From Cymodocea nodosa (lineage: Eukaryota > Streptophyta > Magnoliopsida > Alismatales > Cymodoceaceae): a DNA stretch of 64,000 bases. Where the stretch lies: contig CM072347.1 in NCBI GenBank assembly GCA_036874045.1, forward strand, positions 7,318,501-7,382,500, read 5' to 3'. Below, piece after piece: positions 1-64,000 of this stretch. The notes under the pieces were generated by a model. The model worked only from the letters and a program-made list of their open reading frames with translations. It had not been told where the DNA came from and did not search any database. Position 1 is the first letter of the stretch. The number at the start of each line of letters is the position of its first letter. The position numbers were made by a program, and so were the translations under genes.

Positions 1-1003
1 TGATCTCCTCTTCAGCATACAGGCATCAACCCGAAGCCAAGGCTAAAAGCTTTACGATCTCCTGAAATATGAGTCGGCGCTTGGTGAAAATGTCTTCCCT
101 TCCCGCGACGTGATCACTCCTCACAGTGGTTGTTAGGCATTGTGTTTGGCTCAGAATCGACCCGACATCAAGCAAGTATCCTCACAAACCTTCGATGATT
201 GGTGATTATGGTGCTGATAACGATGGTTGGTGTGATACTTCAGAGAATCGCCGATACTGTCTGCAGAAAGCTTGGTGCTCCTCCTCTGTATACACTGGCC
301 GTCCATCGATCACACTCTTTCTTTTTTTCTTCTTTTCTTTTATATTTCTTTAGTGGTAACTACTTCTGCTTGAATGATCAGTTAGATTTCCTTCCTTCAG
401 ATCAACGGCGATGATTTCTTTCTCCCTACGCGATTGAATTCCTGCGTGATACGTGCGAACGTTGTTTTTCCTTCCAACTGTCTGTTCCTGCAATCGCTAT
501 AGTGGCATATTAGAAAATATATAGTCCGTGGAGTTACAGATAACTCAATGGACTTCTTTCATTGATTTAACTATAAAACACGTGCAAAAATAACAACTTA
601 AGTTTGTAACGCTAACCTAACGCGTTGCCTTAGTGTTCAATATAGCAACTCAACGCGTACAGTTATGCTAACTTAACGAGTTATAACTTAAGTAAATCTA
701 CCAGATCTCGACACGTGTCAGTAGTAGTTTAAACATAAAATAACATTTTGGAGAGTTACAGGTATAACTATCCGATGCTCAGATGCATTTTCGGATACTT
801 AAGAATTTCACAGCCTACAATTTACCAACAGTTCATAAATGTACTAAATTTACATTAATTCCCTAAAATTAAGCAAATTCTTCAATTAAAGCATATAACA
901 GTGCAATTATAACATAATGGCTTAATTCTCATATGATAAGCTAAATATTATGCAATTAACCATCATTTAACTGTTAATAATATGCACTTTTTCATTTTAA
1001 ATA
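1..1003 (-). repeat. 3' LTR of gypsy A (partial)
   Basis: Direct repeat of 14956-15958. It ends at ttttaaata, where the 5' copy has ttctaaaca, followed by the polypurine tract. The canonical CA end (TG in element sense) has mutated to TA. It contains the conserved TATA-like motif (minus strand, about 343-350), the 103-base U3 module at 581-683, and palindromes such as that near 523-552. The rest of the LTR lies before base 1. Confidence 0.9.
581..683 (-). repeat. U3 module shared with copia H LTR
   Basis: This 103-base stretch has about six mismatches by eye against 49847-49949 in the 3' LTR of copia H. It also occurs in the 5' LTR of A (about 15536-15640) and, more diverged, in the LTR of B (about 19955-20055). 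It is absent at the matching place in the LTR of E (about 43100-43130). It starts next to a CACGTG core and includes a CTTAAG and repeats of the form AACTTAACGAGTTA. Confidence 0.85.
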
Positions 1004-1016
1004 CTTCCCCCATACC
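1004..1016 (-). other. Polypurine tract of gypsy A (primary)
   Basis: On the minus strand this reads ggtatgggggaag and directly abuts the start of the 3' LTR, the position where plus-strand DNA synthesis is primed in LTR retrotransposons. A near copy lies at 2341-2355. Confidence 0.8.
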
Positions 1017-1289
1017 TAAATTTTGCTAGTCCCTTAGCTAACTAAGATCTAATTAATTGGTCTTTCAAAAAGTGCTAGAATTAATTCTTCCCCTTTTGTT
1101 TTTTTTTCTTCTGTTCAGCATAAACATATAATCTGTATGTTTCAGTAATGAACCTGCAAAGATATTTAGAATATATGTAAATTACATACAAAGTATATCA
1201 TCTTCATATAGGTGTTAATTATATTATCGTTTGTTCTTCTTTTCATCATTTGTAATCCTGAATTTTCCAATAAGTTTTTCTAGAAGAAA

Positions 1290-1483
1290 TTTCAACAACA
1301 TACGAATCAAAGTACAATCCAATTCCATCTGATTAAGACAAGTAGAATAAAGAATTGTATTTCCATTAAACAACTTCAAAAGTCAATTCCAGATTCATAT
1401 TTCAGCAATTCTAGATAACAGAAAATATACTCGATTCATAAGATATCTGTATTTCACAAAACACTTGTATCTTTTCAGAACAG

Positions 1484-1514
<31 letters not shown>

Positions 1515-2220
1515 ACTTTAAAAGTTAATTTGACAAGCTTGAATCATGCAATAGCTTTCTAATGTACCCATGTAACGAGCTTTCAGTCAACAATCCCAGA
1601 TCTGATCAAGATCTTAGGTTGCCAGATTTTCAAAGTCCTTTTTCAGGTCAACAATCCTTACATACCTATCTGCTCAAGTACAAAAGGCTTGTGATCAAAC
1701 AAGTCAATAAACTCTCAAGGTTTTTTTTTTCTTTTCTTTTTTTTTTCTTCTTCTTTTTTTTTTCTAAAAATAAATGCACACACAAAACAAAGCATTAATC
1801 ACATACTGTATATGCACGTATTTCATTAATACAGATGCAGTAAAACACCAATCTCATATAATCCTACTTCTATCATTTACTAAAAATATGAATCCATAAC
1901 AATAAGCTCATACTTTATCTGTAGTTTAATAAGATCTACACATAAATCATTCTACAAGTTCAATCAATCAAAGTAAATATATCTTTCATCATATGTGTTT
2001 CATTTAATCTAGAATTCACATCTCAGCTCCTTCAGGACTTCAGATAATTTTCTGATTAAGCATTAAATATTCTGATTTCATTTTAAAATCGAGAAACTGT
2101 TAAACTCATGAAATTCAGAAAAATCATAAGATACTATATCTAGATTTACATAAATAATAAATTCTATAGCATCTTCTATAGCCTTCTAAATATAACATTC
2201 AAGTAGTTTATAAAAATTTT
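1290..2220 (-). repeat. Non-coding segment shared with copia H
   Basis: Collinear by eye with about 53850-54700 of copia H, in the same orientation relative to both elements. The best part, 1561-1719, matches 54136-54293 with roughly 15 mismatches. Outside that core the match is weaker and broken by indels. It includes the (TA)n and T-run expansions specific to A. Function unknown; it lies between the last gene and the 3' LTR in A, and between pol and aORF in H. Confidence 0.75.
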
Positions 2221-2340
2221 ACAGTCTCAATTATCGGATAGTTACAGCAAATTCATAAAAATTTTCAATTTCCTCAAAACTTTGCAGTACCATTTTAATT
2301 CCTTTAATTAACAAACTTACATGACTGTTACTTTAATTAC

Positions 2341-2355
2341 CTCCCCCCCATACCT
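2341..2355 (-). other. Second polypurine-like tract in gypsy A
   Basis: It repeats the context of the primary tract: in both places the purine run is preceded on the minus strand by a gcaaaat...taggtatggggg pattern. Several plant gypsy lineages carry duplicated polypurine tracts. A tract this far (about 1.3 kb) from the LTR could prime secondary plus-strand synthesis, which is inference. Confidence 0.55.
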
Positions 2356-3029
2356 ACATTTTGCATTATCCTCAATGTAAAAAATTTGACAATAAGTACA
2401 GTAATTGTAGTAGGCATGAATAAAGTTTTGTTTGATTTAAAATTCAGGATAAGTAATTGGTTACATACCTTGTTCCATTTGTATCTCTTTCTGCATATTC
2501 TGATTTTTGATTCTGAAAAACTTTTCATTCCCAGATAAACACAGAATATAAAACAAAATAACATTTAACAAATATTAATAAATCAGTGTCTTGTGTGGAA
2601 CCCTGGCTCCTATGCCTTTGGTGGCTCACAAGCAAGCTAGTTGATTTCCCAGAACAGATATCAACAAACTGGATTGATATTTTGTTTTGTTTGTTTTTTT
2701 TTTAAAAAAAAAAATAAATGCAGAATACACACGTTAAACACACAAAATCACAGCTTAAGAACATGATTGAAAAGTAGAAACAAATGGAATAAATGTATCA
2801 GTCCAAGCAAACTTTTTAGGTATAGTTCTTCTTGCTATTAATTCTGTTTTAATGTAGTTCTTGTTCCTTTTTAATTTGTAAACATGCAATATATTATAAA
2901 TTAGAAATACGAGTGTATTACCATTAATGATATGTAATGCAAAAAGGGATCCTTTTTGGTTCTAGGGTAATGTAGCAATTTCTATTTCTACATCTATTTC
3001 AATATACTCCTCTTCCCACTTCCATTCAT

Positions 3030-3893
3030 TCATGTCTTCCTAATCCATATTTGAAATTTCATCAGTTCATCCCACCATCTTATCAGACATAAAGTAGGAT
3101 AATCTTCTTCATTATACCACATTCCTATTTGAATTTTATTAAATTTTTTAGATGGTGGTTTAGCTATTTCACTCGGTACAGGTAAAATTTCTATATAATC
3201 ATCATAACTGTCTATGCTCACTATGTATAAATCAGATCTATATGCTATTGATATCTCCGTGACTAAATTGATATAACCATCAAGTATGACATGTGTTTGG
3301 TTAATTAATGATTTATGTCCTAGATATATTATAATGTTTTCATTCCAAGATCTATTCAGAAAATTGTACACACTTAAGCGTAAATCTTCACCCCAATTTC
3401 CTGTAGGTCTCCAATAATATAATTTTTTAGGAATTGCAGAATTTTTATCAAAAAATATTAAAGCTGACCCACAATTTTCAGTTGGTGCTTCAAATATATT
3501 CGGTCTTCCTATATTACATTCTTCTCCTGTTATAGGATTTCTTATCAAAATCTCAGGTAATGATAAACTTGCATACCTTGGTCTTGTCTTGTATATGATT
3601 AATCCTTCATCTATCCCCATAATATGACTCATTCCTTCTAATGCATTAGGTGGAATTCCAGTAGTTTCTTCCATAGCCAGATATTCATGGGTATTTGAAC
3701 TACGATTAAATGACGTCCATATGCATCCATCTCTAATCTTAGTCATTTTTGCAGCTTGTAGTCCCTGAAAATATTTTTCTTCAATGCAGTCTTTAATTTC
3801 CTTTGATACACAACACATCCGGCACAGATCTTTAGCTGACAAGTTACTTAGTACTTCCCTTAGTGCATCCATTGGTAATTGCATCAATTCCAT
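3030..3893 (-). CDS. F-box protein carried inside gypsy A
   Basis: An intact 287-residue ORF with start and stop. Residues about 5-38 form an F-box (LPMDALREVLSNLSAKDLCR, then MCCVSKEIKDCI), the Skp1-binding domain of SCF ubiquitin ligases. The rest resembles the substrate-binding half of plant F-box proteins: an ILIRNPITGEE motif near residues 112-122, typical of F-box-associated beta-propeller regions, followed by FFDKNS and LYYWRPTG strands. The likely role is target recognition for ubiquitylation in cytosol or nucleus; the substrate is unknown. It lies between the gag module and the 3' LTR of A, in element sense, so it looks like captured host sequence. It has no stop or frameshift although the surrounding pol and aORF are broken. 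A splice-acceptor-like sequence lies just upstream. The alternative, an older host gene later enclosed by LTRs, is less likely because both LTRs belong to one element. Confidence 0.85.
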   Translation of the reverse strand: MELMQLPMDALREVLSNLSAKDLCRMCCVSKEIKDCIEEKYFQGLQAAKMTKIRDGCIWTSFNRSSNTHEYLAMEETTGIPPNALEGMSHIMGIDEGLIIYKTRPRYASLSLPEILIRNPITGEECNIGRPNIFEAPTENCGSALIFFDKNSAIPKKLYYWRPTGNWGEDLRLSVYNFLNRSWNENIIIYLGHKSLINQTHVILDGYINLVTEISIAYRSDLYIVSIDSYDDYIEILPVPSEIAKPPSKKFNKIQIGMWYNEEDYPTLCLIRWWDELMKFQIWIRKT

Positions 3894-3902
3894 TTGTTGA
3901 TT

Positions 3903-3925
3903 CTGTAAAATAAAAACAAAAATTT
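3903..3925 (-). promoter_or_regulatory. Candidate 3' splice site upstream of the F-box start
   Basis: The minus strand reads a T-rich tract ending in ttttacag at 3904-3903, ten bases before the F-box ATG. This fits a plant intron acceptor and would allow the F-box to be expressed from a spliced element transcript, as known for env-like ORFs of retroelements. The donor is not identified. Confidence 0.45.
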
Positions 3926-3954
3926 AGTAGAGACAAAAATTAACATAACTACTG

Positions 3955-4016
3955 CACACCCTCGTGGAGTTATGGCATAACTCAACGGACTAAGTTCGTT
4001 GAGTTAGAAATTAACT
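3955..4016. repeat. Palindrome cluster between F-box and gag module
   Basis: Two imperfect inverted repeats built on gagttatggcataactc and cgttgagttag...ttaactctacg. They belong to the same palindrome family found in the LTRs and in every other gene spacer of A. Confidence 0.65.
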
Positions 4017-4082
4017 CTACGATACTATTAACTTAAAATAAAAACATATATACATACAGATAGTTGCTTCAGATATGCTGCT

Positions 4083-5270
4083 TCATTCAGCTGCCCTCCT
4101 AGAAGAGGTATCAATTTCATTAACCGTTCTATTGACAGGATTAGGTACAGCTTGTATTGGCAATCCTCCAGTAGGTCTAACTTCCATTGGTTCCTTCTGT
4201 CTAAGTGGTATATTTCTATTCTGATTTTGATTTACAACATTTCCAAATATAAATTCTAGACGATTGTTTACTTGTTGGATTATCTTTTCTAATTTCTCTA
4301 TTCTAGCTCCTTGTTCAATTAATACTTCATAACTTATGTTCTTCTCATTTATATTTTCTCCTCCCTGGAAATTGTTGTTTCTCCAAGATAAATTCAGGTG
4401 ATTTCTCCAATTAGGATTATAAGAATTTCCCAAGTTATCTCTCTAGTTTCTAGCATAAATAATATCTAAGTCATTTATGTTTGTATTCTTTTCTGCTAGC
4501 TTTTGATTTAATGATAACTCTTCTATTTTCTTTGTTAATTCATTTAATTTCACCTCAAGCATAGTATTGGAATCTATTTCATGCATTCCTCTTGGCAATA
4601 ATCTTTTGTCTGTAATAACTTCAACCGAATTTTCCCACTGTGTAGTTCTTTTTGCAAAATTTTCTAAATATGCCCATGCTTCTTCACTACATAATTTTAA
4701 AAATCCATTTTGACCAGTAGATTCTAATAAAGATTTCATTGAAACATCTATGCCTTCATAAATTATGCCTATTAATTGTGCTTTACTCATTGCATGATGT
4801 GGACATTGAGTTAGTAAATCTTTAAATCTTTCAAAATATTTCCAAAATGATTCACCCTGTTTTTGGCTACACATTAATATTTCTTTCTTCTTTTTAATCG
4901 TTTGATGTGTTGGATAGTATTTTTCCAGAAAAACAGAGCAAAATTCAGTCCATGTAGAAATTAAATCAGGCGATAGAGTATATAACCATCTCTTAGCTGT
5001 ATCTTTTAAAGCAAAAGGGATATATCTAAGTTTAATAGCATCTATACTCATGTTTGGCATTCTCATCATTTGACAAACTTCGTTAAATTCTCTAAGGAAA
5101 TAATAGGCATCCTCTCTTTCTAATCCATGAAAATGTGGCAATTGACTAATATAATTAGATTTCAGTTCAAACCTATCTCCCTCAAAGTTTGGCAATCGAA
5201 TACATGAAGGTTCATCAATTAATTCAGGATACAGAATCTCTCCTAATGGTTTTTCTACTGGAGCAGCCAT
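4083..5270 (-). pseudogene. gag: Capsid-type gag module, placed downstream of pol in gypsy A
   Basis: One reading frame of 395 codons interrupted by a single TAG at about codon 276. Residues about 80-190 form a retrotransposon gag (capsid) domain: AKRWLYTLSP, W-EFCSVFLEKYYP and GESFWKYFERFKDLLTQCP are hallmark blocks of Athila-like gag. After the stop comes NSYNPNWRNHLNLSW, which in usual Athila gag lies just after the zinc knuckle. The knuckle itself is missing here and is found instead at the start of the pol frame (about 13930). Capsid would form the cytoplasmic virus-like particle. In known gypsy elements gag sits between the primer site and protease; here it follows integrase and aORF. 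Either the module was moved, or it is the remnant of a second gypsy insertion. No LTR or primer site was seen next to it. Confidence 0.82.
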
Positions 5271-6383
5271 CTCTACGTTCTCTTTTAAAGAAAGGTTAGC
5301 TACACCTCAAAGAATTTCGTTAAAGTTCAGTTCAGAAAATTTTTCAGTACTCCTCTACAATGAAAATTCCTAGGTAGGTGTTCTTACTAATCGTTTAGTG
5401 CTTAGAGAATGAGTCCATGTACTCATAAATAAATAGTAGAAGATTAATTACATACCAGTCTAAAGCTTTCCATTCTATAAATATTTGTTGTCGGATGAAG
5501 GTTGAATCAGCTGCTTCTCCTTCATGTTCCTCCAATGCTTTCTCCTTTCTCTTAAAAGTGTTGGTAACTCGTAAATAACATTCTATTTCATATATATACT
5601 GCGCATCCATAAAGTGAATAAATCTCGTTGCAAGAACGTGTCTTGCAACGTGCATCGTGGTTCCTATTTTAATGGGTACGTGTACCACTACTAATTTCAA
5701 ATTTTGGTAACCGCTAAACCGACGAAGTTTCGTTTGTGGTTAAAAGAATAACTGTTCTGCTTAATCCACGAACTAACCTCGTTGAGTTACAGATTACTCA
5801 ACAGAACACAGTCGGTTACTGTTGCTAACTCCACGGACTAACTTTATTGAGTTACAGATAACTCAACGGAGTGACCTGATATTATATTACTGACCTCGTG
5901 GAGTTACGGTTAACTCAACGGACTTACTTCATTGAGTTAACACTTGGCAACTTCTAAGTTTTACTCTCGTAAGTTTTCTATTCTGTTTTTTTTTTTTTTT
6001 TTTTCTTTGTTTTTCATTCTGCTAACTGTAATAAAGTTAAATCTATGTCATTAATGCCTCATTTTGATTAAAATATTTTTAAATCTGAACATTATATAAA
6101 GATTTAACTTGTAGGTCATTTTATGTTATGCAGAATTTACATTTTACCTTATAACATGCAGAAATTTTTAAGCAGTTATCCTGTCACTCAGCAAATTGTA
6201 AATCTGTTACATATTCATAAAGTTCCACAAATTACATAATATTCAATAAATTCCATTCATTTCACATCCAAATACGTCTGAAAATTGCATTTGAAAAATT
6301 ATATTCATTAATATGAATCAATTACATTACAAGTACATCATACAATTTCATACAATTTTACACAAATAGGCGAACAATACAAT
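5271..6383 (-). other. Spacer between gag module and aORF of gypsy A
   Basis: No convincing gene; an open frame of 101 codons at 5395-5700 has no recognisable motif. It holds palindromes at about 5770-5945 (for example attgagttacagataactcaac), a T-run at 5983-6004, and AT-rich sequence collinear with 63408-64000 of gypsy E, so it belongs to the family and is not private to A. A candidate splice acceptor (tttcattgtag) lies on the minus strand at about 5358-5368, upstream of gag. Confidence 0.65.
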
Positions 6384-8611
6384 TTAATCTTTCTGCCTAA
6401 GTTTATCTTCTTCCTTCTGGAGTTTTTCTAATTGCTGCTCTAATTGATTTATCCTCTCTACTGCTCCTGCAATTTCTCCAGAAGGTACACCTAATTCTGC
6501 AGCTACAAAATTTATGTATTCTTTCACTGAAATGGTTCTAGATTTGATCCTTTTTGATGTCCATTTAGTGAAATCAATACAATCCACCATCAGCAGTGGA
6601 ATCAAATCTCCATAAAATAATTTCTTCTTCACTGTTTTCAGCTTGGAGATAAAAACTGCAAACCAATTTATTTAGATCTTATTTACAACTGCATACGTGG
6701 CCCATTTGACAAATTGACTTAATTCTATGTCATGGCCCTGTCGTTGATAGACATTCTTAATCAGAATGTTAGCTACCATGTCTGCTTTACCATTTAAATG
6801 CTTCAATCTGTTTAATAATGGCACACCAGGATTGATAGCCAAACAATCCTTAATTTGCTGCTCAGTCCATTCAATTGTAGTGGTATCTTCCAAAATTTTT
6901 GTTCCTTCATTCTTTAAACCAAATATGTTGTGAAGAAGCTCTGGTGTTATCTGTACATCAGCTTCCTCCACGTTTGAAATTAATCCTCCTTCTCCTTCTC
7001 TTAAATTTGCATAGAAACAGGGCACTAAATTCTCATATACTGCATGCCCTCTTTCTTGAGATATAAATTGCAGTAGACCTTGGAATTCAAATAGATCTTT
7101 GATTTCTTGCATTCCATCCCAATTTACTGGTCTACTGTAAATAATATCGTAACCCCTTATTTCTTGGTATTTCGTATAAGCTTCTTGACTACAAAAATAT
7201 ACTTCATTCAAAATTGTTGTTTCAGTCGGATTAGGAAGGTGACTTTGTTGCTCTAGAGGGTTTTGCTCTTGCTCTTCCTCTAGTATAGGCTGCATTTGGA
7301 CATTCTCTTCAGATTCCTGAATTTTTGCTTTTGCTTCTGTCTGTGGTGGTGAGCCGGCAGATCTCTCCACTCTATCTTGAATTCTTTCCATAATTTGCTA
7401 AAGAGTTTCTTGCTCTTCAGTGGAATCTGTGAAATTATTTTTGTCCAAATGGCTTCTTTCAGCCTTTTCATTTTCTACTCTTTCTTCTTCCTCCTAACTA
7501 CCAATCTGTTCTGTTACTATTCTTTCTGATTCTGTAACAGATTGGGATGGAATCACGGGCAATTCAGTTTCTGCCCTAATTTCTGTTTCTTCTTGTATAG
7601 GCTGCAAACTAATTTCAGCCTGATTTTTTTCTTTTCTTTGCTCCTCCTGCTCCTCCTCAAATTCGGATAGCAAGTTAATAAAAATCTACTCCACAGGCCC
7701 TATAAAAATTGGTACTTCAGATTTAATTTCTTCATATTCAGGCACTTTTTCTTTTTCTTTCTTTTTTCTGATTAGTTGTGCTTGTTCTTCCTCTTCATCT
7801 TCTGAAATTAAATCTACAAAAATAGGTTCTGCAGGCCTTCGAACCACAGGCATTGGCTCTTCCTATTTAATTCTTCCAATAATTGCTGGTCTCGAAGGAC
7901 CAGCTTCAGCTTCTTTTGCAGCATCTCTAACAACAATTCTGGCAATAGCTTCTTGATGCTATTCCACTTTAATTTTATATTGGGATTTCAACTTTTTTGC
8001 AGCCCTCTTTTTATACAGTGCATCAAACACCAAGTGTGCTTTAGCCACTGCCAAATCTTCTGATTCTCCTTGGTTTTTCCAACTTGAACTAGTTCTGCAA
8101 ATTCTCTTATTTCTTCTTCAGTCGAAGGCTCCATCATTTCTGCTCGTGCCAATGGCTTAAATGGTGGAACTGAAGGTCCAGACTGCTGCTCCTCAGGAAC
8201 AGGTCTTTCAGCAATTGGTTCCTCCCGTTCTTCAGTTGCCTCTTCATTTTCTTTCCTTTCTTGCTCCCAGATCGCCCATTTAGCTTGTCTACAGATTCAT
8301 CTTTTGAACTAGAGCCGAGACTTACGCTGGATTAATTCTAGGGCAACTTCATTACTTGGCCTCATTTGTCTTTCCTTGCTTATAGCTATTTCTGTTGCTA
8401 TTCTGATTCGTGTTTCCATTATTTGAGGTATTTGTATATCCATATCTACTAAATCTCTTCTAAACTTGAAAAGTTCTGATTCTACATTCTGTATCTCTTT
8501 CTCTCTTGTCGTATTTCTGATCTTCTACCGCGTGTGCCACTCTTCTGATTCCTTCAGAAATTCTGATGTATCAACAACATCTTCCCAGAATTCAGGCGTC
8601 ATCTTCCTCAT
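6384..8611 (-). pseudogene. Post-integrase accessory ORF (aORF) of gypsy A
   Basis: About 740 codons from ATG at 8611, with several stops and frameshifts; the longest open part is 6672-7391. The N-terminal half is charged and Gln/Glu-rich. The C-terminal half is a globular domain with LFEFQGLL (about 7071-7094), FYANL, ITPELLHNIFGLKNEG, a YQRQGHDIELSQFVKWATYA block and KLFYGD (about 6608-6625). It ends in a coiled coil (INQLEQQLEKLQKEED). The pattern recalls the domain annotated in plant genomes as putative plant transposon protein (Pfam PF20167), an assignment from memory to be tested. No signal peptide or membrane segment is visible, so it is not an obvious envelope. The stop before the INWF block is CAA to TAA, intact in copy E. 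Homologues occur in gypsy E and in copias G and H. Function unknown. Confidence 0.85.
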
Positions 8612-8691
8612 CGTGGAGTTACACAACAGCACGGAATCGCTCTAATTTCTACTATTCTAGATTCTAAATAATTTGCCGGATAATGCCCCCA

Positions 8692-8715
8692 AAACCCTAG
8701 GTTTTAGTTTAAATA
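8692..8715 (-). promoter_or_regulatory. TATA-like box and telo-box upstream of aORF (A)
   Basis: On the minus strand tatttaaa (8715-8708) is followed by ctagggttt (8700-8692; AAACCCTAG on the plus strand), about 80 bases before the aORF ATG. Telo-boxes near start sites are typical of plant housekeeping and ribosomal-protein promoters. The same pair is kept in copy E at 61096-61119. Promoter function is inference. Confidence 0.5.
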
Positions 8716-8914
8716 AGCACTAAGTTTAGGCAGGTAATCGGGTCATTTCCCGAACCAACTATTACTATTTTATCCGCGGTCTTAGCTATAGTACTCCGAT
8801 GAGTTACAGGTAACTCAACAAACTAAGCTCGTTGACTAACTCAAGACTCAACGAACTCCCCGTACAAGCAAATATAATAATAATAATATTACAGAGAATA
8901 GTTTTTCTATTTTT

Positions 8915-9250
8915 TACAGGTTTAACCAATACTATGCTTCGGTCAGACCTAAATATTTTTTTTTTTTTTTTTTTTCTTTCGGTTGAACCGATACTATGTT
9001 TTGGTAAAACCAATATTTTTTTCTGAAAATTAATATACAATTTTTTTTCAGTTTAACCGATACTATGCTTCGGTCAGACCAAAATACTTTTTATTTTTTT
9101 ATTTTTCTTTCGATTGAACCGATACTATGTTTCGGTAAAACCAAAATTTTTTTTAATGTTCCGATCATACCGATGCTACGCTTCAGTCAGACCTAAATAT
9201 TTTTTAATTTTCTAGTCATACCGATGGATCTAGTCAGTTGAACCGCAACT
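8915..9250 (-). repeat. Degenerate tandem repeat between integrase and aORF
   Basis: Five to six units of about 50-70 bases, each with the core accgatactatg followed by either cttcggtcagacc or tttcggtaaaacc and a T-rich tail. The two types alternate. Part of the array survives in gypsy E at about 60827-60910, so it is a family trait. Role unknown. Confidence 0.75.
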
Positions 9251-9326
9251 ATTTTTATGTTTTATATGTATTTTTAATGTTTTTTTTTTTTAATATATAT
9301 ATATAAACATAAAAACTGATTTCTTA

Positions 9327-12300
9327 CTAAGTAAAACTCGAGTAGTCCTCTACTCTAACTTCTTCTATAATTCCAAAGGAGCTTTTGGGTGTTTTCAGAA
9401 TAGGTTTAAGTCTTTCTCCATTTACTTTAAATATATTCTGATTTTTAGGATTTTCAATTTCAATAGCTCCATAAGGATAAACATTTCAAACTATGTAAGG
9501 TCCTGCCCATCTAGATCTTAATTTTACTAGATGGTTATGGAGTCTAGCCAGATAAAGATATACTTCATGTCCTATTTTAAAGCTTTCAGGAATAATTTTT
9601 CTATCATGCTAGAATTTAATTTTCTCTTTTTCTCTTACAGTATTTGAATAAGCTTAATTTCTAAATTCTTCTAATTCAATTAGTTGCATTTTCCTATTTT
9701 CAGCAGCTTGATTTAAATTAGTATTCAGTGTTTTTAATGCCCAATAAGCTTTATGTTCTATTTCAGCAGGTAAATGACAACTTTTTCCATATACTAGCCT
9801 AAAAGGTGACATACCTAAGCTCGTTTTATAAGCAGTTCTATAAGCCCAAAGTGCATCAATCAATCTATTAGCCCAATCTGTTCTAGTAGGATTTACTACT
9901 TTTTCCAAGATTAATTTAATTTGTTTGTTTGCACTTTCTACTTGTCCACTTGTTTGCGGATGATATGATGCTGCAATTTTGTGGTTTACTCCATATTTCT
10001 TCATTAAGGCTTCAAAACTTCTATTACAGAAATGACTTCCTCTATCACTAATAATAGCTTTAGGTATTCCAAATCTGGCAAATATATTTGTTCTTATAAA
10101 TTGTATTACCACTTTGTTATCATTAGTTTTTGTAGGAATAGCTTCTATCCATTTAGATACATAATCCACCCCCAACAATATGTAATTAAATTGATTAGAT
10201 ATAGGAAATGGACCCATAAAATCTATTCCCCACACATCAAAGATTTCAACCTCAACAATAGGATTAAGAGGCATCATATTCCTCTTTGATATTCTTCCTA
10301 TTTGTTGACATCTTAAACAACTTAAGCAATATTTATGAGCATCTTTGAATAGTGTTGGCCAATAAAACCCACATTGTAGAATTTTTGCAGCAGTTTTCCC
10401 TGAACCAAAATGTCCTCCACAAGCTTGGTCATGACAGAAAGACAATATGCTCGAATATTTAGTTTCTGGAACACACCTCCTTAAAACCAAATCAGGACAT
10501 TTCTTAAATAAGTAAGGGTCTTCCCAATAGTAATATTTTACTCTTGAGAAAAACAATTTCTTATCCTGTCTATTCCAATCCTTAGGTGTTAAACCAGTAA
10601 CTAAGTAATTAACTATGTCTGCATACCAAGGCATTGTGTTGATGGTCATTAATTGTTCATCAGGAAAATTATCCTTAATTTCAATATTTGATTTTTCTAT
10701 TTGTAATCTTGATAAATGATCTGCTACTACATTCTCACAACCTTTTTTATCTTTAATTTCTAGATCAAATTCTTGCAATAATAATATCCATCGGATCAAT
10801 CTAGGTTTAGTTTCTTTTTTCTTTATTAGATGTTTTAGAGCTAAATGATCCGTGTATACTATTACTTTAGCTCCAATCAAATATGATCTAAACTTTTCTA
10901 AATCAAACACAACAGCTAATAATTCTTTTTTAGTAGTTGTGTAATTAACTTGAGCATCATTTAAGGTTTTGCTTGCATAATGAATCACTTTAGGAGATTT
11001 TTCTATCTTTTGTCCTAACATTGCTCCTACAGCAAAATCAGAAGCATCGCACATTAATTCAAATGGATGGTTCCAATTAAGTGCTTGAATTATAGGAGTT
11101 GAAATTAAGCTAGTCTTAAGTCTGAAAAATGTTTCCTTGCAATTTTTATCAAAGTTAAATGGAACATCTTTTAATAGATTAGTTAAAGGTCTAGCTAAAG
11201 TCTTTAATAAATCTTCTATAAAAACCAGCATGTCCTAGAAATGATCTAATATCTTTTACTGATTTAGGTTCTGGTAGATTAGAAATTACTTCTATTTTAG
11301 CTTTATCTACTTTCAACCCTTTTTCAGAAACAACATGCCCTAAGACTATTCCTTGTTTAACCATGAAGTGACATTTTTCCCAATTTAAAATCAGATTTTT
11401 TTCCACACAGCGTTTTAATATTTGGTCTAAATTGCTTAAACACACTTCATATGAGTTGCCATATACAGTAAAATCATCCATAAATATTTCTAAAAATTCA
11501 TCAGTCATTCTAGTAAATATGCCCTGCACACACCTTTGAAAGGTAGCTGGTGCATTGCATAATCCAAATGGCATTCTTTTAAAAGCATAAGTTCCATTAG
11601 GACAGGTGAAAGTTGTTTTTTCTTGATCCTCTAATGCTACTAGAATTTGATTATACCCTGAATACCCGTCTAGGAAACAAAAATATTCTTGCCCTGCTAA
11701 TCTTTCCAGCATTTGATCTATAAAAGGTAAGGGAAAATGATCTTTCCTAGTCTCAGCATTCAGCTTTCTATAGTCTATACATACTCTCCAGCCTGATTAA
11801 ATTCTAGTAGGTATCAAGTCTTGACTTTCATTCCTAATAATTGTTAATCCTGATTTCTTGGGAACTACATGGATTGGACTAACCCACGAGCTATTAGAAA
11901 TCGGATATATTATATCATTATCTAACCATTTAACTATTTCCTTCCTGACTACTTCCTTAAGGTTTGGATTTAATCTCCTCTCAGGAATTCTAACAGGTTT
12001 AGCATTCTCTTCTAAATATATGTGGTGACAGCATAAAGTTGAACTTAACTCTTTTATATCAGTCATAGTCCATCCTATTGCTTCTTTATAACTTTTTACT
12101 ACATCTTTTAATTTAGCTATTTGATCCTCTTTCAAATCTGAAGCAATAATGATTGGATAGGTCCGTTTATCTTCCAGAAATATATAGGTTAATTCAGGAG
12201 GTAAAGGATTTAATTCTAAATGCTGCCCATCAGAAGCTAGAGCTCCTAATTAAACATCATCATTTTTTAAATTAATTTCTTCATGATCTCCTTCTATATT

Positions 12301-13965
12301 TATGCTTTCACTTTCTTCTAAAGTTTCAGAATTGATTTGCCTATTTAATTCTTCTTGAATCACATTATCTAACATATCTCCTTCATCCTCTAAAAAGTCT
12401 ATGGTATGTAAGGATATTTCTAACTCCTCAAACCTTTCTGGTTTGAAAATATTTAATTGAGTATCCTCATTACCATATGTTAACTTCATTACTCTAGTTT
12501 TACAATTTATAACAGCCCCTGATGTTGCTAAAACTGGCCTTCCCAAAATTAAAGATGTATCACTATTTTTATGCTTAATTTGTTGGGAATCCAAAATTAC
12601 AATATCAATAGGATATATAAAATTCTTGATTTTAATTAAGACATCCTCTATTTTTCCTCTAGGGTATCTTATACTTCTATCAGCTAATTGAATAACCGTA
12701 GTACTAGGAGTTAAGCCTTCTAATCCTAAGGATGCAAATATATCACTTGACATAACATTTATACCTGCACCTAAGTCTATTAAGGTTCTTTCTAGAATGG
12801 TATTTCCTATGGTGCATGATATAACAGGGATTCCAGGATCAGATAACTTTTTAGGAATTTGTGGCAGAAATAGGTAACTACTTTGCTCAGCTAAAAAGAC
12901 CTTTCTAAGAACTTTTTGCTCTCTTTTCTTAGTACACCAATCCTTCAAAAATTTAGCACAAGGTGGCATATTCTGCAATAGATCTAACAAAGGAATGTTA
13001 ACTTGTACTTTTTCAAAAATTTCTCTGATTTTTTCTTATTTTTTAGGCATTGTTTGTTGTAATCTTTTAGGATAGGGTGCTAAAGATTTTGATTTCAAAG
13101 ACTCTTTTTCTTTCAGTTGATTTGTTTGATTATTTTTAGCTTCAATTGTAGATTCAGATTGTTCTTCAGTGATTTCTAGATTTTCAGTTATTACATTTTC
13201 ATTATCATTTTGATTTTTACTCTTGTCCACCTTCATATCATTTTCATTTTGAGTTCTTGGTGGTATATCAGTTCCAGATCTTAATGTTACACATACATCT
13301 TCCAGATTTTCATTACTTTCATGATGTTTTTATATATCATTTTCGTGATTATGATCTTCAATTGTTTTTAGTTTTAAAGTGCATTTTTTAAATTCTCTTA
13401 CATTAGTGTTTTATGTTTGTTGTATATTTTGCAAGTTGTGTAGGTTTATAACATTATAATTTTCATTGTCCTGTTGCAAAACTTGTATTTTCATTGCATT
13501 TTTGTCTAATGCTTTTAATTTTGTTTCCAGATCATCTAATTTCATTGCATTCAATTTTTGATCAATTATCTTTATGGCTCTTTCAGTTTCGTAAATTATA
13601 TCCTGTTTAGGTTCTGAATATGCCTCATTATAGTTTAATTGGTTGACTTCTTGTTGTTGACACACAAAATATTCCAGTTTGTCTAGATTTTGCTCTATAC
13701 TATGCTCCAGTCTGTCATAGTTATCCCAAACTTTAGTGTCTCTCATCATATTACACATTCGATACTGATCATCAGTTGGGTAAACTATAGGATTCTCATA
13801 CTCGACTCTATTATATTGAGGATAATTCATTTATTGTTCATGAGATCTATCAATCTGTAAATGTCTCAATTTCAAACAATCAGAAATGTCGTGTCCTTTA
13901 GAATTGCAGAATTCACATATGCTAATTAAAGGTTTCAGAAATCTTTGAGCATAAGCATATGCCAT
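9327..13965 (-). pseudogene. pol: Pol polyprotein of gypsy A: zinc knuckle, protease, RT, RNase H, integrase
   Basis: The frame starts at MAYAYAQRF (13965), about 140 bases after the primer site. A CCHC zinc knuckle (CEFCNSKGHDISDC, about 13930-13885) is followed by a low-complexity linker. The aspartic protease has DLGAGINVMSSDIFASLGL (about 12790-12730). RT carries FGLCNAPATFQR and the catalytic FMDDF (about 11490). RNase H keeps all four acidic positions (CDAS, KKELLAV, YTDH, VADH). Integrase keeps a zinc-binding HHCC region (about 10440-10300) and D-D-E (GIDFMG, SDRGSHF, QVESAN), then a C-terminal SH3-like RSRWAGPY region ending at 9327. No capsid domain precedes the knuckle. Damage includes a CAA to TAA stop at 13830, others near 13410, 13030 and 11797, a frameshift near 11200 and stops near 9654-9480. 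The RNase H-integrase frame 9654-11231 is still open over 525 codons. Confidence 0.93.
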
Positions 13966-14040
13966 ATTCTCAATTACAGAAGAAAACACACAACTCTGGC
14001 TATTAAAATGAAACAGCTCTATCAATTACTTATATTAATT

Positions 14041-14104
14041 CACTTCAATTCAGTTCAATTCAATTCAATTCCCTTCAATTCAATTCAATTCAGTTCAATT
14101 CAAT
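14041..14104 (-). repeat. CAATT/CAGTT pentamer microsatellite in the leader of gypsy A
   Basis: Tandem ttcaa units with a few g substitutions between primer site and pol start. The matching place in E (44604-44625) has only about three units, so the array expanded in A. Confidence 0.85.
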
Positions 14105-14122
14105 TCCCTAGCAACGGCGCCA
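14105..14122 (-). other. Primer binding site of gypsy A (tRNA-Asp type)
   Basis: Minus strand tggcgccgttgctaggga matches the 3' end of plant tRNA-Asp (complement of ...CCCCGGCAACGGCGCCA) with one or two changes. It lies about 7 bases inside the LTR end. Copy E keeps the perfect form. Confidence 0.9.
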
Positions 14123-14129
14123 TAAAACT

Positions 14130-15958
14130 TGTTCATGTTTTCCCAGCATTACACTAGAAAAACTTGGATTTGTTACTTCTATTTTTACTTAGTTAATTTA
14201 TCTTTATGCCTATTCTTTCTTTTAGAAGTAAACAAACAACCTTTAATACAATTTAGATATTAATTCCAATTTGTACTTTAACTGCAAGTGCACAGTGTCT
14301 ATTGTATCAGTGTGCAAGTACAAGTCGATACCACAAGGAATTACTAACGAATTTAAGAAATATTTGATTATGAACAATTCAAATTTATATTCAATAAGCA
14401 CTCCATTGAGTTATAGTTAACTCAACGGACTATCCTCGTGGACTTAAGTTAACTCCACGAGCCTGTCTCTTCTTTATAATATTGTTATTTACAGAGGAAT
14501 TCGGCCAACCATTGGGCGATTCCACAGATTGTAAATAACATCAATTAAGCTTTTTAATGCTAGTTAACATTGGATTTATCATTAAGCAATACTAGCATTT
14601 AGATGATTCAAATAGTAACCATTAAAATCTTTAAGTTGTTTTGTACGAAGCAATTTAAGTAAACTGTAAAATTAAAACTAACATAAAACAATCATAAAAC
14701 TAATACAGATAACATTAATCACGATACAACACAAACAATACAACACTTAAATACAACATACAAACAAAGATAAATTGTTTTTGGTATTTTTGTTTTGATG
14801 TGAACATGGAAATGGGCGAAAGGTGAAATGTAAAGTAATTTCACTTGACAGTAAATACTTCCGACACTACTTGCAACGCGATTACACCACTGAAAATTGA
14901 ACCACTTACAATTCTGTCTCCTCTCCCTATAGAATCGCGAGTCCAGAATTGCAAGATGATCTCCTCTTCAGCATACAGGCATCAACCCGAAGCCAAGGCT
15001 AAAAGCTTTACGATCTCCTGAAATATGAGTCGGCGCTTGGTGAAAATGTCTTCCCTTCCCGCGACGCGATCACTCCTCACAGTGGTTGTCAGGCACTGTG
15101 TTTGGCTCAGAATCGACCCAACATCAGGCAAGTATCCTCACAGACCTCCGATGATTGGTGATTATGGTAGTGATAATGATGGTTGGTGTGATACTTCGGA
15201 GAATCACCGATACTATCTGTAGAAAGCTCGGTGCTCCTCCTCTATATACACTGGCCGTCCATCGATCACACTCTTTCTTTTTTTCTTCTTTTCTTTTATA
15301 TTTCTTTAGTGGTAACTGCTTCTGCTTGAATGATCGGTTGGATTTCCTTCCTTCAGATCAAGAGCGATGATTTCTTTCTCCCTATGCGATTGAATTCCTG
15401 CGTGATACGTGCGAACGTGGTTTTTCCTTTCAACTATTTGTTCCTGCAACCGCTACAGTGGCATATTAGAAAATATATAGTCCGTGGAGTTACAGATAAC
15501 TCAACGGACTTCCTTGATTGATTTAACTATAAAACACGTGCAAAAATAACAACTTAAGTTTATAACGCTATCCTAACGTGTTGCCTTAGTGTTCAATATA
15601 GCAATTCAACGCGTACAGTTATGCTAACTTAACGAGTTATAACTTAAGTAAATCTACCAGATCTCAACACGTGTCAGCAGCAGTTTAAACATAAAATAAC
15701 ATTTCGGAGAGTTACAGGTATAACTATCCGATGCTCAGATGCATTTTGGATACTTAAGAATTTCATAGCCTACAATTTATCGACAGTTCATAAATGTACT
15801 AAATTAACATTAATTCCCCAAAATTAAGCAGATTCTTCAATTAAAGCATATAACAGTGCAATTATAACATAATGGCTTAATTCTCATATGATAAGCTAAA
15901 TATTATGCAATTAACCATCATTTAACCGTTAATAATATGCACTTTTTCATTCTAAACA
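14130..15958 (-). repeat. 5' LTR of gypsy A
   Basis: About 1.83 kb. The outer edge is exact (ctaaaca at 15958, TGTTTAG in element sense), supported by the same edge in B and E. The inner edge is inferred from the primer site. The sequence 14956-15958 repeats 1-1003. It holds palindromes at about 14402-14460 and 15480-15508, and several CACGTG/ACGTGTC motifs. Confidence 0.85.
15293..15300 (-). promoter_or_regulatory. TATA box of the gypsy LTR promoter
   Basis: Minus-strand TATAAAAG followed by a purine-rich stretch, conserved at matching positions in the 3' LTR of A, B (about 19715-19722) and E (43337-43344). It places U3/R roughly 30 bases downstream. Inference from position and conservation. 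Confidence 0.6.
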
Positions 15959-18393
15959 ATACACCTTTGAAAGGTGGCTGGTGCATTGCATAATCCGAAT
16001 GGCATTCTCTTAAAAGCATAAGTTCCATTAGGATAGGTGAAAGATATTTTCTCTTGATCCTCTAATGCTACTAGAACTTGGTTATATCCTGAATACCCGT
16101 CTAGGAAACAAAAATATTCTTGCCCTACTAATTTCTCTAGCATTTGATCTATAAAAGGTAAGAGAAAATGATCTTTCCTAGTCACAACATTCAACTTTCT
16201 ATAGTCTATACACACTCTCTAGCCTAATTGAATTCTAGTAGGTATCAAGTCCTAACTTTCATTCCTAATAACTATTAATCCTAATTTCTTGGGAACTACA
16301 TGGATTGGACTAACCCATGAGCTATCAGAAATCAGATAAATTATGTCATTATCTAACCATTTCACTATTTCTTTCCTGACTACTTTAAGGTTTGGATTTA
16401 ATCTCCTCTCAAGAATTCTAATTGGTTTAGCATTCTCTTCTAAATATATGTGGTGACAGCATAAAGTTGCAGTTAACCCTTTTATATTAGTCATAGTTCA
16501 TCCTATTACTTCTTTATAAGTTTTTACTACATCTTTTAATTGAGCAATTTGATCCTCCTTTAAATTTGAAGTAATAATGATTGGACATGTTCATTTTTCT
16601 TCCAAAAATATATAGGTTAATTCAGGAGGTAAAGGTTTTAATTCTAACTGTTGCTCATCAGAAGCTAGAGCTCTTAATTGAACATCATCATTTTCTAAAT
16701 TAATTTCTTCCTGATCTCCTTCTACATTTATGCTTTCACTTTCTTCTAAAATCTCAGAATTAAGTTGCCTATTTAATTCTTCTTGAATCACATCATCTAG
16801 CATATCTCCTTCATCGTCTAAAAAGTCTATAGTATGTAAGGACATTTCTAACTCTTCAAACTTTTCTAGTTTGAAAATGTTTAATTGAGTATCCAAATTA
16901 CCATATGCTAACTTCATAATTCTAGTTTTACAATTTATAACAGCCCCTGATGTTGCTAAAAATGGTCTTCCCAAAATTAAAGATGTATCACTATTTTTAT
17001 GCTTAATTTGTTGGGAATCCAAACTTACAATATCAATAGGATATATGAAGTTTTTGATTTTAATTAAGACATCCTCTATTTTTCCTCTAGGGTATCTTAT
17101 ACTTCTATCAACTAATTGAATAACAGTCCTAGTAGGGATATTAAGTCTTCTAATCCTAAGGATGCAAATATATCACTTGGCATAACATTTATACCTGCAC
17201 CTAAGTCTATTAAGGTTCTTTCTAGAATGGTATTTCCTATGGTGCATGATATAACAGGGATTCCAAAATCAGATAACTTTTTAGGAATTTCTGGCAAAAA
17301 TCGGGAACGACTTTGCTCAGCTAAAAAGACTTTCCTTAAAACTTTTTGCTCTCTTTTCTTAGTACACCAATCCTTAAGAAATTTAGCACAAGGTGGCATT
17401 GTCTGCAATAAGTCTAACAAAGGAATGTTAACTTGTACTTTTTCAAAAATTTCTCTAATTTTTTTTTGTTTTTCAGGAAATGTTTGTTGTAATCTTTTAG
17501 GATAAGGCGCTAATGATTGTGATAAAGATTCTTTTTCTTTCATTTGATTTGTTTGATCATTTTTAGTCTCATTTTTTGATTCTGACTTTTCTTCATTGAT
17601 TTCTATATTTTCAAATATTATATTTTCATTATCATTTTGATTTGTGTTCTTATCCATCTTTATATTACTTTCTTTTTGAATTCTTGATGGTATATCAGTT
17701 CCAAATCTTAGTGTTATACATACATCTTCCAGATTTTCGTTACTTTATTGATGTTCTTGTATTTCATTTTCGTGATTATGATCTTCAACTATTTTTAGTT
17801 TTAAATTGCACTCTTTAAATTCTATTGCATTGGTATTCTCTATTGTTTGTATGTCTTGCAAATTATGCAAATCTATAATATTAAAGTTTGTATTGTCCTA
17901 TTGCATAATTTGTAATTTCATTGTAAACTCGTCCAATACTTTTAGTTTTCTTTCCAGATCATCTAATCTCATTACATTCAATTTTTGATTGATTTTCATA
18001 ATAGTTTTTTCAGTTTCGTATATAATATCAATTTTAGGTTCTAAATATGCTTCCTTATAGTTTAATTGGTTGACTTCTTGTTGCTGACACATATATTGTT
18101 CCAGTTTGTCCATGTTTTGTTCTAAAATACACTTCAGTCTATCATACTCATCCCAAACTTCATTGTCTCTCAACATATTATACATTCTAAGCTGACCATC
18201 ACTTGGGTAAACTATAGGATTCTCATACTCAGCTCTATTATATTGAATATAATTCATCTGTTGTTCATGTGCTCTAACCATCTACAACCGTCTCAGTTTC
18301 AAACAATCAGAGATGTCGTGACCTTCCAATTTGTAGAATTCACATATGCTAAACTACAGGTTTCAAAAATCTTTGAGCATAAGCATATGCCAT
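15959..18393 (-). pseudogene. pol: Pol of gypsy B, truncated in RT
   Basis: Starts at MAYAYAQRF (18393). The zinc knuckle is damaged: the second Cys is Tyr (CEFYKLEGHDISDC). The coiled linker is at 17898-18281. Protease has DLGAGINVMPSDIFASLGL (about 17215-17160). The RT N-terminal part includes DYRKLNVVTRKDHF and CFLDGYSGYNQ, up to FGLCNAPATFQRC, where A is inserted before the catalytic FMDDF. Several stops and frameshifts (near 17890, 17745, 17135, 16590, 16240) make it non-functional. It aligns throughout with A and E. Confidence 0.9.
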
Positions 18394-18565
18394 ATTCTCA
18401 ATTATAGAAGAAAACACACAATACCCCTCTTGCTATTAAAACAAAACAGCACTTACAATTGCTTAGCTACTCGATTCCCCAGCAACAACACCAGAAGACT
18501 TGTTTGGTGTTTTCAGGCGGCACTAGAGAACTTGTTTAGTTTCCCGACAACAGCACCAGAAAACT
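18394..18565 (-). other. Leader of gypsy B with duplicated primer-site region
   Basis: Two primer-site-like stretches, both mutated, lie in tandem on the minus strand: 18558-18543 (tggtgctgttgtcggg) and 18493-18476 (tggtgttgttgctgggga). Each is preceded by a caagt-tt block. This looks like a local duplication of the LTR-primer site junction of about 65 bases. Confidence 0.65.
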
Positions 18566-20539
18566 TGTATTAGCTTGTTAACTTCTATTTGTAACTTAGT
18601 TAATTAGTCTTTATGCTTATCAATAATTCCTTTTTAGAAGTAAATAAACAATCTTTCACACAAATTAGATATTAATTCCAATTTGTATTTTAACTACAAG
18701 TGCATAGTGTATATTATATTTTTGTGCAAGTACAAGACGATCCCACAGAGAATTGAGCAAGAATTGTGTATTGTTCCATTTTTAATAATGAAATTTATAT
18801 ATTCAGTAAGCACTCCATTGAGTTATAACTAACTCAACGAACTAACCTTGTGGAATTGAATTAACTCAACAAAGCTATCTATCCAATTTAATACTGCTAT
18901 TTACAAAGGAATTTGGCGAACCATTGGGTGGTTTCATAGATTGTAAATAACATCAATTAAGCTCTTTAATGCTAGTTAATATTAGATTTATCATTCAGCA
19001 ACGCTAATATTCAGATATTTCAAACAGTAACTATTAAAATCTTTAAGTATCAGGAACAATTCAATTTCAATAAACTGTAAAACTATTTTCTATTTTCTAA
19101 ATCAAACAAACATAAAACATTCACAATACTGACAATGATAACATTAATCACGATACAAAACAAACAATACAACACTCAAATACTAACTATAAACGTAGAT
19201 AAGTTGTTTTTGGTATTTTTTTGTTTTGATATGGTCATGAAAATGGGCGAAAGGTGAAATGTAAAAGTAATCTCTATCGATAGTAAAAACTTCCATCACT
19301 ACATGCGACACGATTACACCACTGAAAATTTAACCACTTACAATTCTTTCTCCTCTCCCTATAGAATCACGAGTCTAGAATTGCAAGTTGATCTCCTCTT
19401 CAGCATATTAGCATTAACCCGAAACCAAGGCTAGAAGCTTTACAATCTCTTGAGATATGAGTCGGTGCTTGGTGAAAATGGCTTCCCTTCCCGCAATGCG
19501 ATCACTCCTCACAGTGGTTGTCAGGCACTATGTTTGGCTCGGATTCTACCCAACATTAGGAAAGTATCCTCACAGACCTTTGATGGTTGGTGATTATGGT
19601 GATGGTGGTGATGGTAGTGTGGAACTTTAGGGAACTTTCGACGCTGCCTGCAATTAGCACAGTCCTCCTCCTCTGCACACACACTGGCCACATACTTCTT
19701 CATTTTTTCTCCTTTTCTTTTATATTTCTTAGTAGTAACTACTTCTACTTCGATAATCAATTGGATTTCCTTCATTCATATCAACGATGGTGATTTCTTC
19801 TTCCTTCCACAAGTGATTTCCTACGTGATACGTGCAATCGTGGTTTTCCTTTGAATATCTTATTTCTATAACCGCTACAATGGCATATTAGCAAATAAAT
19901 GGTCCATGGAGTTACAGATAACTCAACGAACTTACTTCGTTGATTTAACTATAAAACACGTGCACTAAAGAAATAAGCTGCTAACCTAACGCATTACCTT
20001 AGGGTGTATTCATATAACTCAACGCGTACAGTTATGCTAACTTAATGAGTTATACATGTGCATCTCACGTGATATACTAAAGCATTTAAATTCAACATGT
20101 GCATAATTCTAATTTAATAAGTTCAAATACTTCAGACACTTACGAACCTATCTATTTGATGCTCAGATGCATTTAAGATAGTTAACAGATAACTTACCAA
20201 AAATCCACTCAAGTCATGCATTGTAGTTTCAACACGTGTAATCGAGGAAATAATAAAATATTCTTTAAGCATTTAAAACATAACTATCTGGTACATTAAA
20301 CATAACTCTCCGAAATAACAGAAAATTCAGATACTAAAGAATTTCACAGCCTACAATTTATCGACAGTTCAGAAATACACTAAATTAACGTTAATTTCCT
20401 GGAATTATGTAGATTCTGTCATTAAAGCATATAACAATGCAATTATAACATAATGGCTTAATTTTCATATAATAAGCTAAAAATTATGTAATTAACCATC
20501 ATTTAACCGTTGATATTATGCATTTTTTCATTCTAAACA
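18566..20539 (-). repeat. 5' LTR of gypsy B
   Basis: About 2 kb, collinear with the LTRs of A and E by eye. The outer edge ctaaaca at 20539 is exact; the inner edge is approximate because of the duplicated primer-site region. It contains the 103-base U3 module in diverged form (about 19955-20055) and the stretch 20180-20294 that matches copia G 35715-35829. Confidence 0.83.
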
Positions 20540-22496
20540 TCATTCATCTTCACTAGAAGCAATTAAGCATGCATCACTAGTCATATTATCTGATGGAAAT
20601 TCTAATGCATAAATTGAATTATCCCTATATCTAATAAATTTAACCTCAAGTGTATCTTGCTGTAATATAAAACAATTCTCAACAATAAAAAGTAGATTGT
20701 AACCTTTGTCATATAATTGACCTACACTTAATAGATTTTGTTTTAAACCATTTACATGCAAGACATTTTTTATTTTCCCATTTTTAGATGCAACATTTCC
20801 TACAACAGTAATTTTACATTTTTCATTATTACCAAACTTAACTGATCTTGAATTTATGGACTTAATAGATTCCAGAAATCTTTTCTTACTTGTCATATGC
20901 TTTGAGCATCTACTATCAATGATCCACTTTGACGTTTAAGCTTCCTTGTCCTACAAATTATATTGAAATTAAGGCTTTTGGTACCCATATTTTCTTGGGT
21001 CCACTAGTGTTTGTCCTTAGCATATTAAACTTGTTGCCTCTTGGCAGCTATATATGAGTAGATCTTCTTTTAGTGACAAAAATACTTATGCCATCTCTGT
21101 AAGATCTAATTTTTCCGCCACAATAGGGAGTTTCCTATGGTACAACATACCCTAGGCCAAATTTACTTGTTCCTATTCTTTAAGATTCTATGATTTTATT
21201 TAAGCTGTTTTCACCTTTAGTGAACTTACATATAATGTTTTTCAAATTAGTAATTTCAGATAATAAATTTTGGTTTTCTTCTTTTAAGTCAAAGTTTCTA
21301 CAACTACAATTATCAAGTTTTGTTTTTAACTCCCTATTATCAACCAGGGCTTTTTCTAATTCAGCAAAAGCATCCTCTAGACAGGAATTCAGACTTTTTA
21401 ATTTTTTCTTATAGTTCTTACATTTTATATATAAATTATCTACTATATAGAGAAGACTTTCTACATCTAAATCATCATTTTCTTTTTCTGAACAATAAGG
21501 GGATGTAGAGCATACCTCTTGTGCAGCAAAGCACACGTTTGTAGAGGCATCTTCCTTTGAGTCTGATGAGCTGCTATCATCCCATGCAACTTTCAAGGCC
21601 ATTTTTTTCTTATTCTTCTTCTTCCATTTTTGTTTGTCCTCCTCCTGTTGGAAAGGACAGTAGAGTTGAATGTGTCCCAATTTTTTACACTTGTAGCATG
21701 TGGGGACTTTTGATCTTGAGGAGCTGGCTTTGCCTCCTTGTCTCATCATTTTTCTGAAATTCCTGGCCAACAGTAAAACTTCATCTTCATCCAAGCTTAG
21801 TTGGTCTTTTGTTAAGGGAAAAGCTAGCTCTATCTTTTTCTTAGCTTTTCTTTCAGTGGCTCCCTTTTCTTCTTTCCATTCCTTCATCTAAACTTCATGG
21901 GCAAGAAGATTTCCCAGTAGATCTTCTACTAAATAATTATTTAAATCCTTTAAATCTTGTATAGAAGTAGACTTCTGTTTCCATTCAATTGTCAAGCTTC
22001 TTAAAATCTTCCATACCTGCTCATGATTAGAAAAATCCCTTCCAAGGCCTCTCAATTCATTTACAATTTCAGTGAATCTTGAAAACATTTCAATAATACT
22101 TTCTTTTTCAAGTATTTTGAATAATTCATATTTTCTTAACAAAATGCTAATTTTGGTATCTTTCACTTGGCTGGTTCTTTCATATGTAATTTGAAGGGTC
22201 TTCCAAGCCTCATGAGAAGACTTACACGTAAATATTTTATTATACTATTCACTAGTTAGTGCATAGTAAATGGAATTTAGTCCATAAGCATCCATTTGGA
22301 TGATTCTTTCATCCTCCTTAGTTCAATCACTTTCATGACTGATTGGAAGTGGTGTACCATGTACAACCATCCTCCAAAGTTTTACATCTGTGCTCTTGAG
22401 AAAATACTCCATCTTGTTGTTCCAATAGCTATAATTACTACCATCAAAGAGGGGAGGTCAATGGATCTTCTGTCCCTCTATAGTGTGGAAAGTCAT
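20540..22496 (-). pseudogene. gag: Gag-protease part of copia C polyprotein
   Basis: Starts at ATG 22496. N-terminal PPLFDGSNYSYWNNKMEYFL block (copia gag domain), then KDTKISILLRKYELF and EMFSRFTEIVNELRGLG (UBN2-type gag core). CCHC knuckle CYKCKKLGHIQLYC at about 21700-21660 is followed by the WDDSSSSDSKED acidic stretch typical of SIRE-like elements. A coiled-coil linker spans 21180-21540. The protease motif at about 20935 reads WIIDSRCSKHMT, so the catalytic D-S-G is D-S-R, which should inactivate it. The gag-pre-integrase region (LHVNGLKQNLLSVGQLYDKGY) ends at the B insertion. Stops in the first 100 codons and near 21888. Confidence 0.88.
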
Positions 22497-22532
22497 GATC
22501 TCAGATGGTTAAATCTATTAATGAGATCAACT

Positions 22533-22546
22533 TTACTCTGATACCA
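22533..22546 (-). other. Primer binding site of copia C (initiator tRNA-Met type)
   Basis: Minus strand tggtatcagagtaa, two bases from the LTR end: the standard plant copia site complementary to the 3' end of initiator tRNA-Met. Confidence 0.88.
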
Positions 22547-22548
22547 AT

Positions 22549-23927
22549 TGTTAGGACCTAATCGCTTACTAGAGGGGGGGTGAGTGGTAAGATTTTATTT
22601 CTTAACTGCAATATCAGGATTTTAACAATGAATGACTAATTGACAAATTAATTCAGCAAGCATGAAAGTGATTTTTCTTAGTGTAAAACACAAAGTAAAA
22701 AGAAGAAAATGCATACAGGGATTTTAGGTGGTTCACTACTTATAGTTAGTCCACCCCCAAGGGATACTTGGACTTCACTAATCTTTCAAGACTTACAAAC
22801 ACTTGCTTTAAGTTCAAAGCAAGAACCAACCAATCGAACTGAGCTTTCTAGTCGTAGCTCTAACAAACTTATCTCTGAATTTTTCAATTGGTATACTTCA
22901 GTAAACCACTAGCTTGAAGAAATCAGAGTTTATTTGCGTGGAGAGCTTCTAGACTTGAGTTTGTCTTTGCTGAAGATTTGATCTTGAAGATGTTCTACTG
23001 TATATGTGGAGCTTGGTGTATGGATTTGTATATTCAAAAGCTATATAACACTCTTGTATGTTGTTTATAATTATAACATTAAGCATAACGATCATATTCA
23101 CTTCTAACAGATGTATTCTGCTGTACTTATTGAAATTGCAGGTCCAAATATGGTAAGTTACCGTTTAAGAAGGTGTTTCAAGATAACATTTCGATTTCCT
23201 TTGACTTTTGGATGGTCAGCTGTGTAACACTCCAAAGGATGTTCGTAACTCATCGATAATCCACTGAACTCTTTTTGTTTGTGTCACGTGGGATTTTAAG
23301 TCATACACGTGAGGTGTCTTAAGTTCAAATACTTGTAGTTGTAACTTACTGAATCGTTTTTGACTTTCGAATAGTTAGCTATAGTAAACTTCTGATTTTC
23401 TTCAAAGCTTCCGACTATAGATTTCCTATTTCGGCACGTGCATAATAGAATGACTTAAGTTTCAGATAGTTCATTCTGTAATCTTCCGAAACTTCATATT
23501 TTTTAGATAGTTAGCCTTCTTACTTTTCGAAAATCCTTTTAAACTTCTGTCTGAATTTTTGCACGTGAGTAATTTGAATGACTTAACTTATTAGATAGTT
23601 AGCTATCCTAACTTTCCGAAGAAATTTAAACCTTTAACTAACATTTCAAAATCCTTCTTATTTTCGGATAGTTAACCCTGTAACTTTCCAAAGAGCTTTC
23701 TTGTTGCCTTTAAGTGGTCTTTCAAATAGTTAGGCGTTTAACCTTTCAAAAATTTGCTTCTTTCAGATACTTAAATTGATAACTATCCAATCTGTTTGAT
23801 TTTATCTGTCAACTTTGAATGATTTGTTTGTGACTGACTTTAACTACTAATTTGTTGATCTATGAAATACAAAAGAATATTACTCACATTGATTTTTGCA
23901 TTATCAAAATCTAGAGGTCCTTTCACA
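22549..23927 (-). repeat. 5' LTR of copia C
   Basis: Starts tgttaggacc; the outer edge near 23925-23927 is set by where gypsy D protease sequence resumes. No second copy is visible, so length (about 1.38 kb) is inferred. From 23170 to 23800 it is full of palindromes of the atagtta...taactttccgaa type and CACGTG motifs. Confidence 0.75.
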
Positions 23928-25082
23928 TAATATAATGGGGATTCCTAGATCAGATAACTTTTTAGGAATTTGTGGTAGAAATAGAGAACTACTTTGCTCA
24001 GCTAAAAAGACTTTCCTTAAAAATTTTCGCTCTTTTTTCTTATTACACCAATCCTTAAGAAATTTAGCATAAGGTGGCATTGTCTGCAATAAGTCTAACA
24101 AAGGAATGTTAACTTGTACTTTTTCAAAAATTTCTCTAATTTTTTCTTGTTTTTCAGGAAATGTTTGTTGTAATCTTTCAGGATAGGGTGCTAATAATTA
24201 TGACTTACAAGATTCTTTTTCTTTCTTTTCATTCTTTTGATCATTTTTAGTCTCATTTTCAGATTCAAATTTCTCTTCATTGATTTTTAAGTTTTCAAAT
24301 ATTACTTGTTCATTGTCATTTTGAATTTTGTTCTTACTTAGCTCCACTTTACTTTCTTTTTGAATTCTTGGTGGTATATCAGTTCCAGATCTTAATGTTA
24401 TAAATACAACTTCCAGATTTTCATTACTTTCATAATGTTCTTGTATTTCATTTTCTTGATTTTGATTTTCTATTGTTTCTAGTTTTAAATTACATCTTTT
24501 AACTACTATTTCATTGGCATTTTCTTTTGTTTGTATGTCTTGCAAATTATGCATATCTTCAACATTAAAGTTTCCATTTGTGTTTTCCTATTGCATAACT
24601 TGAAATTTCATTCTTAATTCATCCAATGCTTTTAGCTTTCTTTCTAGATCATCTAGTCTCATTGCATTCAATTTTTTATTAATTTTCATTATGATTTTTT
24701 CTATTTCATATATGATATCAATCTTAGGTTCTGAGTATTCTTCTCTATAATTTAATTAGTTGACTTGTTATTGCTGATACATGTGTTGTTCTAGTTTGTC
24801 CATGTTTTGCTCTAAACTACGCTAAAGTTTGTCATACCTAACCCAAACTTTCTTGTCTCTCAACATATTACTTGTTATAAACTGACCATTAGTTGGATAA
24901 ACTATAGGATTCTCATACTCAGCTCTATTATATTGAATATAATTCATTTATTGTTCATGTGATCTAATCATCTGTAATTGTCTCAGTTTCAAACAATCAG
25001 AAATGTCATGACCGTCCAAATTGCAGAATTCATATATGCTAACTACAGGTTTTAGAAATCTTTGAGCATAAGCATATGCCAT
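23928..25082 (-). pseudogene. pol: Gypsy D zinc knuckle to protease region
   Basis: Starts at MAYAYAQRF (25082). The first zinc-knuckle Cys is Tyr (YEFCNLDGHDISDC). The linker has stops near 24945, 24590 and 24195. The last visible block, MLDLLQTMPPYAKFLKDW to LGIPI, is the region just before the protease active site, where copia C is inserted. It aligns with A and E throughout and has the most mutations of the four gypsy copies, consistent with greatest age. Confidence 0.85.
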
Positions 25083-25164
25083 TCTCAATTATATAATAAA
25101 AACACACAACACTCCATCTACTATTAAAACAATACAGCACTCATAGTTGCTTAGCTTCTCAATC

Positions 25165-27002
25165 CCCAGTAACGACACCAAAAAATATTGTTTAGATTGG
25201 AAGAAGTAAATCTTCTTTTGTTTAATTACTTTTAAATATTTATTTATAAGTTTTGCTAAAAGTAAACAATAACTTTCATAAATTAGATATTAAATCTAAT
25301 TTGTTCTTAACTGCAAGTGCATAGTGTATAGGATCGTCTGTATCACAAGAGGGGGGGGTGAATTGTGTCTTTAGTAATTAAATACTAGCGGATAAAACAA
25401 GAGCACAAAACACTCGTAAATGAAATTCTATTCTTTATTTAAAAATAGAATTTATAATATCTTTTCAGCTCAATTCCCTTCTTGAAGGTTTTGATATAGT
25501 AATGTTCGATATACAATTCAAATAGAAAAACAAAGCTCTTATTCAAAACTAATTTTGAATTGTATAAAACCTGATCTTTATGCACATAGATTCTTTCTTT
25601 CTCTTTGCTTAGCTTCTGTATCTCTTCTTTTCTAGTTGTCGAATTTCTAGACTTTTTGCGTTTACAGCTCCTTTTCTGAAATTGCTTGGAATTTTAAACT
25701 TCTTCTGATGTTGGAGTATTTTTCAGAATATGAATATTCAAACTTAACTTTTCAGTTAGGGATCCAGATTGAATATTCAGACATGGTTTTTGAGATTGGG
25801 ATCCTCTGTTGTAATGTAGCTCATACTCTCTATTAGAAGTCAAACTCTATTGTCTTTCACATTCAGCATGTTCATCCACTTAATCCACAATCCATAATCT
25901 ACGTACTAATTTTTTTCTTTAATCCAAATTACTATCTTTTTGAGTTTCCACTTTCTCCACAATCATTTTGAATTTCCACGATCTCCACTTGTAGATGCAT
26001 CAAGACTTTTATCTTCCTGAAGTCTTGTAGAATATCTTCTAAATCTTCGATTTAGTCGAATACTTATCATTTAAGTCCTGTAAAAACTCGAACACTTATC
26101 TGTAACTCTTTGAGTTTTTGCACTTGCAAAACACATGACTAAACATAGCAAACTTATCTATTGTTAGTCATTTTATAAAACTTGAACAGTTATCTATCCA
26201 TGCGTATAAAAACTCGAATAGTTATCTAACTATACGATTTTCATTACCGAACGCACATGGAAAACACATGACAACTTAAAACATTAAAAACACACGTGCA
26301 GATAACTTAACTATATGAGTTTTTAACATAAACTATTCGACAAAAATGAAACGTTAACTATCCGAAAGTTTAACTATCGAAAATCTAACTCTTCGGAAAT
26401 CATTAACTTATCCGACATAAAAATGAAACTTTTCGATAATCTGTTAACTATTATACTTAGAGAATACTATTTAGACTTATTTAAAAATGTTAATAAAGCA
26501 TATATCATCAAAACAAAATTCCTAACACAGTGTATATTGTATTTGTGTGCAAGTACAGGTCGATCCATAAAAATTAAGTAAGAATTGTATACTATTTCGA
26601 TTTTTATATTGAAGTTTATATGTGTTCAGTTAAGCACTTTGTTGAGTTATAGTTAACTCAACGAACTTAGTTCGTGGAGTTATGGTTAACTCAATGGACC
26701 AACCTCGTGGACTTAAGTTAACTCCACAAGCCTACCTTTCCAGTTAAATACTACTATTCATAGAGGAATTTGGTTAACCATTGGGTGGTTCCACAGAATG
26801 TAAATAACATCAATTAAGCTTTTTAATGTTAATTAATTTGAGATTTGTCATTAACCAACACTAACATTCAAATATTTCAAATAGTAACCATTAAGATTTC
26901 TTAAGTATTCTGGACGAATCAATTTCAGTAAACAATAAAACTATTTTCTATTTTGTAAATCAAATAAACATAAAACATTCACAGTATTGGCAATGATAAC
27001 AT
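25165..27002 (-). repeat. 5' LTR of gypsy D (truncated; interrupted by S)
   Basis: A mutated primer site lies at about 25154-25171 (minus strand tggtgtcgttactgggga). LTR sequence continues to 25326, resumes after the solo LTR at 26528 (overlapping target duplication) and stops at the edge of copia F (27002). Palindromes are at about 26640-26725. Confidence 0.78.
25327..26527 (-). repeat. Solo copia LTR (S), same family as G
   Basis: A single 1.2-kb LTR closely matching both LTRs of copia G, with no internal region. Flanks are tagtg (25322-25326) and cagtg (26528-26532), a 5-base target duplication with one change. This is the signature of recombination between the two LTRs of a former element. 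Its edges are TATAGG...CCTAACA. Confidence 0.88.
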
Positions 27003-27956
27003 TGTTGTTATCTCAACGGATCGTTCAATTAACCTTCTATGACACGATACTGAAACACTCAGCTCTAAACTCATTGATGCTAGGAGTGAAGAGTAAGAGA
27101 AGAAATAATACAGAGAAGAAATAGAATTTACGTGGTTCAGCAACAGCCTACGTCAACAGAGAGTTGAGGGTTCCTTATGAGCTTCGGCACAATCAACCGC
27201 AATGTTTTACAACATCATAAAGGTTCATATACTACCCAACTTAGGGTTTATAAACCTTTAATTACATACAAGCCATTATAGTAGAGAAACAATGCTTCGG
27301 TGAAGAGACTCTTAATTTCGGAGCCTTATCTTCTTAACTTTCCGAAATCTGCAACATTTTGGATAGTTACAGACTTAACTATTTGAAAAGAATATTCTTT
27401 CTGAATGGGCGGTACAGTACTAGGTTAACTGTTTGAGAGATTCGATATTTCAGACAGTTATTGACTTAACTGTCTGAAAGTCACTTACTTTTCTCTCTCT
27501 GTCCTTTCGGAAGGTTATGTTGATAACTCACCAAAAACTACATGTCTTTCGGATAGTTACACCTTAACTATCCGAAAACTCACTTAAGTGTCTTTTTAGG
27601 CATTTCGGAAGGTTATGCTGATAACCCTCCGAAAAACTCATGAACTTCGGATAGTTACTGCCTAACTATCCAAAGATCCACTTAAGTCACTGCTTTCCAG
27701 ATACTTGGCTTCTTAACTATCCGAAGATCCATTTAAGTGTCATTTAAGTCATTTCGAATAGTTACAACTTAACTCTTCGAAATCTTCTGACTTTCGGATA
27801 GTTAACTCAAAGCCTCCGACTAAACTTTTATTTCTAGATACTTAGGTCTGCAACCTACCAAAAAAGTATAACTGCTGGATACTTACTGTTAACAAACTTT
27901 CGATTGAACCTGGACTACTTGTGGCATACTCCACACCTGTAATACTTGCCCTAACA
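27003..27956 (-). repeat. 3' LTR of copia F
   Basis: 954 bases, TGTTGTTATC...CCTAACA, matching 41677-42325 from its left edge. A polypurine tract (minus strand ccaagtgggagat) follows at 27957-27969. It has at least five palindromes of the form ttcggatagtta-n-taactatccgaa, the clearest at 27548-27576. Confidence 0.9.
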
Positions 27957-28073
27957 ATCTCCCACTTGGAGTTTGTCACAATGATCGAAAGAAAAATCAA
28001 TCTCTACACTCGGCTTACAGATTATTGCAATTGCTGCTCAAATAATCATCAACTCTTCATCTCCTTCTACTTT

Positions 28074-30972
28074 TCAGTTTTTCAGGAGACCAATTAAGGC
28101 CATATAGAGCCTTAATTTCTGTAGATTCAGAACTTTGGTTAGCATATCTGCTACATTTTCAAATCCAGCAATCTTCTGAAGATCTAACCTGTTCTACTCT
28201 ATCTCTTCCCTTATGAAATGAAATCTCATTCTCATATGCTTGGACCTTGAATGGAACTTCGGATTCTTAGCTAAATAAATTGCACTTTGATTGTCACAAA
28301 ATAGAATGTTTCTATTCTGTTTGTGCTCTAATTCGGCTAGTACATTTTCTAGCCAGATTCTTTCTTTAGCTGCCTCTACTACTACAACATATTCAGCTTC
28401 TATGGTCGAGAGTGCAACAATACTTTGCAACTTGGATCTCCAGCTAATTGCAGTACTTCCTATGCAGAAAACATAACCTGAAGTACTTCTACTTTTGTCC
28501 AACTCTCTTCCTAAATCAGCATCACAGTAGCCAATTAATTCAACTAGTCCTTTCTTGAAATTCAGATCTACATCTAGGGAATATCTGAGATATCTAAGTA
28601 TCCACAGTACTGCAGACCAGCTTAGCTCCTGGTTCTGCCATATATCTACTGACCACTCCCATTGCATGAGATATATCAGGTCTTGTGCATATCATGGCAT
28701 ACATTAAACTTCCCACTACTGAAGCATATGGTATTCTGGACATTCTTGTCCTTTCTTCTTCAGTCTTAGCTGACTGATCTTTAGACAACTTGAAGTGGGG
28801 TCCGAGAGGTAGTTCAGTTTTCCTCTCATTTGAAACATTAAATCTCCTTAGTACCTTTTCTAGATACTTCTTCTGATTTAATCTCAAAGTGCCTACCACT
28901 CTATCTTGGATAATTCTCATACCCAAGATTTGCTTAGCTTCTCCCATATCCTTCATGTCAAATTCTTTTAACAGTTGTCTCTTCAATTGCTTAATCTATT
29001 CCATACTGGAACAAGCAATTAACATATCATCTACATAAATCAGTAGAATAATGAAGCAATCATCTAGTAGTTTTATGTAGCAGCAATAGTCTATATCACA
29101 TCTTTTGAAGCCTAGGGTACAGATAAAGGTATCAAATCTCTTGTACCATTGTCGTGGTGCTTGCTTCAAACCATACAGACTTTCAGCAATCTACAAACTG
29201 TCTTTCTTTTCTTGCTAGTAACTACAAATCCTTCTAGCTGCATCATGTAAAGTTCTTCTTGCAAGTCACCATGTAGGAATGCTGTCTTTACGTCTATTTC
29301 CTTCAAGAGCAAATTTCTTGCAGCAACAATGCCTAAGACTATTCTAATAGTATTTATCTTCACAACAGGAGAGAATACTTCTATATAGTCTATATCTTGA
29401 ATTTACTAAAAACCCTTGACGACAAGTCTGGCTTTATATTTCTTGCTGCCATCTGATTGTTCTTTTATCCTAAGCACCCACTTATTTCCTAGGATTTTCT
29501 TTCCTTCTGGCAAAGAAGTTAGCTCCCAAGTATTATTCTTCTCTAGAGATCTCATTTCTTCTTTCATTGCTAACTCCCATTTGTGTGCATTACTTGCATA
29601 GATTGCTTCCTGATATGTTTCAGGTTCACCATCATCCATCAATAACAGATAATTGAATGATGGTACATACATTTCTGCTTGTCTGGAAACCCTTCCAGAC
29701 CTTCTAAGTTGTCTAGTGACAACTTCATCTTCTTGATCATCTAGATGTTCTTGATATTCAACCCTTGGAAGCTGAATTTCTTCTATAGGTTCCTTCTAAG
29801 GTTATTCAACATCATTATTTAGATTGATCTCAGCAGTACTTCTAGACTGAAGCTTTGACCATTGTTCTTCTACACTTTCTCTATGCTTAAACATCTTGGA
29901 TTCAATGAATATGACATCTTTTGCACAGATTATTTTCTTGATTTCTTCTACCCAGAATCTGTAACCAAAATAATCCTTACCATAGCCAATGAAATAACAT
30001 ATCTGTGATTTTGAATCCAACTTGTCTCTTTTGTCACTATTCAAGTGGACAAATGACTTGGATCCAAAGACTTTTAAGTGAGCATAGTTGACCTCTTTCC
30101 CTGTCCACAACTCTTCAGGGTTCTTAAGCCCCATTGGGATGGATGGTCCTCTTTTTATTAGATAGGCAGCTGTATTAACAGCTTCTGGCCAGAATGTTTT
30201 AGGAAAACCTACATGCAGTCTCATGCATCTTGCCTATCATTCAAGGTCATGTTCATCCTTTCAGCAACTCCATTTTGTTGTGGAGTTCCAGCTACAGTCC
30301 TCTACCTTCTAATTCCTTGCTCCTCACAGTAAACTTTAAATTCATGGCTATCATATTCTCCTCCATTATCTGACCTGATGGATTTGATTTTTCTTCCACT
30401 CTGATTTTCCACTTCTGCCTTCTATTTCTTGAAGACTTGGAAAACTTCAAACTTCTGTTTCAGAAAATAAACTCATACCTTCCTTGTACTGTCATTAATG
30501 AATGTGACATAATAGAGAACACCTCCTAAAGAACTGATAGGAGCAGGCCCCCACACATCCGTGTGAACTAGCTCCAATTTCTGTGACTTGGGATCATGAG
30601 GATTCCTAGCAAAGTTGACTTTCTTCTACTTTCCCTCAATGTAGTCCTCACATATCCCTAAATTGACATTCTTCAACTTAGGGATTTTCCATTCTGCCAC
30701 TAAAACTTTCAGTCCATTTTCACTAAGGTGTCCCAATCTTTTATGCCATAAGTCAGTGTCTTCAGTATCATTGAGTGCTGCAATAGAGTCATCTTGATTC
30801 GATGTTAAATATAGGGTGTCTGTCCTCTGTCCTGAGGTAATAATTCTTGCACCTTTGGTTACCTTCCATTTGCTTGCACCAAAGGCAATCTGATAACCAT
30901 CATTGTCTAGGGAACTTATGGAAATTAATTGCTTTGCAAGATCTGGAACATATCTGACTTCTTGCAATTTCC
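28074..30972 (-). pseudogene. pol: Integrase, RT and RNase H part of copia F
   Basis: Continues the frame interrupted by G. Order: gag-pre-integrase (LWHKRLGHLSENGLKVLV, about 30710), integrase core and its C-terminal KVFGSKSFVHLNSDKRDKLD block (about 30080), RT with KARLVVKGF (about 29410), DVKTAFLHGDLQEELYM (about 29300), then RNase H with YCDADLGRELDKSRSTSGY (about 28530) and ALSTIEAEYV (about 28400), ending at 28074. The motif order and LFCDNQSAIYLAKNPKFHSR identify Tnt1-like copia. Frameshifts and stops lie near 30625, 30225, 29800, 29405, 29165, 28990 and 28650. The catalytic YVDDM region falls near 29030, in a damaged stretch. Confidence 0.9.
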
Positions 30973-30977
30973 ATATC

Positions 30978-32188
30978 TATAAGATCGTTTGTATCACAAG
31001 AGAGGGGGTGAATTGTGTCTTTAGTAATTAAACTAGTGGATAAAACAAGAGCACAAAACACTCGTAAATGAAATTCTATTCTTTTATTTCAAGATAGAAT
31101 TTACAATATCTTTTCAACTCAATTTCCTTCTTGACGGTTTTGATACAGTAATTTTTGATATACAATTCAAATAGGAAAGTAAAGCTCTTTTTCGAAACTA
31201 ATTTTGAATTGTATAAAACCTGATCTTTATGCACACAGCTCTTTTTTTTCTCTTTGCTCAGCTTCTATATCTCTTCTTCTCCAGTTGTCGAATTTCTAGA
31301 CTTCTTGCATTTGCAGCTCCTTTTCTAAAATTGCTTGGAATTTTGAACTTCTTCTGATATTAGAGAACTTTTCAGAATATGAATATTCAAACTTAACTTT
31401 TCAGTTAGGGATCCAGATTGAATATTCAGACTTGGTTTTTTGAGATTGGGATCACCTGTTGTAATGTAGCTCGTACTCTCTATTAGTAGTCAAACTCTGT
31501 TGTCTTTCACGTTCAGCATGCTCATCCACTTGATCCACAATCCATAATCCACGTACTAATTTTATCTTTAATCCAAATTACTTTCTATTTAAATTTCCAC
31601 TTTCTTCACTGACATTTTGAGTTTCCACGATCTCCACTCGTAGATACATCAAAACTTTATCTTCTTGGAGTCTTGTAGAATATCTTCTAAGTCTTCGATT
31701 TAGTCGAGCAGTTATCCTTTAACTCTTGTAAAAACTCAAACACTTGTCCTTTAACTCTTCAAGTTTTTGCACCTGCAAAACATGTGACTAAACAAAGAAA
31801 CTTATCTGTTCGTTAGTCCTTTTATAAAACTCGAACAGTTATCTATCCATGCGTATAAAAACTCGAATAGTTATCTAACTATTCAATTTTTCATTATTGA
31901 ACGCACATGGAAAACATGTGACAAAAAACATTAAAAACACACGTGCAGATAACTTAACTATACGAGTTTTTAACATAAAGTATTTGACAAAAATGAAATG
32001 TTAACTATCCGAAAGTTTAACTATTGCAAATCTAGCTCTTCAGAAATCTTTAATTTATCTGACATAAAAATGAAACTTTCTAATGATCTGTTAACTATTA
32101 TACTTAGAGAAATATACTTAGAGAATATTATGTAGACTTATTTAAATACGTTAATAAAGCATACATCATCAAAATTAAATACCTAACA
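30978..32188 (-). repeat. 3' LTR of copia G
   Basis: 1211 bases, near-identical to 39433-40638. The outer edge reads TATAAG where the inner edge of the 5' LTR reads TGTAGG. Rich in tatctaactat/actcgaacagttat palindromes. Confidence 0.92.
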
Positions 32189-32291
32189 ATCTCCCCCTTT
32201 TTGATGATGTTAAAACCTAATAAGTCACAATTTATATCTCCCCCTTTTTGGCATTAAAAGAAATTAAACAAACTATTTTCTCCCCCTTTAG
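32189..32291 (-). other. Array of three polypurine tracts in copia G
   Basis: Three AAAGGGGGAGA-type tracts (minus strand) start at about 32190, 32236 and 32279. The first abuts the 3' LTR. The same arrangement occurs in H. Confidence 0.7.
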
Positions 32292-32524
32292 GAAGTTATG
32301 TTTTATAAATGTAAGGAAGGATATCTTACTAAGTATATATTAATCAAAACGATAGTGTCAAACATTAAGAGGATTTATAGATTAAGCATAAACTATTTAA
32401 TATCATAAACTGTGAAAAATAATCACATAACATTAAAATCAGTAAACAGTTTACATAATAGTTTTGGTTACAAATTAAAAAAAGTAAATCATGTAATATA
32501 TAATTTGTATAATCACAAGCCTCT

Positions 32525-35083
32525 TTATCTTCGAAAAATATCAATCAGAGTATCTAAAATTTTCTTTGCAATATCTGTACTAACTTTGTTTATCTAATCA
32601 AGTAATGCTTGATCTAAATCATTTTGAGAAACTTGTGATGGTTGCTGTAAAAATTTAGTATGTATGTCTGTATCTATACCTATATGTATTTCTCTATGTA
32701 TACCTTGTTGTATATCTATATGTATATCTTGTTGTATATCTGTATGTTGTTGTGTTTGCCGAACCTGTTGTTGTTGTTGTCTGAGGATAGGTGTATCTGC
32801 CTCTTGATATTTTTGGAGTTCCTTTGCAAAGAAAGATCATGACTTTAATCTTTTCTGTGGCTAAGGTGTAATATCTGTTTGACTTGCCACAATTCTCAAA
32901 ATTGTATCACCATAAAATAATTTACTTTGCAAATGTAAGATATGAGAAACAAAAATATCATACCAGTTCACCTGTATATGGTTTATTAATGCGTATGTAG
33001 CATAAAGACAACATCTGCCAACTTCTGTCCCATGACCAAACCTCTGAAACAATGTAGCATGCAATATTTTTGCAATAAAACGTGCTTGGCCATTTAAGTC
33101 ATTTAGTAATGTCAATGGTTTGTTGGCAGTTGGATCTTTGGCTAAACTTGTAATGTCCTATCCCAATCGATAAACCTGTTTTCTTTCTGATAATTTAACT
33201 CCATTTTTCAGACCAAGTACCTGATGAAGTAAATCTGGAGTTAAATATATGTCATTTTCTTGTATATTAGAAATAGGAATACCTTCTTCCACTGTTAAGT
33301 TTGAGTAAAAACAACTGAGAAGTTTGGGTATAGCAAGATGGCCTAGCTGTTGTGGAAGTAGAGTCAACAAGCCTTGAAATTCAAACAGTTCACGTATGTG
33401 TGCCATCCCTTCAAATTTAACTGGTCTTGAATATAAAACTATAAAAGTTTTATATGTCTGAAATTTGTCATAACAGGAATTATTTCTGAACCATAATAGT
33501 GTACTTTCATCTAAACTTTGTTCAAAATTAGGTATTTTCCTGTCATGATGTTCTGATCTGGGACTTGTTTCAATATTATCAATAGCATCTATATTGTTAC
33601 ATCTTTCAGAACTAGTGGAATTTCTATCAAAACTAGTATAAATGTGTGAAATATCTGTTATTGTCGTATCAATAATCTGCTAAATTTCTTCTATTTGTTC
33701 TTCTGGAAACATTTCAATAGCAACAGTCTCTGTAACAATTTGTATATCACCAACCTGTATATCTATATGGGATCTATACAACTGTCTCTGTACGAAAGAA
33801 TGTTCTATATCTATCTGTGGAATAGAATCATGCTGTATTTCTGAAATTTGTATATGTGAGACATGGGTAGTATCATATTCTATTTGTAACTGTGTATGTT
33901 ATTGATTATATACATTTATCAACAAGTATATGATATATTGTAATAGACATAACCATACATATAAAATGTAGTATAAGCAACTGTACCAAAATTCAAAAGT
34001 CTCTGTTCGAGATACAGTAAGAGGAAGAATATCTGTACATTCCTCTTCAGATGAAATATCTTCAAAATTCATAGACTCAGTGTCTATGTCATCAATAATA
34101 TCATCAAATTTGATATCATCTGTATATATATCAGCAAAATTTCCTACATTCTCACTTTCCGTAGGAAAAGAATGTGTGCTTGCAGCATTGCGTGAAAAAC
34201 TGTCCATTGTATTAAAAGATACATTATGCACTAATGTGACACAATACCTTAGAGTATATGCTTGTAAGCCAATATTTGTAACATCTGCTAGGATTCCTAA
34301 CAAAAATGTCTGTCCAGCTTCTGCAATGGAACATAGTTTTCCATTTTTCACTGATTATTCTTTTTGCTGCAATATTCCCTGTACACCTACAATTAGTCCA
34401 AAAAATTCAATTGTCTTTTTCTTTGTTCGACTATATGTCTGCAATGTTTCAGGTTGTTCAGGAGGTTCTAAAATTGTTTTAATTTCTCTTGTTAAAGGCA
34501 CCTGTTGTCTTGATGGTCCTTCACCATGATGCCTAGGTGGTAATAATGGAATACAGAGTTTTAAGCTCTCCACCTCTACCATTTTGAGTTGATAAACTCT
34601 TTGTCCTTCACTTCGAATGCTCATTTTGCTAATAGCAGTTTTCTATTCATCAATATATTGTTTAATATCATCTAAAATAGCTGGGGGAAAATAATGTTGG
34701 GAATACAAGGATTGTAATTCCCTGTTTGCATTTTTGATCATTGGTCCCCACTTCTTTCCATAATAAGTGATAAACTGTACCGATGTCTCTGGTACATGTC
34801 CAGAACTTACAACCATAGGGTTAGGTTGTAAATTTCTTTTCCATAAATGCAATGCGGAAAGTTCAGTCTGTTTTAGTCTAAACTGTGTTTCAGAATGATT
34901 TCAAATAAATTTCCAACAGAAATTTTTCTCATCTTGAACAGCTTTTCTGATTTCATGTAGTACTTCATTTGAAAAAGTGTACCTGGAGTAAATATCGTTG
35001 ATTTCACTTTGGATTTTCTAAATTTCCAGCTCTCTTTTCTACACTTTGGTCATTCTACCACGTCCTCTTCCACATCCTGACAT
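32525..35083 (-). pseudogene. Post-pol accessory ORF (aORF) of copia G
   Basis: From MSGCGRGRGRMTK (35083) to IFRR-stop (32525), with many stops and shifts. The conserved domain includes LFEFQGLL (about 33369-33391), CFYSNL, YLTPDLLHQVLGLKNG, LFQRFGHGTEVGRCCLYATYA and SKLFYGD (about 32910). The C-terminus is Gln-rich with an expanded repeat of IDIQQ-like units (32650-32800), then a short helix LDTLIDIF. It aligns with the aORF of copia H and, in the domain, with the gypsy aORFs. Function unknown; no membrane segment in the conserved domain. Confidence 0.82.
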
Positions 35084-35499
35084 TGTTGATTAATCTTTGC
35101 TTTGCACTGTAGAACTTAGTGGAAGGAAAGATTGTGAAGGGGGTTTTACCAAGGTAGAAACACGAAAGGTTTTTAGTAAAACATTCATAACTCTTCGAGT
35201 TTATAAAGGGATAAATAGATTCAATCATTGAAATCATAAATAGAAGATTTGTTACCGATAAATAACTCGAGTGCTTGCAATAACTATATAAGTTTTACAC
35301 CCAACAATTGCAAAATACTTAGCGTAACTGTTCATATAAAGAAAATAACTTCAGGCTAAGTGAAAAAGTAAGAAAACTCGAAGACTTATGATAAATGTTC
35401 GAATTTCTCGAAGGAATAGGTGTGAAAAGTCGAAGAGTTAAACATAACTGTTCGTGTTTCATCTAAGACATTATAAAGTAGTGAAATTCAACACGTGCA

Positions 35500-35830
35500 C
35501 AATTTGAACTTAAGGTGTTTAGAAAGTTTCGGAGACTTATAAACCTAACTATCCGATGCTCAGGTGCATTTCGGAGAGTTACAGATAACCTTCCGAAAGA
35601 TAACTTAAGTCAATCGTCCAAATCATGACACGTGTACTTAAGTAGTTTTATAATAAAGAGATGTTTCGAATAGTTACAAATCTAACTTTCTGATGCCCAA
35701 ACGTATTTCGAAGAGTTACAGATAACTTACCGAAAATCCACTTAAGTCATGCATTATGGTTTTGACACGTGTACTTCAGGAAATAATAAAATAGTCTATT
35801 GAACGTTTTAAAACACAACTGTCCGATACA
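35500..35830 (-). repeat. Gypsy U3-like segment upstream of the aORF in copia G
   Basis: The stretch 35705-35793 (minus strand) matches 42678-42766 in U3 of the LTR of gypsy E with about nine mismatches, and 35715-35829 matches 20180-20294 in B. It lies in the same sense relative to transcription. It contains three palindromes (cggagagttacagataaccttccg and relatives) and two ACGTGT motifs. It would place a borrowed U3 upstream of the aORF. Confidence 0.8.
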
Positions 35831-36683
35831 AAAGATAATTCATAGAGATATACCTACAAAAACTTAAAAGAATTCAATAATGAGTACACAACTTAAGACA
35901 ATAAATATCGTACATTATGTGTAAAGAGTAGATAATAACAAAAATAATAAGGATTATATGCACAAATTATGGCCGGATTGTTATAACACCTTGAAAGATA
36001 AATTAAGCTTGACTACATTACCCTTTTTTTTTTTTGGTTTTTTTTATTATTATATTCATATATATATATTTTATGTATTACCTCCCACAATATCATCTTT
36101 TTATGTGATCACAATCTCTTGTTTAGGAGAAAGATAACCAGTTATTCAATGACAAGTGAGAATAGGGAATTTTTTTTTTAAATATAATCTGAATTACTTG
36201 TGAAATGAGTTTTCAGTCAGTACATCCCAAACCAGTTGGTTTAAGTGACTAGGATTTAAGATCCCCCAACGGACTTAATTACTCAAGTAATTATAGACAA
36301 AAATAAAACAAGACAATAAATTAAATTAGAGGCAACCGCAAGACTTAATTTTTCTAACAAAATGTTAATAACTTTCCTTTAATAAAAAGTACATACTTTC
36401 TATGTATTTCCCTGTTAAAATCTCAGTAATAGCATATACATAAGTAACAAAAATATAGTTGGCACTCACATTGAATCAATTTAACTTTTCCTTAAGTAAT
36501 CTTTTCTGAATTTTTCTTAAATAAATTGACTTCAATAAAAATCAGAATTTCATAAATTCTTAACTACTAGAAAACTGTAATTCGAAAATAGATATGTTTT
36601 TTTTTTTTTTTTTATTTTAATAATAAAGACATTAAATTCTAAAACTACCTTATAACAAACCAAAATACAATGAACATGACCAT
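35831..36683 (-). other. Spacer between pol and aORF of copia G, gene-free
   Basis: AT-rich with T-runs (36028-36040, 36171-36180, 36597-36614). A stretch near 36205-36280 weakly recalls the spacer of H. No gene seen. Confidence 0.6.
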
Positions 36684-39328
36684 TTAAATATAAGATAACC
36701 TATAAATACCAAGTTCTAATCGTAATTTTGAGAATGTACTTTCATCTAAGGGTTTTGTAAATAGATCTGCTAATTGTTATGTGGTAGGAACAAAATTTAA
36801 TACTATTTTTTCTTTTATAGCATTATCCCTTAGAAAATGATGTCAAACTTCTATATGTTTTGCTCGTGAATGTAAGATAGGATTTTTAGATAAACTAATT
36901 GTAGAATTACTATCATAGAAAATCTTAGTTGGTTCATAGTCTAAATTAAAATCTTTTAAGGTTTGAGCACAGCAAAGTGCAGCAGCTATATATTCAGCTT
37001 CAGTTGTAGATAATGCTACACAATTTTACTTTTTGCTAAACCATGACAATAAAGAATTACCTAACAATTAACAAGTGCCACTAGTGCTTTTTCATTCAAA
37101 CTTACATCCTACGAAATCAGCATCACTATAATCTACTAAGTTTAAAGAACTGTGTTTAAAGTAAAACAGTCCAAAATTGATGGTTCCTAATAGATATTTA
37201 AAAATTCATTTAACAGCAAGTAGGTGTGATTCCTTAGGATTTAATTGATATCTAGCACAAGTACACACACTAAACATAATATCTGGTTGGCTAGGTGTTA
37301 AATAGAGTAATGAACCAATCATACTTTTATATTGTTTTACATCTATAGTTTTTCTAGAGTCATCTTTATCCAACTTGGTGATAGTACTCATTGGTGTATT
37401 CTTTGTTTTAGTGTTGTCTAAACCAAACCTCTTTAATAAATCTTGAGTATATTTTTCTTATGAAATAAAAGTACCCTGATCTAATTGCTTAATTTGTAAG
37501 CCTGGGAAAAATGATAGTTCACCCATCATACTCATTTCAAATTGATTAGTCATGTCTTTCGAAAAGGACTCAACTAATTTATCATTTGTTGCTCCAAATA
37601 TGATGTCATCTACATAGATTTGAACTACTAATATATCTTTTTTGATCTTCTTGATAAAAAGAGTGTGATCTACCTTTCCCATAGAATACCCTTTTTCCAT
37701 AAGAAATTTAGATAATCTTTCATACCAAGACTTAGGAGCTTGTTTAAGGCCATATAGTGCCTTCTTAAGCTTGTAAATATACTCAAGATGTTTTGAATCT
37801 TCAAAACCTAGAGGTTGTTTTACATACACTTCTTCTTTTATATATCCATTTAAAAAAGCAGTCTTAACATCCATTTGATATAATTTGAAATCCATAGAAC
37901 AAGCATATGCTAACAAAATTCATATTGATTCTAGTCTAGCAACAAGAGAAAATTAAAACCTAAAGAGCAAATGTCCATAATTTTACAGGAATCTTTTTCA
38001 AAAATTACTATGTAAATCTTCATTAAAACAGGAACACTCAATAAATTAAAACCTAAGTTTTCAACTAATAAGACATCATTTATAAAACATTTCTCAGTTA
38101 CCTGAACCTTGCCAAACCCAAGGATATTTGTTTTGCTTTTATTTCCAAAAATAACTTGTTCGTTCTTGGTCTTTGTTATTTCTGAAAGTAATCGTATATC
38201 TCCAGTCATGTGGTTGGATGCTCCACTTTCCATTATCCATTTTGATTTGTGTACCTCACTAGATTTTGCCATAAAGCATACATTTGCCAGATTTTCTTCT
38301 GAATCTGATGCTGATGAGGATTCATTGTCTGATGTTGAATCCTTTGTTTCTTCACTTTGTGAAGCTGAAGAGTAATCCCATGTCACTTTAAGCACCCTTC
38401 TCTTTTTGAATTTCTTATTCCTGAAATTCCTCCTCGAATTCTTCTTATCTTTGTTGGGAGGACAATCAGTTTGAAAGTGACCCGACCTATTGCACTTGTA
38501 GCATATACTTTTGTCTTTTGTGAATGACTTCTTCTCCATATCTCTAGATGTCTTTGCTAACCTGAAGTTCCTACGTTTCTTCAACAGATTTCTAAATTTT
38601 CTGGTTAACAATAGTAAATCATCATTAGAATCACTAGTGACTTCTGAGACTTTATCAACCTCAAAAGTCAGATCCCTTCTAGGATTTTTCCCTTTTGGAT
38701 CTAAATGTTGTACTTCATAGGCTGTCAGATTTCCTATGAGATCATCGAGAGTATATGTATTTAAGTCTTTTGACTCTTCAATAGATGTTGTCTTTTGAGC
38801 CCAAATTTTAGTTAAAGATCTAAGGATCTTTCTTACCAAGTCTTTTTCCTCGAATTTCTTGCCTAAAGATTTCAATGAATTTACAATCTCAAGAAAACAG
38901 GAAAACATGTCAGAGATACATTCATTTTCGTGCATTTTAAAAAGCTCATATTTATGTACTAACATATTGATCTTAGATTCCTTGACCTGATTAGTACCTT
39001 CGTTGGCAACTTCTAATGCATGTCATATCTCATATGCAGTTTGATATGTAGAAACTTTATTAAATTGATCATGAGATAAAGCATAAAACAAGATGTTTAA
39101 ACCTTTAGCATTCAGTGTCATTCGCTCCTTTTCATCAAAAGTTCAAGTATCATATGGAGTCGTAACTAACACTATAGGATTGCTAATTATATGCCATAAT
39201 TTGAAATCGATTGACTGAAAGAATACTTTCATCCTATATTTCCAGTAGCCATAATTGTTACCTTCGAACATAGGAGGATGATTAGTGGTCTGTCCTTCAG
39301 TCATAACTAAGATTTCAGAATTATCCAT
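36684..39328 (-). pseudogene. gag-pol: Gag-pol of copia G with integrase deleted
   Basis: Gag from about 39328 (MDNSEILVMTEG, HPPMFEGNNYGYWKYRMKVF), KINMLVHKYELFKM core, CCHC knuckle CYKCNRSGHFQTDC (about 38495), protease with WIMESGASNHMTG (about 38240; D-S-G changed to E-S-G) and NLGFNLLSV. Near 37930-37990 this joins directly to RT (MDFKLYQMDVKTAFLNG, IYVDDIIFGA with intact DD), so all of integrase and the start of RT are missing, roughly 1.9 kb compared with H. RNase H (KSTSGTC, ALSTTEAEYIAA) follows in damaged form, ending at 36684. It can move only with help in trans. Confidence 0.9.
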
Positions 39329-39419
39329 TTTAAACAGATGATCCAAAGTAAATGACAGGAAAAACCAATTCCTAAATAGAGAAATGAAGGCTTTTCGGAT
39401 GCTTTAAACAGTTTAATTG

Positions 39420-39431
39420 CTCTGATACTAG
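39420..39431 (-). other. Primer binding site of copia G (tRNA-Met type)
   Basis: Minus strand tagtatcagagc next to the 5' LTR; the family's usual tggtatcagagc with one change. Confidence 0.82.
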
Positions 39432-39432
39432 T

Positions 39433-40638
39433 TGTAGGATCGTTTGTATCACAAGAGAGGGGGTGAATTGTGTCTTTAGTAATTAAACTAGCGGATAAAA
39501 TAAGAGCACAAAACACTCGTAAATGAAATTCTATTCTTTTATTTCAAGATAGAATTTATAATATCTTTTTAGCTCAATTCCCTTCTTGATGGTTTTGATA
39601 CAGTAATTTTTGATATACAATTCAAATAGGAAAACAAAGCCCTTTTTCAAAATAATTTTGAATTGTATAAAACCTGATCTTTATGCACACAGCTCTTTTC
39701 TTTCTCTTTGCTCTGCTTCTGTATCTCTTCTTCTCTAGTTGTCGAATTTCCAGACTTCTTGCGTTTGCAACTCCTTTTCTAAAATTGCTTGGAATTTCGA
39801 ACTTCTTCTGATGTTGGAGAACTTTTCAGAATATGAATATTCAAACTTAACTTTTCAGTTAGGGATCTAGATTGAATATTCAAACTTGGTTTTTTGAGAT
39901 TGGGATCCCCTGTTGTAATGTAACTCATACTCTCTATTAGTAGTTGAACTCTGTTGTCTTTCACATTCAACATGTTCATCCACTTGATCCACAATCCATA
40001 ATCCATAATCCAAGTACTAATTTTCTCTTTAATCCAAATTACTTTCTATTTAAATTTCCACTTTCTTCACTAACATTTTGAGTTTCCACGATCTCCACTC
40101 GTAGATACATCGAAACTTTATCTTCCTGGAGTCTTGTAGAATATCTTCTAAGTCTTCGATTTAGTCGAACAGTTATCCTTTAAGTCCTGTAAAAACTCGA
40201 ACACTTATCCTTTAACTCTTCGAGTTTTTGCACCTGCAAAACACGTGACTAAACAAAGAAACTTATCTATTCGTTAGTCCTTTTATAAAACTCGAACAGT
40301 TATCTATCCATGAGTATAAATACTCGAATAGTTATCTAACTATTCAATTTTTCATTACCGAACGCACATGGAAAACACATGACAACTTAAAACATTAAAA
40401 ACACACGTGCAGATAACTTAACTATACAAGTTTTTAACATAAAGTATTCGACAAAAATGAAACGTTAACTATCCAAAAGTTTAACTATTGCAAATCTAGC
40501 TCTTCGTAAATCTTTAATTTATCCGACATAAAAATGAAACTTTCCAATGATCTGTTAACTATTATACTTAGAGAATATTATGTAGACTTATTTAAATATG
40601 TTAATAAAGCATATATCATCAAAATTAAATACCTAACA
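39433..40638 (-). repeat. 5' LTR of copia G
   Basis: 1206 bases, TGTAGGATCG...CCTAACA, followed by target duplication ATATC. Confidence 0.93.
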
Positions 40639-40643
40639 ATATC

Positions 40644-41639
40644 CCTTACTTTGTTTTTATGTGTACCTCTCCAATTCCCAACACATCCAGACTTGTGTTG
40701 TTAGCTAGGTACACCTTTTCCACAGGAGTTGCACGATAACTGTGCAACAAATCCTTCCTGTAGGTAGTGTGGAAAGAAGCTCCTGAGTCCAGTACCCATG
40801 AGTCAATTAAATTGTCAACACAGCATACTAGGGCATCATTTGAATCGTAGGTGACAACATTTGCAACTACTCCTTCTGATTCCTTCCCTCTACTGTCTTT
40901 CTTGGGAGCCTTACACTGTGACTTGAAGTGCCCCATTGATTACAGTTCCAGCATTTGATATCTACTCTCATTTTACTGGTACCTCTAGACTTTGACCTTC
41001 CTTTGGATTTAAATTGTTTTGATTTACTTCTCCCTCTAGTTTCAACACTAAGGGTAGAAGTTGAAGCTGACAATTCACTTTTCCTGCAATGTCCTCACTC
41101 AAAATTAAATCCCGGATGTCACTCATCTTGAGCTTCTCATGACCTAGTGAACTACTTACACCAGTCACGATAGGAGACAACCTTTCTGGTAATGAGGATA
41201 ATAAAATCAAGGCCCTGACTTCATCATCAAATACTATATCTACTAAGTGAAGTTGATTCAGAATAGTATTTAGCTCATTAATGTAGTCAGTTACATTTCC
41301 ACATTCATGCATTTTCAAATTAAATAATCTACACATGAGAAATACCTTGTTGGCGGTTGAAGGCTTCTCATACATATTAGACAAAGCTTTTATCAAGTTA
41401 GCTGTTGTTTTCTCCTTGGCGATATTTTAATGAACGTTTCTTGCCAGTGACAACCTGATGAGACCTAAAGCTTTTCTGTCCAATAACTCACACTCTTCCT
41501 GATCCATCTCCTCTAGTTTTCTTCCAAATAACGGTTGATGAAGATCCTTCTAATACAAATAGACTTCGATCTGAGACCTCTAGTATCCGAAATCTTTTCC
41601 ATCAAACTTCTCAATCCTAAGCTTTCTATCATCTGCCAT
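40644..41639 (-). pseudogene. gag: Gag and protease part of copia F
   Basis: Starts at MADDRKLRIEKFDGKDFGY (41639), the usual start of Tnt1-like polyproteins. The gag core MYEKPSTANKVFLMCRLFNL and DYINELNTILNQL is at 41396-41230. The knuckle CWNCNQWGTSSHS... is broken by a frameshift near 40935 and continues as MGHFKSQC. Protease WVLDSGASFHTT keeps D-S-G (about 40795). The frame runs into the G insertion at VHIKTK (40644) and resumes at 30972. A stop lies near 41427. Confidence 0.9.
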
Positions 41640-41660
41640 TCTGTTAAACTGAAGAACCTT

Positions 41661-41675
41661 TGGCTCTGATACCAG
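41661..41675 (-). other. Primer binding site of copia F (tRNA-Met type)
   Basis: Minus strand tggtatcagagccaa next to the 5' LTR; canonical. Confidence 0.9.
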
Positions 41676-41676
41676 T

Positions 41677-42325
41677 TGTTGTTATCTCAACGGATCATTT
41701 AGTTAACCTTCTATGACATGATACTGAAACACTCAACTCTAAACTCACCGATGCTAGGAGTGAAGAGTAAGAGAAGAAATAATACAGAGAAGAAACAAGA
41801 TTTACGTGGTTTAACAACAGTCTACATCCATGGAGAGTTGAGGGTTCCTTATGAGCTTCGGCACAATCAACCGTAATGTTTTACAACATCACAAAGGTTT
41901 ATATACTACCCAACTTAGGGTTTATAAACCTTTAATTATATACAAGCCATTACAGTAGAGAAACAATGCTTCGAAGAAGAGACTCTTAATTTCGGAGCCT
42001 TATCTTCTTAACTTTCTGAAATTTGCAACATTTCGAATAGTTACAGACTTAACTATCCGAAGAGAATATTCTTTCTAAACGGGCGATACAGTACCAGGTT
42101 AACTGTCTGAAAAGTCACTTACTTTTCTCTCTCTGTCCTTTCGGAAGGTTATGCTAATAACTCACCAAAAATTGCATGTCTTTTGGATAGTTACACCTTA
42201 ACTATCCGAAAACTCACTTAAGTGTCTTTTCAAGCATTTCGGAAGGTTTTGCCGATAACCCTCTGAAAAACTCATGAACTTTGGATAGTTACTGCCTAAC
42301 TATCCGAAGATCTACTTAAGTCACT
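41677..42325 (-). repeat. 5' LTR of copia F, truncated by gypsy E
   Basis: Matches the first two thirds of the 3' LTR of F and stops at ttaagtcact, where the TGTTTAGAATG edge of E begins. The missing part should lie right of the window. Confidence 0.9.
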
Positions 42326-44578
42326 TGTTTAGAATGAAAAAGTGCATATTATGAAAAAGTGCATATGAAAAAGTGCATATGATGGTTAATTGCATAATAT
42401 TTAGCTTATCATATGAGAATTAAGTCATTATGTTATAATTGCACTGTTATATGCTTTAATTAAAGAATCTGCTTAATTTTGGGGAATTAATGTTAATTTA
42501 GAATATTTCTGAACTGTCGGTAAGTTGTAGGCTGTGAAATTCTTAAGTATCCAAATTTTCTAATATTTTGAACAGTTATGTTTAACATACAGAACATATT
42601 TCAGACAGTTATGTTTAACAGACCAAACATGTCGGATAGTTATGTTTAAATTGCCGAACATTTATGTTTTGAAAGAATATTTTATTATTTCCTGAAGTAC
42701 ACATGTCGAAACCATAATGCATGACTTAAGTGAACTTTCGGTGAGTTATCTCTAACTATCCGAAATTGCAACTGGGCATCGGACAGTTATATGTGTAACC
42801 CTCCGAAATCTCTTTTTATTTATAAAATAGTTGTGGACACGTGTCATGTTCTGGTAAAGTGACTTAAGTGGACTTTCAGGGAGTTAGCTATAACTATCTG
42901 AAATGCATCTAAGCATCGGATAGTTAAACTTGTAACTCTTCAAAAAGAGTATTTTATTATTAAACTGCTATTGGCACGTGTCGAGATTTGGTAGATTTAC
43001 TTAAGTTATATATCGGTGAGTTAGCTGTAACTATCTGAAATGCATCTGAGCATCGGATAGTTAAGTTTATAAGTATCCGAAATGCACCTAAGCATCGGAT
43101 AGTTAAATTTATGCACGTGTTTTATAGTTAAATCAACGAAGAAAGTCCGTTGAGTTATCTATAACTCCACAGACTATTTATTTTCTAATATGCCACTGTA
43201 GCAGTTACAGAAACAGGACAGTTGGAAGAAAAACCACGATTGCATGTATTGTGTAGGGAGAAGAAATCATCGTCATTGATATGAATGAAGGAAATCCAAC
43301 CGATCATTCAAGTAGAAGCAGTTACTACTAAAGAAATATAAAAGAAAAGAAGAAAAAGAAGAGGTGTGTGATCGATGGACGGCTATTGTGTACAAAGGAG
43401 GAACACCGAGCTTTCTACAGGCAGTATCGGCAATTCTCCAAAGTACCACACCAACCATCATTATCACCACCATATCCACCATAATCACCAACCATCGGAG
43501 GTCTGTGAGAATACTTTCTTGATGTCAGGTCAATTCCGAGCCAAACACAGTGCCTGACAACCACTGTAAGGAGTGATCGCGTCGCGGGAAGGGGCCATTT
43601 TTACCAAGCGCCGACTCATATTTCAGGAGATCGTAAAGCTTTTAGCATTGGCTTCAGGTTGATGCCTGTATGCTAAAGAGAAGATTATCTTGCAATTCTC
43701 GACTCACGATTCTATAGGGAGAGGAGACAGAATTGTAAGTGGTTTAATTTTCAGTGGTGTAATCGCGTTGCAAGTAGTGTTGGAAGTATTTACTATCGAG
43801 TGAGATTACTTTACATTTCACCTTTCGCCCATTTCCATGTTCATATTAAAACAAAAATACCAAAAACAATTTATCTATGTTTGTATGTTGTATTTGAGTG
43901 TTGTATTGTTTGTGTTGTATCGTGATTAATGTTATCTTTATCAATGTTGTGATTGTTTTATGTTGTTTTAGTTTTACAGTTTATTGAAATTGGTTCGATC
44001 AAAAGACTTAAAGATTTTAATGGTTACTGTTTGAATTATCTGAATGTTAGTATTGCTTAATAATAAATCCAATGTTTACTAACATTAAAGAGCTTAATTG
44101 ATGTTATTTACAATCTATGGAATCGCCCAATGGTTGGCCGAATTCCTCTGTAAATAGCATTATTAAAAAGAAAAGACAAGCTTGTGGAGTTAACTTAAGT
44201 CCACGAGGTTAGTCCGTTGAGTTAGCTATAACTCAACGAACTTTATCCGTTGAGTTAACTGTAATTCAATAGAGAGCTTATTGAATATATAAATTTGATT
44301 GATAACAAACGAACAATTCTAAAATTCTTCAGCAATTCCCTATGGGATCGACCTGTACTTGCACACTGATACAATAGACACTGTGCACTTGTAGTTAAAG
44401 TATAAATTAGAATTAACATCTAAATTGTATTAAAGGTTGTTTGTTTACTTCTAAAAGAAACAATAGGCATAAAGATAAATTAACTAAAAAAAGGAAGAAG
44501 TAACAAATCCAAGTTTTTCTAGTACGTTATTGGAGATCTAATCAAATACTTTGGTGTAGTGCTGGGAAAGCACAAACA
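42326..44578 (+). repeat. 5' LTR of gypsy E
   Basis: About 2.25 kb, longer than in A because U3 has extra palindromic units (42530-43110) and a threefold gaaaaagtgcata repeat right at the start (42334-42377). It lacks the 103-base module present in A and B. R-U5 after 43370 aligns well with A. The inner edge is approximate. Confidence 0.85.
43337..43344 (+). promoter_or_regulatory. TATA box of the gypsy E LTR
   Basis: TATAAAAG followed by purine-rich sequence, conserved in all intact family LTRs here. Confidence 0.6.
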
Positions 44579-44585
44579 AGTTTTA

Positions 44586-44603
44586 TGGCGCCGTTGCCGG
44601 GGA
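44586..44603 (+). other. Primer binding site of gypsy E (tRNA-Asp)
   Basis: tggcgccgttgccgggga, a perfect complement to the 3' end of plant tRNA-Asp including CCA. Confidence 0.95.
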
Positions 44604-44689
44604 ATTGAATTGAATTGATATAAGTAACTGTTAGAGCTGTTTTGTTATAACAGCCAAAGAGTTGTGTGTTTTCTTCTGTAATTGAGAAT

Positions 44690-47600
44690 ATGGCATATGC
44701 TTATGCTCAAAGATTTCTAAAACTTGTAATTAGTATATGTGAATTCTGCAATTCTAAAGGACATGACATTTCTGAATGTTTGAAACTGAGACGTTTACAG
44801 ATGGTTAGATCCCATGAACAACAAATGAATTATCCTCAATATAATAGAGTCGAGTAGGAGAATCCTATAGTTTACCCAACTGATGGTCAGTATAGAATGT
44901 GTAATATGTTGAGAGACACGGAAGTTTAGGATAGGTATGACAGATTGGAGCGTAGTATAGAGCAAAACCTTGACAAACTAGAATACTTTGTGTCAGCAAC
45001 AAAAAGTCAACCAATTAAATTATAAGGAAGCATATTCAGAACCTAAAATGGATATAATTTACAAAATTGAAAAAACCATAATGAAAATTGATGAAAAATT
45101 GAGTGCAATGAAATTAGATGATCTAGAAAGAAAACTAAAAGCATTAGACGAATATGCAATGAAAATACAAGTTATGCAACAAGATAATGAAAATTATAAT
45201 GTTATAAACTTACATAATTTGCAAAATACACTACCAAAAGAAAATATTAATACAAGAGAATTTAAAGAATGCACTTTAAAACTAAAAACAATTGAAGATC
45301 ATAATTACGAAAATGATATACAAAAACATCATAAGAGTAATGAAAATCTAGAAGATGTTTGTGTAACATTAAGATCTGGAACTGATATACCATCAAGAAC
45401 TCAAAATGAAAATGATATGAAGGTGGATAAGAGTAAAGATCAAAATGATAATGAAAATGTAATAGCTGAAAATCTAGAAATCACTGAAGAAGAATCTGAA
45501 TCTGCTAATGAAGCTAAAAATGATCAAACAAATCAAATGAAAGAAAAAGAATCTTTGAAATCAAAATCTTTAGTACCCTATCCTGAAAGATTACAACAAA
45601 CAATACCTGAAAAATAAGAAAAAATCAGAGAAATTTTTAAAAAAGTACAAGTTAACATTCCTTTGTTAGATCTATTACAGAAAATGCTACCTTGTGCTAA
45701 ATTTTTGAAGGATTGGTGTACTAAGAAAAGAGAGCGAAAAGTTCTTAGAAATGTCTTTTTAGCTGAGCAAAGTAGTTCCCTATTTCTGCCACAAATTCCT
45801 AAAAAGTTATCTGATCCTGGAATCCCTATTATATCATGCACCATAGGAAACACCATTTTAGAAAGAACCTTAATAGACTTAGGTGCAGGTATAAATGTTA
45901 TGCCAAGTGATATATTTGCATCTTTAGGATTAGAAGGTTTAACTCCTACTAGTAAGGTTATTCAATTAGCTGATAGAAGTATAAGATACCTTAGAGGAAA
46001 AATAGAGGATGTCTTAATTAAAATCAAAAACTTTATATATTCTATTGATATTGTAATTATGGATTCCCAACAAATTAAGCATAAAAATAGTGATACATCT
46101 TTAATTTTGGGAAGGCCATTTTTAGCAACATCAGGAGCGGTTATAAATTGTAAAATTGGAGTAATGAAGTTAGCATATGGTAATGAGGATACTCCATTAA
46201 ATATTTTCAAACTAGAAAGGTTTGAGGAATTAGAAATGTCCTTACATACCATAGACTTTTTAGAGGATGAAGGAGATATGTTAGATGATGTGATTCAAGA
46301 AGAATTAAATAGGCAAATCAATTCTGAAACTTTAAAGGAAAGTGAAAGCATAAATATAGAAGGAGATCTGGAAGAAATTAATTTAGAAAATAATGATGTT
46401 CAATTAGGAGCTCTAGCTTCTGATGGGCAGCATTTAGAATTAAAACTTTTACCTCCTGAATTAACCTATATATTTCTGGAAGAGAAACGAACCTGTCCAA
46501 TCATTATTGCTTCAGATTTAAAAGAGGATCAAATAGCTAAAATAAAAGATGTAGTAAAAAGTTATAAAGAAGAAATAGGATGGACTATGACTGATATAAA
46601 AGGGTTAAGTTCAACTTTATGCTGTCACCACATATATTTAGAAGAGAATGCTAAACCTGTTAGAATACCTAAGAGGAGATTAAATCCAAACCTTAAAGAA
46701 GTAGTCAAGAAGGAAATAGTGAAATGGTTAGATAATGACATAATTTATCCGATTTATGATAGCTCATGGGTTAGCCCAATCCATATAGTTCCCACGAAAT
46801 CAGGATTAACAGTTATTAAGAATGAAAGTCAAGACTTGATACCTACAAGAATTCAATCAGGCTGGAGAGTATGTATAGACTATAGAAAGCTGAATGCTGT
46901 GACTAGAAAAGATCATTTTCCCTTACCTTTTATAGAACAAATGCTGGAAAGATTAGCAGGGCAAGAATATTTTTGTTTCCTAGACGGGTATTCAGGTTAT
47001 AATCAAATTCCAGTAGCATTAGAGGATCAAGAGAAAACAACTTTCACATGCCCTAATGGAACTTAATGGAACTTATGCTTTTAAGAGAATGCCATTCGGA
47101 TTATGCAATGCGCCAGCTACCTTTCAAAGGTGTATGTAGGGCATATTTACTGGAATGACTGAAGATTTCTTAGAAATATTTATGGATGATTTTACTGTAT
47201 ATGACAACTCATACGAAGTTTATTTAAGCAATTTAGACCTAATATTAAAACGTTGTGTGGAAAAAAATCTGGTTTTAAATTGGGAAAAATGTCACTTCAT
47301 GGTTAAACAATGAATAGTCTTAGGGCATGTTGTTTCTAAGAAAGGGTTGGAAGTAGATAAAGATAAACTAGAAGTAATTTCCAATCTACCAGAACCTAAA
47401 TCAGTAAAAGATATTAGATCATTTCTAGGACATGCTGATTTTTATAGAAAATTTATTAAAGACTTTAGCAAAATAGCTAGACCTTTAACTAATCTATTAA
47501 AAGATGTCGCATTTAACTTTGATAAAAATTGCAAGGAAGCATTTTTCAAACTTAAGACTAGCTTAATTTCAACTCATATAATTCAAGCACCTGATTGGAA

Positions 47601-48747
47601 CCATCCATTGGAATTAATGTGCGATGCTTCTGATTTTGTTGTAGGAGCAGTGTTAAGACAGAAAATAGGAAAATCTCCTAGAGTGATTCATTATGCAAGA
47701 AAAACCTTAAATGATGTTCAAGTTAATTACACAACTACTGAAAAAGAATTATTAGCTGTTGTGTTTGCCTTAGAAAAGTTTAGATCATATTTGATTGGAG
47801 CTAAAGTAATAGTATACATGAATCATTCAGCTTTAAAACATCTAATAAAGAAAAAAGAGACTAAACCTAGATTGATCCGATGGATATTATTATTACAAGA
47901 ATTTGATCTAGAAATTAAAGATAAAAAAGGTTGTGAGAATGTAGTAGCATATCATTTATCAATATTACAAATAGAAAAATCAAATAGCGAAATTAAGGAT
48001 AATTTTCCTGATGAACAATTAATGACCATCAACACAATGTTTTGGTATGTAGACATAGTTAATTACTTAGTAACTAGTTTAACACCTAAGGATTGGAATA
48101 GACAGGATAAGAAATTGTTTTTCTCAAGAGTAAAATATTACTATTGGGAAGACCCATACTTATTTAAGAAATGTCCTGATCTGGTTTTAAGGAGGTGTGT
48201 TCCGGAAACTGAATATCTGAGCATATTGTCTTTCTATCATGACCAAGCTTGTGGAGGGCATTTTGGTTCAGGGAAAACTGCTGCAAAAATTCTGCAATGT
48301 GGATTTTATTAGCCAACACTATTCAAAGATGCTCATAAATATTGCTTAAGTTGTTTAAGATGTCAACAAATAGGAAGAATATCAAAGAGGAATATGATGC
48401 CTCTTAATCCTATTGTCGAGGTTGAAATCTTTGATGTGTGGGGAATAGATTTTATGGGTCCATTTCCTATGTCTAATCAATTTAATTACATATTGTTGGG
48501 GTGGATTATGTATCTAAATGGATAGAAGTTATTCCTACAAAAACTAATGATAACAAAGTGGTAATACAATTTATAAGAACAAATATATTTGCCAGATTTG
48601 GAATACCTAAAGCTATTATCAGTGATAAAGGAACTCATTTCTGTAATAGAAGTTTTGAAGCCTTAATGAAGAAATATGGAGTAAACCACAAAATTGCAAC
48701 ATCATATCATCCGCAATCAAGTAGACAAGTAGAAAGTGCAAACAAAC
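44690..48747 (+). pseudogene. pol: Pol of gypsy E, truncated in integrase by H
   Basis: Starts at MAYAYAQRF. Intact CCHC knuckle CEFCNSKGHDISEC, then the HEQQMNYPQ segment that is interrupted by a stop in A. Protease-to-RT frame open 45663-47066 (467 codons) with DLGAGINVMPSDIFASLGL. A small tandem duplication of aatggaactt at about 47054-47073 breaks the frame in RT; FMDDF is kept (about 47190). RNase H has lost two catalytic positions: YTDH is YMNH and VADH is VAYH. Integrase has a W to stop change near 48310 and a frameshift near 48500, keeps IISDKG and QVESAN, and stops at 48747 where copia H is inserted. Compared with A it lacks the integrase C-terminus, deleted with the right edge of H. 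Confidence 0.92.
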
Positions 48748-49055
48748 TATAGGATCGTATGGCTACACAAGAGGGGGGTGAATTGTGTATTTTTAATATT
48801 TTTTGAAATATAATTGAAACTTTAAAACTCAAAAACAAGTCGTGACATTGTTTTCATAAAATCATTTTTATTCAAGGTTTCAATTACAATATACAATTCA
48901 ATTCTCCTTAGAAATTATAGATGCAATTATATTTCGATACCATGTATCATCTAAACAATTTCATAACTACAAACAGAGAAAACTAATTTACGGAATTTAA
49001 AACTTTTCTCCCTGTTTGAGATCTTTCTTCTTCTTCTTTTTCTTCTTCAGCAATT

Positions 49056-49254
49056 CTTCAGTGACAAATATCTTGTCTTTTCATGCTTCACTGAATTTGC
49101 TTTCTTCTAATACTTCAAATCTTCAGTGACAAAAATCTTACCTTTTTATGCTTCACTGAACTTTCTTCCACTTGAGAGATTGTAAATCTTCAGTGACGAA
49201 AATCTTACCTTTTTACGCTTCACTGAACTTTCTTCCACTTGAGAGATTTTCCCT
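49056..49254 (-). repeat. Three tandem units of about 66 bases in the copia H LTR
   Basis: Units start with cttcagtgac at 49056, 49121 and 49188 and share ttcatgcttcactgaa-type centres. The truncated 5' LTR has about two units plus a partial, so copy number differs between the LTRs. Confidence 0.8.
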
Positions 49255-49846
49255 GAGAAGGTGTTTTTCATCCCTGAAAAAGATTTTTCTTTTGGTGTGC
49301 AGGGATGGTTTGATCCTCGAAAAGATTTTTCTTTTTGCGTGCAAGGATAAATTGATCAATGAGAATTCTATGCCTTTTATACTGTATCTTCATTTCATGC
49401 ATATCCTTCACGTTTAACCACCACCAGTTTTCCACTTCTCCACGTCTTTTCTTTTTCCTTCATCGAAACACACACGTTCTAACCCACGTTTATATTTCAA
49501 ATTTTCTTTAATCATCAGTCCTGGATCTTTGAAAAATTTTCTGCAAAATAAACTTTCTCGTCCAAAAGTTTTTCATCAGTGTAATAAGAAGTCGTTACTT
49601 TAATGTTAACTAAACGAGTAACACAAGTATATATATAACTTAACGTTTCTAACTTAACGAGTTCCTCATATGCCATTTCACGTGACAAGTACTGTAGCTA
49701 ACTCAACAACCTAAGTCCGTGGTATTATGCTAATTCAATGAACCATCTCCGTTGTGTTATGATAACTCAACGAACCATCTCCGTTGTTTTATGATAACTC
49801 AACGAACCAGTAATAAACAAATGTTTTTATAATAAGAATTTTACCA

Positions 49847-49949
49847 CGTGCAAAAATAACAACTTAAGTTTATAACACTAACCTAATGCGTTGCCTTAGT
49901 GTTCAATATAGCAACTCAACGCGTTTAGTTATGTTAACTTAACGAGTTA
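49847..49949 (-). repeat. Gypsy-type U3 module in the copia H LTR
   Basis: About six mismatches in 103 bases against gypsy A 581-683, in the same sense. The following acatgtgcacctcacgtgat matches gypsy B (about 20053-20072) and not A. Confidence 0.85.
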
Positions 49950-50417
49950 AACATGTGCACCTCACGTGATACAATACAACATTCGTAACTTATAATTTCA
50001 CCATGTGTATAACACTAACTTAACGAGTTCGTCTCTTCTTTTACTCATTAACTTAACGAGTTATCACGTGACCTATTTTAACCTTTAAGCCTCTAACTTA
50101 ACGAGTTCTCTAAACAAACAAAACTCTAACTTAACGAGTTGTCTAAACGTGCACTGTTCATGATACAGAAGATATAACATTAAAACATATCATGCTTTTC
50201 AATAAAAACACACGATAACTTAACGTTTAGCTAAATGAGAAATTAATGCAACGAAACGACTAGTTATTAACTTCAAATCCAATACAGACAAGTATTTATA
50301 TCAGTAAGCTTTTTCTGTATTAATTGATGATTTTAATTTCTTTTCACAAGCAATAGTAATCGAGCAAATATGATTATTTTCATTCAGCACACATCATCAA
50401 AACAAAAATACTAAACA

Positions 50418-50800
50418 ATCTCCCCCTTTTTGATGATGACAAAACCATATTAAATCAATTATGAAATATGTATAACTCAACAAAGCACCTTCCTTGGGTT
50501 AACTTTTAATTCAACAAACTTGTTTATTGACTTAAGTTCACTTAAGCTTATTTCTATTGTTTGTGTAAATTTTACCTCTCAGAACTAAAAACTCTCAAAT
50601 GTCAATAATTATATAAATATCAGTTTTCTAATTATCATCTGTCAGATTACAATAACCATTCAAAATAGCATCTCCTTTTAATAATATATATATGCAATTA
50701 AGATCATAATCATCTTTTTATAATATTTCTCCCCCTTTTTGTCATTAATCAAAAAGATAAGTAAGAATTGTAAAAGATAATTAACATTTCTCCCCCTTTT
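50418..50800 (-). other. Array of three polypurine tracts in copia H
   Basis: AAAGGGGGAGA-type tracts (minus strand) at about 50419-50432, 50726-50740 and 50786-50799, the first abutting the 3' LTR. The rest of 50418-50942 is AT-rich without genes. Confidence 0.7.
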
Positions 50801-50942
50801 GAATTAAGAGATATATTTACAACAACTCTTTCTGTAAACAATAATAAGAATTGTAAACATTTACAGAAACCAATGTATTGTTCAAAGAATCAAACAAGTA
50901 ATACAAACATTACATTTTGTATTCAGAAACAAACAAAAACAG

Positions 50943-53213
50943 TTAGCGAACCCTCCTAAGTATATCACTTATAGCATTACATAGTTTATCTCCTAGATGC
51001 CTAATATCATTTCTGATGTCGTTAAGCACTGCATCTAAGTCAGGAGGTAGCTGGGTTTGCTGTTCTGCTTGAACTGAATAACTTTGTTGTTGTTGTTGTT
51101 GTATATAGTCTGTATCAGGTTATTGTTGTTGTTGTCGTTGAGGTTTATGCATGGCTAGGAATTTTTGCAAATCTTTGACACTAAATGCTCTCATGCCTTT
51201 AGTTACAGAGGGCTAGTTGGATAAAGTCAATTGGCTTGCAATGAGTCTACATACAACATCACCATAAAATAACTTTGAACTCATATGCTGTAGTTGAGAA
51301 GTGAAAACATCAAACCAATTGATTTGAATTCTATTCAGCAAGCTATAAGTTGCATATAAACAACTTCTGATGACTTCCATATTGTGTCCAACTCTCTGAA
51401 ATAAATTTGCATGCAATATATTTGCAATAAACATTGCCTCTGCATTCAGATTTTCCATCAATCTCATTTCAGAATATACATCTGGAATTTTTGATAAAGA
51501 CTGAATGTTCCATTCCAGTTGTCTTATCATGTTAAATCTGTTTGTAACGACAACACCTTCATTCTTTAATCCCAAAACTTCAAAAATTAACTCAGGAGAC
51601 AATATAAACTCCTGTTCATTTATTTGAGTTTTCAGAAAATTTCCATTCTTTTCCAGATTGCTATAAAAAGCTGCAATAAGCTCTGTGTATTGCTTCCATT
51701 TCGTTCCTTCTGGCAAGAGTTTAAGGAGGCCTTGAAACTCAAACAGATCTCTTATTTCCATCAAATTTCTGAATTTTATTGGACGAGCGTGCAGAATCTG
51801 ACATGTAATCAGATTATTGTATTTTTGCAATGCTTCTTCAGATCTAAAATGAATTGCATTACCTTGAATTTTTAATATTGTACACAAAGAAGGTGATACC
51901 TGAAGCCGTGATTCAGAGTTTAATTTATCTTCAGGAACCTCTTCTTCAAAATGAATGTCATGTTGTTCCTCTTCCAAAATATTATCTTGAAGCTGCTCAG
52001 GTAAGCTTGATTCTTCAGCTTCAACAGTGTAAGGAACATTGTCAATATGCTCAACATTCATCTGTTCAGTCTCTATAGAATGTTTAGAGTATAATTTTTC
52101 TACAAATTCTACAGCCGATGTATCTGTCTGTAATAGTTCATTTTGTTCAACAAATATTTCCATTGATTCATGCTGTGAATTCTCAGACTCTGCTTCTATA
52201 GATTCAGTAGAAGGCTGGTTAACTTTTAGCTCTTCTGGAGTCTTAACAATTTCAATATCTGCTACTCTAGACAATTCAGCCTTTGAACTAGTTACTGCCT
52301 CAACATTGTCAATTATATCTGCAATAACTTGTTCAATGTCAGGAGCCTAATGCTCTGATTTGTCAATTTCTGCATCATTAGGACTTGTACTAATAGAAAA
52401 ACTTGAGCTCATATTTGACTGGTATTTCTTCTCAAGCTTTCTAGCAAGGGAAAATAAAATCTCGTTATCTTCATCAGTTTCAGTGTGTTCGGAACTCATG
52501 AGTTTATCAGATGCACAAAAAGGTACAATGTCTAGACATACATTGTCCTTTGAAAATAAATTTTCATCTGATTTTCCTTTTTCAATAGACTTTGTTTCCT
52601 TAGACATAATTTTTCTGATTTTCCTTCTACTATAACATTTCTGTTTCTCCTCTTCAAGTATTGTTGTTTTCTTTTCAAATTGCTCCATAAAAGTTTTCTA
52701 CTTTAATTCTTCTAAGGCACTTTCTATTGCAACGGCCTTTCGAATACTATCAACTTTTGTTTTGTCTATAGCAATATTTGATTCTACTTGTTTTGAATAT
52801 AAAGGAATAGGGATAGCTGATTCATGCTCTTCCTCAAATGCATGTAGTCTTGTACCGTTTATAGGAGTTTGAGGAGTTCTATTTGATGAACCTACACCTT
52901 TTTCCAAATATTTTGCATATTGTTCCAAGAATGCAATCTCAGCACATTTCATTCTATATTCTCTATCATATTTACTTCGAATACCCATGTATGTAATACT
53001 TGCATCAGTATGTTGAAGTTCTTGTCTAACTTCATCTAATATATCTTGAGAAAAGAAGTAATCTCTATAAAGTTCTTCTAACCTTTTGTCCACTCGAAAT
53101 ATTTTCTTGAACCAAGTACGTGGAACTTCATCATTCTCTATTTCTTTTCCTTTTGCATCTCTTCTGCTTTTGCCTTTTCCTCTCCCACGACCTTTGTAGA
53201 ACTTGGAGACCAT
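50943..53213 (-). pseudogene. Post-pol accessory ORF (aORF) of copia H
   Basis: A single reading frame of about 756 codons from MVSKFYKGRGRGKGKSRRD (53213) to the stop at 50943, broken only by about four nonsense codons (near 52700, 52349, 51215, 51120). The basic Gly-Arg start may bind nucleic acid. An acidic, low-complexity middle is followed by the conserved domain: MEIRDLFEFQGLL (about 51765-51727), FYSNL, ILSPELIFEVLGLKNEG, NLFQRVGHNMEVIRSCLYATY, SKLFYGD (about 51260), then a Gln-rich stretch and a terminal helix. The same domain is found in gypsies A and E. It follows a spacer, not pol directly, so it needs its own promoter, splicing or reinitiation. No signal peptide or membrane segment argues against an envelope. 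Function unknown. Confidence 0.86.
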
Positions 53214-54796
53214 CGTTGTAGGTTGTAACAGCAACAAGCGGGAAAGATTTTCTTGACAAAGTTTACAAATAACCTAAGTCCCCGTGTTATAAGTGTTTAA
53301 ATAGGGTTTTTAGGCGTATAACTCAACGTGAAGATAAGTCGGGTTTAGAAATAAAATAAATATTGAATAAAGCTTATTCAATCAAAGTACCCAAAATATT
53401 CAAGTATTACTCGTTGAGTTAACTAATCTAACGAGTAAAACACTGTCTAGAGGCAGTTTTACACGTTACCTTATCTAACATAACGTCTAGTTAGTACACT
53501 TAAACAAGTTTCGGATGCTTCCAACTAAAACATTTCGAAAACAACACACATGCTAAATTTAACATTATCTTGAAAACATTGTAAACTATTTGAAGATTTT
53601 GTCCTTTGAATCTAAAATAGTTTATTTGTCTTTTTAAATTATTTCATCAAGATTTTAAGACATTAATTAAGATTAACTAAAATTTGTATTTTAAATTATA
53701 TTAATCTGTTTTTGACATTGTTAATGCTCCCCCTACAAATATACTTCAAATATATTCAATCAAAATACAAAATATACTTGTAGTGACAATAGATGTTAAG
53801 TATAACTATACTTTTACATTTTCTTTTCAGAGACTTCCCTTATCCTGACATCATCAAAAATGATTTCCAGAATCAATTCCTACTGTATATGAATCAAAAC
53901 ACAACTTTGAACTCAATTCGATTAATTCAAGGAGAATAAAAGAATGTATCTCAAATAAACGTTTTCAAAAGTACTAATGTTGATTCAATAAATCAGTAGT
54001 CATATTGGTATAAACTATATGCGATTCAAAGATATCTGTAATTAATGAAACAACTTTTTCTTTTCAAAATAATAAATATTGATAATTTTCTTTAAAAGTT
54101 AGTTTGAAAAGCTTGAATCATACAAGAGCTTTCTAATGTACCCGTGTAATGAGCTTTCAGTCAACAATCCCAGATCTGATCAAGACCTTAGGTTGCCAGA
54201 TTTAAAGAATCCTTTTTCAGGACAACAATCCTTACATACCTATCTACTCAAGTACAAAAGGCTCGTGATCAAACTGATCAATAAACTCTCAAAGATTTTT
54301 ACTTTGTAAGCACATTTCAATTTAAGCACAGTATATATGTATGCCATTAATACAGATGCAATAAAACACAAATCTCATACAATTTTTACTTCTATGATTG
54401 TACTGAGAATATGAATCAGTTTCAATAAGCTTATACTTTTGATTAATAGTTTAAGATGAGTTACATTTAACTTATTCTACAAGTTTAATTAATTAAGTCA
54501 AATTTATGCATGATCATATGCATTTTCCTTGATTGAAAGAAAACATTTAATCAAAATTTCAGAATGTCAGAAGTATTTAATGTTTTCATTTACACTTCCA
54601 CTTAAAATTGTAAAAACCATTAAAATTGATAAACTACTTAAAATCAATAAGATACTACTATGATTTTACAATAAATACATAGTAGCTTAAGCAGCAGTTT
54701 AGATATTACTTTACATATTTATAATAAGTATATAATATCTATGAGGTGAACAACATCATCAATAATATTTATCTTTTTATGTGGAGTTTAAGCATT
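53214..54796 (-). other. Spacer between pol and aORF of copia H
   Basis: Gene-free. Palindromes at 53315-53480 (actcgttgagtta-n-taacgagt). The part about 53850-54700 is the segment shared with the 3' UTR of gypsy A. A purine run (minus strand gtagggggagc) is at about 53727-53737. Confidence 0.7.
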
Positions 54797-57700
54797 TTAC
54801 ACATCACATAGCCTACATATACCTAAATTTAATCTAATGTTGCAGAATGTATTTTCATCTAGAGGTTTTGTAAATATATCAGCTAATTGATTTTTACTAG
54901 ACACAAATTCTAATTTAATTTTTCCTTTAATTACGTTATCTCTTAGAAAATGATGTCTAACCTCCATATGCTTTGCTCTTGAATGTAATACAGGATTTTT
55001 GGAAAGATTTATTGCAAAACTACTATCACAATAAATCTCAGTTGTATCATAAGATTATCCAAAATCTTCTAAAGTTTGCCTTATCCATAGAATCTGAGTG
55101 CAACACAGTGCAGCAGCAACATATTCAGCTTCTGTTGTAGAAAGTGCTACATAGTTTTGCTTTTTACTAAACCATGACACCAAATTATTTCCCAATAATT
55201 GACATGTGCCACTGGTACTCTTTCTATCAGATTTAGATCCTGCATAATCAGCATCAGTATATCCCATAAGATCTATTGAACTATCCTTAGAATAATACAT
55301 TCCGAAATTTTTAGTTCCTTGTATATATCTAAATATTCTTTTAACTGCAATTAAGTGTGATTCTTTAGGATTTGATTGAAATCTAGCACAAACACACACA
55401 GCAAACATAATATCAGGTCTACTAGCAGTCAAATAAAGTAAAGAACCAATCATACTTTTATATTTTCTTTGATCTATAGATTTTCCTATGTCATCAATAT
55501 CTAACTTTAAAGTAGTACTCATAGGAGTTCCTCGAATCCTTATATCATTAAAATTAAATTTCTTAAGCATTTCATTTGCATATTTTTTCTGATTTAAAAA
55601 TATACCTTTATCCATTTGCTTAATTTGAAGTCCTAGAAAATATGAAAGTTCTCCTATCATACTCATTTCAAACTGATTAGTCATCTCTTCAGAGAATATT
55701 TCTATCAACTTATCAGAGGTTGCTCCAAAGATTATATCATCCACGTATATGTGAACAACAATCTGATCTTTACCATCTCTCTTAATAAATAGAGTATGAT
55801 CCACTTTTCCCATGATATAGCCTTTTTCTAAAAAAAGTAGACAATCTTTCATACCATGATCTAGGTGCTTGCTTCAAACCATATAAGGCTTTCTTCAATT
55901 TATACACAAAGTTAGGATTTTTAATATCTTCAAATCCAGGTGGTTGTTTTACATAGACTTCTTCATTAATTAAACCATTTAGAAATGCACTCTTTACATC
56001 CATTTGATATAATTTAAAATCCATATAACAAGCATAGGCCAATAATATTCTAATACTTTCTAACCTAGCCATAGGAGCAAATGTTTCATCATAATCTAAT
56101 CCTTCTTCCTGTGTATACCCTTGTGCAACTAATCTAGCTTTATTCCTTATAATTTGACCAGTTTCGTTAGTTTTGTTTCTAAAGATTCACTTTGTACCTA
56201 TTATGGACTGATTTTTTGGTGGAGAGACTAATTCTCATACATCATTTCTGATGAATTGATTTAGTTCTTCTTGCATTGCCACTATCCAATTTTCATCAGA
56301 TAATGCTTCTTGTATATTCCTTGGTTCCACCATAGAAACAAACATGCACATACTATTTAAATTTACTAAAGTTCTAGTTTTAACTCCCTCATTAATATTA
56401 CCAATGACTTGAGTAATGGGATGTGATGAAGAATAACACCAATTTCTCTGATTTTCCTCAATATTCTCATCAACATCTGAAAGTCCATCACTTTCATCAT
56501 TAGTTTGATCATTTAAGTTCATATTTTTGATTTTCTCAGATAAATCATCAATCTCTCTATTGATCTCTAACTCATTTGGAAAATTGATCAAGTCATCATT
56601 ATCAACTTTAGATTGAGATTCTCTAAGAGAATTTTCATTGAAGCTTACATGGAGGGTTTCTTCAATAGTCCTAGAAGTCTTGTTATATACTCTATAGGCT
56701 TTACTTCTAGTAGAGTAACCTACAAAAATTCCTTCATCTGATTTGGCTTGAAATTTATCCCTTTTATCCTTAGTATTATGAATAAAACACTTGCAACCAA
56801 ATGGTTTCATATAGGAAATTTTTGGAACCCTATTAAACATAATTTCAAAAAGAGTTTTATTAACATGAGGTCTTAAATGACTTCTGTTAATAACATAACA
56901 AGCTGTATTTACTACTTCAGCCCAAAGATTTTGAGGTAACTTATGTTCATTCAACATAGTTCTGGCCATTTCTTGAAGTGATCTATTCTTTCTCTCAACA
57001 ACACCATTTTGACACGGTGCTCTTGGAAAAGAAAATCTATGATCAATGTCATGCTCATTACAATAGTTATCCATTTGATCATTATCAAATTCAGTTCCAT
57101 GATCACTCCTAAGTTTTTGAATAGAGACACTTTGCTAATTTTGAACAAAATTGCTATACATTTTAAATTTTTCAAAAACTTCTGTCTTAGATGCTAGAAA
57201 ATATACCCAAGTGTATCTAGAGAAGTCATCTACTAAAACAAATACATATAGTTTACCACCAAGACTCATGATTCTTGTTGGTCCAAATAGATCCATATGT
57301 ATAAGTTCTAAGACTCTCTTGCTTGAAATATCAGTTTTGGATTTAAAAGAGTTTTTGTGAAGTTTACCTAACTCACATGCATCACACATAAAGTTCTTTG
57401 AGTATTTAATCTTTGGTAAACCTCTCACTAAATGTTTTCTAGATAGTTTATGTAACAGTCTCATATTTATATGCCCAATCCTTCTATGCCATAAATATGC
57501 ATCACTAGTTTCAACTAGCAAACATGAATTTAAATCAACTACACTAGAAGGTAAAGATAAAATACATATAGAACCTTTTCTTTTAGCAATAAACTTAATT
57601 TCATCTGTATTTTTATCAATTATTTTGCATACATTATCTTCAAATACTACATAATATCCATTTTCAGTTAGTTTTATGACACTCAGCAAATTAAATCCTA

Positions 57701-60162
57701 GGTTTTCTACATATAGTACATTCGAAATAACACAAGTAGGAGTTATTTGAACATTGCCCATACCTATGATTTTATCTTTGCTTTTGTTTCCAAATGCTAC
57801 ACTTCCTTTCATGGTATTTGTAAAATTTTGTAATAGACCTTTTTGTCCGGTCATGTGACTTGACGCTCCACTGTCCAAGATCCATTTTGATGTTGTTTCC
57901 TCCTGCAACACAAATTAAGAAAAACTTTTTCTTGGTACCCAATGTTGTTGAGGACCAAGTTCATTAAATGCATATTTCTTCTTTTTGTTTAAAAATAGTT
58001 TAACATTATCATTTATATTCTTATTAGTTGTAAGTACTATTGATTTATCATTAGCCTCATACTCACATATAGCATTATTGCTTTTGCAATCATTCTTTTT
58101 GTTTTCAGATGTAGTATAATCAAGACCAAACATATTTTTATCAGATGTTAATTTATTTTGGTCATGCTTATACATTTCTATAAGTTCATACCAAGATTTT
58201 CTACTTGTATTCACACTTTCCGTACATACAAAATCTTTTTCTACACAAGAATTTTTTGTTTTATCACATGCAGAATGAGTAATTGGGCTAATACCAGTGT
58301 ATTGAATTACATGCTCAGGTTTCTGAATTCTCAGTTTAGTACAATTGTCTGAAATTTTAGAAACTGAATTTCCAGAACAAGAAACAAGATTTTTAGAAAC
58401 ATTTATAGTCATGTTAGAAGTACAATTTGACAAATCACATTGATTTATATTATTACTGCATGATTCATCCCTTGAAGTATCTACTTCTACATATTTATTA
58501 CCTTGTTTCATAATAAAGGGAATTTTAGTCTTAGATTTACTTGAACTGCAACTAATAAATCCTTTATTGGCTTGAGATTCAGGATATTCAAGATAATCAA
58601 ATCCTAAGCCAAATTTATAAGACACCGCAGGGGTACTAGTTAGTTTGTCTAACTTAGTTTGACTTAAATTCCATTTCTCAAAGGTAGAATTTAAATCTTG
58701 CTCTCCTAGTTTTAATTTATCTATCTCTAATTCAAGTTCATTTATATTGTTTCTCAACATTTCATTTTCAGATTCTATCTTTAATTTTTCAGCATTTATA
58801 TTCTGTATTTGTTCATGCAAGATACATTCATTAAATCTAAATTTTTGCAAATCTCTAGCATGATTTTCATTCAAATTTAAACTTTTCTAAAGTAGTAGAC
58901 AGGAAACAATTTTCTTCTTCCATAATGGATGAAGATTTTCTAATATTCTTATTTTCCAGTTTACATACTTTAAGTTTTTGTAATAATGCATGATAAGCAC
59001 ATAATAATTCATCAAAGTTGAAATCTGAATGACTTTCAGGATCAGATATTACCTTAGACTCATCTGCCATGAAGCACACATGAGCAAAGTCTTTTAACTC
59101 TTGTTCTCCTTCTGAATGTGAAGATTTTGATGTTGATTCCTCAGATTCAGACTCTTCAGACGTGTCATCCCAAGTGACCTTCAAAGCCTTTTTCTTGTAA
59201 AACATTTTCTGAGTTTTCTGAGCCGTCTTCTTCTGATTTGTCCTACTTTGCTTTTCATTTTTCCTCATAGGACAATCTGGAGAAAGATGTCCAAGTTTCT
59301 TACAGTTGTAACATACATACTTTCTGGATGAAGAATTCTTGTCATTCAATGATTTTGACGTTGAGGGTTTATCATTTTTGTTCCTTTGTTGTTTCCTAGC
59401 TTTCCATGCTTTCTTGAATTTCCTAGTTAGCAAAATCAAATCCTCGTTAGAATCAGTAGATATATCAGAATCTGAATTAATTTCAAAGGCTATTTCTTTC
59501 TTCATTTTTAGTTTGTTGTAACTTAGTGATTCATTTAATTGAACTTCATAAGCTGTTAAATTTCCTATAAGTTCATTCATAGAATAAACAATTAAATCTC
59601 GTGATTCCTCAATTGATGTTACTTTCTGAGACCATTTAGAACTTAGGGATCTGAGAATTTTCCTCACCAAATCCTTCTGTTCAAAATTCTTTCCTAAACA
59701 TTTTAATGAGTTTATGATATCAAGAAATCTGGAAAACATCTCAAAAATATTTTCGTCTTCATGCATCTTAAAGAGTTCATATTTATGAATCAACATGTTT
59801 ATTTTTGTCTCTTTAACTTGAGAAGTACCTTCATGTGAAACTTCTAATGCATGCCACAACTCATAAGCAAATTTATATGCCGACACTTTACTGAACTTTT
59901 CATAACTCAATGCACAAAATAAAATATTTAAGCCCTTAGCATTCAGAGTTTCATTTTCTTTTTCAGTAATTGTCCAAGTATTATAAGGAGTAATTAACGG
60001 AGTATATGGTTTAGAAATCATGAACCACAACTTATGATCTATACTTTGAAGAAAAATAGTCATCCTATATTTCCAATATTCAAAATGTATTCCATCAAAT
60101 AAAGGAGGATGATTAAGATTTTGGCCTTCATATAAAAAAAAATTACCATTTCCAGTAGCCAT
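54797..60162 (-). pseudogene. gag-pol: Gag-pol of copia H, SIRE/Maximus-like
   Basis: Starts at MATGNGNFFLYEG (60162). Gag: HPPLFDGIHFEYWKYRMTIF and INMLIHKYELFKMHEDE; CCHC knuckle CYNCKKLGHLSPDC (about 59310); acidic WDDTSEESESEES; a long coiled linker to 57915. Protease WILDSGASSHMTG (about 57875) is intact. Integrase: LWHRRIGH with zinc-binding CDACELGK, HMDLFGPTRIMSLGG, then NGVVERKNRSLQEMARTML (catalytic E, about 57010). RT: MDVKSAFLNG, LKQAPRSWYERLS, IYVDDIIFGAT (DD intact). RNase H: DADYAGSKSDRKSTSG, ALSTTEAEYVAA, ending at 54797. The only breaks seen are shifts near 58870, 57130 and 55790 and stops near 57914, 56230 and 55055. The least damaged copia in the window. Confidence 0.93.
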
Positions 60163-60350
60163 TTTACCTTAGATTTTTCAACCTATTTGATTTTAAACAG
60201 TCTAAAAGGTTTAAAACAACTTGAGCCTTAAATCAATAGAGTTAAACGTATGCTCAGATATTAATTTCTGTTTAAAAACAAGGAAGGTAGAATAAGCAAT
60301 GATATTAAATAAGTTGGTATCGATTTTATATTAAAGATTATTAACATAGC

Positions 60351-60361
60351 TTTGATACCAC
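60351..60361 (-). other. Primer binding site of copia H (tRNA-Met type)
   Basis: Minus strand tggtatcaaagc-like site two bases from the LTR; one change from the canonical tggtatcagagc. Confidence 0.8.
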
Positions 60362-60362
60362 T

Positions 60363-60826
60363 TGTAGGACGTATGGCTACACAAGAGGGGGGTGAATTGT
60401 GTATTTTTAATATTTTTTGAAATATAATTGAAACTTTAAAACTCAAAAACAAGTCGAGACATTATTTTCATAAAGTCATTTTTATTCAAGGTTTCAATTA
60501 CAATATACAATTCAATTCTCCTCAGAAATTGTAGATGCTATTATATTTCGATACTATGTATCATCTAAACAATTTCATAACTACAAACAGAGAAAACTAA
60601 TTTGCGGAATTTAAAACTTTTCTCCCTGTTTGAGATCTTTCTTCTTCTTCAGTAATTCTTCGGTGATGAATATCTTGTCTTTTCATGCTTCACCGAATTT
60701 GCTTTCTTCTGATACTTCAAATCTTCAGTGACGAAAATTTTACCTTTTTATGCTTCACTGAACTTTCTTCCACTTGAGAGATTGTCTTTTCATGCTTCAC
60801 TGAACTTTCTTCTTTTTATGTTTTAC
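60363..60826 (-). repeat. 5' LTR of copia H, truncated
   Basis: Starts TGTAGG and follows the 3' LTR for about 450 bases, then passes into gypsy E sequence (ttttaccaaaa...) that matches A near 9010. The outer 1.2 kb including U3 is gone, so H has no promoter of its own left. Confidence 0.85.
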
Positions 60827-61198
60827 CAAAAAATAGTATCGGTTCAATCGAAAAAAATATTTAGGTCTGATCGAAACATAGTATCGGTTAAATCGAGAAA
60901 AAAAAAAAACTATTATCTATAGTATTTTTATTATTATATTTGTTTGTACAGGAAGTCCGTTGAGTACGCTTAACTCAACAAGCTTACTTCGTTGAGTTTT
61001 GAGTTAGTCAACGAGCTTATTTATAACTAAGACCGCAGATAAAATAGTAATAGTTGGTTCAGGAAATGACCCGATTACGCACCTAAATTTAAGGCTTATT
61101 TATCTTAAACCTAGGGTTTTGGGGGCATTATCTAGCAAATCATTTAGAATCTAGAACAATAGAAATCAGAGCAATTCCGTGCTGTTGGGTAACTCCAC
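60827..61198 (+). other. Integrase-aORF spacer of gypsy E
   Basis: Remnant of the accgatactatg tandem array, palindromes at about 60957-61015, then the conserved aORF upstream region. Collinear with A 8612-9012. Confidence 0.75.
61096..61119 (+). promoter_or_regulatory. TATA-like box and telo-box upstream of aORF (E)
   Basis: ttatttat followed by ctagggttt, about 80 bases before the aORF ATG, conserved with A 8692-8715. Confidence 0.5.
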
Positions 61199-63407
61199 GA
61201 TGTGGAAAATGACGCCTGAATATTGGGAAGATGTAGTGGGCATCGCATAGTTTCTAAAGGAATCTGAAGAATGGCACACGCGGCAAAAGATCCGGAATAC
61301 AACAAGAGAGAAAGAGCTACAAAAGGTAAAATCAGAACTCTTCAACTTGAGGAAAGTTTTAGTTGAGTTAGAAATACAAATACCACAGATAATGGAGACA
61401 CGGATTAAAGTGGCAACTGAAATTGCTGTTAATAAGGAAAGAAAAGTCCGGCCAAACATTGAAGTAGCCCTAGAGCTAATTCAACGTAAAACTAGATTGT
61501 GGTTTAAGAAACGCATTGCTGGTCGAGGAAGCTGGGCAATATGGGAGCAGCAACGAGCAAGAGAACAGGAAGAATCGACTACTGAAAGACCTGTTCCTGA
61601 GGAACAACAGTCAAGACCTCTAGTTCAGCCAACAGAGCCATTGCCATGATTAGCATTTGTTTGGCCAAGAACTGATGAAGAAGAGAAAGAATTTACTAGC
61701 TTGGTCAAAATAGCAAGAGACCAAGGTGATACTCAAGAAATAGCTATGGCTAAGGCACATATTTTATATGATACCATTAAGAGAAAAAGGGTCGAAGAAA
61801 GTATAAGGGCCCAATACAAAATAAAAGTTGAATAGTATCAGGCAGCAGCTACTACCAAACCTGTTGCAAAAGGAGATGAAGTTGGTCCTTCGATACCAGT
61901 AATTATAGAAAAGTTAAACAGGAAGAGCCAGTACCTGTGGCTCGAAGGCTTGCAGAGCCTACTTTTGTAGATTTAATTTCAGAAGATGAAGATGAAGAAC
62001 AAGCACAACTAATCAGAAAAAAGAAAGGAAAAGAAAAAGTGTCTGAAAGTGAGGAAATTAAATCTGAGATACCATTGTCAATAGGGCCTGTGAAGCAAAT
62101 TTTTATAAACCTGCTATCCGATTCTAAGGAGCAGGAGGAGCAGCAACAACAGGAGCAAAGAAAAGAAGAAAATCAGGCTGAAATTAGTCTGCAGCTTGTA
62201 CAAGAAGAAACAGAAATTAGGGTAGAAACTGAATTGCCCGTGACTCCATCCTAATCTGTTACTGAATCAGAAAGAACAGTAACAGAACAGATTGATAGTC
62301 AGGAGGAAGAAGAAAGAGTAGAAAATGAAGAGAATGAAAGAAGTCATTTGGACAAAAATAATTTCACAGATTCCACTGAAGAGCAAGAAATGCTTCAGCA
62401 ATATATGGAAAGAATTCAAGACAGAGTAGAGAGTTCTGCCGACTCACCACCACAAATAGAAACAGAAATTCAAGAATCTATAGAAAATGTTCAAATGCAG
62501 CCTATGTTAGAGGAAGAGCAAGTACAAACCCCTCTGGAACAACAAAGTCAACTTCCTAACCTGACTGAAACAACAATTTTGAATGAAGTACATTTTTGTA
62601 GTCAGGAAGCTTATACCAAATACCAAGAAATAAGGGGTTACGATATTATTTACAGTAGACTAGTAAATTGGGATGGAATGCAAGAAATCAAAGATCTATT
62701 TGAATTCCAAGGTCTACTACAATTCATTTCTCAAGAGAGAAGGCATGCAGTATATGAGAATTTAGTGCCCTATTTTTATGCAAATTTAAGAGAAAGAGAA
62801 GGAGGATTAATTTCAAACGTGGAGGAAGCTAATGTACAAATAACACCAGAGCTTCTCCACAACATTTTTGGATTAAAGAATGAAGGAATAAAAATTTTGG
62901 AAGATACAACTACCGTTGAGTGGACTGAACAGGAAATCAAAGATTGTTTAGCTATCAATCCTAGTGTACCTTTATTAAACAGATTGAAGCATTTAAGTGG
63001 TAAAGGCACACATGGTAGCTAACATTTTGATTAAAAATGTCTATCAACGACAGGGCCATGACATAGAATTAAGTCAATTTGTCAAATGGGCCACATATGC
63101 AGTTGTAAACAAGGTTCAAATAAATTGGTCTGTAGTTTTTATCTCCAAGCTGAAAGTAGTAAAGAAAAAATTGTTTTATGGAGATTTGATTCCATTATTG
63201 ATGGTGGACTGTATCAATTTCACTAAATGGACATCAAAAAGGATCAGATCAAGAACCATTTCAGTGAAAGAATACAGAAATTTTGTAGCTATAGAGATAA
63301 TTGTACCTTCTAGAGGCATTACAGGAGCTGTAGAAAGAATTAGTCAATTAGAACTTCAATTAGAAAAACTCCAAAGGGAAGTAGATGAACTAAGGAATAG
63401 AGATTAA
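61199..63407 (+). pseudogene. Post-integrase accessory ORF (aORF) of gypsy E
   Basis: About 736 codons from MWKMTPEYWEDVV (61199). An early TAG near 61249 and further stops (near 61649, 61834, 62254) and a frameshift near 63000 break it; open parts are 61347-61649, 61937-62254, 62348-63022 and 62997-63407. The N-terminus is helical and charged, the middle Gln/Glu-rich, and the domain has LFEFQGLL (about 62697-62720), FYANL, ITPELLHNIFGLKNEG, YQRQGHDIELSQFVKWATYA and KLFYGD (about 63169-63186), then a coiled coil. It keeps the Gln codon that is a stop in A (KVQINW). Function unknown. Confidence 0.87.
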
Positions 63408-64000
63408 ATTGTATTGTTCGTCTACTTGTATAATTGTATAAAAATGCATGATGTATTTGTAATGTAAATTGATTCATATTAATGAATATAATTTTTCAGA
63501 TGCATTTTTCATACGTGTTTTGGATGTGAAATGAATGGAATTTATTGAATATTATGTAATTTGTGGAACTTTATGAATGAATATATAACAGATTTACAAT
63601 TTGCTGAATGACAAGATAAATGCTTAAAAAATTTCTACATGTTGCAAGGTAAAATGTAAATTCTACATAATATAAAATGACCTGCAAGTTAAATCTTTAT
63701 ATAATGTTCAAATTTAAACGTATTTTAATTAGAAGGATGCATTAATGACATAGATTTAACTTTATTTAAATTAGCAGAATGAAAAAAAAAAAAAAAACAG
63801 AGAGGAATTTACGAGAGTAAAACTTAGAAGTTGCTAAGTGTTAACTCAACGAAGTAAGTTCGTTGAGTTAACCGTAACTCCACGAGGTCAGTAATATAAT
63901 ATAAGGTCATTCCATTGAGTTATCTGTGACTCAACGAAGTTAGTCCGTAGAGTTAGCAACAGTAACCGACTGTGTTCCGTTGAGTTATCTGTAACTCAAC
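63408..64000 (+). other. Spacer after the aORF of gypsy E
   Basis: AT-rich, gene-free, collinear with A 5780-6383. Palindromes at about 63838-64000, including cgttgagttaaccgtaactc and cgttgagttatctgtaactc. The window ends within it. Confidence 0.75.

Follow-up and report, generated by a model that had tools for sequence, protein, structure and literature searches.

In plant retrotransposons, open reading frames (ORFs) that follow pol have traditionally been termed env-like, with their function unproven. The locus analyzed here, a 64,000-nucleotide stretch of the Cymodocea nodosa genome (the window), holds such ORFs in elements of both the Ty3/gypsy and the Ty1/copia superfamilies, and it raises the question of whether these ORFs are related and, if so, how one gene came to reside in both. 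An initial annotation had placed four accessory ORFs after pol and in sense, in gypsies A and E and in copias G and H. Their spans proved correct, each in the same orientation as the pol of its element (minus in A, G, and H, plus in E; Table 1), and the post-pol, sense placement was borne out in both gypsies and both copias. None of the four is intact today, and those of A and E require two reading frames in addition to being broken by stops. In random sequence with a per-codon stop probability of 0.07, 750 codons should contain ~53 stops, far more than the 4 found in H and the 11 in G, so these ORFs look like decayed genes. For all comparisons the spans were translated and then split into stop-to-stop pieces.

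Table 1 Coordinates of the four elements' features in the window.
Feature	Position	Strand	Remarks
Gypsy A 3' LTR	1..1001	-	Truncated at window start; partner 14957-15956, 95% (blastn)
Gypsy A post-pol accessory ORF	6384..8611	-	Degenerate, two frames
Gypsy A shared C-terminal domain	6588..7232	-	Open pieces 6675-7397 and 6387-6671; tblastn with copia H piece
Gypsy A pol pieces	9657..13035	-	Protease, RT, RNase H, H2C2, rve; integrase after RT
Gypsy A primer-binding-site-like 13-mer	14110..14122	-	1 mismatch
Copia G 3' LTR	30980..32195	-	blastn bounds; partner 39435-40645, 93%
Copia G Sirevirus PPT octamers AGGGGGAG, n=3	32191..32287	-	
Copia G (Sirevirus-like) post-pol accessory ORF	32525..35083	-	11 internal stops
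Copia G shared C-terminal domain	32867..33490	-	Open pieces 33161-33679 and 32864-33157; tblastn
Copia G ORF membrane-like hydrophobic segment	33911..33967	-	N-terminal to shared domain; Kyte-Doolittle 2.10
Copia G gag/pol	36683..39284	-	
Copia G tRNA-Met-type PBS	39419..39430	-	1 mismatch, adjoins 5' LTR
Gypsy E primer-binding-site-like 13-mer	44586..44598	+	Exact
Gypsy E gag/pol part	44982..48747	+	Then interrupted by copia H
Copia H 3' LTR	48750..50417	-	Start inferred from terminal PPT
Copia H Sirevirus PPT octamers, n=3 after accessory ORF	50420..50797	-	Fourth at 53734, before ORF
Copia H (Sirevirus-like) post-pol accessory ORF	50943..53213	-	4 internal stops
Copia H shared C-terminal domain	51219..51896	-	Within single unbroken open stretch 51216-52346; tblastn
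Copia H gag/pol	54796..60168	-	Gag, PBD, GAG-pre-integrase, integrase, RVT_2; integrase before RT
Copia H tRNA-Met-type PBS	60349..60360	-	1 mismatch, adjoins 5' LTR
Gypsy E post-pol accessory ORF	61199..63407	+	Degenerate, two frames
Gypsy E shared C-terminal domain	62582..63191	+	Open pieces 62255-63019 and 62997-63404; tblastn

Sequence comparison confirmed that a C-terminal domain of ~220 residues is homologous in gypsies A and E and copias G and H, its similarity being beyond chance. The motifs LFEFQGLL, FYxNL, GLKN, QRxGHxxE, ATY, NW, and KLFYGD keep their order in all four ORFs; the wordings LGLKN and YATY of the initial annotation do not hold for the gypsies, which read FGLKN and WATY. 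Piecewise alignment of the four domain copies gave 49 identical columns out of 174 ungapped, although it represents in effect three sequences because A and E are near-copies. When the unbroken copia H piece (377 aa) was searched by tblastn against the 64-kb window with the low-complexity filter on and E<=1e-3, the only matches apart from itself were copia G at 46% over 210 aa (E 2.9e-57), gypsy A at 36% over 219 aa (E 1.6e-43), and gypsy E in two pieces at 34% and 45% (E 1.7e-30). A gypsy A piece in turn matched copia G at 40% over 192 aa (E 8.8e-39) and copia H at 34% over 190 aa (E 1.5e-33), so that identity between gypsies and copias spans 34-45% by piece. Smith-Waterman z values for the main domain pieces were 51.6-56.7 for A-H and 41.2-48.3 for A-G, and for the short C-terminal pieces 16.1 and 12.4. 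None of 300 shuffles reached the domain scores, for the main or the short pieces.

Such a result could in principle be an artefact, either of a gypsy fragment nested inside the copias or of low-complexity similarity, and nested elements are abundant in the window: copia H is inserted in gypsy E, and copia G in copia F. However, no DNA match of at least 120 bp at 1e-10 connects the gypsy and copia ORFs, and in each of the two copias the ORF is flanked by pol on one side and the terminal polypurine tracts (PPTs) on the other, with N-termini that are related to each other. A match limited to low-complexity sequence is excluded by the filtered search and the shuffles. We consider an artefact practically negligible.

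The homology does not extend over the whole ORF as the initial annotation had supposed; it is confined to about the C-terminal third. N-terminal pieces compared between gypsy and copia gave z values of -0.8 to 0.8 in six pairs that include some of A's pieces only, and the copia H stretch preceding the domain scored 0.3 against gypsy A. Between the two copias, N-terminal pieces scored 4.9 to 8.0 (three pairs). A short motif in the N-terminus of copia G occurs there in two related copies (z 5.5).

The identities proposed for the elements, Athila-like for the gypsies and SIRE-like for the copias, are both supported by anatomy. Gypsy A has the domain order PF00078, PF17917, PF17921, PF00665 of Ty3/gypsy elements, and E has the same order as far as H2C2. 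A candidate for the Athila primer-binding site is a 13-mer present exactly in E and with one mismatch in A. A tRNA-Asp primer is reported for the Athila lineage in the cited passages of PMC1142308 and PMC2533021. Neither a chromodomain nor a second RNase H was found at E<=0.01 in the scanned RNaseH-INT piece of A or the interrupted piece of E, and the joint lack of these domains excludes chromoviruses and Tat by the account in the cited part of PMC6317226.

Gypsy A contains further coding material. An open stretch of 297 aa at 3033-3923 (minus strand) matches the F-box profile PF00646 (E=1.2e-9) and lies in sense between the accessory ORF and the 3' LTR. A gag core (PF03732, E=7e-20) sits at 4446-5306 (minus strand), downstream of the accessory ORF. 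Upstream of pol, in the frames inspected in A and E, only a zinc-knuckle remnant of gag was seen.

Copia H shows the Ty1/copia domain order. A 12-mer of the tRNA-Met-type primer-binding site (PBS), with one mismatch, adjoins the 5' LTRs of copias G and H; it has 4 matches in the window against 3.1 expected, and its evidence is therefore position rather than number. The PPT octamer AGGGGGAG occurs 7 times in the window, always in G (3) or H (4) and always on the sense strand. Sireviruses are described, in the cited section of PMC2829016, as having multiple PPTs ahead of the 3' LTR, with a distance of 10 bp between the LTR and the final one, a rule that we read as an octamer starting 10 bp before the LTR. 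The final octamer of copia G begins 10 bp before the TG of its 3' LTR; in copia H the LTR start was itself set from the PPT. If the 3' LTR of H does start at the terminal PPT, its 5' LTR is truncated, with only 48750-49183 of the 3' LTR retaining a partner (60365-60785, 93%). Copia F measures ~5.7 kb by blastn bounds once the nested G is subtracted.

Control comparisons with pol of the same elements address whether the domain could have descended with them from a common ancestor of gypsy and copia. Four pairs of RT pieces, each combining one gypsy (A or E) with one copia (H or G), scored z 3.1, 2.6, 1.1, and -0.5, single values that should not be pressed since the pieces are broken; the RNaseH-INT piece of gypsy A scored 2.7 and 5.3 against two integrase pieces of H. 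Even within copias a broken piece can score low: the RT piece of copia F gave -1.7 with one H piece, 2.9 with G, and 27.5 with the other H piece, and the low-scoring pairs probably lack overlap. In tblastn searches of the window with gag and pol queries from gypsies or copias, no cross-superfamily match at 1e-5 appeared among the matches listed. Copias G and H are mutually close in pol, where F is distant; their RTs share 77% identity over 78 residues (LG distance 0.31) and 65% over 260, their gags 45-53%, and their accessory domains 46%. Distances for the domain under LG+G4 were 1.22-1.40 between gypsies and copias and 0.98 between G and H, so that its depth between superfamilies appears little greater than between the two Sireviruses. 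This relation varies along the domain. In its N-terminal half A and G are 46% identical, versus 40% for H and G, whereas in the C-terminal parts G and H share 63% and 53% versus 34-47% with A or E; a tree of the four sequences groups the two copias because of these closer C-terminal parts.

Vertical inheritance would account for an ORF that follows pol in both superfamilies. It is nonetheless very unlikely, because between superfamilies the similarity of the domain far exceeds that of RT or integrase, and yet within the copias it falls below that of RT; moreover copia F, in the same window, gave no tblastn match to the domain. To be reconciled with these data, it would require evolutionary rates whose order is inverted from one comparison to the other. 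We are thus highly confident, from these comparisons, that the domain does not derive from a gypsy/copia ancestor but moved between the superfamilies or was captured twice from one source, at a depth not much beyond that of the split between Sireviruses G and H. The initial proposal of a cassette transfer or a shared host gene is sound in respect of lateral transfer or repeated capture; the unit concerned is the domain, not the whole ORF.

Profile and database searches bear on the source of the domain. The suggested link to Pfam family PF20167 (Transposase_32) was recovered weakly for the gypsy copies and not for the copia copies: A scored 20.3-21.1 bits (profile positions 7-116 of 177) and E 19.2-20.6 bits (positions 7-70), below the curated cut-off of 45, and there was no match in copia G, copia H, or the database fragment P0001. 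The shared domain is at best a distant relative of PF20167. The gypsy copies being nearer to this family fits, weakly, a transfer from gypsy to copia. The sole relative in the protein database was P0001 itself, a 115-residue ENA fragment of unknown context that shows 88% identity with copia H across 45% of the query. Searches of bacterial and archaeal genome contigs with the copia H domain, of viral contigs with the gypsy A piece, and of PDB sequences at E<=1 found no relative, and Rfam at gathering scores gave no match. Two AlphaFold2 models (pLDDT 42.6 and 38.7) were too poor for fold comparison.

Alternatively, a host plant gene family encoding the domain might have entered an Athila-type and a Sirevirus-type element in separate events. 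Two such captures would be expected to leave N-terminal pieces unrelated between the superfamilies, as found, and the F-box ORF lying in sense in gypsy A indicates that such elements carry cellular-type genes. Against this, the post-pol, sense position is identical in both superfamilies, and the protein database yielded no host gene that contains the domain, a weak objection since that database appears to be poor in plant proteins. We judge two independent captures to be rather unlikely, while retaining them within the broader explanation that we favor on balance: a single C-terminal domain, laterally transferred or twice captured, that would be directed at the host, probably nuclear, and not an envelope. 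In each superfamily the domain is fused to a different N-terminal part, and no relation between these parts was detected. The partner of the domain would most likely be a host component, because the two kinds of elements share little in their gag and pol proteins, primer sites, and PPTs. This suggests that the domain may act on the host plant rather than on the copying machinery of the element.

The name env-like implies another role, that of an envelope or movement protein for spread from cell to cell or plant to plant. The position and sense of the ORFs are those of env, the name is in use for such plant ORFs (in the cited passages of PMC7264820, and for SIRE and Athila in those of PMC4093653), and copia G has a hydrophobic segment. 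This segment lies outside the shared domain, and scanned pieces of the other three ORFs contain no membrane-like segment: by Kyte-Doolittle means over 19 residues, all other scanned pieces stayed at or below 1.12. The earlier statement that membrane segments are lacking thus holds for the scanned pieces of A, E, and H and fails for G. With membrane segments missing in the scanned pieces of three of four ORFs, an env role is disfavored, and we regard it as improbable.

Other protein features were unevenly distributed. Clusters of the form RKKKxK precede the domain in A and E, and the pattern K[KR]x[KR] is present in A and E and absent from the four scanned pieces of G and H. The ORFs of A and E end, as judged by eye, in a leucine-heptad-like tail. 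A 3' sense ORF of a sunflower Athila element has a PF20167 match and a predicted nuclear signal, according to the cited portion of PMC11728184. The initial annotation had put forward silencing suppression or nuclear import as candidate roles. We hypothesize that the domain has a regulatory or anti-silencing role inside the nucleus, that element specificity comes from the variable N-terminal part, and that the domain is not a fusion envelope; by analogy with the VANC proteins of VANDAL transposons this is plausible, if somewhat short of probable.

Comparison of A with E gave low dN/dS values for the domain, of 0.17 (202 codons), 0.07 (38), and 0.30 (95); an N-terminal ORF piece gave 0.11 (dS 1.34), and pol pieces gave 0.57, 0.15, and 0.44. 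All of these values are limited by the decay that both copies have undergone and by the simplicity of the counting method. The dS was 0.32-0.39 in the domain versus 0.08-0.13 in pol. The most divergent 400-bp stretch between the two gypsies, at 8000-8400, is 68% identical versus 83-98% in the other intervals compared, and falls in the N-terminal part of their accessory ORF. On the basis of the higher ORF dS and this stretch, we considered whether the gypsies had recombined between pol and the ORF; the idea was dropped, the two copies being degenerate, and we make no claim for it.

Two short non-coding boxes, TAACTATCCGAA (box 1) and AGTTAACTCAACG (box 2), recur in LTRs and linkers of both gypsies and copias, scattered over 765-43105 and 538-63990, respectively. 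Box 1 has 38 matches in the window with 1 mismatch, versus 0.27 expected, and box 2 has 42 with 2 mismatches, versus 1.6 expected, counts to be read in light of the boxes having been chosen because they are repetitive and of LTR copies not being independent. At 1 mismatch, none of the 38 box 1 matches or of the 17 box 2 matches falls in coding-labelled DNA, where 17.4 and 7.8 would be expected by length; at 2 mismatches, 4 of 42 box 2 matches do. The coding labels omit C, the internal regions of B and F, and, in A, the portion with gag and the F-box; unlabelled regions of F and A hold four box 1 and three box 2 matches at 1 mismatch, and C holds one of box 2. The boxes do not track the accessory ORF: box 1 is missing from copia H and box 2 (1 mismatch) from copia G, and box 1 is present in F and probably D, both of which are without a known copy of the domain. 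A regulatory link between boxes and ORF, drawn by analogy, would be only a lead.

A longer non-coding block is also common to gypsy A (1153-1995) and copia H (53732-54520), in the same sense, with 70% identity over 859 bp and a 185-bp core at 91%. It lies before the 3' LTR in gypsy A and between pol and the accessory ORF in copia H, where it ends at a PPT octamer. Its core showed no unusually stable RNA (z -0.07 and -0.19).

One domain present in both superfamilies provides a single object to test and argues for a host factor as its partner, and a single protein would suffice to ask directly whether it is an envelope or not. It also suggests that two superfamilies whose polymerases can hardly be aligned have exchanged genes or captured them in parallel. 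In the open-access passages and paper listings consulted, we found no report of homology between Athila-type and SIRE-type accessory ORFs. The cited passages of PMC1142308 and PMC6317226 stress that post-pol ORFs lack sequence similarity; the latter's divide SIRE extra ORFs into 19 groups that resemble one another little or not at all, and the cited part of PMC9289625 saw no domain gain in plant copia elements.

Several known systems resemble the arrangement described here. The env-like ORF of Athila, Calypso, and Cyclops has the same post-pol position and sense, and PF20167-type ORFs are approached by gypsies A and E only, at 19-21 bits and under the cut-off, with no match from the copia copies. 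Sireviruses such as SIRE1, ToRTL1, and MtRetro3 have an extra ORF between pol and a 3' end with multiple PPTs, like G and H (PMC2829016, cited section), and the env-like ORFs of MtRetro3 and LjRetro3 measure 774 and 793 aa in the passage cited from PMC4093653. In VANC of VANDAL, conserved and highly variable regions are combined with short motifs in non-coding tandem repeats, as described in the cited text of PMC5735166; VANDAL is a DNA transposon and not a retrotransposon, and the likeness concerns a possible way of working only. By that analogy, and from a sample of one window and four elements, we tentatively raise the possibility that env-like genes of plant gypsies and copias are, in part or more, no envelopes but a single accessory module, with a C-terminal domain aimed at the host and an N-terminal part specific to the element, VANC-like in its anti-silencing function and traded between the superfamilies, within shared plant nuclei, together with short regulatory boxes. 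The ORF3s of bdelloid rotifers, as presented in the cited passages of PMC5408684, are likewise extra ORFs common to very different retroelement types; they differ in their GDSL and DEDDy domains, in their animal host, and in being shared between LTR and Penelope-like elements.
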